Shown one piece after another: positions 1 through 64,000 of a DNA stretch of 64,000 nt. The translations under genes were made by a program, and so were the position numbers. Below the pieces are notes generated by a model, which made no database searches, was not told the origin of the DNA, and worked only from the letters and a program-made list of their open reading frames with translations. Source of the stretch: Argopecten irradians (lineage: Eukaryota > Mollusca > Bivalvia > Pectinida > Pectinidae); contig NC_091145.1 in the NCBI RefSeq assembly GCF_041381155.1, positions 41,753,697-41,817,696 on the forward strand, given 5' to 3'. Position 1 is the first letter of the stretch. Each line of letters opens with the position of its first letter.

Positions 1-3000
1 ACAATAATACCAACAAATTACCGTTATTATTGTAATAAACAACCACAACCTACAACAACAATAATACCACAAATTACCGTTATTATTGTAATAAACAACC
101 ACAACCTACAACAACAATAATACCAACAAATTACCGTTATTATTGTAATAAACAACCACAACCTACTACAACAATTACCGTTATTATTGTAATACCAACC
201 AAATACAACAATAATACCAAATACCGTTATTATTGTAATAAACAACCACAACCTACTACAACAATAATACCAACAAATTACCGTTATTATTGTAATAAAC
301 AACCACAACCTACAACAACAATAATACCAACAAATTACCGTTATTATTGTAATAAACAATCACAACCTACTACAACAATAATACCAACAAATTACCGTTA
401 TTATTGTAATAAACAACCACAACCTACTACAACAATAATACCAACAAATTACCGTTATTATTGTAATAAACAATCACAACCTACTACAACAATAATACCA
501 ACAAATTACCGTTATTATTGTAATAAAAACCACAAACACCTACTACAACAATAATACCAACAAATTACCGTTATTATTGTAATAAACAACCACAACCTAC
601 TACAACAATAATACCAACAAATTACCGTTATTATTGTAATAAACAACACAACCTACTACAACAATAATACCAACAAATTACCGTTATTATTGTAATAAAC
701 AACCACAACCTACTACAACAATAATACCAACAAATTACCGTTATTATTGTAATAAACAACCACAACCTATACAACAATAATACCAACAAATTACCGTTAT
801 TATTGTAATAAACAACACAACCTACTACAACAATAATACCAACAAATTACCGTTATTATTGTAATAAACAACCACAACCTACTACAACAATAATACCAAC
901 AAATTACCGTTATTATTGTAATAAACAACCACAACCTACTACAACAATAATACACCAACAAATTACCGTTATTATTGTAATAAACAACCACAACCTACAC
1001 AACAATAATACCAACAAATTACCGTTATTATTGTAATATAAACAACACAACCTACTACAACAATAATACCAACAAATTACCGTTATTATTGTAATAAACA
1101 ACCACAACCTACTACAACAATAATACCAACAAATTACCGTTATTATTGTAATAAACAACCACAACCTACTACAACAATAATACCAACAAATTACCGTTAT
1201 TATTGTAATAAACAACCACAACCTACACTAACAATATATAATACAACAATAATACCAACAAATTACCGTTATTATTGTAATAAACAACCACAACCTACTA
1301 CAACAATAATACCAACAAATTACCGTTATTATTGTAATAAACAACCACAACCTACTACAACAATAATACCAACAAATTACCGTTATTATTTGTAATAAAC
1401 AACCACAACCTACTACAACAATAATACCAACCAAATTACCGTTATTATTGTATAAACAACCACAACCTACTACAACAATAATACCAACCAAATTACCGTT
1501 ATTATTGTAATAAACAACCACAACCTACTACAACAATAATACCAACAAATTACCGTTATTATTGTAATAAACAACCACAACCTACTACAACAATAATACC
1601 AACAAATTACCGTTATTATTGTAATAAACAACCACAACCTACTACAACAATAATACCAACCAAATTACCGTTATTATTGTAATAAACAACCACAACCTAC
1701 TACAACAATAATACCAACAAATTACCGTTATTATTGTAATAAACAACCACAACCTACAACAACAATAATACCAACAAATTACCGTTATTATTGTAATAAA
1801 CAACCACAACCTACTACAACAATAATACCAACAAATTACCGTTATTATTGTAATAAACAACCACAACTACTACAACAATAATACCACAAATTACCGTTAT
1901 TATTGTAATAACAACACAACCTACTACAACAATAATACCAACAAATTACCGTTATTATTGTAATAAACAACCACAACCTACTACAACAATAATACCAACA
2001 AATTACCGTTATTATTGTAATAAACAACCACAACCTACTACAACAATAATACCAACAAATTACCGTTATTATTGTAATAAACAACCAACCTACTACAACA
2101 ATAATACCAACAAATTACCGTTATTATTGTAATAAACAACCACAACCTACTACAACAATAATACCAACAAATTACCGTTATTATTGTAATAAACAACCAC
2201 AACCTACTACAACAATAATACCAACAAATTACCGTTATTATTGTAATAAACAACCACAACCTACTACAACAATAATACCAACAAATTACCGTTATTATTG
2301 TAATAAACAACCACAACCTACTACAACAATAATACCAACCAAATTACCGTTATTATTGTAATAACCACAACCTACTACAACAATAATACCAACAAATTAC
2401 CGTTATTATTGTAATAAACAACCACAACCTACAACAACAATAATACCAACAAATTACCGTTATTATTGTAATAACCACAACCTACTACAACAATAATACC
2501 AACAAATTACCGTTATTATTGTAATAAACAACCACAACCTACTACAACAATAATACCAACAAATTACCGTTATTATTGTAATAAACAACCACAACCTACT
2601 ACAACAATAATACCAACAAATTACCGTTATTATTGTAATAAACAACCACAACCTACTACAACAATAATACCAACAAATTACCGTTATTATTGTAATAACC
2701 ACAACCTACTACAACAATAATACCAACAACAAATTACCGTTAATATTGTAATAAACAACCACAACCTACACTACAACAATAATACCAACAAATTACCGTT
2801 ATTATTGTAATAACAACCACAACCTACTACAACAATAATACCAACAAATTACCGTTATTATTGTAATAAACAACAACCTACTACAACAACAATAATACCA
2901 ACAAATTACCGTTATTATTGTAATAAACAACACAACCTACTACAACAATAATACCAACAAATTACCGTTATTATTGTAATAAACAACCACAACCTACTAC

Positions 3001-3420
3001 AACAATAATACCAACAAATTACCGTTATTATTGTAATAAACAACACAACCTACTACAACAATAATACCAACAAATTACCGTTATTATTGTAATAAACAAC
3101 CACAACCTACTACAACAATAATACCAACAAATTACCGTTATTATTGTAATAAAACCACAACCTACTACAACAATAATACCAACAAATTACCGTTATTATT
3201 GTAATAAACAACCACAACCTACTACAACAATAATACCAACAAATTACCGTTATTATTGTAATAAACAATCACAACCTACTACAACAATAATACCAACAAA
3301 TTACCGTTATTATTGTAATTAACAACCACAACCTACTACAACAATGATACCAACAAATTACCGTTATTATTGTAATAAACAACCACAACCTACTACAACA
3401 ATAATACCAACCAAATTACC
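1..3420. repeat. 57-bp tandem array (about 59 copies), open at the left edge
   Basis: A 57-bp unit is repeated almost without interruption from base 1 to about 3420, with one- to five-base indels in some copies. Each unit holds an inverted pair (ACAATAATA ... TTATTATTG) around a ~13-base centre, so every unit can fold into a short hairpin. Because 57 is 19 codons, the minus strand shows long fake open frames made of a repeated 19-residue peptide. I do not regard these as genes. The array runs off the left edge, so its true length is unknown. The units are very alike, which suggests recent amplification or homogenisation. Confidence 0.97.
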
Positions 3421-4040
3421 GCTATTTCACAGAAACTGCTGAAGGGATCTGTCTCAAATTTCATTTGCAGGTTTCCTTATGGGTATAATTGTGCATTTTG
3501 CATTTTTGGACCGATTTGTAAACAAGATGGACTACAATCCGCCATCTTGGATTTTGATTATTTAAGGCACAACTAGGGCACTTGTCTGATATATACAGAA
3601 AGTTTCATGGATCTGTGTTGAATGGTTTTGGAGTTATAGCCCGGAATACAAAAAGATACAGTAATTTAGTATTTTTCAATGGTTACAGAAAAACACCTAA
3701 CATGGAAGGTCCGCAATAACAAAAGGCATAACTAGAGCACCTGTCTGATATATTTAGATAATACTTTGAGCTGCATTGAACGGTTTTGGCCCGGAAACAA
3801 AAAGAAACAGTAATTTAGTATTTTTGATTAAGTTTCCATGGTAACGAAAAATATTCCAAACTTTGAAGATCCACACTAGCAAATAACACAACAGGGCACT
3901 TTTCTCATGTATACAGACAGTTTCAATGAGCTGTGGTGAACGGTTTTTGGGTTACAGCCCGGAAATGAATCTCAGATGAACGGACGGACGGACGGATCCA
4001 AAAACAATGTCTCCGCCAACGCGTTTTGCGGGGGATAATA
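3421..4040 (+). repeat. dispersed mollusc-type repeat ending in a GGAC run
   Basis: After the array comes about 620 bp with an internal ~160-bp sub-repeat. The phrase 'tctgatatatacagaaagtt', followed by a Tgaacggtttt-like string and 'agcccggaa', recurs near 3580, 3745 and 3910. It ends in ACGGACGGACGGACGGA and then 'gcgggggataata'. This end structure resembles non-autonomous dispersed repeats that I recall from bivalve genomes, but I cannot assign a family. There is no coding potential. Confidence 0.55.
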
Positions 4041-4410
4041 ACCACATTTGATGATTAAGAGAAAATATCCTTTCACATGTAAATAGGAAGGGTATGGATG
4101 CTACTACATTCTATCCTAGTGATCCCTCGGGATCACGATATGTTGAAAAACCTCAGGTATTACCATTGTGTGACCCCGGGTAGAATATGCCAACCCTTCC
4201 TATAAATATATGAAAAAGTATAATTTTTAAGTTATATAACTATATGTGTCTTAATTGAGTGAATATGTTTACATGTTAAATTTTCTTCAGTAATCTATTA
4301 AAAACCATAAGGCTTGATGAGTTAAGCTGTGCTGCCTTATAATCATAAGTTACAACACAAAATTGATGCACGGCACACTTCTTGGTTTTAGGTTTTTAAT
4401 GTTTTGAAAA

Positions 4411-4558
4411 TAGAAATCACACACTCGTAAAACTATAGAAATATCAATTGAAATTAGAAATCACACCCTAGTAAATCTATAGAAATATCAACTGAAATTA
4501 GAAATCACACACTAGTAATTAAAACTATAGAAATATCAATTGAAATTAGAAATCACAG
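4411..4558. repeat. short tandem repeat, 3 copies of ~46-51 bp
   Basis: The phrase 'gaaatcacacactagtaa' followed by 'actatagaaatatcaattga' occurs three times with a partial fourth. It lies just beyond the stop codon of the secreted-protein gene, so it may be in that gene's 3' UTR or flank. The rest of 4041-4591 is AT-rich sequence with no feature I can support. Confidence 0.7.
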
Positions 4559-4591
4559 TTTGTCTTCATGCTCTGACTACAGGTACCCATT

Positions 4592-6593
4592 TCACTGCAT
4601 TGTAGATGTAATTAAAATGACTTTAGGCAGTTCTGCCAGAAATTGTTTTCAGCTCTTGTTTGTACTTGCAAAATCAAAACCTATAGATTGTAAGTATTGT
4701 AATTCTCAAAATCATATAATAAAACACCTCTTACGATATACAGTATATGATTTTAAGATATTACATTTTGGTCGGTTCGTTATCTGCTTCAGTTGTTTAA
4801 TCAAAATAAATATATATATATTTTTAATTTTAAGCAATACCAGTTTCCCTTATCGCATAGTCTAATCTAAGGTAATTCCGACTTTGTGAAGCTGTAGATT
4901 AAATCGTTGATATACCATTTCGATAGCGTAATAACGAGTTCACTTACGATGAAGTAGTTTAGGGATAATGTTGACGTCCTTTCTGATATATTGAGAGAGG
5001 GTGTTGGACTGGGCCGCGGCCAATATCGACCTTAACACTCCCTTGTACTCGTCAGGCAGGCTGTGGTACGCGTGACTGGACTCTAAACCAGCCAGGTAGT
5101 TGGCAGGTTTCGACCTCTTAGACCTTATCTAGAAACAGCACCACAATTATCTACAGCTAAACAGAAATCTGTGATATGACCGTTTAGATTTTTTAATTTA
5201 CTTTCACAGCAAGGATGTGTATATATAATAATAATTAAGAACATCATACTTACATTTGTATGTGGTGTCTCTGTAGAGGTGAAGGCTGTGGCCATTTGAG
5301 CTTGCTGTAATGTTATCATGCTTTCGTGTGTCAGGACCTATTACAAGGATTTAAACATCTTCAGAAATAATCCTTTTTCACTCAAAGATTCGTCAAAGAA
5401 GATTGACAATAATTTTTACAGGCAATAATTTACAAAGCAATATATTTGATTATGTACTAATGAAGTAACAGAACAAAAATATACCAGGTATGTCTAATCA
5501 ACAGAAAAAGCATTTTATATTAACTCACCTCCAGCATGTAATCTTCTAAATTATGGGCGGCATCAACGGGTAAATCTGTATGTAAAATAGTTATTTACAA
5601 TGGATTGAATTAACATTATGTCAAAAAAGGAGTTGAAGAATCTTTACGGCTTGCTTATCTTACCAAATATTCATTCTTAGCTCCCTCTGTGTAACATGGT
5701 ATCACTGATAGAACAATTACGCAATCATGTAAAAATACAAAAAAAAAAAAAAAAAACGTCGTATGAATGATGACAAACATTTCCAATTGTTTGTCCATGG
5801 AAAACAAAGGGCTGTCCACCTGCCCAATTCTGTGTGAGTTTATACGGAAGTTATACCGCACACATTATCATTTCATTGTGGTCTAAAGGAGCCCTATCAA
5901 GTTACTTAAGCTTTATTAGAGCTTTAATCTTCTGTTAACATTAATGGATGTCTGTGCAACATTTTCTGGAAATGACGTCGAAAGTTATTGATGGTTTAAA
6001 GTAGGTTTAAGTATCGATTAAATTTTAATAGAGCTTAGTTAGAACAACCAGCACTGGGTGTCCAACAACCGGCCCTGAATGTCCAACAACCGGTCCTGTC
6101 CAACAACCGGCCCTGAGTGTCCAACAACCGGCCCTGAGTGTCCAACAACCGGCCCTGTCCAACAACCGGCCCTGAGTGTCCAACAACCGGCCCTGGTGCC
6201 CAACAACGACCCTGAGTGTCCAACAACCGGCCCTGGGTGTCCAACAACCAGCCCCGGGTGTCCAACAACCGGTCCTGAGTGTCCAATAACCAGCCCTGTG
6301 TGTCCAACAACCATCCCTGAGTGTCCAACAATCGGCCCAACTCTGTTTGACATGATATAATACTTACGATTAATGAGGTTTAAGACAGATGAGAAGCCGA
6401 TCTTATCAATGCAGCCTGTAAGCTGGCCTGTCTTGGCAAATGATGCTATGTCCACCGTCAACTGTTGTAGTTCTGGGGACAGTGCCTGGTAAGCCGCATC
6501 GTCGTGTAGCAGGCTTAGGATTGACTGGAGGTCATTGTGTACATTGGCGTAGGTCAAGGTTAAAAGCAAGGTCAAGCCGACAACATATCGCAT
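4592..6593 (-). CDS. small secreted protein with duplicated exon module (5 coding exons, 192 aa)
   Basis: I do not recognise the family. Coding exons in transcript order are 6368-6593, 5529-5575, 5254-5337, 4948-5128 and 4592-4632 (last exon less sure). All have AG/GT borders and phases that agree. The protein starts with a signal peptide (MRYVVGLTLLLTLTYA, cleavage expected after the final A), so it is probably secreted. Exons 1 and 4 encode related ~45-residue modules: 'AYQALSPELQQL...CIDKIGFSSVLNLIN' and 'AYHSLPDEYKGVL...YIRKDVNIIPKLLH'. Both end in phase 1 at a ...ATC|GTAAGT donor. The following exons 2 and 5 both start with a related 'H/Q-LP' stretch, so a two-exon unit seems to have been duplicated. 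Exon 4 opens with IRSKRSK, a possible furin-type site that would split the precursor. The ATG is preceded by TTTTAG|ACAACC, so an upstream non-coding exon is likely. Confidence 0.72.
6045..6340. repeat. 21-bp minisatellite in intron 1 of the secreted-protein gene
   Basis: About 14 copies of a unit like CCAACAACCGGCCCTGAGTGT, with shortened variants of 15-18 bp, lie about 30 bp inside the intron that follows the first coding exon. Long open frames on both strands here are products of the repeat. Unlike the amidase arrays, this one does not contain the splice donor. Confidence 0.93.
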
Positions 6594-6949
6594 GGTTGTC
6601 TAAAACAATGAAAATGTACATGATACAAAAGGATTATACATGTTCAAATGACAAGATGGGAAGGTGTGAAAAAGGTGTGAAGCAAATCGAAGACTTGGGG
6701 AAATGGGAAGATGTAGATAAATGTGGAAAGGTGTTCATTCATTCAATATTTAATTTATCTTAGAGAGATACAAATAATAAATTGTTCCGTTATAAAAGTT
6801 TATGAATTTCAATAACAAAAAAGAAGGCATACATTGACGCCTACACGTCGCAAAACGTTAATCCTTTGTTTGATACAGTAGAGGATAAGTACACATGTGA
6901 TGCTGCTCTTACGTAGCGTGAAGCCATTTTGAAATGTTTCCTCTATGTC

Positions 6950-7148
6950 CTTTATATCACTTGCGTTGTCCGAATAGAATCCGTACAAAACCTTTATCTG
7001 GCAGACTGTCTAGAAGTACGAAACATTCAATGCCACAAATATCAAAGACATCAGTCGTGAATTTGTCTCTTAAAGAATGAGTGGCATGACACTGTGTCAA
7101 ACAATGTCTTATGATGTCAGTCCGCCCTTTTCCACATTTGGAACACAA
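6950..7148 (-). mobile_element. LINE 3' fragment (reverse transcriptase C-terminal zinc-knuckle region)
   Basis: The minus strand encodes CSKCGKG followed by 'IIRHCLTQCHATHSLRDKF'. This C-x2-C...H-x4-C pattern followed by an arginine-rich stretch is typical of the C-terminal tail of non-LTR retrotransposon ORF2 proteins. Only about 60 residues remain, with no RT core next to them, so it is a truncated relic inside the probable 5' UTR intron of the secreted-protein gene. The surrounding 6608-7887 has no other supported feature. Confidence 0.5.
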
Positions 7149-7887
7149 TTGAAAAATGTGGAAAGGAAATCGATATCATGGAGAAATAGGAAGATATAGA
7201 AAAGAGCGGGAAAGTGTGAAATGTGAGAAAATCGAAAAGTGGGCAGAGAAGGCGAAACGAAGCAGGATCCAAAATGTAAATGAGTTATTTGCAGAAAAAC
7301 CTTGGGAATGATGATGTGAGAATGGTAACATAAGAGAAGTTGAATTCAGCAGAGACATTAATCTCCTAAGAAGTGGACAATTACAGATGTCCTCCAGACG
7401 TCCTTGTATGCAAGGCGTAGAGTTATACAAGAAAACATAACAAGAATATATCGCAGTCTCTCCCAGAACACGCACCTCGCACTTCACACATACAACACAC
7501 CACATCCACGGGATGCCGTCCTTATTGGCCCTGGCTATCAATAGGACGTCAATAAAAATAAATTCGTAACATTGCGTTTCATGTACCATTTTCACCTTAA
7601 ACTTTCGAATGCTGTGTCCTAATGTTTGTCATTCCTCAAAACTCCGATATACAAACTAAAATATCAGACGACATCGATTCAGAAGTATGAAAGGATTGCC
7701 ATTTCCTTCACGCCATCGGATAAAACAGCACCAACCATAATACTAATGTAAATAAGATAGGACAAAATGTTTGAACTCGACAGACAAGGAGATAAGATAG
7801 ATTGGCATTGCATGATACATTGTAGTTACAAACAATATCATAACCCTTTGATATTACATCAATCTATGAGTGCTAATTACCACTTAC

Positions 7888-7960
7888 CTGTGTGTTTGTG
7901 GATGGTCGTCAGGTGTGACAGCTCAGTGATGTGTTACGGTGATTGTGTACTTCTCTGTCA
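7888..7960 (-). promoter_or_regulatory. candidate non-coding first exon and promoter of the secreted-protein gene
   Basis: Reading the minus strand, an ideal donor (ACACAG|GTAAGTGG, exon edge at 7888) lies about 1.3 kb upstream of the acceptor TTTTAG at 6600 that precedes the start codon. A TTTATA-like string (CTCTTTATACAGG) lies roughly 85-95 bases upstream of the donor. This arrangement fits a short non-coding exon 1 with its promoter near 7.97 kb. It is inference from splice consensus only. Confidence 0.35.
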
Positions 7961-8523
7961 TATTTCCTGTATAAAGAGCTCATTTTTCGGTGATGTCATC
8001 GACAACCTCGTCCTGGGACGATCTCACACTGATAAGCTTTTATCTCACTCAATAGTCAAAGTAAACACAGTTGTTTTGGATTCCGAGAGCTGGGAAGGGT
8101 ATTGGTATTGTTTATCTGTTAGGATCTCCATGCACGTATTATTGACACCTGTGTCTATTTCTGAACATTTTAGACAATAATAAGACAGTCGAGTCAGTAG
8201 TCTATGATTACTCAAACCTCAAATCCTACATACACAGATGGAATAACGACGCTGTAATCATCTATTTGGATGTTCCTTATCTCAATGTCAACATCTAGAA
8301 TAAAACAAGAAGTCACTATTCAGAAGTAAATGACATAACTAACCTTTGCCTAAATCAATCTATCGACACCCTGAACGTGGAAATTAAGAACATCAATGGT
8401 GAAACACAAGGACCAAGGTTTTCACAGGATATAATAAAGTGTCAAAAAAAGAAGAACAAGAAAATCAAATATAAAAAGACTGGTCTTTATATAAAGATGG
8501 TATCCACCTAGGCCAAATCCTGA

Positions 8524-9430
8524 TTGATCTTTGGTCTACTAAAATCAAACGTTTGTTGGATAGACTCTGCGAGTAACCACTGTGAATTAACTATGGCTGC
8601 AAAGGGTGCATCGTTACAGTCACGAGTTGATAAGAGACCAAGGCGTGGCAGTGAGACCTGCACAAACTGCGACAAGGATTTAACTGAATCAACCCCTTAT
8701 ACGAGCTGCACAATTTGTGAGATGAACTTTTGCCTAAAAGCTGCTTTCATGTGGAGTTGTCATCATTGTAAAACCACCTTCCCAAATCTCCATAGTATGA
8801 AAAATACGCTAGACAGGCCAGACACCAATACTACCACCAGTTTTGATTCCCTGCAGAACCAAATGAACCAAATAGAAAACAAAATCCAGACACAGATCAA
8901 AGAAGAGATGTCACTAGTTAAAAAACAAATACAAACTGAAGTTAGAAAAAGACATCAAATTAGAGGTTCAAAACGAAGTGAAAAATCAGTTGCCAGACAA
9001 TCTATCTTAACAAGTCATGGAGAAAGTTAAAGAATTAGACGATCAAAAACAGCGTTCACTCAACGTAGTCGCCTTCAACCTCCCCGAATCAAACAAAACC
9101 ACAGGTGAACTAAGAAGAAAAGATGATATTAAAGCGTTAAAAATGATTTTTGAAGAATTGGAAGTTGCAGTAGGAATAGAAACAGTAATAAGGCTTGGTG
9201 AACAAAACCCAGATAGAACACGTCCGGTGAAAGATATATTAGACAACAAAAGAGGACGGTACGAACTCCTACAAAAAGCAAGAACTATCAGTTCAACGTG
9301 TACCGTTTACAAAAAAGTCATCATAGTTAAAGACCTAACTCTTAGGCAAAGATTTGAAAATAAGAAAATGAGAGAAGAGAAAAAACATCAACCTGTAAGA
9401 AAACAAACTCAACCACCAGAAAACAGATAA
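8524..9430 (+). pseudogene. LINE ORF1-like protein, zinc-finger plus coiled-coil, broken
   Basis: Two overlapping frames read as one former ORF1. The N-terminal part (8524-9030) has a PHD-like cysteine set (CTNCDKDL..., CTICEMNFC, CHHCKTTF), then a Q/N/K-rich coiled coil (NQMNQIENKIQTQIKEE). The second frame (9017-9430) begins MEKVKELDDQ and continues 'RSLNVVAFNLPES', the start of the RNA-binding fold common in LINE ORF1 proteins, ending in a lysine-rich tail. A frame change at about 9020 separates them. PHD-type ORF1s are known in CR1-like elements. Confidence 0.7.
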
Positions 9431-9591
9431 AACTCCACGATTTCTGTACCTACAACAGAAAACGCACATTATCAAAATGCATCATCGCTAATAGGTAGCC
9501 CAATCTCAACAGGCGAAAACTCAACTTGGATATACTCCGACAACTATCATAACTCCACGAGCATAGACACTTCCAGTGTAGGCAATAGAGA

Positions 9592-10988
9592 TTGCTCTGT
9601 GGCCCCATTGGAAGAAAGTGTGACGGATATAAGGGCCATCCAAGGACAACCTCAGAGGGTAGATGCAACAGACACCTCACATGTGCTGAATCATTACCCA
9701 TAAACAATTTTACCCATTTTAACCTAGGCGTAAATAGGACTGTTTTAAATGTGTCAAATGGAGATCAAACTAAATTCCTGCAAGTACTATATACCAACGC
9801 TGATGGTCTACTAAATAAGATGGATGAACTGGAAAATACAATTACCGACAGTTATGACATAATCGCAATAACTGAAGTACTCCCCAAAAATAGGACTAAT
9901 TTTCAAATACAGCTGTCTGAATACCAACTATCAGGCTTCAATCTACACATGAAACCAATCGAACACTATCAAGGACGTGGCATATGTATATACACTAAGT
10001 CTGAATTAGACGCCTCTAATTCCGACTGGCTAATTCTTCAATTTGTACAGAAGTCCAAGCCATGAAAATTGTATAGAAGAATTAGAATAAATTACAGCAT
10101 CTAAATAACCACCATTACACATTCAGGGCTATCGTGGGTGATTTCAACATAAAAGAGATTGATTGGGAGAACACAACTACCAGCACTGGTCAAACCCATC
10201 TGGCATCCAAATTCATAGAAATCGTACAAGACAACTACCTGTTCCAACATGTAAGGGAATACACGAGGATGAGAAACAATGATAGACCATCTATATTAGA
10301 TCTTGTCTTATCAAATGAAGAAAATCTCATAAGTGAAGTCAAAACGTCAATTTGAACGTTACCAACAGCGAAAGTAAACCAACCATGAACAAAAACTACA
10401 AAAAGGGGAACAATATCAAAATCAGAGAAAACATCAATGTTATTGACTGGAATCTGCTCCTTAGCAATAAATCCATATGTGATGCATGGGGTCTGTTTAC
10501 TGAAATCCTAAATAAAGAAATAGAAGAAAACGTACCAGGATGTAAACAGTCCAAAGAACATACAGAACACCATGGATGACTACAGAAGCAATGACAGCCA
10601 TTAGATCAAAAAGGAAACTATGGAAAAAATTCAGTACTGTAAAAACAATGCAAACTTTGAAAACTATCTAAGAGCGAAACATACATCAAGCGTAGAAGTA
10701 AGGAAAGCAAAGAAAGTGTTTGAGCAGGAGCTGGCTGAAAACATCAAGCAAAATCCCAAGGCATTCTGGAACTATGTACAATCCAAAACGAAACTAAAAG
10801 ACAAGATCGGTAACCTATCAACACCAACAGGAAAATTCATAACTAACAATCAAGAAAAAGCAGAAGAACTAAATAGATTTACTAAGGAAAACCTTTCATT
10901 CATCCCTGAGGTTCCAGCGAAGGACATTGAAAATAACCTCTCTTACCCTGAATATCACAGAAGAACTAGTCAAAAAACTTCTAAATAA
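9592..10988 (+). pseudogene. LINE ORF2 N-terminal half: AP endonuclease and linker, broken
   Basis: 9592-10065 contains the endonuclease start (LQVLYTNADGLLNKMDEL, then 'DIIAITEVLPKN'). 10134-10355 continues with GDFNIKEIDW, which carries the D-x-N catalytic motif, and then 'PSILDLVLSNEENLISEV'. 10352-10579 and 10620-10988 are the linker before the RT, with 'NPKAFWNYVQSKTK', a hallmark of CR1/Jockey ORF2. The pieces are in different frames and some catalytic segments between 10065 and 10134 are missing. Confidence 0.75.
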
Positions 10989-11039
10989 TACCAATCCAAC
11001 GATCGCGAAAACACAGGGACCTGACAACATCCATCCAAG

Positions 11040-12300
11040 ACTATTAAAAGAAACAGCTGACACTTAATCCAAGCCACTGTCAATTATATTTCAAAAATCC
11101 ATCGATGATGCGAAGGTACCAAAAATTTTGGAAAGAGGCTAACGTCACTGCCACTCACAAGAAAGGACCAAAAAAATCTAGTAGAAAATTACCGTCCCAT
11201 TAGCCTCACTTCAATAACATAAAAAATCATGGAAAACCTTGTGAGAGATGCCATCGTAAACCACATGGAAACTAACAACCTCTTTAGCGAATACCAAAAT
11301 GGCTTCCGAAAAGGAAATTCATGTGCAACCCAACTAATAGAAATGGTAGATAAGTGGACAGGAGAACTAGATAACAAAAATGATATTGACATCATCTACT
11401 TAGATTTCCAAAAAGCTTTCGATACTGTACCTCATCAGAGACTACTAAAAAATTATCAGGATACGGAATCACAGGAAATCTACTAAAATGGATTGAAGAC
11501 TTTCTAACTGACAGAAAACAACGAGTGGTATTAAATGGCGGAAATTCTGACTGGTCTTCCGTAACAAGTGGAATCCCTCAGGGGAGTGTACATCAATGAC
11601 CTACCAGAGGCTGTCGAAAACGCTGTTAGACTTTTTGCTGATGACACAAAACTTTTCTCTGTTGTCAATAATGTGAACGATCACCAAAAGCTACAAAGTG
11701 ACATAAACATTCTAATGAAATGGTCCAACGACTGGCAGCTGAAATTTAGGAACAAATAAACAAATTCCCGGGGACTATATCATGGATAATACATCAATCC
11801 AAACCAAATTCTAGGAGTGTTGAAAAGAAGCTTCAAATACTTAAACAATAGATCGTTCTGTAACCTTTATAAAGCCATGGTGAGACCACATCTGGAATAT
11901 GCATCTACCGTCTGGACAACAAATACAAAAAAAAAAAAAAAAAAAAAAAAAAGATAAAATCACACTTGAGAAAGTGCAGAGGCGTGCAACCAAACTCATC
12001 AAAAATATCCGAAACAAATCTTACCCAGAACGGCTACTCGATTTACGACTGCCAACCCCAGAATACAAACGTCTCAGGAGTGATATGGTGGAAGTATACA
12101 AAATTCTGAACGACATAGACAAATGTGATAAAAATTAATTACTTCCCCGAAGGCATACTCAAACAAGAGGTCACAGTAAAAAACTTGTGAAGGGACGTTC
12201 CAGACTAAACACCAGAAAAAATAGTTTCTCACAAAGAGTATTTAACCAATGGAACTCTCTACCTGAATATGTCATATCGTCAGAAACCAGTTTAAATCAA
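11040..12300 (+). pseudogene. LINE ORF2 C-terminal half: reverse transcriptase, broken
   Basis: 11229-11486 holds RT motifs 'NGFRKGNSCATQLIEMVDKW' and YLDFQKAFDTVPH (first catalytic Asp). 11568-11759 holds NDLPEAVENAVRLFADDTKLF with the FADD box. 11899-12138 holds KVQRRATKLI and 'LRLPTPEYKRLRSDMVEVYK'. Between 11486 and 11568 the SGIPQGS region is present but out of frame. A run of about 24 A residues at roughly 11930-11953 replaces conserved coding sequence ahead of KVQRRAT, which may be strand-slippage growth of a lysine codon tract. The copy cannot make an active enzyme. Confidence 0.85.
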
Positions 12301-12453
12301 GACTAAACAGCCATCGGAAATTCAAGCAAGAGAAGTTCAACCCTACCTGCTATGAGAACACACAACCGCCAAACAAAATGAACAATATTCAAATGGGTCA
12401 GAGATGCCTACGGCATATTGAAAGACCTCAACGCCAGTCAACAGGTATAACCA

Positions 12454-12671
12454 TTTGGTTTGATTAGTTTAACGTCCTATTAACAGCCAGGGTCATTTAA
12501 GGACGTGTCAGGTTTGTTAGTGGAGGAAAGCCGGAGTACCCGGAAAAAAACCCACCGACCAGCGGTCAGTACTTGACAACTGCCCCACATAGGATTCGAA
12601 CTCGCGACCCAGAGGTGGAGGGCATGTGGTTATATGTCGGTACATCTTAACCACTCGGCCACCGCGGCCCC
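12454..12671 (-). mobile_element. tRNA-headed SINE with Meta-SINE-like core, flanked by an 11-bp target duplication
   Basis: Read on the minus strand it begins GGGGCCGCGGTGGCCGAGTG (tRNA box A region) and carries GGTCGCGAGTTCGAATCC (box B). It then has the core CCGGGTACTCCGGCTTTCC and ends near GGACGTTAAACTAATCAAA. AGGTATAACCA flanks it on both sides (12443-12453 and 12672-12682) as a perfect target-site duplication. The head resembles Ser/Leu-class tRNAs and the core resembles the conserved domain of Meta-SINEs. It looks nearly intact and fairly young. Confidence 0.9.
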
Positions 12672-13130
12672 AGGTATAACCAACTTTTTCCATGATGACG
12701 TTATCGGTGTCAAACAAATGAACATAATCTCGAAATATTCTGAGAAAATTGAGAATCCGTCAAAAACTATAGCGTTTTCGAAAACTTGGAGATAGATGGA
12801 ATTACTTGACATTCCTTGAAGAGAGATGTGTATCGTAACTGGAGGGGATCTTGGACAGCTATGAGGGTTCCGAATTCCAATCCCCAAAATGGCCGATACA
12901 TGATACCAACTAAATGCCGCCGATGATGGTAAATTTAACCCAAATAAAAAAAAAAGAAATAAAAATAAAAAAACACATACATTTGTAAAATACATGATAA
13001 CAATTATGAGTTCGTCAGGCCATCTACTTGTAAGTGTCCAGTTGGTACGAACGTGCAATATAATATACAACACCAGGATCATCCTTGATACTTCAGGGAT
13101 TACTGTCACTGTCAATGTAAATATGTGGCA

Positions 13131-13260
13131 ACAAAATGCATAGATAATTTGGTCCTTTGATGTACATCAAAAGAATCGAATAACGATACATTGTGGCTGA
13201 CTGTGTGGCTTTTGAGTTTGGCATCGCTCTCCCTGAAATCACCAAAGAAAGTTTCTGCAG
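13131..13260 (-). repeat. dispersed repeat copy 1 (unnamed family)
   Basis: The minus strand resembles parts of 18650-18815 and 30885-31080. Shared strings include the end phrase 'atgt-caaag-accaa', a 'gatttc' stretch and a 'ctgtgtggc/ccacacagtc' stretch. The similarity is moderate and boundaries are unclear. 12683-13130 and 13261-13480 contain nothing else that I can support. Confidence 0.35.
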
Positions 13261-13489
13261 CCCTTTAAATGATCAGTTTTTGTCTCCTGAACTAACTCCA
13301 GTTTGTTTTACTAAGAGATAGTTCGGGGTGGATATAACGTCAGTGATTGTAACCCCTGTATTTCGAGGATGAATCAGAGTCTAAGGAGAGCGGTTACTAT
13401 GCACACATGGGATTTTTTTAGGCATGTCCCTTCAGTACTTTGTGAGAGCACCTTGTGGGAAAGACACGGAGTTCTTTACCCATGATATA

Positions 13490-14412
13490 TAAATTTGGTA
13501 TGCTGTCTGGTGTCTTGATGGCGGTTGGGTGTCCTGTCCAGTGTCTCTGACGGCGGTTGGGTATGCTGTCCGGTGTCTCAGACATCGGTTGGGTGTGCTG
13601 TCCGGTGTCTCTGACAGCGTTTGGGTTACTGTCCGGAGTGTGTGACGGCGGTTGGATGTACTGTCCGGTGTCTCTGACATCGGTTGGGTGTGCTGTCCGG
13701 TGTCTCTGAAATCGGTTGGGTATGCTGTCCGGTGTCTCTGACAGCGGTTTGGTGTGCTGTCTGGTGTCTCTGACGGCGCTTGGGTGCGCTGTCAGGTGTC
13801 TCTGACGGCGGTTTGGCGTGCTGTCCGATGTCTCTGACGGCAGTTGTGTATGCTGTCCGGTGTCTCTGACAGAGGTTGGGTGTGCTGTCCGATGTCTCTG
13901 ACAGAGGTTGGGTGTGCTGTCCGGTGTCTCTGACAGAGGTTGGGTGTGCTGTCCGATGTCTCTGAAGGCGGTTGGTTGTGCTGTCCAGTGTCTCTGACGG
14001 CGGTCGGGTGCGCTGTCTGTTATCTCTGACTGCAGTTTGGTGTGCTGCCCGGTGTCTCTGACAGAGGTTGGGTGTGCTGTCTGGTGTCTCTGACGGCGGT
14101 TGGGTGCGGTGTCCGGTGTCTCTGACATCGGTTGGGTGCGGTGTCCGGTGTCTCTGACGGCGGTTGGGTGTGCTGTCCGGTGTCTCTGACGGCGGTTGGG
14201 TGTGCTGTCCGGTGTCTCTGATTGCGGTTTGGTGTGCTGTCTGTAGTCTCTGACGGCGGTTGGGTGTGCTGTCCGGTGTCTCTGACATCGGTTGGGTGCG
14301 GTGTCCGGTGTCTCTGACGGCGGTTGGGTGTGCTGTCCGGTGTCTCTGACGGCGGATGGGTGTGCTGTTCGGTGTCTCTGACAGCTGTTTGGTGTGCTGT
14401 CCGGTCATCATT
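13490..14412. repeat. 32-bp minisatellite, about 29 copies
   Basis: The unit (GGTTGGGTGTGCTGTCCGGT + GTCTCTGACGGC) repeats with period 32 (for example 14161 to 14193). It has no stop codon in any minus-strand frame, so three long overlapping minus-strand frames of 140-261 codons result. Because 32 is not a multiple of three, each frame cycles through all phases and encodes a 32-residue peptide repeat rich in T, P, R, H and Q. The coding look is explained by the repeat, and no flanking exon joins it. Confidence 0.93.
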
Positions 14413-15849
14413 TACCCTTGGCGTAAAACCACACACCAGAGACATCCGTCAAGAATACATACATAATGTATCATAGAGTGATCGTTATTCGCACACTTAA
14501 AAAGTCGGGCTTTGAAAAATACAGAAATAAAAGAAAGTCAAACTAATCAGAGTTCAAATATAGTTTTCCAATGCTGATGATTAAAGTGTTTTTAAACTCT
14601 CTCCTTGACCTAGAGTCATACCTAGCTTACGACGAAAACGAAACATCAAAAATATCTTCCGGTTGCCAACATCATTATTTTTCGCGCACCTCACAAAACA
14701 AATTTTCTACGGGGATTCACAAATAACGATTGTCATATGAAATATCATTTATACTTTCGGTATTATTTATGAAAATTAGATTAATTCTGATCCAAAATAA
14801 CCGGGGATGCGGGAAATGTATTCATATAAGGTTTTTTTCTCGTTTTTAGCGACATTTTAAAAATAAAACGACAATGTTTTTAAATAATTGGTAAAATCTG
14901 CTTTATGTTGAATGTTAGGCACTTCATGACTTGGATAAATGGAAAAATAATGTCCTATTGAAATTTTGTAATTTTGAATTATTGTAATGAAATCAACAAA
15001 TAACGAAAATGATTCTATTAAAGTAAGAAACACGAGACATTGTAGTTTTCATAATTATCATTATAATCTATCTATTCGTCCACTTAACAGTTAGATGACA
15101 AAACGTGTTCCTGGCGATGATATTTAAAAAAAAATCTTCGACGTCTAAAAATAGTCTATGGGCGCTTTGATGGGTCCCAAGGACGGAGTTTGGGACGAAT
15201 ACGTCGCGAGCGCTTTTGTGTTTGTGTACTGACCGTGACGTTGGGCAACGGTTGATTTTCCTTTGATATCCGCCGATGGAACCTTTGATGTACATTCTGT
15301 ACAATAGCTTGCGGGTGCCAGGCTTAGTTACCGTCTTACTTCAAGTCCGCTCTTTATTTCCGTATTTTTAAAAAATGAAACATCAAGACATTTCTTTAAA
15401 AAAACCTTCCGTCCTTAAACCCATTACTACATGTCGTGAAATTTATTAAGCTTTATATTGGTGTTTCTTTTGACTTGATAAGACAAGAATTTGTTGAGAA
15501 ATATGCTTCTTTTCCCCGTTTCATAGGCGTCTCGCGTTGTGTTTAGTGTACAGAGACAGTGACGTACTCACTTATAAATCCTTGATGGCATTGATATAAA
15601 CTGTAACTAGTTCTCCTGTGTGCAGGTGAACTGTCCAATCACGCGAGATTTTTTCCAAGCACTCCGATTTCTTCCAACTACAAGCTTACAAAAATGTACA
15701 TCCGGGTCAACGAAAGTGATTTGTATAAGTTGTGATTTCTATACGTGCTAAACTTGTTTTGCAATCGATGCAAAATAAATGAAGTTTATATTTAACACAC
15801 TGCAGTCTGACAAAACATGCACGCACTTTACACACGATACACTCCGTAT

Positions 15850-15965
15850 GCATGGGGAGGCCGTCTAGATGTTGATAGGACGTAAACGTAAAACTGTAGC
15901 TGGGCTCGAACCCGTGACCTGAACTTACTGGACCGCCGCTCTACTAACGGAGCTCAATGGAAATT
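15850..15965 (-). mobile_element. tRNA-derived SINE head (fragment)
   Basis: On the minus strand, GAGCTCCGTTAGTAGAGCGG resembles a tRNA D-arm/box A and GGTCACGGGTTCGAGCCC is a good box B, about 35 bases apart. The 3' sequence continues with ACAGTTTTACGTTTACGTCC. There is no acceptor-stem pairing that would make it a working tRNA gene, so I call it a SINE head. The rest of 14413-16440 is AT-rich non-coding sequence in which I see nothing else. Confidence 0.55.
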
Positions 15966-16439
15966 CCACTTACATGGACATCATAGCGCGAAGCTAGAAT
16001 GCGACTATTCAGCCCTTTCTATATATAAAAAAACGATGCATAAAATCTAACAAATTGAACTTTATATATGGATACAAACCTACAATGATAATAAGTTTAA
16101 ATGAATTAATAAATAAATAAAAGAAAAAAAATAAATAAATGAACTAAAATGGGATTAGTCGAAAATTATAAAACGTTCGGAAGATCTAATAATCGACGAA
16201 AATAGTTTGCAAAAAATACTTATGGTTTTTCACAAAGGATCCAAAACGTATCATTAAAAGTTTAGTAAAACCTGTAGTGCAACCTGAAATCATGATGTGG
16301 CAATCCTAGAGTTATTTCCCTTGGAAGGATTATCATCCAATGAAAACGTCACAATACCGTAGCTGTTGTCCGTGTTGGCAACGCAACACAACAAAGGATT
16401 CAAAACAAGTCTGTGGTTGAGACTATTGTATGTAGAGCT

Positions 16440-16490
16440 AAATACGATCTAACAGTCTTGGACTCGTGTCGTCGAGGTGTATTATATACG
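16440..16490 (+). promoter_or_regulatory. candidate non-coding first exon of MEIG1
   Basis: A strong donor (TATACG|GTAAGTTATC) ends a possible exon at 16490, and an acceptor (AAATATTCAG|GAAC) at 16803 opens the short exon that carries the start codon. The string TATTATATA lies immediately before the donor. The start of transcription cannot be placed by sequence alone. Confidence 0.35.
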
Positions 16491-16815
16491 GTAAGTTATC
16501 TGAATATTATCTAAGAATAATATCAAATAACCATTGGAAGACAAACAATGTATTTAAATGAGTTTCATTGTATTTAATAATGACCGGTCTGGCAGTTCTG
16601 AATTCACACTCTGTGAAGCTTCGAATGTACTTTACATATCGATACAGCTGACAGTTGGTCTATTGGTATGAAGTGAAGCGTGATAATTTGGAAGACACCC
16701 GTGTTACTGTGGATATTTCGTTGTCGGTTTGCATATATAACGATCCGACATTGGCGAATACAGGAAAACTTTATTTGTTTATTTTGTGTAACAAAATATT
16801 CAGGAACTTATCATA

Positions 16816-19169
16816 ATGTCGTCAGGTAAGACTGCAATAGACATACTACATTGGTACTGTGTATGCAGCTAAGGACTTGTGCACTGCAATGTTTATTCTA
16901 CCTCTGGCTATATTTGATACATTGTATATTCTCCCTCCATGTATACATGTACATACAGCCATTGCAAGCAAATATACATGCATGTACAGTACAATATACA
17001 AGTAACTCTTTAATTATTAATTATTCAATGCTTAACTTGACTACAGTAGTCTACTGACAGTATAAATGTAGGTAATACCTGAGGCTATCATATATACAGC
17101 TGTATCTCCTGTGTACTACTGTACTAAAGTAAAATGTGCATATAAATGAACGAAAAATAAGGCTAGTAGAATTCTGATCAGAGCTAGTGAAAAAATGTTG
17201 CTACTAGCCCTGGGGCATACAAATAAACATGTGATGGTGAGAAATGGTACAGTCTGTACAGGTACACAAGAGATAGTTGCCAGCAAGTAGCCCAACTAAA
17301 CAATGTTAAAATTTGAACTTTCAACCATAACATTTGTTAGTGGGTATCAATAGGCAGTTATACACATTGTTGAAGAACTGATATGTTTGTCACAAATTGT
17401 GATATTTGGGATATACGCTGTAGAGATGAATATGTGCTGTGTACTTGACATGAACACAATTAGAACCAGACTGTCCCCTCCTCTTTCACTGTTACAGCAA
17501 TTCCATTCTGATTTTTGTGACACTAATAAACAAAGTGGTACCAGTAGTAGGTTGATTCCATTCTAATTCATCTTTAAAATATCCAATTTGTAAAAGAAGG
17601 TGTTTTTTGACAGGATTGAAAGCAATGGCAGCACAACCCATCAAGATGGTCCGGCCCAAACATTGGGATGAGACAGTGGAGGAAGCATACAGGTTCCAAA
17701 AGGCCGGCTGGCGGGATGCGATAGAATATCAAACATTATCAGGCAACAATGTAATTATATTTCTTAACATGATATCAAATCATATGAAAACTAAAGATCA
17801 ATAGATTCTTTCCCTACCTTGAAGATGTGACAAGAAATCACAACTCCTGAATGTCCAACCTGTCGAGGCTTATCAAAATTCATGACATCATGCATGTCTT
17901 TTCCAAAATGTTAACTACACAATCTATCAAATCCTAGGAGTTGACAGAAAAATCTCTCACAACTGAAGCAGGTGGATAGATGGGAAAACCATCTTCAATC
18001 CTGTGTTGTCATCATAGATTAGACTAAAAAAAGTTTGTTTCAGGTTTCATGACTGAAAAAAAATCTTCAGGTCAGTAGGGATTATTAATTTTGTTTTCTT
18101 TTTATAGGAAGGGAGAAGAGGTTATGTTATTATGAATATGCATAGAAGGATATTTATTACATGATTTAATATGTTTATGGTGTTCATAGCTGCCTATGTT
18201 AAAGGGAAGATAAACAGCAGTCATCTTGGTCAGATTATTCTGATTCAGCTTCATCATGATCCTAAATTTTTCTTAAGAGTATGATAAAATTCTTAGGGTC
18301 GTAGGTAAAAACTAGGGTAGGTAGGGATCTCCTGAAACATGCATCTCATAGAGTTATATTCCTTTGTGGTTAGGTATCAGTTGTGACATCAGTATTTTGT
18401 TAGCCAAATTTTAATTTTGTGCCATTTTCTCTGAAGAGTCTGATATTTTGTTAACAATTAATCCATACCTAGCTGCAAGGGCAGATAACCTATGCATATA
18501 CCTATGTTTATGTAAATTATAGTACTTCTTCAGTTTAAGCAGCCACCAGTCAGCAGCCATTTTTTTTACAGACTTAACTGTACAACCAAAATCTCCATCT
18601 TCTATACTCCAGAGGCTACTATATATCACTGTTGTTGTTGCCAACCCTGGAATATATGTCCTAGTAAAACTGAAAGCAGTTCAGGAGAACACAGCCGGCT
18701 AATGACCGGCCTGGAGAAACTTTCCATGCTTAACATCATTGTCATACAATATACCATTATTTGATTTCTTTGATGTAATTCAAAGGACCAAACTACCTGT
18801 TCATTTTTTTTGCACACACAATTTTCAGTATTGCTATAGCACATGGTTGTAATGACAGTGATTTTAACCCTTGGAGTATTGAGGATGTAAAATCTCCAGC
18901 TGTTGTGAAAAAAAGCAACAACAAAAACCAATACAGTGACTAAAGAAAGATCTGAGTTGACAATAGAAGCTGTAGACAAAACAATAGAATTACCTTTAAC
19001 CAACAACATAATGGTCCTTTGTGTGTTACAGGCATCTATAGACAGATGGCCCCACAACGGATACATCAAGAAACTCTGTAGGAAAGGCGATGGATTCTTC
19101 TATTACTACAACAAGGAGCGAGAATGCCCAGACAATGACATACACAGAACAAAGTTGTATGAATACTAA
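16816..19169 (+). CDS. meig1: meiosis expressed gene 1 protein (MEIG1), 3 coding exons, 94 aa
   Basis: Coding exons are 16816-16825 (only MSS plus one base), 17614-17750 and 19032-19169. The introns are GT-AG and the phases agree (1, then 0). The product matches vertebrate MEIG1 (88 aa) over nearly its full length. Family landmarks are [20 protein letters not shown] (human: KKWSEEIENLYRFQQAGYRD), then [12 protein letters not shown], then [16 protein letters not shown] and a C-terminal LYEY. In mammals MEIG1 works with PACRG in the manchette of spermatids and is needed for building the sperm tail. A role in flagellum assembly here is inferred from the family. The tiny first exon and the three-residue tract after QTLS (GNN, just before the exon 3 junction) are the only differences of note. 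Confidence 0.95.
18650..18815 (+). repeat. dispersed repeat copy 2 (in MEIG1 intron 2)
   Basis: The string 'aaaactgaaagcagtt' is followed by a 'gaccggcctggagaaacttt' stretch and 'tgtaattcaaaggaccaaac'. It parallels 30893-31070, where 'caaaactgaaagcagtta', 'gacctgtagagacttcc' and 'gaatgtcaaagaaccaag' come in the same order. Family unknown; MEIG1 intron 2 (17751-19031) shows nothing else. Confidence 0.45.
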
Positions 19170-19911
19170 ACAATAAGGAATGGAGGAGGGTGATTTACGA
19201 GGTTGATCGTCCTGTGTCTGTATGTAGAGAGTCTGTGTTAGTGTGTCTGCCTTGTTAGTGATGTCTCAAGTATCAGTTTTATGGATGCTTGAACCATTGG
19301 AGGAACAAATTTCTTCATTACATTTTGTATATCGAGTCACTTTGGAATGTGGACGTTTCCTTGTAAAGAGCTGGGGTGATTTTGAGTCGCTACAAGAGTC
19401 CGTTTATGGTGCATTGTTTTCATCAATGAGGATTGACACATATATCATACACATGTGAAGGAAGGCTAGCAAGCATTATACATATAAAATATGGAAGTAT
19501 GCTGATGACATTTCTGTTTTGTGGCTACTGATACAATGATGTTGTTATAGTCACTGTGAAAAAGGCAAATCTAGGGACCCAACCTTTCTGAACTTTTGAA
19601 GTGTATATTTATATAAAGCTTGTTGGGACCATACCGTTTGCTATCATTTTCACTGTCACACGCGTACCATTGCTTGCCTGTCTTGTGTCGTGTCCACTAG
19701 ATGTGGAAGTACGACGGCAGTTATTTGTAAACCAAGGCATTACCATGTCATCTATCATTGTACAGAGTATTTATAGTATCACATCATACAACTATTTGAA
19801 TGTGTTCAATTCAAAACATAGCATATTCCTTCACATCTACTTTAAGTTTGCACTTTGATATATAGGCTACAAATATGTTGTGATGATTTTTAAATTATGT
19901 GATAATATGAA

Positions 19912-19917
19912 AATAAA
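19912..19917 (+). terminator. polyadenylation signal AATAAA of MEIG1
   Basis: AATAAA about 740 bp after the MEIG1 stop codon, followed within 25 bases by a T/GT-rich stretch (TGTTTTGTTTGTTAC). It is the best 3' end candidate for this transcript. 19918-20882 beyond it is AT-rich and shows no gene. Confidence 0.5.
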
Positions 19918-20882
19918 ATTTGACAAATGTAAAAAAATGTTTTGTTTGTTACAGCTGATTCATTTTAAGAATTTAATGCGTTGAACCCTCGACAATTAAG
20001 GGCATCTTCATTCCCTGCCTAAATCATTACGATTATTCGGTTCCCGACATTGCCATCCTGACTGCAAGTTTTCTGGACTAGCTGCGTCCGCAGTATTGGG
20101 GGTCAACTGTATAGCCTTCAAAAGCAAATAATTAATTTTTTTCCTTGTTCCCATAATAAATCTAACGTCACAATAGTGACATTGATGTTGCATATTGAAT
20201 TGGAAAAAGAATCCTTTGAGAAATCAAGAATTTATTTAAGCATTGATGTCACTATTTTTTAACTTCTTCCGGGTATGAAAGAATTTTTTTTTTTTTGCAA
20301 ACTGTGTGAATCCACTAGATTCTCAAAAAAGTTAGCAAACAATATTTTTTTCATAACCTGATGAAGTTAAAAAAAGTTACATCAATGCTTATAATAAGTT
20401 TTTCAGACTACTTGACAAAATATGTTTTAACGTACGATTCTATTGATTTTTCAAAGGATTATTTTCTCAAAATCAATACGCAGTGTCGATGTCTCTTTTG
20501 TGACGTCATGATAACTTCAGGTTTCCACGCCATTCTCAGATTTTTTCTTCATAGTATATGAAGGAAACAGCATCTGCATATCAGAAAGTCGGATTTAGTT
20601 TGAAAACAAATAAAAATTAAATATTTTTAACATAAGTTTTATTTCAATAATAATAAAAGAAAAGAAAAAAAGTTCTTTAAGAAATTATTGTTTAAATGGA
20701 AGTTCCAACCAATATCAAAGACCAATTTAGCAAGAAAAAAACCTTCATTAAGCAAACAAAGTTATAAAATCTCTCTAACCACAACTGAATACTACAGGCT
20801 ATACATGTGAAACTTACCTATACATCATGATGATCGGGATATGTCCCTCTGGTACTTTAAAATAAAAGCTTGAATTATTTAA

Positions 20883-21276
20883 AGGGCCACTACCTTTCCG
20901 AAACGGCTTTTAATTTTCAAAATAGGAATGTAAAACAAGATCAATAATTTTGTGGAGTCGCAGAAGTTATTAACTATACGTTTACTAGCAAACTTATCAT
21001 CGCCTTCAGAACTGTTTAATTAGAATAAATAAAATTTTCATAACGCGGGTCATTTTATGTTTCCCGCCGTCGTCCTAAATGCCGCGCGGTAGTTGACTAT
21101 CACTGCGCCAGACGACAAAACAGCGAAATGAATTTCCACTGTTATCGTACATTAGACAGGAAATCTTACATATTTTTGGTGTTGTAACCTCATCTTAAGC
21201 CATCGATATATATTTTCTTTTGTTATAAATGTTTTTAAGAAACCTTTAAATTTTGCTCCGGAAAGTTAGTGCGCCT
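20883..21276. mobile_element. MITE family 1, copy a (piggyBac-like TTAA target)
   Basis: A 394-bp non-coding element with terminal inverted repeats (left AGGGCCACTACCTTTCCG, right end CGGAAAGTTAGTGCGCCT) bounded on both sides by TTAA. It is the inverted counterpart of 24592-24990: both carry CCGCGCGG and a GACGACGG/CCGTCGTC core. TTAA duplication is the mark of piggyBac-type transposition. It lies just downstream of paralog A. Confidence 0.85.
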
Positions 21277-21373
21277 TTAAAATAAAAAATCTTTATAAAT
21301 TAAACTTTGCTTAGAATTTGTCAAACAGATTATGAATACCAAACCATATGTTGAACTTTAAAAAGTGTTGTTT

Positions 21374-21379
21374 TTTATT
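21374..21379 (-). terminator. polyadenylation signal of paralog A
   Basis: On the minus strand AATAAA lies 30 bases after the stop codon of paralog A. The 3' UTR would be very short. Confidence 0.45.
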
Positions 21380-21408
21380 TAGACTTGTACTAACTATGAT
21401 AACAAAAT

Positions 21409-23936
21409 TCAAAAGTATTTACTAAGTTCGTCCAATTCATCATCAATATCTTTCAAACCGTCCGCATTCCATGGGAGATCGGACACTTCTACAACAACCT
21501 CAGCTTCTGATAGACCAACACATCCAAACTTTAGATCCTCTTGATAAACTTGGAGTTTCTCTTTTGCTGATGTAAAGAAATTTGATTTCTTCATCATATA
21601 AGGAGTAAGACCAGTACATGTGTACCTATAGTTAACCACTAGCCATGTTACAATGATAGTGACCAGATTTAAAGCACCTGTTGTTTTGTTCCTTAGTTCA
21701 AACTGACAACTCTCTAACAGGACGTCATGTTGAGCATCATAAAGGTAGACAACTAGGTCTGTCCCACAGCTACCAAGACACGGCACCAGATAACTCTCGC
21801 TGCACGGATGTAGCTTTTTGTTCAGGAACGAGAAAACAATTACTTCTGCAATCATTTGTTGATTCAGTTTCAGACTTGCCTTTCTATTCAAGTTGGCACA
21901 ATTATTAACTGGGCTCTTGTTTTTAGTCTCATCATCAGAATTAGTGTAATCACCATCACCAAGAGAAGTGAACTTCACCGGCAAATTACTGTTTAGAATA
22001 ACATCCAAATTTCCGTGCCATACATTGGTGTTTCCTGGAAAATGATAAAAAGAATGTGAATTAATAAATATTGTGAAAACTTGAACACATATGGGCCTTA
22101 ATATCAGGTTTAAATTTTTCAGTCTGCATGTTATTTAACTTATTTCTAAATATTTTTTTTAACTCTGATCCCAGCCTAAACTGTCCAGATTACAAATTTT
22201 CCGGACTGATCAATTCTATGTTCTTGTAGTCAATATGTAATGTTACTGTAATCCGTTCTCTGACATTGGCATCTGGACTAAGTATCAGTGGGGATCACTG
22301 CAGTTCATTCTATTTATAAACCCTTCATATATACATAAATTACATACCATTGTCTACGATACCAGAGTAATAAAGATGTCCAGACTTATTTTATACAAGT
22401 CCTCCATTTCTGGATCGTGAATTTGAATCCCATGTGGGGCATTACTAGGTACCTACTGCTCAGCTGGTCTGTGGTTTTTCTCGGGTAACTCCAGAACCTG
22501 ACTTTCCTCCAACATCTAAACCAGAAATGTCCTTACATGATGCTTGCTGTTAAAAGGATGTCAAACTAATCAAACTTAGTATACCTACCTATGCTAGTAT
22601 CTCCACATTTTCCTGTGAGCTCACATTCATCACTTCCACAAGGACACATATATCTGTCATGTTTTCTATACAAGTGGTTGTCCATAGTGAATTGAGAAGA
22701 AGAGCACAACATCGCAAAAAGATGATTTGTCAGCAAAACATTCAAACTAACTTCATCTGCACAGTTTTCAAGATGGTGCAAAGGGCTTTCTTTCTCTGTA
22801 AGAAAAAAAATTAAAATTAATAAAATAAAATCCTACAGGAAACTGTACTTTCTCCATCATTGGAATATCTTTATATTTCAATCAGAAATTAGTCTTATAG
22901 AAGTTAAGTTTAACTCTAACCTTTTTACTGTTAAAGTCATACTTAAAGATGCTCTACCGCAAATAGAGCATAAACTATTGATACTCATCATTTTAACAAT
23001 AATTGGTGTTTAATTGTGTATATATAGTCTAATTAACACAAAACACAATACAATGCATATATAAAATAACTTATTTTGCTTTTGGTGCATGCGCTATCAG
23101 TACTTCATTCCATATTGAACATAGTGCCACAGAATTTTTTCGGTATGCATTTGATTATATTTTATGTTTTTATCTTGAAGTTAAATTAGAAGCTCAAACT
23201 TTTCAGTGGTGGTAAAAACTAATGGTATAAATAAGTAACTTTCGTAACTGAAGAAAAAATACTAAATCATCTGCTGCTGTTTTTTGATAGAGATAAAATA
23301 CTATTTGTCAGCGGTGGAGCATCTTTAAATTATATAAATTAATTATGTTGTAATATCTTAATTATAAACAGCAGTAATGTTATTTATCAAATTTCCATTT
23401 CCCATGTAACGAGTTTCATTGTTTCTGTGAATTATGTCCATAGACATAGACATCTTTAATCGAAGCTTGATTAAAGATAAAAAAAATAATAAGCGGGAAA
23501 AAACTTCAGTAGTATCCAAGATGGCCGCCAGTTATCGGTCATTTTGTTTTCTACAATTACCAATAGCCATGATGAAGTTTAAGAGTTTGGCCAAGGTGTG
23601 ACGATGATCTTGTTCAACTGGTGCAGATCCAGTTATCAGGAATTGTCTGAGAATTTTAAATCCAGTTTTAAATATAACATAAAATGGAAATATATTAGCA
23701 TGCCGTTCAACATCACAAGTAGCCTGGTAAAAGGGGACCGACTTCCCGGTGGCATTGCAATTAATTATTCTGAGAGCTGCTATTGATGGAAGATTAGGGT
23801 CAAGTTTTGGTCCAGCAAAGCTTGAGTCAAGGAAATGTCGAATGATAGCCTTTAGTCTCCTTCTCAATGTGTCGGGGAACGCTTCAAACAGATCAGTTCG
23901 CGGCTTTCTTGAGACTCCGGCCATATTGGTCCGCAT
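21409..23936 (-). CDS. paralog A of a divergent gene pair: uncharacterised protein, possible degenerate PD-(D/E)XK fold (3 exons, ~402 aa)
   Basis: Exons are 23561-23936, 22589-22795 and 21409-22034, with GT-AG introns all in phase 1. Starts at 23948 (406 aa) or 23924 (398 aa) are also possible; I chose 23936 arbitrarily among close in-frame ATGs. Exon 1 encodes a helical N-terminal region ending 'HRHTLAKLLNFIMAIG'. Exon 2 has a cysteine cluster (YMCPCGSDECELTGKC) ending GDTSIG. Exon 3 opens VWHGNLDVILN and continues 'QQMIAEVIVFSFLNKKLHP' and DLVVYLYDAQHDVLLES. The order WHG-x2-D (beta), a following beta strand, then an I-A-E-V-I-x-F-S helix resembles restriction-endonuclease-like folds, but the E-x-K pair expected after the Asp is not there (PVKFTS). 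I infer a catalytically dead nuclease-like domain; this is not established. Its closest visible relative is the neighbouring gene on the other strand. Confidence 0.75.
22400..22575 (+). mobile_element. decayed Meta-SINE-like fragment in intron 2 of paralog A
   Basis: On the plus strand 'GTGAATTTGAATCCCATGTG' is a worn box B. It is followed by TTTTCTCGGGTAACTCCAG (core) and ends with 'AGGATGTCAAACTAATCAAA', the same tail as the SINE at 12454-12671. The box A half is missing. Confidence 0.7.
22947..23325. mobile_element. MITE family 2, copy a, in intron 1 of paralog A
   Basis: The element is bounded by TTAA on both sides with inverted ends AGATGCTCTACCGC ... GCGGTGGAGCATCT. The interior is AT-rich and matches 32907-33200 and 62420-62835 in inverted or direct orientation ('gcatgcgc', 'cttcattccatat', 'atcttgaagttaaa'). 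Confidence 0.85.
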
Positions 23937-23948
23937 AAAATAGTACAC

Positions 23949-24186
23949 CGAACCCGGACTCAGACCCGTATTTCTATGTTTGTTTGAAAAAATAGAATAA
24001 GATATGAAGACATGAAGCTTAAAGTATTAAGTATTTCCGAGCACTTCCACAATTTTGTCAATAAAGTAGAACTGTACACATTATAATTCTGATAAATTGA
24101 TCTCTAATCATGTCCATTCCTGCCCGATCCTGATAGATCTAGTCTATTTCGCCGGTATCAGCAGGGGAGATAATTCAAATTAGAAA
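23949..24186. promoter_or_regulatory. shared upstream region of the head-to-head paralogs A and B
   Basis: Only about 240-260 bp separates the start codons of paralog A (minus) and paralog B (plus). The two genes must share or abut their promoters here unless each has a distant non-coding exon. I see no TATA box or paired motif that I would call. Confidence 0.5.
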
Positions 24187-27100
24187 ATGGCCCAAATTAG
24201 CAAGAGATATCGATGTTTAACTGACTTCTATGGATCAGACGAGGAGTTAGTCGCCAAACGAGTTTTGGAGTCTATTATCACTCAAATATATTTTCCTGCG
24301 CCTACATTTTTAAATCTAGTTATTAAAAATTGTAATGCTGTAGAAGGAACATCTTTTACTGAAGCATCGATCTATCTTCAGCTGAGCCACGAAAGTCGGC
24401 AGGCTTTCCGAACTAATTACCTCGAAGGATATCCGACATGTGGACAGGTGTACATGAAAGACATTGTAAACAAGGCATTACTTCAAGAATTCGTAGAAAA
24501 AGGAGTCAAGGCCATCGAGAAGCACAGCGATGCGTGTCGGGATGCATTCTTGTCGTTGTTGGAATTCTTTCACGGTAAAGTATACACTTAAAGGCCCACT
24601 ACCTTTCCGGAGCAAAATTTAAAGGTTTCTAAAAATCATAGATAACATAAGAAAATATATGTCGATGGCCTAAGATGAGGTTACAACATGAAGCTTATGC
24701 AAGATATCCTGCGTAATGTATGGTAACAGTTGGGTTTCATTTCACTGTTTTGCCTTCTGGCGCAGTGATAATCAACTACCGCGCGGCATTTAGGACGACG
24801 GCGGGAAACATAAGACGACCCGCGTTATGAAAATTAACATTTTATTTATTTAAATTAAATTGTTCAGAAGGTGATGATAAGTGTAGAATTACCGGTAAGT
24901 TGATAACTTTTGCGACTCTACAAAATTATCAATCTCGTTTTACATTTCCATTTAAAAAATTAAAAGCCGTTTCGGAAAGGAAGTGGACCTTTAATGTGAA
25001 ACTCCTCAGGTCTAAAAGAAAATGTGTCTAGGCCTAGGGAACGCCACTCTCGATGTTTCAGAGGTACAATAATAATAATAATTATAATAGGCCTAATAAA
25101 CTTTATTTACCGAGGATAGAAACCTGATTTAGCCAAGGGCTAATCTGCTTCAGGGTCCTCACTATCGTCGTATCCACCCCTAGAATTATATTTTACTAAT
25201 TAAGTTAGCAAGTACATTTACAGTAGATTTTCTATATATACTTTTTTATATCAATTGACAATGTATTGTTATACCAACTTAAAATACATGAACATTGTAA
25301 TAAGTACAGAATGTTTTTCAACATACATGTAGTAAAGATACAGTACATGGCTAGCGCCTAAAAAGTACCTAGATAAATTAATTTACAGGTACATGTAAAT
25401 CAAACCATCACTCCTAGCCATGCCACAAATAAACACTACTAAACATACAGTAGTGGCATTTTTATTTTGTGACAGAAATATGTTCTGAACCCAGTTGACT
25501 TGCAAAACTGAAAAGTGCATTTTTTTTTGCATAGTTTGCCAAAATTTACAAAAACAGTGATATCTAAGGTTAGGACATCCCTGATAAGATTAGGACGGAT
25601 GTATAGACACGTTTAGTAACTAAGTTACAGTGTATATATAGGGATACAAAAAATCACTTGTCACAGGTTCTTTCATTTCGACAAATTTTATTACATGAAA
25701 ATGTATACACGTATAAATGCATCTATTGACAAATGGATAAGCCTATGTACTATTTTTACGCATGTATTTGTAGGTTTATACCAATTTCGATTGATTTGTA
25801 TTCTTCTTAATTATGTACATTTTGACGGTGGGAATTTAGTAGGGGTACACACTGGACCATTCCTTGATAATGATTTAATTACCTTGATCTGTGGCTAATG
25901 CGTGTCTGTATGACAGTGTTTAGGTTTATGGCCCTGTAGTCGAAGAGGTATTAATTGCCTCTTAATTGATGTATGGGCACCCGGAGGGTTCGCCACTCTG
26001 GGGGTCCTTTATAGTGTCCCTGACTACCTTACCCACGGTCATCATAATCTCATTCCTAATTACTTTCTAAATGTTTACTTGTATGTGTATCCTCGTAATT
26101 AGGTCGGTTTGCCCGACTGCTCCGACAGGATCCTACAAGTTATGTCAAAAGGTCACATAAGGATACGTTCAAACCTTGCCCGACAGGCTTTAGTATATAA
26201 GAAGGAGTGAGAGAGAGTGCTGAGAGTTCGATTCTTGAGGTGCTAGGTGTTGTTGCGTTTGTATGTACTGTGGATTGCTATTTAATACAGAAGTCAGGAA
26301 AATTTATGACTGTGTTGGATCATTTCTTCTCTCGACGACCCACGACTATTTCTCTATAATACTCGGGTATTGTGGCGGGTGTCCGGCGCTACCACAAAGG
26401 GCACTTAGACCGAGGGCCACTCGCAGATAGGTACAGAAATACGTATACACTGCAGTGGCTGTCCGCGCCAGTCCACGACCGGCGGGGGATAAAAACGCTA
26501 CAATTGGTGGCAGCGGTGGGATCTAAAAAAAAGGCTACACTTGGTTGAAGCGGATTTTTATTGTTGAGACTTTCCACACGGTTCTTTGTCATGGACCAGC
26601 AAAACAAAACGATCGACGAAGGATCCACGATGGACTCTGGATTTGATGGATCGCCAGTTATGACCAGCACACCTAGAGGACAACGGTCTCTGACGACTAG
26701 AACTCCCCTGTATAGGAGTCGTCATGATGACGTAGTTACGGACGAACATACGTCCAGTGGAGAACATTCGACAGGTGCACATGACAAGTGGACACTGTAT
26801 GTACATTGGTTCTCGATACCTTTCATGCTGTTTGGGATTTACAAGTTAATGTTGTACGGAGGTTATGATCACCTTTCCAACTATATCATCATCGATATCG
26901 ACACCCTACAGCGGTATGTTAGAAGAGGAGGGTTAATTGGACTTCTCTGTGTGATGTCGCTAACAGTGATTTTTGTCGTAATCAGGTCAATATGGATTAC
27001 ATTGAAGTTCAGTAGACGGAAAGCTGTTACTTTTGATCGTGGATCCAGAGAAGACAGTAGCGCCAACGTTCAACAGATCGAAAATACAGGTGAGGCAAAA

Positions 27101-30100
27101 GTCTGCCGTAAATGCAATAACTTTCCGTTTCACACCAAATATTATTTTGAATACAAAGTACGAAGAACCTTCAGCGGAAAACGTACAGATATATGGCCAG
27201 AGTTCATCGACTATTTTGAAAACATTGCCGAACTTAATATGTGGAACGAGGAAAGGAAAACACGAGTGTTAATCAACACACTATGTGGTCAGGCTTCGAC
27301 ATATGTATATGGTCTTCAACTGTTATACAAACGCAGTTATATTCTTTTGCTGCAGAAAACGGATGAACGTTTCGGATTCAAAGCTATGAGAGAAATTTAT
27401 ATAACAGAAGCCAGATCACGACGAAAGAAAAAGGGAGAGTCTCTAAGAGATTTCGGCCAAGCCTTGGAGGATTTGTACAGGCGTGCCTACCAGGACAAAC
27501 CTGACTTAGCTAGTGAACTTTCCCTTCAGTCATTTCTAAACAAATGTGACAATTCGGAGGATTTTCGTCTCACAGTAAAGAGAACGAAACCCAGGAATAT
27601 ATCAGAGGCAGTTTCCCATGCTCTATATGAAGAATGTCTACGCGCTGGGGAAAGAGAGCTTCCACCAGAAAACATGTCAAATATTAGACAGTGTGTTCAA
27701 CGTTCTCATTGGGAGAGAAGGTACATGAAAAATAGTCAAAGAAAACATGTTCGCAATTGAAACATACAAAGTGACAAGCCTCATCGGAGTTATCGGAGCT
27801 ATGATAATAAATCGAGGAAAAATGCTAGAATGCATGATCCAACCCAAGATGACACCCGGGCAAATACGACTAAGGGGAGACGGGGTAGTCGGATAACCGA
27901 TTGTACCGGAGAAACATTCCGATCCCCTTGTCAGGAAACGGGTAGTAAACTCAGGTACAAAGGGTCGACCAGAACACTCCTTATTCACCCAAGTCGTAAT
28001 ACACCCGTAGCCAGTGATGGGTCCTCAACTACTGCCGATACACGGAACATACATAAAAAAAAACGTCCAGCTCGGAACCACTCTGGAAGTGATGAATCAG
28101 GGTTGTCCACTACATGTACAACTGGTCGTGAGCCAGAATACGGAAAGTCGACGACAGAAGAATACACTTTACCTTGTATGCAATCAAACAAGGAAGTCGA
28201 CACAGAAAACATTTTCACGGAGGATTCAGAATCAGGAAGCGAAAGTGGATATGAAACACTGACAAGCGGGAAACGAAAAAGAAGAAGGAAGCCCAACAAA
28301 GATACATTAGAACATGCTAGTGAAAAGCTAAAAGGGACAACAAAAGAAAAATAGCTATATTGGAATTACATTTACATGCAGTACTGTGCAAGTGACATTC
28401 GTATTGGAATTACATTCAGAATTGTGCAAGTGACATTCGTATTGGAATTACATTCAGAACTTTGACAGTGACATTCGTATTGGAATTACATTCAGAACTG
28501 TGCCAGTGACATTCGTATTGGAATTATATTTAGTACTGTGCCAGTGACATTCGTATTGGAATTACATTCAGAACTGTGACAGTGACATTCGTATTGGAAT
28601 TATATTTAGAACTGTGCCAGTGACATTTGTAATTACAAATTGTATGTAATAGAATAGTTTCGACAAAAGTTGTGTATGCAAGTGTATGTGAGTTGTTTTT
28701 GTACCTTTTATAACGTTTTCGTTAAAATAAGCAGGTTACTGTAATATTTACCTGTAGTTATAGATCAATGGTAATGTCCGCAACATCGACGGGTACTTGA
28801 TATCCACGCGATGTATTTAGTTATAGTTGTAGTAACATCGACGGGTACTTGATATCCACGCGATGTATTTAGTTATAGTTGTAGTAACATCGACGGATAC
28901 TTGATATCCACGCGATGTATTTAGTTATAGTTGTAGTAACATCGACGGGTACTTGATATCCACGCGATGTATTTAGTTATAGTTGTAGTAACATCGACGG
29001 GTACTTGATATCCACACGATGTATTTAGTTATAGTTGTAGTAACATCGACGGGTACTTGATATCCACGCGATGTATTTAGTTACAGATGTCCACTCGATG
29101 TATTTAGTTATAGTTGTTGTAACATCGACGGGTACTTGATATCCACGCGATGTATTTAGTTATAGATGTAGTAACATCGACGGATACTTGATATCCACGC
29201 GATGTATTTAGTTATAGTTGTAGTAACATCGACGGGTACTTGATATCCACACGATGTATTTAGTTATAGTTGTAGTAACATCGACGGATACTTGATATCC
29301 ACGCGATGTATTTAGTTACAGATGTCCACTCGATGTATTTAGTTATAGTTGTAGTAACATCGATGGGTACTTGATATCCACGCGATGTATTTAGTTATAG
29401 ATGTAGTAACATCGACGGATACTTGATATCCACGCGATGTATTTAGTTATAGTTGTAGTAACATCGACGGGTACTTGATATCCACGCGATGTATTTAGTT
29501 ATAGTTGTAGTAACATCGACGGGTACTTGATATCCACCCGATGTATTTAGTTATAGTTGTAGTAACATCGACGGGTACACGATACCCATGCGATGTATTG
29601 AAGGTTGAAACTTCATGATCACATTGTGAGTTTGACATAGATCAAGTAAAACGTACGTATTTCAACGAAATAGCTTCTTCTAATCTTGTATCTTATAATA
29701 CACAGATTGTGTTTTATTTAGGATTTAGAGGTTGAAGAAAAACATGTTTAACTGTTGAACAGTGGAAGTTCAATGTTACAAAGGAGGGGGAAGTGTACTA
29801 TTTTTACGTAGGTTTATACCAATTTCGATTGATTTGTATTCTTCTTAATTATGTACATGTTGACCGTGGGAATTTAGTAGGGGTACACACTGGACCATTC
29901 CTTGATAATGATTTAATTACCTTGATCTGTGGCTAATGCGTGTCTGTATGACAGTGTTTAGGTTTATGGCCCTGTAGTCGAAGAGGTATCAATTGCCTCT
30001 TAATTGATGTACGGGCACCCGGAGGGTTCGCCACTCTGGGGGTCCTTTATAGTGTCCCTGACTACCTTACCCACGGTCATCATAATCTCATTCCTAATCA

Positions 30101-33100
30101 CTTTCTAAATGTTTACTTGTATGTGTATCCTCGTAATTAGGTCGGTTTGCCCGACTGCTCCGACAGGATCCTACAAGTTATGTCAAAAGGTCACATAAGG
30201 ATACGTTTGCCCGATCGGGAAAACCTTGCCCGACAGGCTTTAGTATATAAGAAGGAGTGAGAGAGAGTGCTGAGAGTTCGATTCTTGATGTGCTAGGTGT
30301 TGCTGCGTTTGTATGTACTGTGGATTGCTATTGAATACAGAAGTCAGGAAACTTTATGACTGTGTTGGATCATTTCTTCTCTCGACGACCCACGACTATT
30401 TCTCTATAATACTCGGGTATTGTGGCGGGTGTCCGGCGCTACCACAAAGGGCACTTAGACCGAGGGCCACTCGCAGATAGGTACAGAAATACGTATACAC
30501 TGCAGTGGCTGTCCGCGCCAGTCCACGACCGGCGGGGGATAAAAACGCTACACCTATATTCTCCGTAAACAGGGTCTAAACCGTAACATGGCATAATTGA
30601 GAATCTCAACACGTATATAAGGAACATCTAAGGTACAAAATCCTACATAAAAAAATCAACAAAATATAATTAACATTTGAAGCAAATTTAAAAAAATTAG
30701 CAGCTGTTCAAAACGATTAATGCAAAGTCAAGCTGCGAAGCACTTGATGAAAGCACAGCCACATGTTAATCGAAAACGAGGCTGGCTAGTTGAGCGCCAC
30801 CTATATTAAATTTGAGCTTGATGGTACATAACATTATTTAAGGTGGCCTGCTCGCGATTCCAAAATCCTAAATTTCTTTTTAATATGTAAATGATACGTC
30901 ATAGCAAAACTGAAAGCAGTTAATTAGAGAAAAAACTGACCAATCGTAGACCTGTAGAGACTTCCTTTGAAGATTGTATGATCACCGCCAAACTTCAAAG
31001 CCACACAGTCAACCACAGTATACCCCGTTATTCGATTGTACATTGAATGTCAAAGAACCAAGTTATCATGCTAAGTGCTCATCTGTTGTCGCATACAGAG
31101 CCTTCAGCTTTATTACGACGTAACATTTGTATACCTTTGTATGTACATGTATTCCAGGGATGGATATAACGACATTGATAGGCTTTACACCTGGAACATC
31201 GAGGACGATTGAACACATGGATGTAAGGTCCTTGGCAATGGGGGCGATATTGGCTGAAAAGTGAAAACGACGGCAATAAATGAATTCGAAACTACATATA
31301 TTTGAACAGGAATTGCAAACATGTTTGTTTTTACCAAAGCAGTCGGCGGTTAAGCATTTCTTTAAAACATGAAATTACTATTAATGTAACGGCAGATTCA
31401 ACGAGCCGTCTTTGCTATAGAACACGGAAAAACACAATTTGACGCCGAGCGTTTTTGGTCGAATGATTTACAATGTATGTAATACATGGTATGTAATATT
31501 CTTCTGAGATCGGACAGGCCGTCAATAATAGCAATTTGTGACCGTTTGTTTAGAGGAACAGAGTTGTGTGAGGTGGACTATATTTAATATGTAGTGTTGT
31601 GCCTGTCGGTAAAATCGAAAAGCGTTCCGAAGAACAAATGTATACTGTTAGTCAAAAAAAATCGTGTCAGGTCCCTGTGGTTTTGGTGCAGCCTGAAAGG
31701 CAAAGACTTCAAGGACTGTGTAAGGGATGTGTGCATTGGAGTCTTCAAGTATTGTGTATTGAACAGCTGCCTGGGCATTGAAATGCTGTAAAGATCATTT
31801 TTAATTGGCTGAATCGTACCGCTTCTTTTGTTGCATCAGTGATAAAAGCGTACACGGTCGAATTGTTGTTTTACCATCCCGTCTTCAGTACTCAAGATTA
31901 TTTTGGAGAGGTAATTGTTCTCGCACTTTTGAAAAGATGGTGTTCAACTCTGATTTTTGTGAAAACCCAAAACTTAACAGAGATATGTTGGTAAAAGTTA
32001 TGCGGTTGTTGTATAAAAAAGTAATTGATGACAAGCCAGCAAATATCTATCTGGAACAAGAACACAAATTATGGAGCATGACGCGAATTCTTCTGATTTT
32101 ACTGCATTTCTTTTGATTTTATTTCTGGATGTAAGCGCCCATTATAATTGCATTGCGCAATACAAATATTTGTAGGAGTAGTTAGTATCCTGTCATGCTA
32201 TTTTTAGGGGTTATTGGCAAATTTTAATGGGTATTTTACTCGTGTACACATCTTATAACTGGAGCGCTGCACGGTCTTTCATTGATCTTGTTAGTTTCTT
32301 ATTTCCTTATTATAAGCAGAAAACATTTATATCTAGATTCTATCTTGGCGCATGCTTCACTGAGATTTCACTATAAAATTACAAAGAGACTCACAACACT
32401 TGATATACAGTAAAGCGATATCAATTTTTTTAATTAGGAAGTGTAAGATTGTGCCATGACCTCGGGCTCACGTTTAATTATATAAATAAGTTTCTGCTAG
32501 CAAATACACGCAGAATAATGAAAATAGGAGATAAACAATGCTTATCAAATTGTTTTTCTAGCGGTAAATTGCGACAATAGCGATACAGACAATTTTCTTT
32601 TTGGTCGTTACATTGAGATATATGAATATGATAATCTGCTCCCATTATGTCACAATCTTATTGTTTTTCAGAGCAAAAGAAACATGAAAGTGCTTTGTAC
32701 AGTCTTATCACAGCAGCTACATCAGTAAATAAAAAGGCTGTTACGGCTGGGTTGGCTCATCACCTGTTTTCTCAGCTAATTCCAGACAAAAAGTACGAGG
32801 TGTATAAAGATGTCAACGATCTGCTAAGGGAATGCGGATGTGGTTGTAAGGCCACAATTTGTGAAGGAAATACTTCAATAGGTATGATGATATTTTAATC
32901 ATTTAAAGATGCTCCACCGCTGACAAATAGTACTTTTTTCACCATCAAAAACAGGAGCAGACGATTTAGTATTTTTCTTCAGTTACAAAAGTTACTTATT
33001 TTACACCATTACCCTCATTGAATAGTTTGAGCTTCTAATTTTACTTCAAGTTAAAAATATGAAAAATAATTAATTGCATTCCGAAAAAATTCCGTTGCAC

Positions 33101-33957
33101 TATATTCTATATGGAATGGAGTAATGATTGCGCATGCACCAAAGGCGAAATAAATTATTTATTGTTATTTTGGTGTTAATTATGTGTATATATAAACGAT
33201 TAAACATGAATTAAGTAAGTTTTAGAAATGTCTTTCTTATACAGGATCACGAGCAACATGGCACGGTAGTGTAGATATCCTGCTGAACCAGACGATAGCA
33301 GTGACAGTCGGGACAAAAAGTACCATCAGCGCTGAGCAAGTTAACGATGGTGAACTCGCTGATGACAATGGCGATGATGATGATGATGATGCGAACGAAG
33401 GAGAACCACAATTAAAACAAAGAAAGATAGAAAATGACAAAAATTGTTATATTTATGATGACGGAAAGTTAATCAATAAACAAGACAATGTTCTACTAGA
33501 TTCCAAGGTTTTGAAGCAAATCTTAGCTGAAGCCTTAACAAATGGATTTGCACAAGTTAATAGGGATACGAATACCCTGTCACAGTTTTTTATTCCAACG
33601 ATTGGAGCCACTTTAGAGCATTTAACAGTTTGTATGTATGACTGTGAGAATGACGTGTTGCTCCACATCCAGGACCAGTTAGAACTATGGTGTCCGGACG
33701 ACACGACCTGCTATAACCAGCTCAATGTCACCACCATCGTCATCATGTGGATTTTCTTAAATTTCACCGTTTTTACTCGACAAAATCTGTGTAATGTGCT
33801 GGACCTTGACAGGTCTGGATTGTACGACAAGTTAAAAGAATCACTGGAATGGTATAGAAAGGCAGACTTAGGAGGAAACTTTACTTCCCAGACAGCTGTT
33901 GTACCCCCATGGAAATACGTGACTCCAGTTCCTAAAAGTCGGAAGACCGAAGACTGA
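24187..33957 (+). CDS. paralog B of a divergent gene pair: uncharacterised protein (3 exons, 436 aa, 8-kb first intron)
   Basis: Exons are 24187-24574, 32672-32881 and 33245-33957, GT-AG, all phase 1, with the same architecture as paralog A. Exon 1 (388 bp) ends CLSLLEFFHG-like (LSLLEFFHG). Exon 2 has EQKKHESALYSL, then 'NDLLRECGCGCKATICEGN' ending TSIG. Exon 3 opens SRATWHGSVDILLN, has an acidic tract (residues DNGDDDDDDAN), then LYDC-like MYDCENDVLLHIQDQLEL and 'QLNVTTIVIMWIFLNFTVF'. Against A the conserved points are TSIG, WHG-x2-D-I/V-x-L, the Y-D-x-x-x-D-V-L-L string, and L-N-V/L-x-T-I-V. As in A, the E-x-K of an active PD-(D/E)XK enzyme is not visible. Intron 1 carries a MITE, an LTR element and a possible extra exon-1 relic, yet its splice sites look sound. 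Confidence 0.75.
24592..24990. mobile_element. MITE family 1, copy b, 17 bp into intron 1 of paralog B
   Basis: A 399-bp element between two TTAA sites with inverted ends AGGCCCACTACCTTTCCG ... CGGAAAGGAAGTGGACCT. Its interior matches copy a (20883-21276) in the opposite orientation. It begins right after the donor of exon 1. Confidence 0.88.
25060..25150 (+). repeat. short dispersed repeat, copy 1
   Basis: The string 'taataaactttatttaccga' followed by 'tagccaa-ggctaatct' and 'ggtcct-ca--atcgt' recurs at about 61235-61315 with similar spacing. Family unknown. Confidence 0.4.
25746..26502 (+). repeat. 5' LTR
   Basis: It starts TG and ends CA. A TATA-type signal (AGTATATAAGAAGG) about 290 bp before its end, followed by a GA-rich stretch, is the likely promoter. 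It is nearly the same as the 3' LTR. Confidence 0.88.
26561..27760 (+). CDS. gag-like protein of the LTR element, with membrane segments
   Basis: An open frame of 399 codons; an in-frame ATG at 26591 (MDQQNKTIDEG) may be the real start. The N-terminal third has two hydrophobic segments (around WFSIPFMLFGIYKLMLYGG and GGLIGLLCVMSLTVIFVVI), which is odd for a gag. The C-terminal half has a Ty3/Gypsy-type gag domain (WPEFIDYFENIAELNMW, then LINTLCGQASTYV, then ESLRDFGQALEDLYRRAY). A second, shorter frame (27830-28354, rich in charged and polar residues) follows and is also part of the element. I treat this as a retroelement relic, not a host gene. Confidence 0.7.
   Translation: MLRLSTRFFVMDQQNKTIDEGSTMDSGFDGSPVMTSTPRGQRSLTTRTPLYRSRHDDVVTDEHTSSGEHSTGAHDKWTLYVHWFSIPFMLFGIYKLMLYGGYDHLSNYIIIDIDTLQRYVRRGGLIGLLCVMSLTVIFVVIRSIWITLKFSRRKAVTFDRGSREDSSANVQQIENTGEAKVCRKCNNFPFHTKYYFEYKVRRTFSGKRTDIWPEFIDYFENIAELNMWNEERKTRVLINTLCGQASTYVYGLQLLYKRSYILLLQKTDERFGFKAMREIYITEARSRRKKKGESLRDFGQALEDLYRRAYQDKPDLASELSLQSFLNKCDNSEDFRLTVKRTKPRNISEAVSHALYEECLRAGERELPPENMSNIRQCVQRSHWERRYMKNSQRKHVRN
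28365..28635. repeat. 38-bp tandem array inside the LTR element
   Basis: About seven copies of a unit containing CATTCGTATTGGAATTACAT and CAGAACTGTGCCAGTGA, period 38 (28506 to 28544). It lies after the gag region. Confidence 0.9.
28770..29595. repeat. 52-bp tandem array inside the LTR element
   Basis: About 15 copies of a unit containing AACATCGACGGGTACTTGAT and CCACGCGATGTATTTAG, period 52 (28834 to 28886), with two shortened copies near 29085 and 29330. It fills most of the space where pol would be expected. Confidence 0.92.
29794..30552 (+). repeat. 3' LTR
   Basis: Same start, end and TATA-type region as the 5' LTR, directly preceded by the purine tract. Only few differences separate the two copies. 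Confidence 0.88.
30885..31080 (+). repeat. dispersed repeat copy 3 (in paralog B intron 1)
   Basis: It shares the ordered strings described for 18650-18815, including 'aaaactgaaagcagtt' and 'tgtcaaagaaccaa'. Between the LTR element and 31580 I see no other feature. Confidence 0.45.
31805..32116 (+). pseudogene. possible decayed third copy of the A/B exon 1
   Basis: The open frame ends 'LNRDMLVKVMRLLYKKVIDD...EQEHKLWSMTRILLILLHFF'. It resembles the end of paralog A exon 1 (FKILRQFL...VEQDHRHTLAKLLNFIM) and of B exon 1 (LQEFVEKGVK...ACRDAFLSLLEFF). At the place where A and B have G|GT donors this copy reads TTTTG|AT, so the donor is lost and a stop follows. The upstream part (31594-31800) has open frames but no clear similarity. 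It is most likely a partial duplicate of exon 1 left in the intron. An unrelated chance ORF cannot be excluded. Confidence 0.4.
32907..33200. mobile_element. MITE family 2, copy b (one end worn), in intron 2 of paralog B
   Basis: It begins at TTAA with AGATGCTCCACCGC and has the same interior as 22947-23325, in the opposite orientation. The other terminal repeat is degraded close to the exon 3 acceptor. Confidence 0.75.
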
Positions 33958-35040
33958 ATTATATCCATGTTAATGTACGTGTTATTATAACTAAACAATA
34001 GATTATCACCACACATGTCTTGTTGATATTGATAATTAGCTCTCACATAGGTCTCCATATGTCGTGGTGCGACATCTGTCGTTAGTACCAATGGGGCCGC
34101 GAAGGCCGAATGGTAGACGGATTGGTAAACCTAATTTGAAACTTAAGTTGTCATAAATACGCAAAAATAGTAAGTAAGATTTTAGTGAAGTTTTTGATAT
34201 TGTAGAGACTGGTGACCAGTCTAGCCGAGTGGGTAAGATACCTGTTAGGTCTACACGGATTTATGCATGTCACCGAGAGGTACATGCACATCCATGCTAG
34301 AATGTTATATTAGACCTTAGTTCCAAATTGATAACATACATCGTCACGCGGCGTTATGTAAATTTCCTTTTATTACGTAAATCAATTCTAAACGTATTTC
34401 CGATCATAGAGGTAATGATCTAGACTTCTAATGGCACGTGCTGTAATGTTTATATGAATGGCCATCACTTGGTTCCGTAGTGGTAGGGGTTGATATCGTT
34501 ATATTATGTCACGAAGCAACATCTACGAAAATTCATGAGCATAGATAGTCCGCTAGGGCATAGAGGAAAACGTTTGACGCTGCAAATTTATTTCAGGAAA
34601 TTTCCTCTGATTGAACAATAATTATGGGAAACAAATCATGTGTGATCTGAAACGTCATAAAATGTCCTTTCTAAACACTAGATGGAGAGATTCCTCTAAA
34701 GCCAAACAAAAAATATGTCTGTTTAGGGTTACCCGAACGACCCTAATTTTTTACCCCCGACTCTAATTTCCCCCCACTTTCGCGACTTCGCGAGTGAAAG
34801 ACACTGAAAAAAACAACAACCTACCAACCCTATTTTTTGCCAATATAACCCTGAACTGACATGTTATTTATTTTTCCTAATAAGTCGATATTTCCTCCTT
34901 TTTCTATAACAGGATCAATCACATCCCATAATTAGTTTAAGTCAAGGTACAGGAAGGTCTGCTGACAATCATAGATTTATAATAGATACAGACTTCGAAA
35001 CAAAAAGGGATAAAGTATAGGATAAGTATATTTATGTACA
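33958..35040. other. non-coding stretch after paralog B
   Basis: No gene seen. Two short tRNA box-A-like strings occur (34091 GGGGCCGCGAAGGCCGAATG; 34218 CCAGTCTAGCCGAGTGGGTA) without a convincing box B, so worn SINE heads are possible. No AATAAA close to the paralog B stop was found. Confidence 0.4.
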
Positions 35041-35047
35041 TAAGCTT

Positions 35048-38000
35048 AGAACTAAGTATTTCCCCGACCCACCCATTGTTACTGTAAGCTGATCGTTCTG
35101 CCGTGTTATGACGGCGTTGGACTATCCCCTAGAAGTATTTCCCCGACCCACCCATTGTTACTGTAAGCTGATCGTTCTGCCGTGTTATGATGGCATTGGA
35201 CTATCCCCTAGAAGTATTTTCCCCGACCCACCCATTGTTACTGTAAGCTGATCGTTCTGCCGTGTTATGACGGCGTTGGACTATCCCCTAGAAGTATTTC
35301 CCCGACCCACCCATTGTTACTGTAAGCTGATCGTTCTGCCGTGTTATGACGGCGTTGGACTATCCCCTAGAAGTATTTCCCCGACCCACCTATTGTTACT
35401 GTAAGCTGATCGTTCTGCCGTGTTATGATGGCGTTGGACTATCCCCTAGAAGTATTTTCCCCGACCCACCCATTGTTACTGTAAGCTGATTGTTCTGCCG
35501 TGTTATGACGGCGTTGGACTATCCCCTAGAAGTATTTCCCCGACCCACCCATTGTTACTGTAAGCTGATCGTTCTGCCGTGTTATGATGGCGTTGGACTA
35601 TCCCCTAGAAGTATTTTCCCCAACCCATCCATTGTTACTGTAAGCTGATCGTTCTGCCGTGTTATGACGGCGTTGGACTATCCCCTAGAAGTATTTCCCC
35701 GACCCACCCATTGTTACTGTAAGCTGATTGTTCTGCCGTGTTATAACGGCGTTGGACTATCCCCTAGAAGTATTTCCCCGACCCACCCATTGTTACTGTA
35801 AGCTGATTGTTCTGTCGTGTTATGACGGCGTTGGACTATCCCCTAGAAGCATTTTCCCCGACCCACCCATTGTTTCTGTAAGCTGATTGTTCTGCCGTGT
35901 TATGACGGCGTTGGATTATCCCCTAGAAGTATTTCCCCGACCCACCCATTGTTACTGTAAGCTGATTGTTCTGCCGTATAATGACGGCGTTGTACTATCC
36001 CTTAGAAGTATTTCTCCCGACCCACCCATTGTTACTGTAAGCTGATTGTTCTGCCGTGTTATGACGGTGTTGGACTATCCCATAGAAGTATTTCCCCCGA
36101 CCCACCCATTGTTACTGTAAGCTGATTGTTCTGCCGTATAATGACGGCGTTGTACTATCCCCTAGAAGTATTTCCCCCGACCCACCCATTGTTACTGTAA
36201 GCTGATTGTTCTGCCGTGTTATGACGGGGTTGGACTATCTCCAAGAAGTATTTCCCCCGACCCAGACATTGTTACTGTAAGCTGATTGTTCTGTCGTGTT
36301 ATGACGGCGTTGGACTATCCCCTAGAAGTATTTCCCCCGACCCACCCATTGTTACTGTAAGCTGATTGTTCTGTCGTGTAATATCAGCGTTGGACTATCC
36401 CCTAGAAGCATTTTCCCCGACCCACCCATTGTTACTGTAAACTGATTGTTCTGTGTTGTTATGACGGCGTTGGACTATCCCCTAGAAGTATTTCCTCCGA
36501 CCAATCTATTGTTACTGTAAGTTGATCGTTCAGCCGTTTTATGACGGCGTTGGACTATCCCCTAGAAGAATTTCCCTCGACCCACCCATTGTTACTGTAA
36601 GCTGATTGTTCTGCCGTGTAATGATGGCGTTGGACTATCCCTTAGAAGTATTTCCCCCGACCTACGCTTTGTTACTGTAAGCTGATTGATTTGCCGTGTT
36701 ATGACGGCGTTGGACTATCCCCTAGAAGCATTTTCCCCGACCCACCCATTGTTTCTGTAAGCTGATTGTTCTGCCGTATAATGACGGCGTTGTACTATCC
36801 CTTAGAAGTATTTCTCCCGACCCACCCATTGTTACTGTAAGCTGATTGTTCTGTCGTGTTATGACGGTGTTGACTATCCCATAGAAGTATTTCCCCCGAC
36901 CCACCCATTGTTACTGTAAGCTGATTGTTCTGCCGTATAATGACGGCGTTGTACTATCCCCTAGAAGTATTTCCCCCGACCCACCCATTGTTACTGTAAG
37001 CTGATTGTTCTGCCGTGTTATGACGGGGTTGGACTATCTCCTAGAAGTATTTCCCCCGACCCAGACATTGTTACTGTAAGCTGATTGTTCTGTCGTGTTA
37101 TGACGGCGTTGGACTATCCCCTAGAAGTATTTCCCCCGACCCACCCATTGTTACTGTAAGCTGATTGTTCTGTCGTGTAATATCAGCGTTGGACTATCCC
37201 CTAGAAGCATTTTCCCCGACCCACCCATTGTTACTGTAAACTGATTGTTCTGTGTTGTTATGACGGCGTTGGACTATCCCCTAGAAGTATTTCCTCCGAC
37301 CAATCTATTGTTACTGTAAGTTGATCGTTCAGCCGTTTAATGACGGCGTTGGACTATCCCCTAGAAGAATTTCCCTCGACCCACCCATTGTTACTGTAAG
37401 CTGATTGTTCTGCCGTGTAATGATGGCGTTGGACTATCCCTTAGAAGTATTTCCCCCGACCTACGCTTTGTTACTGTAAGCTGATTGATTTGCCGTGTTA
37501 TGACGGCGTTGGACTATCCCCTAGAAGCATTTTCCCCGACCCACCCATTGTTTCTGTAAGCTGATTGTTCTGCAATGTTATGACGGCGTTGTACTATCCC
37601 TTAGAAGTATTTCTCCCGACCCACCCATTGTTACTGTAAGCTGATTGTTCTGTCGTGTTATGACGGTGTTGGACTATTCCATAGAAGTATTTCCCCCGAC
37701 CCACCCATTGTTACTGTAAGCTGATTGTTCTGCCGTATAATGACGGCGTTGTACTATCCCCTAGAAGTATTTCCCCCGACCCACCCATTGTTACTGTAAG
37801 CTGATTGTTCTGCCGTGTTATGACGGGGTTGGACTATCCCCTAGAAGTATTTCCCCCGACCCAGACATTGTTACTGTAAGCTGATTGTTCTGCCGTGTTA
37901 TGACGGGGTTGGACTATCTCCTAGAAGTATTTCCCCCGACCCAGACATTGTTACTGTAAGCTGATTGTTCTGTCGTGTTATGACGGCGTTGGACTATCCC

Positions 38001-39525
38001 CTAGAAGTATTTCCCCCGACCCACCCATTGTTACTGTAAGCTGATTGTTCTGTCGTGTAATATCAGCGTTGGACTATCCCCTAGAAGCATTTTCCCCGAC
38101 CCACCCATTGTTACTGTAAACTGATTGTTCTGTGTTGTTATGACGGCGTTGGACTATCCCCTAGAAGTATTTCCTCCGACCAATCTATTGTTACTGTAAG
38201 TTGATCGTTCAGCCGTTTTATGACGGCGTTGGACTATCCCCTAGAAGAATTTCCCTCGACCCACCCATTGTTACTGTAAGCTGATTGTTCTGCCGTGTAA
38301 TGATGGCGTTGGACTATCCCTTAGAAGTATTTCCCCCGACCTACGCTTTGTTACTGTAAGCTGATTGATTTGCCGTGTTATGACGGCGTTGGACTATCCC
38401 CTAGAAGCATTTTCCCCGACCCACCCATTGTTTCTGTAAGCTGATTGTTCTGCCGTGTTATGACGGCGTTGTACTATCCCTTAGAAGTATTTCTCCCGAC
38501 CCACCCATTGTTACTGTAAGCTGATTGTTCTGTCGTGTTATGACGGTGTTGGACTATTCCATAGAAGTATTTCCCCCGACCCACCCATTGTTACTGTAAG
38601 CTGATTGTTCTGCCGTATAATGACGGCGTTGTACTATCCCCTAGAAGTATTTCCCCCGACCTACCCATTGTTACTGTAAGCTGATTGTTCTGCCGTGTTA
38701 TGACGGGGTTGGACTATCCCCTAGAAGTATTTCCCCCGACTCAGACATTGTTACTGTAAGCTGATTGTTCTGTCGTGTTATGACGGCGTTGGACTATCTC
38801 CTAGAAGTATTTCCCCCGACCCACCCATTGTTACTGTAAGCTGATTGTTCTGTCGTGTTATGACGGCGTTGGACTATCCCCTAGAAGTATTTCCCCCGAC
38901 CCACCCATTGTTACTGTAAGCTGATTGTTCTGTCGTGTAATATCAGCGTTGGACTATCCCCTAGAAGCATTTTCCCCGACCCACCCATTGTTACTGTAAA
39001 CTGATTGTTCTGTGTTGTTATGACGGCGTTGGACTATCCCCTAGAAGTATTTCCTCCGACCAATCTATTGTTACTGTAAGTTGATCGTTCAGCCGTTTTA
39101 TGACGGCGTTGGACTATCCCCTAGAAGAATTTCCCTCGACCCACCCATTGTTACTGTAAGCTGATTGTTCTGCCGTGTAATGATGGCGTTGGACTATCCC
39201 TTAGAAGTATTTCCCCCGACCCACCCTTTGTTACTGTAAGCTGATTGATTTGCCGTGTTATGACGGCGTTGGACTATCCCCTAGAATTATTTCCCCCGAC
39301 TCAGCCATTGTTACTGTAAGCTGATTTTTTTGCCGTGTTATGACGGCGTTGGACTATCTCCTAGAAGTATTTCCCCCGACCCACCCATTGTTACTGAAGC
39401 TGATTTTTTTGCCGTGTTATGACGGCGTTGGACTATCCCCTAGAAGTATTTCCCCCGACCCACTCATTGTTACTGTAAGCTGATTGTTCTGCAATGTTAT
39501 GACGGCATTGTACTATCCCCTTACA
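35048..39525. repeat. ~80-bp satellite array with higher-order repeat structure (about 56 monomers)
   Basis: The monomer of 79-80 bp contains CCCGACCCACCCATTGTTAC, TGTAAGCTGATTGTTCTGCC and GTTGGACTATCCCCTAGAAG. The left third (35.0-36.0 kb) is made of near-identical monomers. From about 36.2 kb, diagnostic variants recur in blocks: the monomer with 'cctccgaccaatctattg' is at 36491, 37290, 38170 and 39050. These are separated by 799, 880 and 880 bp, that is 10 or 11 monomers. This higher-order periodicity means multi-monomer blocks were copied as units. The right end (39300-39525) is more diverged. Confidence 0.96.
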
Positions 39526-39790
39526 CAGACAGCCCGAAATACCAAACTATTTGTTGTAGCTTTTACCTTTAATACTAAAAGCTTATTGCATTGCGCACAT
39601 TCTCATCAGTCCAACATCATTGGGAAGCCACAAAAGGCTTCTAAAGATGTATAGTGATATTTACAATAATGGTAAAATATTTAAAGTGATTGCTTAAATC
39701 CTTAATAGTATGTCCTAGGTTTATGTATAATATAATGTCTTTCCTAGGTTGATGGTGAAAATTTCATGGCGTGGTTTTTCCAGTGCTTGT

Positions 39791-40998
39791 TTAGTCTATT
39801 TTGACCACATCAACAGGAAGAGAATTCCAGGATTCCACTATCCTGTTACTGAAAACATTTCTTGCCGAGTTGAGACGAAAAGGTTTCTTGTAGAGTTTTT
39901 TATTATGACCTCTTGTACCTGTGTGTCTCATTGGAGTACACATGTTCTCACTGGTAACAATATCGATTTTGTTGATTATTTTGAAGGTCTCCACCATATC
40001 GGCCCTCAGTCTTCTATATTCAAGTGTTGGGATACCCAGGATCTTCAGTCGGTCTGGATAGGAGAGATCTTTGAGGTTTACTAGTCTTTTTGTGCCTCTT
40101 CGTGGACGTTTTCGATGGTTTTTATATCTTTTTTTATCCAGGGAGACCAAACGACAGAACAGTATTCCAAATGAGGTTTAACCAGAGTCTTATACAATGT
40201 TTTAAAAGTTTGGTTGTCAAGATACGTGAATGTTCTAAAAATGATACCCATGATTTGGTTTCCCTTTGTTGAAGCTTTATTCACTTGATTTGTAAATTTC
40301 AGGGTATTATCTATTGTGACTCCCAGATCTTCTTCACTGTTGGTTTTCCCAAGTCGTATTCTGTTGTCGCCGTCCTTTATGGTGTATTGTCTGTTAATGG
40401 GGATATTGCCAATTTCCATATGCTTGCATTTTTCTTTATTTAGTTTCATTAACCAGAGGTCAGTCCATTCGGAGATCCTGTCAATATTTCTCTGTAGCTC
40501 TTCACAGTCCTGTAATGTGTTGATTTTTGAAAACAATTTGGTATCATCCGCAAATAGTTTGGTAACACAATTCACTACCTCTGGGATGTCATTGACATAA
40601 ATTAGAAATAGTATGGGCCCGAGTACACTTCCTTGAGGTACACCGCTTTTTACTTTTTTGGTTTTGGAGCTTGTTCCATTTATAATAACCTTTTGTTGTA
40701 GTCCCGACAGAAATTGTTGTATCCATGACAGAATTTTGCCTCCAATTCCATAGGATTTTAATTTGTATATGAGGAGTCTATGGGATACTTTGTCAAAGGC
40801 TTTACTAAAATCCAAATAAATAACATCAATGTTGTTGTTGTTGTCAAGGGCCTGTGTCCAGTGTTCTAATACCTCCAGGAGCTGTGTTGTGCAAGACTTG
40901 CCTGGCGTAAATCCATGTTGTTCTGGTGACAGTAAATTGTTGATCTTTAGGTGCTCCATGATATTGTCACGTATTATCCTCTGTCGGTCTTTTGACAT
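39791..40998 (-). pseudogene. LINE reverse transcriptase and C-terminal region (N-terminally deleted)
   Basis: The frame 40081-40998 encodes 305 residues with RT motifs in order: EQHGFTPGKSCTTQLLEV, then DVIYLDFSKAFDKVSH, then KSGVPQGSVLGPILFLIYVN, then KLFADDTKLF (FADD catalytic pair), then EEDLGVTIDNTLKF. The C-terminal part continues in another frame at 39791-40150 ('PTLEYRRLRADMVETFKIIN', VFSNRIVESWNSLPVDVV), so one frame change lies near 40100-40150. The RT core motifs are all present, but the protein lacks its N-terminal half. Confidence 0.85.
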
Positions 40999-40999
40999 G

Positions 41000-41444
41000 T
41001 TGGGTGTAAAAGTAGTCCCTTGTTACCTCCAACAACCTCGTGGCGATATGTGCATCACCTACAGAGGTTGTGTTGGTTTTCCAGTCGATTTCTTTACAGT
41101 TGAAATCACCCACCAGTAATATGTGAGAGAAGTTACCATTAGAGATGGTTTCCAGTAGATTTACTAGTTTATTCGAAGTTGGTATTAATGTCTACTGCGT
41201 CATGGGTAATAGACGATCTAATATAAATGGCCACACCTCTCTTGTTTGAAGATTTTCCAAAATGAACACTGTAGTTATCGATAGAATATGACTGGTTGTT
41301 GATGACATCAAGGGAATATTTTGGATATATTTCCGTTACACATATTATATCCGGGTTTTTTTCTTTAATTTCTACTTCCAGTTCAGTTTTCTTTGATAGT
41401 GTTAACGTGTCCACATTACTGTATAAAACTTTAAGGTTTGCCAA
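41000..41444 (-). pseudogene. LINE AP endonuclease fragment
   Basis: It begins LKVLYSNVDTLTLSKKTELE with 'DIICVTEIYPKY', the first two conserved blocks of CR1-type endonucleases, then RGVAIYIRSSI. After a gap in frame, 41000-41160 still reads LLVGDFNCKEIDW, holding the D-x-N motif. The domain is cut short at about 41000, where the deletion joint to the RT lies. Confidence 0.75.
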
Positions 41445-42075
41445 TCCTTGGTAGCGGTTAAAATTGGTAAAATCTGTATCCTATGCCCTCTCTACTGTTG
41501 GTGATGTTGGTTCATCATCTGTGACCTCAGTTACTGTAGTGTTTCCTGTTGTGTCCCCGAAAGTTGATGTTTCCGCATATGGGAAGGTCACGTCATCTCT
41601 ATGATCTAGTAGGGTCCCTTGCGAGTATAGATCATCTGACATTGAGGTATCATGGTTGGACAGAATATGACCGGTTTGAATGTCCCTCAATGTAAGCATC
41701 GCCGTATTACTGTAGAAATACTGTGAAAGAAGACCAATGTAAAACTGGTTGATATGTATCTGCGCTTGTATTTTGTATTTTTCATGGGTTGTGTTATGAA
41801 CTGAATTTATCAATTAACTCGAAGTGTATATTATATAAGGGATTATATCACAGTTTCTTAAAAGGTTTTTGTCTTCAAATTGATTTCAGATGTAAGTTCA
41901 TTTATTCTGTAGTAATGCAAACAATAATCTGGGACAACATCTAAATGATCATTTTGAATTTGGAAAGAATTTAGAATAGCCTTGTTTCCTTTGTCTGACG
42001 TAGATCATTTGATGCGGGGCGTCAAGATCCATCTGTATTGCTCGTTTGTGTCTAGATGACGGATGATAATCACTA

Positions 42076-45000
42076 TGACAGATAGCATTAGGTTAAATTA
42101 GACACAGTAATTATATCTATACATATAGATAAGAGAGTTAGACTGTCCACTGTGTAGTGTCAGGATAGAGGGACCATGCTGAGTCAGTACCCCTGGCTGA
42201 AGGGAAGGGTTGACCCCCGTGGTGACCACATGATAGCAGGTCTCAGTAAGAGCTAAAATAAATGTGTTTGTTTTATATTTAAAACAAGTAATAAGTAAAG
42301 AATTATAATAGTGAATAATGTAATTTACTAAGCATTGGATACAGCAAGATGTGTATTATTGATATACTGAGTTACAATTCTATAGGCAGTATAGTTTGGA
42401 AGCTGTATAGCTTTTACAGTAATGTTTAGTGTGTGAAAGTCAGTATTTCTAATGTAACATTTGTAATTAATAATAGTTCTATATATTTTCTACATCATAA
42501 GAAAGAAGATAAAGTTATCTTTAATTTGCAACCTTTATATTGGTTGTGTACTGTATGGTTTCATTAATATATTAGGATAAAGATGTATCAGAAACACAGA
42601 CTAGGCCTGTCAGGCAAAACCTAGAGATCCTTAGGGAGTCTGATTAGGGTGTCTTCTACCAGGTGTTGCAGGGACTTGTATAGTAAGGTCTTAGAGCCCA
42701 AAATACAGTTCCAGAGAGACTAGTAGTTTGAGAAGTTCTAGAAGTGACAAAAGGTTATAGTAAGACCATTGGAATATATATATATATATAAACATGGAGT
42801 GCAATTGGTGAATGTGAGATGCTGATGATGTAAAATTGTGGAACCCTAAGTAATAAAAATGAGGAACTGGCAGTACGGATTGGACATTATATTTTTAGTG
42901 TAAACTAAGCATAATCATTATGTATGATTATGCAAGTGCTATGACCAGCCACGAGGGCCGGTCATACAGTGGTGGAGAATTCCGGGGCAGCATGTAACAC
43001 CTGCAGCTGCATAATAAAAAGGATCCACAGGAAAATGGTGTGTAGTGCTAGAATATTGAAAGGAGAAAAATGTTGATATCTTCAAATTCACTTAATTAAC
43101 TTCCCCTGATGGATATGGCAGAGGACAGAATCCTTCGGTGTGATCATAACCCCTTCCTTGTGGAGAACACTACAGTCTATACATTCTGTATGGTGAAGTA
43201 CAAGTTTATTGGTTTCCTGGATGGGATGGAAAGAGCCTCCGTTTGCAAAGATGGAGCCATCCTCACAGATGCACCAAACCCATGTGGCATTGTTTTCTAT
43301 GACACCATTCTTGAACAGTTTCGTACCATTTACCTGAACATAATGGATCTCAAACGACATTCCAGTACATTCAAATTCATCTATGGGTCAGACATAAAGG
43401 CAATTCGATGTGGAAGCTACAAGATCCAGACTCGGTTCACAAGGAAGAAAACCATGGAACCTGTTATACCAAGGGACAGTAACAAGCTGTCAGGAGTTGG
43501 TATCATCATGTGGATAGTCGCCTGTGTCTTATATATGACCACAAGGAAACTGGTTGTGGTGTTTAGCTTGGGGAATAAGCACTCATCACAAGAGACAGTG
43601 GATCGTTCAAAAAGAACAAGGACCATCTGTAGGGTACCCCAGCATCACCGGCAAGGGAAAGCACAATGTTACAAGGCACCAGATCAAATAGAGACACTGT
43701 CAGGTACACTCCATAAAAAGAAGTTGTAGTGTATATATAGAGTAGTTAAAAAAAAAAATTAGAAAAATGCCATTCCTCTAGTATTGTATGATTATTATTT
43801 TTGTTTTGATGTAGCGTATAATTGACACACAACCATGTAAGATAGTGGTATAAAGAAGAGTATGTAGGTATAAAATATATGCATATAGGTATATATGGGC
43901 ACCAGAAAGTACTAAATAGACTTTATATCCTTTTCTCATACTGATAGATCTTGAGCTTTAGCAACTTGAGTTCTAGGATTTCTAGCAGTTTCAGAATTAT
44001 TTACGAAATTTGTGCACAAAATATTCGGAAACTTTGGGGTAACATTTGTTTTTTTTAACTGTTAGGATTTTAGTATTTTGAGCCCTGCTTTAGTTATAGA
44101 TTTATTTTGTTGAGAATACGATAGTAAAATCCCTTTGAATATTACATATCAAATGTATTGTATAATTGTGCTGATATAAATACTCAAACCGTTCAGGGAC
44201 ATATCCAGGTACAGGTGTGTCTGAGGGTACAGAGAGTATCCAATAACTTAGGTACAGAAGGGTACTGGAAGGGTTAATACTTAAAGATAAAACTACCGGT
44301 AGAAATCAGTAATAGAACTAAGTTTGAGTAATCACCTCAGTTATGTTCATGGGATATAATAAGTCTTGGAGATATAAGTAGTACACAGGAATATGTGGTA
44401 CTGAGGCATGTAGGATACATGTATACAATGTATATAGCTATAGAGAAATAGTTATAAGAACACCAGTTAGTATTGTTCTGGAAAGCCAAACAGCTTTGGG
44501 AAGAATTCAGTATAAATAGCTGTATTGTAACGTTTTATTCAATAGATAGATGAACACTTACTCTCAGTGCTGAGATGATTTAGGACTTGTCCTATCTTTT
44601 TGTTCTATCACTCAAAATCTATTTTGTTTAAGAACGTTGCATGGAACCTACAATTTGTGTGCAATTTGTTGTTACTCAATGATATGAAACATGAACAGTT
44701 TCAAATGTGAGCTTAAACGCTATATTTTCAATCGTGGAATTGAAGTGGTTGTGAATATGTCAATGTATGGACAAAAGTGAATATATATAGTGCTAAAAAA
44801 ACACGGACAGTTTCAGTAATACAGCACTAGAATATATATTAAATTGAGCATTTTTATCGAACGTTCTACAGCTCATGGAAAACGAACTGTCACCAAGCAA
44901 AATGAGTTAATTTTTGCATGTCTATACAATATACTTATGAAATTATTATACATGATTATATATTATGTTGAGAATTGGAATGCAAGAGTGAGAAACAGAT

Positions 45001-46128
45001 AAAATAGAAATGATATTTTACAAATATTATGTACATATAAAGCAAATTTGTGGAACAAATTTAAATGGTGTAAGGGCGTATATGACAGATAGCATTAGGT
45101 TAAATTAGACACAGTAATTATATCTATACATATAGATAAGAGAGTTAGACTGTCCACTGTGTAGTGTGTCAGGATAGAGGGACCATGCTGAGTCAGTACC
45201 CCTGGCTGAAGGGAAGGGTTGACCCCCGTGGTGACCACATGATAGCAGGTCTCAGTAAGAGCTAAAATAAATGTGTTTGTTTTATATTTAAAACAAGTAA
45301 TAAGTAAAGAATTATAATAGTGAATAATGTAATTTACTAAGCATTGGATACAGCAAGATGTGTATTATTGATATACTGAGTTACAATTCTATAGGCAGTA
45401 TAGTTTGGAAGCTGTATAGCTTTTACAGTAATGTTTAGTGTGTGAAAGTCAGTATTTCTAATGTAACATTTGTAATTAATAATAGTTCTATATATTTTCT
45501 ACATCATAAGAAAGAAGATAAAGTTATCTTTAATTTGCAACCTTTATATTGGTTGTGTACTGTATGGTTTCATTAATATATTAGGATAAAGATGTATCAG
45601 AAACACAGACTAGGCCTGTCAGGCAAAACCTAGAGATCCTTAGGGAGTCTGATTAGGGTGTCTTCTACCAGGTGTTGCAGGGACTTGTATAGTAAGGTCT
45701 TAGAGCCCAAAATACAGTTCCAGAGAGACTAGTAGTTTGAGAAGTGTAACATTTGAAATACTGACTTTCACACACTAAACATTACTGTAAAAGCTATACA
45801 GCTTCCAAACTATACTGCCTATAGAATTGTAACTCAGTATATCAATAATACACATCTTGCTGTATCCAATGCTTAGTAAATTACATTATTCACTATTATA
45901 ATTCTTTACTTATTACTTGTTTTAAATATAAAACAAACACATTTATTTTAGCTCTTACTGAGACCTGCTATCATGTGGTCACCACGGGGGTCAACCCTTC
46001 CCTTCAGCCAGGGGTACTGACTCAGCATGGTCCCTCTATCCTGACACTACACAGTGGACAGTCTAACTCTCTTATCTATATGTATAGATATAATTACTGT
46101 GTCTAATTTAACCTAATGCTATCTGTCA
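42076..46128. mobile_element. 4.05-kb element with long inverted ends and a nested direct copy of one end
   Basis: 42076-42736 (661 bp) recurs as a direct copy at 45083-45745 (663 bp). Immediately after that, 45746-46128 is the inverted copy of the first ~383 bp. The outer ends are therefore inverted repeats (TGACAGATAGCATTAGG ... CCTAATGCTATCTGTCA). Outside, TAATCACTA (42067-42075) and TAATCACCA (46129-46137) form a probable 9-bp target duplication with one mismatch; if TA belongs to the element, only ATCAC is shared. Long inverted ends and a 9-bp duplication suggest a foldback or Mutator-like DNA element, not an LTR element. No transposase was recognised. The copies are nearly identical, so the rearrangement is recent. 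Confidence 0.75.
43109..43729 (+). CDS. hypothetical 206-aa ORF inside the inverted-end element
   Basis: This is the longest frame in the element interior. It has one good hydrophobic segment (GVGIIMWIVACVLYMTT) followed by a basic C-terminal tail. The N-terminal half has scattered cysteines. No family recognised. The opposite strand is also open over 43088-43360 (90 codons, with tryptophan/cysteine pairs and protein-like composition), so the true coding strand, if any, is unsure. The rest of the interior (43730-45082) is AT-rich and non-coding. Confidence 0.3.
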   Translation: MDMAEDRILRCDHNPFLVENTTVYTFCMVKYKFIGFLDGMERASVCKDGAILTDAPNPCGIVFYDTILEQFRTIYLNIMDLKRHSSTFKFIYGSDIKAIRCGSYKIQTRFTRKKTMEPVIPRDSNKLSGVGIIMWIVACVLYMTTRKLVVVFSLGNKHSSQETVDRSKRTRTICRVPQHHRQGKAQCYKAPDQIETLSGTLHKKKL

Positions 46129-46642
46129 TAATCACCATGGAGTATATTTCCGTGATAAAGGAATGTCTTTATTCTTGCTGTGTCTTTTCCCCATCACACA
46201 TGTCTTCTCTTTTTTCCAAGCTTTGCTAGTGTTTCACATTCTCTCCAATTTCTAAATCTCTACCGTATAAATTGTCTTCACAGTTAATGTTCAAGTGTCA
46301 GAACATTTTTTTAACAAACTCTTGAGATTTTTTTCTCTACTAATAAGAATCCCTCCGGGTGTACATATTACTTTAGTTCATTAAAAATAAAGGTTACTTC
46401 ACATAATTTTCAAATACACTAAGCAATTCACAGGTATGACCTTCTCCCAGTGAACTACATTGTATGATCATCGCTAAGCACACTCTGTTACATTTATTCA
46501 AATTCAAAATTGACGAAGATATTTGGAAAAAAATCTACATTTTATTGACATAGCTAGTATAAGTCAATAGAATTGAATAACATTTATTGTCATCGTAAAT
46601 TCATTTGTCGTGATTAAAGTGGTACTGCATTTTGGCGTCTGT

Positions 46643-46652
46643 TTTATTTATT
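46643..46652 (-). terminator. polyadenylation signals of the amidase gene
   Basis: Two overlapping AATAAA hexamers on the minus strand about 280 bp past the amidase stop codon. They are the best candidates for the 3' end. 46138-46929 otherwise contains nothing that I can identify. Confidence 0.45.
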
Positions 46653-46929
46653 CCTACCAGAATAACACTTACATTTAGTAAATACCAACTTTGCTGATAA
46701 TGCCATACATACCAAGAGCACACAACAGAAATAATAATATGACACACATACATATATATACTACTTTCTAGAGGAAATATATACCATATTATAATTGACA
46801 ACTTACCATTCAACATATATATATGTACATATTATCATATAATGACACAACTAAATTCCTGAGTAACTGAGGAAAATGAATTTCTATTTACACCATACAA
46901 ATCATGAAACAACTCCTATAATGAATGGC

Positions 46930-49900
46930 CTAGGCACTTTTATCCCTAATTTGTTCAAAAGCACGCGCCATCTGAAGGACTGTTAAGTCATCGAAGTGTC
47001 GACCGATGATCATCATTCCGACTGGAAGTCCACCCACCTCTCCGGCATTGATCGTCAGGGCCGGGTGACCGGTGGAGTCAAAAGGCGCTGTGTTCTTTAT
47101 CATTCCGAACGTAAGGTGGATAATTTCTGTAAGTACAGATTTAATAATGTATCATAAGGCAACCCACAGACGAGAGATGTATTTTATACCTAACTTATCC
47201 GACCGGTAGAGCCATTAGGATGGACAAATTTTATACATAACTTACCCGACCGGTAGAGCCATTCCGAGATATATATATTATAATAACTTACCCGACCGGT
47301 AGAGCCATTAGGATGGACAAATTGTATACCTAACTTACCCGACCGGTAGAGCCATTACGAGATATATATATATTATAATAACTTACCCGACCGGTAGAGC
47401 CATTACGAGATATATATATTATAATAACTTACCCGACCGGTAGAGCCATTAGGATGGACATATTTTATACCTAACTTACCCGACCGGTAGAGCCATTACG
47501 AGATATATATATAATACCTAACTTACCCGACCGGTAGAGCCGTTACGAGATATATATATTATAATAACTTACCCGACCGGTAGAGCCATTACGAGATATA
47601 TATATTATAATAACTTACCCGACCGGTAAAGCCATTACGAGAGATATATATTATAATAATTTACCCGACCGGTAGAGCCATTACGAGAAATATATATTAT
47701 AATAACTTACCCGACCGGTAGAGCCATTACGAGATATATATATTATTATAACTTACCCGACCGGTAGAGCCATTACGAGAGATATATATTATAATAACTT
47801 ACCCGACAGGTAAATCCATTACGAGGGACATATTTTATACCTAACTTACCCGACCGGTAGAGCCATTACGAGATATATATATTATAATAACTTAACTGAC
47901 CGTTAGAGCCATTACGAGAGATATATATTACAATAACTTACCCGACCGGTAGAGCCATTACGAGAGATATATATTATAATAACTTACCCGACAGGTAAAG
48001 CCATTACGAGGGACATATTTTATACCTAACTTACCCGACCGGTAGAGCCATTCCGAGATATATATATTATAATAACTTACCCGACCGGTAGAGCCATTAC
48101 GAGGGACATATTTTATACATAACTTACCCGACCGGTAGAGCCATTACGAGAGATATATATTATAATAACTTACCCGACCGGTAGAGCCATTACGAGATAT
48201 ATATATTATACATAACTTACCCGACCGGTAGAGCCATTACGAGAGATATATATTATAATAACTTACCCGACAGGTAAAGCCATTACGAGGGACATATTTT
48301 ATACCTAACTTACCCGACCGGTAGAGCCATTACGAGAGATATATATTATAATAACTTACCCGACAGCTAAAGCCATTACGAGGGACATATTTTATACATA
48401 ACTTACCCGACTGGTAGAGCCATTACGAGATATATATATTATACATAACTTACCCGACCGGAAGAGCCATTACGAGAGATATATATTATAATAACTTACC
48501 CGACCGGTAGAGCCATTACGAGATATATATATTATAATAACTTAACTGACCGGTAGAGCCATTACGAGATATATATATTATAATAACTTATCCGACAGGT
48601 AAATCCATTATGAGGGACATATTTTATACATAACTTACCCGACCGGTAGAGCCATTATGAGAGATATATATTATAATAACTTGATTGACCGGTAGAGCCA
48701 TTACGAGATATATATATTATAATAACTTACCCGACAGGTAAATCCATTATGAGGGACATATTTTATACATAACTTACCCGACCGGTAGAGCCATTACGAG
48801 ATATATATATATTATAATAACTTACCCGACCGGTACAGCCATTACGAGATATATATTTTATAACTAACTTACCCGACCGGTAGAGCCATTACGAGAGATA
48901 TGTATTATAATAAATTACCCGACAGGTAAAGCCATTATGAGGGACATATTTTATACATAACTTACCCGACCGGTAGAGCCATTACGAGAAATATATATTA
49001 TAAATAACTTACCCGACAGGTAGAGCCATTACGAGATATATATTTTATACCTAACTTATCCGACAGAGACATATCAATCGTTGGTAGGGCCATTACGAGT
49101 GATATATATTATACATACCTTACCCGACCGGTAGAGCCATTACGAGATATATATATTATAAATAAATTACCCGACCAGTAGAGCCATTACCAGAGATATA
49201 TATTATACATACCTTACCCGACCGGTAGAGCCATTACGAGATATATATATTATAAATAACTTACCCGACAGGTAGAGCCATTCCCAGAGATATAGTTTAT
49301 ACCTAACTGATCCGACAGAGACATATCAATCGTTGGTAGGGCCATTACGAGTGATATACATTATACATAACTTACCCGACAGGTAGAGCCATTACGAGAT
49401 ATATATATTATACATAACTTACCCGACAGGTAGAGCCATAACGAGATATATATTTTATAACTAACTTATCCGACAGAGACATATCAATCGTTGGTAGGGC
49501 CATTACGAGTGATATATATTATACATACCTTACCCGACCGGTAGAGCCATTACGAGATATATATATTATAAATAAATTACCCGACCAGTAGAGCCATTAC
49601 CAGAGATATATATTATACATACCTTACCCGACCGGTAGAGCCATTACGAGATATATATATTATAAATAACTTACCCGACAGGTAGAGCCATTCCCAGAGA
49701 TATAGTTTATACCTAACTGATCCGACAGAGACATATCAATCGTTGGTAGGGCCATTACGAGTGATATACATTATACATAACTTACCCGACAGGTAGAGCC
49801 ATTACGAGATATATATATTATACATAACTTACCCGACAGGTAGAGCCATAACGAGATATATATTTTATAACTAACTTACCCGACAGAGACATATCAGTCG

Positions 49901-52900
49901 TTGGTAGGCCCATTTACTTACCCGACAGAGATATATCAGTTGTCGGTAGAGTCATAACGAGAGAATAATTTATACCTAACTTACCCGACAGGTAGAGCCA
50001 TTACGAGAGAATAATTTATACCTAACTTACCCGACAGAGACATATCAGTCGTTGGTAGGGTCATTAACCTACCCGACGGAGACATATCAGTCGTTGGTAG
50101 GGTCATTAACTTACCCGACAGAGACATATCAGTCGTTGGTAGGGTCATTAACTTACCCGACAGAGACATATCAGTCGTTGGTAGGGTCATTAATTTACCC
50201 GACAGAGACATATCAGTCGTTGGTAAGGTCATTAACTTACCCGACAGAGACATATCAGTCGTTGGTAGGGTCATTAACTTACCCGACAGAGACATATCAG
50301 TCGTTGGTAGGATCATTAATTTACCCGACAGAGACATATCAGTCGTTGGTAGGATCATTAACTTACCCGACAGAGACATATCAGTCGTTGGTAGGATCAT
50401 TAACTTACCCGACAGAGACATATCAGTCGTTGGTAGGCCCATTTACTTACCCGACAGAGATATATCAGTTGTCGGTAGAGTCATAACGAGAGAATAATTT
50501 ATACCTAACTTACCCGACAGGTAGAGCCATTACGAGAGAATAATTTATACCTAACTTACCCGACAGACACATATCAGTCGTTGGTAGGGTCATTAACTTA
50601 CCCGACGGAGACATATCAGTCGTTGGTAGGGTCATTAACTTACCCGACAGAGACATATCAGTCGTTGGTAGGGTCATTAACTTACCCGACAGAGACATAT
50701 CAGTCGTTGGTAGGGTCATTAATTTACCCGACAGAGACATATCAGTCGTTGGTAAGGTCATTAACTTACCCGACAGAGACATATCAGTCGTTGGTAGGGT
50801 CATTAACTTACCCGACAGAGACATATCAGTCGTTGGTAGGATCATTAATTTACCCGACAGAGACATATCAGTCGTTGGTAGGATCATTAACTTACCCGAC
50901 AGAGACATATCAGTCGTTGGTAGGATCATTAACTTACCCGACAGAGACATATCAGTCGTTGGTAGGGTCATTAACTTACCCGACAGAGACATATCAGTCG
51001 TTGGTAGGATCATTAACTTACCCGACAGAGACATATCAGTCGTTGGTAGGGTCATTAATTTACCCGACAGAGACATATCAGTCGTTGGTAGGGTCATTAA
51101 TTTACCCGACAGAGACATATCAGTCGTTGGTAGGATCATTAACTTACCCGACAGAGACATATCAGTCGTTGGTAGAGCCATCGCTGTGGATGGCAGTGTT
51201 GGCATTATCAGGACGTCGTAGGATCTTAGCGCCTGGTCGTACGCCTGAGTCAAAAGGCGCGTGAGATTCTGAGCTTTAGCATAAAACTTATTCTGGTAGT
51301 TCCTGGCCATGTATTCTGAGAAAACTGACAAGAGTTTACATGGCATACTGAAATCGTGAGGACGGAGATTGTAACTGCGGGTCAGGGCCTCCTGCATGGA
51401 CAAACAGTATTGTCCCTTCCAGTTCTGTCCATTACCTGTACAGACCATAATATTACAGGTAAGAATGATATATTGAAATATTTACAGTTTGCACTGACAC
51501 GGACTCAATAATCATGCTTTCTAGTATTATTATTTTCAGTGTATAATGTAAGCACAACATGCGCGGCGATTCTATTGTTACGTGAATGCAACGTGGGGTC
51601 ATGACCCCACTTTTGGCGGGAACATATGAATGACTCGATTCCAGTCAGCTGTTCAATCGAATTCGTTGACGATGACGGGAGCGAAAAAATATGGGTATTT
51701 TAATAAAAAATATGCAACTACCGCGGGAATAAATAATATTAATTTACTTGAAAAACTGTAAATATAAGGAATAGATGTTTATTTTGTTGAGGTTATGATG
51801 GTATAATGATAACGGAGCCCGTGTAAATTTTATGTAACCCCGGCTTTCTATTCCTTAATAATACATTGTTGAAATAAATCATAAATATATTTATTTCCTT
51901 GTTAAGCTATAATAAATGAACTTTTAACATTCAACTTTTATTAATTTTTAATTACGGTTTTGCTCTTTTGAAGTACAATAAGTGGACTTACCATTTCCCT
52001 TTATCATCATGTTGTAACAGCCTTCGAAACAAACCGGTGTCCATATGTCAAGTCCTAGAAATATAAACTTCATTGTAAGTTAAACTAACTTGTCGGTACT
52101 TAAAATGGTTTATTGTCTTGTCATCCTTTTTTGCCAAATTCCAAATCTAATTGTTTAAAGGACCAAGGTGAGCTGATGCAATACCGCGGAGTCCGGCGCC
52201 CGGCGTCCGTCGTCCGTCCGTCCATCAACAATCGACTTCTTCTTCATAACCGCAGGTCGAAAATTCGACTGGTAGCATCCTTATGGGGCACTTACTGAAA
52301 ATTGTACATATTATTGGACTGACTCCCCAGGGGCCTGAGGGGTGGGGCCAAAAGGGACCAGTTGAGCTGTTTTCATTTAATTGACTTCTTATCTGAAACT
52401 AAGCATTGGATAGCACTGATATTGTATTGGTATCATCCTTATGGGGTAGGGATTCAAAATTGTACAAATGGTGGTGTTGACCCACCCACACCCGAGGGGC
52501 CTGAGGGGCGGGGCCAAAAGGGGTCATTTTGGCTGTTTTCATGTAAACGACCTCTTCTCTGAAACTAAGCATTGGATAGCATTCATATTGCATTGGTAAA
52601 ATCCTTATGGAGTGGGGATTATAAATTGTACAAATGGTGGGACCATTTTTCAATTTTGCTATTTCAAATTGTAAAAGTTTTTATGATAATTACTAAATAA
52701 ACCAGATGAGCGATACAGGCCCTATAGGCCTCTTGTTTGTTATCTGTGAACGACCGAGAGTAACTTACCGTCTGCGTGGAGAGGCACTGAAACCTCCTCT
52801 ACCACGATTCCTGCTGCTGTCAGACTATTTGCCGCTTTTCTGACACAACCTGATACTCCACTGTCTACGTCGATAAACCCTTCCGTCACAATTCCGGCTC

Positions 52901-55884
52901 GTTTACCAACAACACTTTCCTTGAGCTATCAAAGATGAGAAAATTATACATGGTTCATAAAAAATCAATCATTTATTAACATCGGTATAATGAAATGGCG
53001 CGCTAAATGCATTAATACACGAACAAATTAATGTATTTAGATCATTGTGTAACGGCTTCCGATAAAACGTCACATTCCGATCAGTTTTAAAGACAAGTCG
53101 TCATTATTTAAGTCAAATACGTTTTACCCTCAACGATTAATTCACAAAGTATGTCCTGCTTTGTCACCGAATTGTTGAATGGTGTCTAGGGTAAGATTGC
53201 TACTTACCAAACTTGAGTAGGGTGGGACTACGATGCCCGGATGTTGTCGAGGGTCCGTACCGTTATCGTACCCGGCCAGAACCTGAACAAACAACACATG
53301 TGAATTTATTTTATCCCATAACTATGCATGTTTCACAATGGAAAACCCATGTGATAAATTCCATAGCAGTTGGTTATCGTTTATGTTTACACACTCCAGT
53401 GTGTAAACACCTTCGGCGCCTCTGATTGGTCAACTCCAAGATCTCTTGATTCCGATTGGCTCTCAACTTTGGGCTACTTTTTACAGCGCGTTTTCTTTTA
53501 AACATCATTGTATTTACTGTTTAACAGATAGTTGCTTATTCAGGTGTTTATCATGTTTGTCTAAACTCTCGTTAATTAATTTTAAAATTTTTGAAAGACA
53601 CTCGCTAAAGCTCGTGTCTTTTCAAAATTTGAAAATTAACTAACTCGAGTTTGATAAACATGATAAACAACAGTCACTTGTTGGAGGAACCTCTATATAG
53701 GTATTAATGGAGTACGTACATAACCTGTCGTTGAGGTATTTAAATATGTCTTCTCTGGCCCATTTGAAACCTTTGGCCATGCGACACAAATGTAATAACA
53801 TGACCGTTTTGATTAGTTGAACGTTACAATAGCAGCGATAGTCATTTAAGGATGTGTAATTTGGAGTCTGAACTTAAATAGCAGAAAGTCGGGGATATTC
53901 CTAGTGGTGATTAGTATTATAGGAACTACAAAAACAAATTCACTCTCCCAATCACACGGCCTCAATCCGTAGTATTTTTTCAAAATCTAATTTAGAAGGT
54001 CTTTATAAGCAAAGACGTGTTCGTTTTAATAAGAACCTACCTCATTTTTTATAAATCGTTGCTTTATACGGTATTATATCATAGCCACTTTAACTATGGA
54101 AAATGCGTCATCGAAAAGTCTAATGGGGTAGCCCAATTACGTTTAAAAAGTAAAGATGTTTCATTGAAGGGTTTAAGATATTTAACCTACAACACCATCC
54201 GACCAAGAATAAAGCCCAGTCATCTACCGTACATTTTACATATTACCTCGAAGAAAAGAGCACAGTCCTCTACTGTGCGGGCGATGGACAATACATTACC
54301 TCAAGGAAAAGAGCACAGTCCTCTACTGTCCTGGCGATGGACAATGCATTACCTCAAGGAAGAAAGCACAGTCCTCTACTGTGCGGGAGATGGACAATAC
54401 ATTACCTCGAGGAAGAGAGCACAGTCATCTACTGTGCGGGCGATGGGCAATACATTACCTCGAGGAAGAAAGCACAGTCCTCTACTGTCCTGGCGATGGA
54501 CAATACATTACCTCGAGGAAGAAAACACAGTCCTCTACTGTGCGGGCGATGGACAATACATTACCTCGAGGAAGAGAGCACAGTCCTCTACTGTCCGGGC
54601 GATGGGCCCCAGGTGATCCACTGTCAGCTCTATGGGGACAGCTCCTGTGTAGGGGACCAGTCCGAATGTTGGCTTGTGTCCCACCACTCCACACCAGCTG
54701 GATGGGATCCGGATCGACCCCCCCTGATCTCCACCGACAGCCAGGTCTATCTCACCTCGAGCAACCTTTACATTTAAAATAGTCATCAAAGATCGGTGTC
54801 GACTTATGTATCCAATGGAATAGAGAATAGTAGTAAATGATATCAGGGTGAGATAGTAATAACTTGACACTACGATCTGTACTGGAACAATCAGCATCCA
54901 AGAATACTGCTATTTGGTAACAAGATAAGTTAGCATGCTCCCTTTCCTCGTTATCTAAGGAATAGATTTTTATTTTGTTGAGGTTATGAGGGTATAATGA
55001 TAATGGAGCACGTGTAAATTATGTAACCCCGGCGAAGCCGTGTCACATACAATTTACACGGGCTCCATTAGTATTATACCCTCATAACCTCAACAAAATA
55101 AAATCAATTCCTTATATTTACAGTTTTTCACGTAAATGAATATTATTTATTCTCGCAACAGTTGCATATTTTTTTTTATTAAAATACACATTTTTTTCTC
55201 TCCCGTCATCATCAACGAATTCGATTGAACAGCTGATTGGAATCGAGTCATTCATATGTTCCCACCAAAAGTGGGGTCATGACCCCACGTTGCTACGCTA
55301 TTCCCGTAACAATAGAATCGCCGCGCGTGTTGTGCTATCATTATACACTGATAATGATAATACTAGAAAGAATGGTTATTGAGTCAGGGCAAATTGTAAA
55401 TATTAAAATATGGTCGAATGAGTTATATCATCCAAACAATAACTTCCATAGATATCTCAAATGCGGATATCAAACTCGGTAATAATAATGATCAGTAATA
55501 TCCCACACCGTATAGCAATGGTGTCGACTACGAAGAACCGCAAGAATGATGCTGCTGCTGCTGCTGATGATGATGATAATGGTGGTGATGATGATGATGG
55601 TGGTGTGATGTGATGATGATGATGATGATGAGATGATAATGGTGGTGATGATGATGATGATGATATGATGATGATGACGATGATGATGATGATGATAATG
55701 GTGGTGATGATGATGATGATGATAATGATGATGATGACGATGATGATGATGATGATAATGGTGTGATATGATGATGATGATGATGGCATACTTACAAGAA
55801 TGATGATGATGATAATGGTGGTGATGATGATGATGATATGATGATGATGATGATGATGATGATGACGATGATTGCACACTTACA

Positions 55885-55932
<48 letters not shown>

Positions 55933-55946
55933 GCATACTTACAAGA

Positions 55947-55979
<33 letters not shown>

Positions 55980-56072
55980 GCACACTTACAAGAATGATGA
56001 TGATGATGATGATTGCACACTTACAGGGATGATGATGATGATGGTGATGATGATGATGATGATGTTGCTGCT

Positions 56073-56103
<31 letters not shown>

Positions 56104-56129
56104 ATGAAGATGATTGCATACTTACAAGA

Positions 56130-56172
<43 letters not shown>

Positions 56173-56241
56173 CGATGATTGCATACTTACAAGGATGATG
56201 ATGATGATGATGATGATGACGATGATTGCATACTTACAAGA

Positions 56242-56274
<33 letters not shown>

Positions 56275-56288
56275 GCATACTTACAAGA

Positions 56289-56384
<96 letters not shown>

Positions 56385-59300
56385 CTGCTGCTGCTGCTGA
56401 TGATGATGATGGTGGTGGTGGTGATGATGATGATGATGACGATGATGATAATTGCATACTTACAAGAGAGGCGGATCCACTGCTGGATCCTCCGGCACTC
56501 CGCGTGGGACAGTGGGGGTTAGGGACCGGCCCTGAGGATGAAGTCCACGAGTTCCCAGACAAACATAGGTCTTCACATGTCGTCTTACCCAGAACACGCC
56601 CACCTGTCGACAAATGTCTTCAATCTAACCTTATGTTAAATCCAGTGATTGTGATCACTTTAGACTCCCAGCTCCATCGTGTTTACGATATGGAAAGTTA
56701 CCTTCAAATTGTTATCTTTCTTATCTCTATTTCCTTTAATGATTTTCTATGGACAATTTTAAGTAAAGGATTTCTCTTAAAGAGCTGACTGCGATTTTTC
56801 GAAAAAAGTTAAGACTTCAGTCAAAACTTCAGTTTTCTCCTTGTGTTAACTAGGCTGGCAATTGACACCGTTGTCAATTTTCTTGAACACGAGAAATTAA
56901 CGACAGAGTCTGATATTAAGAAATGTTTTGAACTTCAACAATTAATTCAATCAGTTGGTCAAACTAAGGCAAAGCAAACAACCATCAACGCTTTTTTCGG
57001 CTCTAAGTCGAGCATGTAACTATTATGTCATATGTGTAAGTTAACAGTTATCTATGTTTTACGACGAGACATTGAATTATCATTCTACGTGATCATAATC
57101 TTACATTCAAGATGTTGAAATTTCAATAATCATCCAGTTCAATTTGATAAACATGTATTTCAGCTGAATATAATGTTTTTTGACAGAAAGTACGTCTTCA
57201 AGTTATTTGTTCACTGTTATATTACTCTGCGTTACGTGCACATGATAAATCCCACAACGAATCCGATATACCGCCAAACTCGATACATCGCCAAAATACA
57301 ATGAAACAGAAGGTGGCGATATAACGGGGTTTTACTGTATGTGAATAAAATTGACCTGTTAGAAATTTGTGTCGAAAAATCGGGCAATGTCCTCTGCAAA
57401 TAACAGCTATAATCTAGATTATGTTTATGACACATTACCAGCATCAAGAGTCCTTGTAACAACGGTAGCGTCAAATTCTGGAGTATATCCCTCTAAATGT
57501 TTGTTGCCGTTCATCATTGGAACGCCCGCCACAGCCACATTGTCTTTGATTCCCACGGTTTTACCAGCCAACTTTCCAGTGTCGGCACCTTTGATGTCAC
57601 ATCGCCAGTACCTGAATAAAAACAAAGAACGACCATTATTGACATCATTTATATTTTGGGTATAGACTACCAGATACATTATCGTCACTATATCACTCAT
57701 CAGTTCTGTGATACAAGCGATTACCGTTTTCCATTTCCTCAAGTTTGGTATACTTCAATTTTTAACGTATACCTACATATAGCTACCTAAGTTTGTACTT
57801 TAAATACGAAGAATATTTCGGCTATTTACTATACACACCAAGCGTTATCTTTCGTTTCTCTGTGCCCCGGGGTCCTTGGGTATTTCACAGGGAGTTGTGG
57901 TTCTGGAATTTCGTTGACTCTCTGATAAGCCTTCATCGTCCCCTTGAAGTGCTCTGCAAAGGATACATCTATTTTGGAATTGTTCTTTTGGAATATCTGA
58001 ATTGTTTGTAGCATGTTTATCATCTGCCTTTAAACTGAACATCGCTAACGAACCCGGGATGTCTTAGATTGGCTATATTACTAGAAAATCAGACGTTCAT
58101 ATTCAGAAATGACAAGATCACTGGAGTTGTTATTAAAAAGACTTTACTGAAACAGGCGTTATGTAGGTTACATTCCCATTAAAGTTCTTCAATATTCCAA
58201 ATGAATTTATCTTCACTTAGTGTTCTCATCTTCGAAGTAGTTTCTACAAAATTTCATATGTTAAAACTTATAAAATAAATTGAACATGTATATGTGTGTG
58301 CCTGATAATGTCCCAGACCGAATCATCTGTCTCAAATGAGAAAGGTAAAAGTTGTTTATGTTAAGAGGCATTAGGTATATAAATGACGTATACTGCTGAA
58401 TTCATCTAATGCATTATAACCTTACGTTTCCTTGTGTGTCTTGACTATGTCATTACCTATATTTTTTCATACTTGGTCGCAGTTGACGTGATAATCAGAT
58501 AAATGTATTTACACAGGGGTAAAGTGTTGTATCTAAATGATATACAAAATGACAAGTTTGGGTTGTGTTTTCGTCACTATAATCATATCATGACCTTTAA
58601 TGATACCACTCCGACTTTAAAACCATAAATGCTACATGTGCTACAAGATAACCGGAGTAGATCAACCCTGTATATATTGTAGTCCGTCGCAAACTAATTT
58701 AGTTTAAAAGTATTTATTCATATATCGATATATGTACATACAAAATATAGTATATTTGGGATTGGAGAACAAGCTTATAAAGCATATATAAAATATTATG
58801 CGTCTGTCACGCCTGAGTCAGGAATTGAAAATGTAAAATATCTTATGACATAAATTGATTAATTACGTTCTTCATGCATTGTTATTTGCTCTTGTAAACA
58901 TGTATTATGAAGATGGTGTAAGTTTGTCAGTACTTTTAAGATGGACATCGTAATGTTATGTCAAGACAATACCAGTTCAAAGCAGAAGATACTTTGGCTC
59001 ATTAATGGTATATACCGTGGAATGCCTCTATCTCCTCTTCGGAACATTTCAGGCGCAGATCTTCAGAAATCTTTGCCAATTCTTCTTTTGATGGCATCAA
59101 AACGGCAGGACTCTTCAGAAGTTCTAGAGCAAAACAAAATATACAAAGCAATAACAATTCCGTTGTGATATTTTATTTGAAAATTATCCCATTAAAAATC
59201 GTTGAATGTAAATGATAAATTCTGAAGCAAAATAAAGAAAAATCATAATAATTTTATAACAAATAAGACGAACATAACTAATGATTTACAATTCAACACA

Positions 59301-60172
59301 AATACTATACTTACATTGTAGAAATCTCCATCGCTTTGACATAAATCGTGTGTATTTCAATTTGTGTGAAAAATGGTTAAGAACTTTGATGACGTGATAC
59401 TTTTTGTACAGCAGTTTTTTTTTATATTTGCCTTTCTGTAGCATCTATTTGACTTTATTAGCATAGATGAGCTCAATATTTGTTCTGTATTCCAAATTCT
59501 ACAATGCCATCATGTATGGTATACACTAGCGGGTTATACTATGTGTGTTACTCGGTCGTTATCGAGTATGCAGGTTTATGTATGTCAGGCTAGCACTCGT
59601 ATGCGAAAGTTAACTCTTATAAGATATCAAGTGACCTGTCCTTGCATTACATGCATACAGGCATTTACTAGCATGCGTAATATTCACCTTGGTGTTAGCA
59701 TTTAGTAGCATTTAGTTTTGTATTTATTGACAAGGTAACAATGGAACGTTGGTATTTTTAAACACCTTTACATGTCACCGAGCCATCATATAGGAAGGTG
59801 TTATCAGTTATAAACTGGTACTCCAGACAGTGTCCCGCCGCCTGCCTTGATCATTGGTTAACAGCTTACACACGTGAGACACATATACAAACACACACAC
59901 ATACTCAAATGATCATGTTGAAAATTGCGAGTCTCTGTAATAACCTACTGTTGCTCTCGATACTGACCCGAGATCAATAACCTTTACAATGTAATGTACT
60001 ATTTTATAACGCACGTATATACCAGCTGGATGTGCCATCCTGTCAGCCTTTGTAATCTATTCATGCGTACTGTATATCATGCTTTGGTGCATGGGTTATA
60101 TAATCATTAAAACAATGAGGGCAAACGTGCACATCCATCCTTTCCATGATCCTATAAATACTCACCGGCCAT
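46930..60172 (-). CDS. amidase-signature family serine hydrolase (FAAH-like fold), 11 exons, 507 aa
   Basis: Exons in transcript order: 60166-60172, 59016-59123, 57839-57953, 57439-57611, 56464-56603, 54565-54765, 53208-53282, 52769-52925, 51992-52054, 51148-51435 and 46930-47126. They sum to 1524 bp with every splice phase agreeing. The start is [20 protein letters not shown]. The Ser-Ser-Lys triad is complete: Lys99 (VGIKDN), Ser174 in AGGSSSGSA, and Ser198 in [11 protein letters not shown]. The spacing is the same as Lys142/Ser217/Ser241 of mammalian FAAH. The family cleaves amide (or ester) bonds; the substrate here is unknown. It resembles the soluble amidase-like proteins of invertebrates, since no signal peptide or N-terminal membrane helix is seen. 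The C-terminus holds '[20 protein letters not shown]'. Oddity: introns 5, 6 and 10 each start with an array that repeats the exon tail and its 5' splice site. Exon 1 is the weakest call. Confidence 0.92.
47140..49905 (-). repeat. ~46-bp tandem array in amidase intron 10, each unit carrying a 5' splice site
   Basis: Roughly 55-60 copies of a 44-47-bp unit. Read on the gene's strand, the unit is ATGGCTCTACCGGTCGG|GTAAGT followed by an AT-rich TATATATCTC-type spacer. The 5' part looks like the tail of exon 10 (ATGGCTCTACC...GTCGG|GTAAGT) with about 18 bases removed, so the array probably derives from that exon end. In the exon 10 frame the unit reads ALPVG then a stop inside the donor. Larger blocks inside the array are also duplicated (49080-49470 and 49500-49900). 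Confidence 0.93.
49905..51180 (-). repeat. 42-bp tandem array next to amidase exon 10, each unit carrying the exon tail and its 5' splice site
   Basis: About 25 copies in two blocks (about 50030-50440 and 50560-51180). Each unit on the gene's strand ends ACTGATATGTCTCTGTCGG|GTAAGT, identical or nearly so to the real exon 10 end. 42 bp is 14 codons, and the frame from exon 10 stays open through both blocks as a 14-residue peptide repeat ([14 protein letters not shown] or LMT). A ~529-bp segment is itself duplicated (49907 matches 50436). Confidence 0.95.
51470..51905 (+). repeat. dispersed element with 18-bp palindrome, copy 1 (amidase intron 9)
   Basis: Contains the perfect palindrome GTGGGGTCATGACCCCAC, then 'CAGCTGTTCAATCGAATTCG', GACGATGACGGGAG, and 'ATTTTGTTGAGGTTATGATG' with an ACACGGGCTCC-like end. 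It is the inverted counterpart of 54940-55375. Family unknown. Confidence 0.8.
52150..52745 (+). repeat. dispersed mollusc-type repeat in amidase intron 8
   Basis: Begins 'AAGGACCAAGGTGAGCTGAT', contains CGTCCGTCGTCCGTCCGTCC and two copies of a ~190-bp module (GGGGCCTGAGGGG, 'ACTTCTTATCTGAAACTAAG' and GACCTCTTCTCTGAAACTAA). It ends GAGCGATACAGGCCCTATAG GCCTC. This layout is familiar from bivalve genomes as a high-copy dispersed repeat. Confidence 0.65.
53546..53668. repeat. long inverted repeat (hairpin, ~55-bp arms) in amidase intron 6
   Basis: GTTTATCATGTTTGTC...GAGTTTGATAAACATGATAAAC can pair end to end, with centre near CGCTAAAGCTCG. Another small palindrome (TGTTTACACACTCCAGTGTG and on) lies just upstream at about 53385. 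Such fold-back units may be MITE relics. Confidence 0.75.
53800..53885 (-). mobile_element. worn Meta-SINE-like tail in amidase intron 6
   Basis: The string 'ttgattagttgaacgttaca' followed by 'tcatttaaggatgtgt' and 'agaaagtcggggatattc' parallels the tail and core of the SINE at 12454-12671. The tRNA head is absent. Confidence 0.5.
54243..54612 (-). repeat. 53-bp tandem array at the start of amidase intron 6, each unit carrying the exon tail and its 5' splice site
   Basis: The donor of exon 6 (CTTCCTCGAG|GTAATG) and the preceding ~37 exon bases recur at an exact 53-bp period, with the donor TTAC on the plus strand at 54243, 54296, 54349, 54402, 54455, 54508 and 54561. The copy at 54561 is the true exon edge and the other six are extra. 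Because 53 is not a multiple of three, a stop (ACAG TAG) appears within the next unit, so use of any extra donor would truncate the protein. Confidence 0.95.
54940..55375 (-). repeat. dispersed element with 18-bp palindrome, copy 2 (amidase intron 5), with terminal hairpin
   Basis: Inverted counterpart of 51470-51905 with the same GTGGGGTCATGACCCCAC palindrome (around 55272-55289). Its left end (54957-55112) is a long hairpin: 'AAGGAATAGATTTTTATTTT' at one side pairs with AAAATAAAATCAATTCCTT at the other, around GTAACCCCGGCGAAGCC. Confidence 0.8.
55545..56463 (-). repeat. impure GAT/ATC microsatellite at the start of amidase intron 5 with nine extra copies of the exon 5 donor
   Basis: Runs of (GAT)n with GCT and GGT interruptions. 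Inside them the string GATTGCATACTTACAAGAATG or a close variant recurs near 55791, 55879, 55938, 55984, 56020, 56121, 56186, 56233 and 56280. On the gene's strand this is CTT|GTAAGTATGCAATC, the same as the true exon 5 donor (exon edge 56464). All long open frames here are microsatellite artefacts. Confidence 0.95.
58054..59015. other. amidase intron 2, no feature seen
   Basis: AT-rich non-coding sequence. The intron spans 57954-59015; intron 4 (56604-57438), intron 3 (57612-57838) and intron 1 (59124-60165) likewise hold nothing that I can identify. Confidence 0.4.
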
Positions 60173-61011
60173 TGTCGACGTTCAGCTGATGGACTGTTTA
60201 CACAACGTTAACGTAGAAAGTTATACGCTGCTAGCAGGACACATGTACGTGATCACACGTACTATATCACGGCGAGCTAGCTGTCAAGGTCCCGATTGGT
60301 TGCTTTAAAACTCCTGTTAGTGAATTGTTTACATTAGCCTAGTTTAGTGACTTCCATCTTATCAAGACCATAAAACAGTATATTGCTGTATAGGTGTTGA
60401 GTGCGTGTATGTTTTGGAGATAGTGGTATGAATCCCATTCCATATTAATAGCTAACTAGGAGAAGCATCTATCAAGTATTGCCTTTAATTTTACATTTCA
60501 TTTCCGGTTAAACGTCACTCTTTCTTTTTCCGTGGGACTTCAGTCCAAATTAGGACAACCGTTTATCATTAACCTTCGTCACGGAATCATTGACTGGAGA
60601 ATAAACATCATAAGTGTTCTGTTACAGCCCCTGGAAAGAGGGTATATTCTCTGGTTTTAGTCCTATTTCTCTCTTTCTTGAAATACTAAGTTGACAGGGA
60701 AACTTCAAGGCTGCATTCCAACAATATACTGCAAGTGTAAAAGTCAACGTGTTCACAATTTGCATTTGTTCCAAAATGGATACTTACCAATTTAGTTTGA
60801 GAATGATCGGTTTTGTTTGTTATTCTTGTCAATATTATCCAAGATGGCTGCGTACCATGTTATTTTTTAAATCTTCGTGCAATACAATGCATTTGACAGA
60901 ACTAGTATACATATGGATGTTCATAGAGGTCATTTTAGTACTTATTAGAAATGTTAAAACATTTTCAATTGTCAAAACCAAGAAGACTGCTTTGTGAGCC
61001 ATGGCGTTTTT

Positions 61012-61215
61012 CTGATTGGTCATTTGATATATATATATATAACCAAGCTTCAAGAAAAACCGACATATGAAATGAGATAGATCCCTGGTCATTTAATATA
61101 ACCTGCAGACTTCAAGAAGAACTAACATATGAAATGAGATAGATCCCTGGTCATTTAATATATATAACCTGCAGGCTTCAGGGAGAGCTTTGATATGAAA
61201 TGAGATAGATCCCTT
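61012..61215. repeat. tandem repeat, 3 copies of ~65-75 bp
   Basis: The string 'tatgaaatgagatagatccc' preceded by a 'gcttcaagaaaaac'-type string and 'ggtcatttaatata' occurs three times. The wider region 60173-63184 lies between the amidase and PTGR1 genes. Apart from the repeats listed here it holds nothing that I can support. Confidence 0.75.
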
Positions 61216-61234
61216 CAGTACCATCTGAAACGTA

Positions 61235-61320
61235 ATAAACATTATTTACTGAGGATGAGCATGCTTAGCCAACGACTAATCTACCGCATGGTCCTTAAAC
61301 ATAGTGATCGTATAAGGAAT
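61235..61320 (+). repeat. short dispersed repeat, copy 2
   Basis: Matches 25060-25150 in order and spacing ('taataaacattatttactga', 'tagccaacgactaatct', 'atagtgatcgtat'). Confidence 0.4.
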
Positions 61321-62419
61321 CCGAAAAATACCCGACAACATGATCTTGCTTATTCCTAAAATACCTTGTACATGACCTATGAGTTGTCTTTTTCCCCGTC
61401 ACTATTTTGCAGTTGTTATGGATTTCATGATTAAAACAAGCCTTTTAGCGTTGAATCGATTTGGGCATTTAAATACCGAATAGGAAAAGCGAATAGGGGG
61501 CAGGAAGTTAAAGATCTTTTAAGGGGAAATTGACAATTATCGAAATATAGATAATACTACACAGTCGTAAACTTTCATAGGATCGGATTATGTAGTATTT
61601 AATTCTGATTGATATCTTTTTAAGACCATGATATTATATATCTGGAACACTGTATAAACTTAAACTAAGAATACTACAATCCAGTCTTGTTTATAACGAT
61701 CATTTGATTGGTTTAAGAGTAATGTTATCATCTTATAAAGTAAAATTTATATAAATTTGGATTTTTAGATCATACTGAAAAAACCCCACTTCAACCGAAA
61801 GTATAACACATTTTGTTTTGGTGTAACACAAAAAGTCTCCAATGAATTGTGGTAGACCAAGAAACATGTATAATAAAAACAATGTTTAATGTTTGTATAG
61901 CCAGATTTATTAGCCCAATTTTAAAATTTTCATTACACACACGCTTGTTTCCATAGTTTGTGTACTTTTCTCATGTGTTGTTTACTTTGTGTTAATATCA
62001 AATATGTGAAATGTCTTACAGTTTAAATAATGAAATATCCAATAATGATTTTTTAGTTATTATAGTTTTGCAATCGTTGTGATAAAGGTATATCTCTAAA
62101 TAACGTATATTGTGAAATCATAAACTTTAAGTATTAGCGCAGAGTTCATAACTTATAAAACAAGACAAACATACAAAAAATGTTTGTGTGAATGGAAATT
62201 AGTTAAAAATACGAGAACCCTATTATCAAGGTATAGTGTTAGTCACCGATTAGTTGTATAAGGACGTATGGAAATGATCTTCAATATAAACACAGTAATT
62301 CCTTCTTCGATTAATTTAATTATTAATAACATCCTATTAATTTGGAGGAAAATATGGATATATCAGTTGTATGTTGCCACATTTAATATCATGCACAGAA
62401 GGATCATGTCTAGTTATCA

Positions 62420-62835
62420 CCAAAAATAACATAAAATAATTTATTGCTTTTGGTGGATGACTTGTGCAATCAGTACTTCATTCCATATAAGACATAGTGC
62501 CACGTATTTGTTTTGGGACGCAATTAACCATTTTGAATATTTTTATATCTTGAAGTAAAAACAGAAGCTCAGACTTTTCAATGGTTGTAATGGTGTAAAG
62601 TAACTTTTGTAATTGAAGAAAAATACTTATTATTCTGCTTCTGTTTTTCATTGAGAAAAATACTTCATTTTAAATAGTATTTTTTATAGATAGAAATACC
62701 AGTGGGAATTATCCCCCTTTGGACATATTATATGGAATACATCTGATGATGTTACATGCTAGGTGTTTCTATAGAAACCAATCCGATATCTCTACACCAT
62801 TCTACATATCAACAACAGGCTTTAGTTAAAGATGC
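62420..62835. mobile_element. MITE family 2, copy c (rearranged)
   Basis: Contains the same interior as 22947-23325 ('tgcttttggtg', 'cagtacttcattccatat', 'atatcttgaagtaaa', 'gaagaaaaatact') and near its right side TTAA followed by AGATGCTCCACC. An unrelated ~120-bp piece lies between these parts, so the copy has been rearranged or hit by another insertion. Confidence 0.6.
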
Positions 62836-63184
62836 TCCACCTCCGACAGAGCATATTCATACAAAATTATTTCATACATGTAGTTTTTACATGAAATCGT
62901 GTTGCTTACAAGCCACCTTTTGATGTCTTATTTTTATATGACACCTTTTCAAGATCATGTACCGAAAATATAAAACGAAGGTACATGTATAGCCTATATA
63001 AAACAAAAGTATACAAACTGAATCCGTTCTCATTTCAACATTTTATTCGTTCTGTGTAAAGAACAGTTGCACGTTTTATATATTGGCTGCCTTCTATTCT
63101 GTATAAATAGGATTACGTCAGATGACATGAGAACCACTTATTTTATCGTCATTTTGTCTTTTTTTCCATTCACGTTGCTGCCAC

Positions 63185-63636
63185 TTAGGCAGAAACAATC
63201 GCTTTCCCCGTGTTGGCTCCATCAAATAGGCCGACGAACGCTTCGGGCATTTTCTCGAAACCCTTGTAAACCGTTTCTTTGAACTTGATTTTTCCCTGAA
63301 AATATTAAGTTTATTCAAATTATAACAATTGTTTAACGTAAACATCTGTATATAGGTATATATAAAAATATTTAAAGATCTAATGTAGAAAGGAATAAAA
63401 ACTGAAAACTTAAACAAATCTTAAAAACTTAATTGATTACAAAGCCGGCCCGAAAACTATTCCATCGTATTCGTAGATCATTGTTTCGCCAGTTATTAAC
63501 TTCTAGTGATTATGTACCTCTTTGATCCACTGGCCCATGGCCTTTTCTCCCTCAGCCCATCTCGGTAGCCATCGCATCACTATGAACCCTTCAATCTTCA
63601 ACTGTTTACCGAGGATCAACATAAAAGGATATTCAC
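63185..63636 (-). CDS. ptgr1: prostaglandin reductase 1-like (zinc-independent MDR family), last two exons, gene continues past the right edge
   Basis: Exons 63518-63636 and 63185-63295 with GT-AG borders. The 3' exon starts in phase 0 and ends at TAA. The first piece reads LILGKQLKIEGFIVMRW and ends AMGQWIKE. The second reads GKIKFKETVYKGFEKMPEAF and ends 'GANTGKAIVSA'. This is the C-terminal block of PTGR1/leukotriene B4 12-hydroxydehydrogenase enzymes, which reduce enone double bonds of eicosanoids with NADPH in the cytosol (family knowledge). About 76 of the usual ~330 residues lie in the window; the Rossmann core and N-terminus are to the right. Confidence 0.9.
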
Positions 63637-63675
63637 CTGGAAGATTAAACAAAATCAGTACATTATCACAACGCT

Positions 63676-63947
63676 TAGGTGGTTTTGTTTTGTTTGGTTG
63701 TTTTATCGTCATATTAACAGCCATGGTAATTTAAGGATGTGTCAGGTTTATGTTGTGGAGGAAAGTCGGAGTACCCGGAGGAAAAACCGCCTTCATACAG
63801 TCAGTACAACTGCCCCACTTAGAAATCCACCCATAGGTAGAGGGCTTGTGATAATATGTTGTTACATCTTAACCACTCGGCCACCGCGGACCACTCGGCC
63901 ACCGCGGTCCACTCGGCCACCGCGGACCACTCGGCCACCGCCGAATA
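63676..63947 (-). mobile_element. Meta-SINE-like element in PTGR1 intron, with box A region expanded
   Basis: Core CCGGGTACTCCGACTTTCC (minus strand) and tail as in 12454-12671. The tRNA head reads CGGTGGCCGAGTGGTTAAGA, but the 18-bp piece GGTGGCCGAGTGGTCCGC is repeated four times (63873, 63891, 63909, 63927 on the plus strand). Box B is degraded (TGGGTGGATTTCTAAGTGGG), so this copy is unlikely to be transcribed by Pol III. Confidence 0.8.
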
Positions 63948-64000
63948 GGTTTGGTATTACAAAAAAAAAAACAAATAAACCTCTTTAATAAACCCTATTT

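Follow-up and report, generated by a model that had tools for sequence, protein, structure and literature searches.

Tandem arrays spanning the 5' splice sites of three introns in one scallop amidase gene

Minisatellite-like repeats that span exon-intron boundaries and carry splice signals have been named mirages in amphioxus, where they occur in Adh3, the globins BflGb6 and BflGb9, PGBD5, and troponin C; in the sections of these reports drawn on here, splicing is reportedly regular, and the mirage of BflGb6 lies at the 3' boundary (PMC3087553, PMC3902484). Human segmental duplications also contain internal tandem repeats, some at exon-intron boundaries, and human gene-modifying variable repeats overall have on average 30-bp units in 4 copies (PMC2812944). 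The 8-bp donor duplication rs35854239 in OCT1 (SLC22A1) causes mis-splicing in 38-52% of transcripts from minigenes; deep sequencing of liver finds 0.3-0.6% mis-spliced, expression is reduced, and the authors' view is that the wrong transcripts are degraded there (PMC8137991). In a designed-library study, the first of two equal tandem donors is favored, and acceptors follow no such order (PMC6783452).

Here, we analyzed a 64,000-nucleotide stretch of the genome of the scallop Argopecten irradians (the window; all positions are counted within it), which contains an amidase gene.

46930-60172, minus strand: amidase gene (PF01425), 11 exons, 507 aa, start at 60172
60166-60172, 59016-59123, 57839-57953, 57439-57611, minus strand: amidase exons 1-4
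56464-56603, 54565-54765, 53208-53282, 52769-52925, minus strand: amidase exons 5-8
51992-52054, 51148-51435, 46930-47126, minus strand: amidase exons 9-11

A 512-aa version with another exon 3 acceptor was dropped, since the protein P0001 showed the correct acceptor; the 512-aa version was the query in the Pfam search, the P0001 search, and the scallop protein alignment. The 507-aa model is identical to P0001 except that residues 283 and 305, both A in the window, are V in the protein. P0001 derives from a public contig of 1,840 bases, which looks like an amidase transcript and is too short for the unspliced 13-kb gene. At introns 5, 6, and 10, P0001 contains the junctions of the outermost donor, that is, the exon's own and first. 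Given its match to the corrected model at all but two residues, the first donor was used at all three arrays described below, on the basis of one contig-derived protein and with minor isoforms still possible. Judged from these junctions, regular splicing of the amidase appears undisturbed by the arrays. The named scallop proteins of Pecten (86%), Ylistrum (85%), and Mizuhopecten (76%) align without gaps over all three junctions, which makes it probable that the exon end is ancestral and that the array copies are derived.

The arrays lie at the 5' ends of the three introns.

55546-56463, minus strand: intron-5 array, an ATC microsatellite with nine extra TTCTT/GTAAGTATGCAATCATC blocks (the slash marks the junction)
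54242-54564, minus strand: intron-6 array, six extra 53-bp units with the donor GAG/GTAAT
54565-54605, minus strand: exonic part of the intron-6 unit, the last 41 bases of exon 6
47170-51147, minus strand: intron-10 array of 42-, 46-48-, and 63-64-bp units, with 85 donor copies in the intron, 76 of them retaining GT
51148-51181, minus strand: exonic part of the intron-10 unit, the last 34 bases of exon 10, encoding 11 residues with one base left over
47127-47190, minus strand: final 64 bases of intron 10, beyond the last donor core

As the original prediction had it, each array includes exon-end bases and the GT donor in sense orientation, and each is continuous with the genuine exon end. The exon end itself is clearly amplified in introns 10 and 6 (34 and about 41 exon bases) and only weakly in intron 5 (about 4 bases, TCTT). 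The predicted counts of extra donors, 9 in intron 5 and 6 in intron 6, were correct, all with GT, whereas the figure of about 80 for intron 10 becomes 85 extra sites, 76 of which have GT (86 donor cores when the exon's own is counted). Likewise, the 42- and 46-bp units named for intron 10 are present, but a third class of 63-64 bp had been missed; the donor spacings there are 42 (25 cases), 46-48 (54), and 63-64 bp (6). In intron 5, five of the nine extra blocks have 1 to 3 mismatches, and GTAAGT, kept in all nine, occurs 10 times in sense (the real one counted) and never in antisense.

The array fills almost all of the 4,021 bp of intron 10 (47127-51147). The first part of its 64-base tail resembles the unit, and the last 40 bases are single-copy; joined to a single donor, the tail would form an intron of 72 bp. 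Inside the array, blocks of about 410-440 bp are 98.2% and 99.5% identical, which shows that blocks were duplicated recently and that the array has undergone concerted homogenization. With up to 8 mismatches allowed, the terminal 40 bases of each of introns 5, 6, and 10 occurred once within their own intron; the creation of new introns was dropped as an explanation because acceptors were not copied.

The copied exon parts of intron 10 (42-bp class, 25 copies) contain 2 synonymous and 5 nonsynonymous distinct changes, a ratio of 0.40 compared to 0.38 expected without constraint. The six copies in intron 6 have 4 synonymous and 5 nonsynonymous changes (0.80 versus an expected 0.33), which are small numbers. 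Coding repeats under constraint were dropped as a candidate, with intron 10 near neutral and intron 6 leaning toward synonymous changes on only nine of them.

We consider it likely that these are ordinary junction-spanning minisatellites of the mirage kind, tolerated since the first donor is mainly used. They would begin with a short tandem duplication across the exon end and the intron start, and unequal exchange or slippage would then multiply the unit within the intron, in part as blocks of about 410-440 bp. Their tolerance may rest on the first-come, first-served use of equal tandem donors, a rule that acceptors do not follow: with the first-transcribed donor mainly used, mRNA and protein would stay normal at any number of later donors, while the same event at an acceptor would disturb the mRNA more often, and the survivors would be found mainly at 5' splice sites. 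The near-neutral changes in intron 10, the possible 72-bp starting intron, and the nearly identical blocks agree with this account. It does not predict the synonymous lean in intron 6, and pure tolerance would not on its own lift the junction share of arrays over the intron-length share, while the observed share is higher. The presence of amphioxus mirages at 3' boundaries too, in the sections of the reports drawn on here, indicates that the acceptor filter cannot be absolute, and the mis-splicing caused by the OCT1 duplication indicates that the first-donor rule leaks and that a donor copy can carry a cost.

How often arrays would span donors by chance was estimated from seeds distributed uniformly along the introns, which gives a probability of 6-9% per array. 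Apart from the amidase arrays above, the estimates drew on the following features.

6043-6338, minus strand: 21-bp comparison array in intron 1 of a neighboring predicted gene, beginning 29 bp in from the intron start and leaving out the donor
6593-6368, 5575-5529, 5337-5254, 5128-4948, minus strand: exons of this neighboring predicted gene
52325-52640 and 59425-59464: amidase-intron arrays with fewer than three copies (TRF)
63872-63941: 18-bp array, 3.9 copies (TRF)

For three out of three amidase arrays with at least three copies, P was 4e-4 for donors and 0.003 for any junction; for three out of five (either every TRF array in the amidase introns, five in all, or the five arrays of at least three copies in the amidase and the neighboring gene), it was 0.004 and 0.026. 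The first set of ten TRF arrays had omitted a 26-base A run (11927-11952), the array at 63872-63941, and rows with fewer than three copies; the repeat estimate added everything but the A run. With the two sets of five combined and 63872-63941 included, which covers all eight arrays in or near recognized genes, two-copy ones included, P rose to 0.018 (donors) and 0.10 (any junction). The enrichment, 4e-4 to 0.02 depending on the array set, is post hoc in a window picked by a reader, so the surprise is overstated. No Pfam family was found at E 0.001 in nine other open reading frames or in the neighboring predicted gene. An 80-bp array at 35054-39521 has 51 GTAAG on the plus strand; no exon was seen beside it, and it was not counted.

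These estimates bear on two readings in which the borders themselves attract arrays, both of which we rate slightly lower because the probabilities weaken as arrays are added. That mutation repeatedly targets exon-intron borders, where a process at the nascent 5' splice site seeds arrays in molluscs and amphioxus alike and first-come donors allow near-limitless expansion as a general route of intron growth, seems doubtful to us; if true, 5' splice sites would be such a general route, here from a possible 72 bp to 4,021 bp. The narrower idea of a mutational mechanism that favors borders, for example through breaks or slippage linked to transcription, nascent RNA, or a step in base composition, we regard as unlikely. 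Three arrays of differing sequence and period in one gene, all on donors, speak for it, as do the GC contents of 51% in exons and 35% in introns outside arrays, which make the borders composition steps, and the start of a fourth array 29 bp into an intron. However, this is a single gene under a post hoc model, the fourth array lacks its donor, no molecular signature of such a process was found, and 7 of the 10 main arrays in the window have no recognized donor (genes having been predicted systematically for the two modeled ones only). The original prediction of a shared border-copying mechanism is a fair description insofar as a junction-spanning process recurs, while a dedicated copying mechanism is unproven either way.

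The other mechanism proposed at the outset, selection for redundant donors, in which the copies serve as backups or recruit U1 snRNP and thereby guard a long intron or tune expression, is very unlikely and went unsupported, though the test was weak, since the 54 units of the 46-48-bp class in intron 10 (36 distinct) are not independent copies. A strong consensus donor is indeed kept in many copies (the exact exon nine-mer from -3 to +6 in 61 of 85 in intron 10, besides GTAAGT in intron 5), and longer windows over the donor do well in the ranking: GTAAGT was surpassed by 6 of 43 windows, CGGGTAAGT by 6 of 40, and GTAAGTTA, the second best, by 1 of 41. The essential GT, however, is not specially conserved, as 29 of 47 dinucleotide windows were better. 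Its mean conservation, 0.917, fell between that of the exon-derived part (0.948) and that of the spacer (0.870); the G at +1 was present in 86% of the distinct units. Moreover, splicing from an inner donor would shift the frame or introduce a premature stop for every one of the 15 copies in introns 5 and 6 and for 62 of the 76 intronic GT donors of intron 10. The remaining 14, which are the GT donors nearest the exon, give an open in-frame mRNA, and they could insert 14-residue repeats and yield protein length variants. We find this highly improbable, since an open frame is expected anyway from a stop-free 42-bp unit and P0001 has no insert, although isoforms of this kind would tend to be lost in a short-read assembly; used as a query, the array peptide (residues 115-300 of the open reading frame) matched no protein at E ≤0.001 among 7,997 candidates scored. 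Least probable is that the assembler created the arrays or inflated their lengths. The nearly identical blocks in intron 10 could in principle be haplotype or assembly duplication, but three unrelated arrays with internal variants and several unit classes are hard to invent; the doubt concerns copy number.

Such donor arrays suggest a simple route of intron growth, and they lead to the prediction that in any good genome, arrays would be found over donors much more frequently than over acceptors. Among known systems, intron gain by tandem duplication in potato RdRp (PMC4974935) shares the duplication across or near splice signals, but the amidase has no copied acceptor and hence no sign of a new intron derived from the copies. 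The OCT1 variant also duplicates an intron start including the donor, a likely first step for arrays (PMC8137991); there, one extra copy leads to use of the second donor in about half of the minigene transcripts, compared to up to 85 extra copies here. The human repeats are, like those of the amidase, minisatellites, some of them at exon-intron boundaries, but they reportedly make novel introns or alternative transcripts (PMC2812944), whereas in the amidase existing introns lengthen and the single known product stays the same. The original statement that no named system of this kind exists was wrong: the amidase arrays belong to the mirages, as their units likewise run across the splice site, taking in GT and 34 (intron 10), about 41 (intron 6), or, a weak case, about 4 (intron 5) exon bases. 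The globin and PGBD5 mirages of amphioxus have 2 to 7 units, some at acceptors, in the sections of the reports drawn on here; the scallop adds a molluscan gene whose three arrays all sit at donors, with up to 86 donor sites.

Donor cores are repeated in introns 5, 6 and 10 of the amidase gene, and counting them bears out the original prediction of repeated donors in three introns. The gene joins 11 exons on the minus strand into a corrected model of 507 amino acids, with a Pfam match to PF01425 (E 7.9e-89) and amidase entries 3a1k and 3a1i as the nearest solved structures. The exon 3 acceptor was corrected using P0001, a protein from a public 1,840-base contig, from which the model differs at residues 283 and 305 only. 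The nearest named relatives are from Pecten maximus (86%) and Ylistrum balloti (85%), with Mizuhopecten (76%) further down, and one Branchiostoma protein (53%) scores between these scallop relatives. On the strength of these relatives we assign the window to a scallop or something near one.

Intron 10 was predicted to hold about 80 donors in 42- and 46-bp units. Both spacings were found (25 and 23 times, respectively) along with spacings of 47 (29), 48 (2), 63 (2) and 64 bp (4), and the cores number 86 with the exon's own or 85 in the intron, of which 76 keep GT and 61 the exon's exact nine-mer. In the 42-bp units, a class that includes those nearest the exon, 34 bases come from the exon and 8 from the intron. 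About 17-18 of the exon bases are missing from the 46-48-bp units, and the 63-64-bp units have the exon part plus about 30 more bases. In the simplest order, the long unit would have come first and the other two would have arisen by deletion and then been re-amplified. The tail past the last core is 64 bases, and one donor plus the tail would therefore make a 72-bp intron. Intron 6 has six extra copies of a 53-bp unit, all with GT, and in intron 5 a donor block set in an ATC microsatellite recurs in nine extra copies, with GTAAGT occurring 10 times in sense (real donor included) and never in antisense. The further claim that the exon end is amplified holds clearly for introns 10 and 6; the overlap in intron 5 is only about 4 bases.

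At 1,840 bases the P0001 contig falls well short of the 13 kb of the gene and must therefore be spliced, and we infer that it is a transcript assembly. In this single protein cluster of four members, the outermost donors are used at exon joins 5-6, 6-7 and 10-11, with some low-level use of inner donors possible because isoforms with repeats tend to drop out of short-read assemblies. If used, the inner donors would cause a frameshift or premature stop in 9/9 cases in intron 5 and 6/6 in intron 6. In intron 10, 14 of the 76 GT donors would leave the product open and in frame, and the other 62 would not.

Selection for redundant donors, also proposed originally, was tested in the 46-48-bp class of intron 10 (54 units, 36 distinct, related by block duplication), with a mixed result. 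GT conservation was 0.917 and not special, with 29/47 windows better (+1 G, 0.86), while longer donor windows ranked high: GTAAGT at 0.954 (6/43 better), CGGGTAAGT at 0.957 (6/40) and GTAAGTTA at 0.965 (1/41). The exon-derived part averaged 0.948 and the AT-rich spacer 0.870. We read this mixed pattern, among copies related by block duplication, as speaking against donor selection, since a selected donor should retain +1 G above all. In the copied exon parts, intron 10 shows 2 synonymous and 5 nonsynonymous distinct changes (ratio 0.40; neutral, 0.38), and intron 6 shows 4 and 5, respectively (0.80; neutral, 0.33).

TRF returned 52 overlapping rows. Condensed to main arrays, of which there are ten, they make up 24.4% of the window, and three of the ten cover amidase donors. 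Two others lie by a neighbouring gene prediction:

6593-4948, minus strand, neighbouring predicted gene, 179 amino acids modelled, secreted-looking, modelled exons in one open frame
6043-6338, array beginning 29 bp into intron 1 of this gene, its donor not included
4404-4557, array downstream of the last modelled donor of this gene

This gene has no Pfam family or homologue support. With it and the amidase as the only gene models, no splice site was recognised in the other five main arrays. By TRF bounds no amidase acceptor lies within an array, the closest being 44 bp off. An A run, an 18-bp array at 63872-63941 (3.9 copies) and rows of <3 copies were initially omitted; two of the latter sit in amidase introns, away from junctions. 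A 4.5-kb array of 80-bp units at 35054-39521 has 51 GTAAG on the plus strand with no adjoining exon recognised, and may be due to chance or be a mirage (a minisatellite spanning an exon-intron boundary) of an unseen gene.

Chance placement was modelled post hoc, with the result already seen, by seeding arrays uniformly over intron sequence, giving a probability per array of 0.058-0.087 of covering a donor across four unit lengths. Under this post hoc model, finding 3/3 arrays on donors has a probability of 4.1e-4, or 3.3e-3 if any junction is allowed. The corresponding values are 3.7e-3 and 0.026 for at least 3/5, and 0.018 and 0.10 for at least 3/8, all arrays counted. If arrays are instead seeded uniformly over the whole window, likewise post hoc, the 14 recognised donors should together receive about 0.13 arrays (P for at least three, about 2.5e-4).

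Other repeated or possibly mobile sequences are present in the window:

9011-11756, plus strand, and 40084-41480, minus strand, retrotransposon-like ORFs
25620-26427 and 29736-30477, direct copies of one sequence (near-identical ORF translations)
42101-42355, 45098-45364 and 45849-46103, one sequence three times, both orientations (near-identical ORF translation)
51502-51838 and 55042-55385, inverted copies of one element, in amidase introns 9 and 5

Pfam places reverse transcriptase domains (PF00078) at 11223-11483 and 40084-41022 and finds none in 9011-9427. The direct copies flank ORFs at 26549-28351 and tandem arrays at 28372-28631 and 28782-29599, and together these may be a mobile element whose terminal repeats are the two copies. 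The three-copy sequence lies about 0.8 to 4.8 kb past the 3' end of the amidase gene. The inverted copies form four arm pairs of 61-126 nt (87-91% complementary) and are probably a small transposable element.

The donor-array observation is correct and vivid, and its kind is already known, contrary to the prediction that no named system exists: PMC3902484 adds PGBD5 to the amphioxus mirage cases and cites troponin C. PMC2812944 describes tandem repeats at human exon-intron boundaries, and PMC4974935 reviews intron gain via tandem duplication. In searches of open-licence literature, none of which combined "mirage" and molluscs, no mollusc mirages were found, and given this limited coverage we make no claim to a first report. 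Possibly novel are the scale, with 86 donor sites, and the fact that a single mollusc gene carries three arrays, each of them on a donor. In PMC8137991, an 8-bp donor duplication in OCT1 led to mis-splicing of 38-52% of minigene transcripts and, in liver, of 0.3-0.6% by deep sequencing, with lower expression, and its authors concluded that wrong transcripts are degraded. According to PMC6783452, the first of two equal tandem donors is favoured, while acceptors follow no such order. This first-donor rule predicts that arrays are biased to donors over acceptors, and the tie between the arrays and the rule may also be new.
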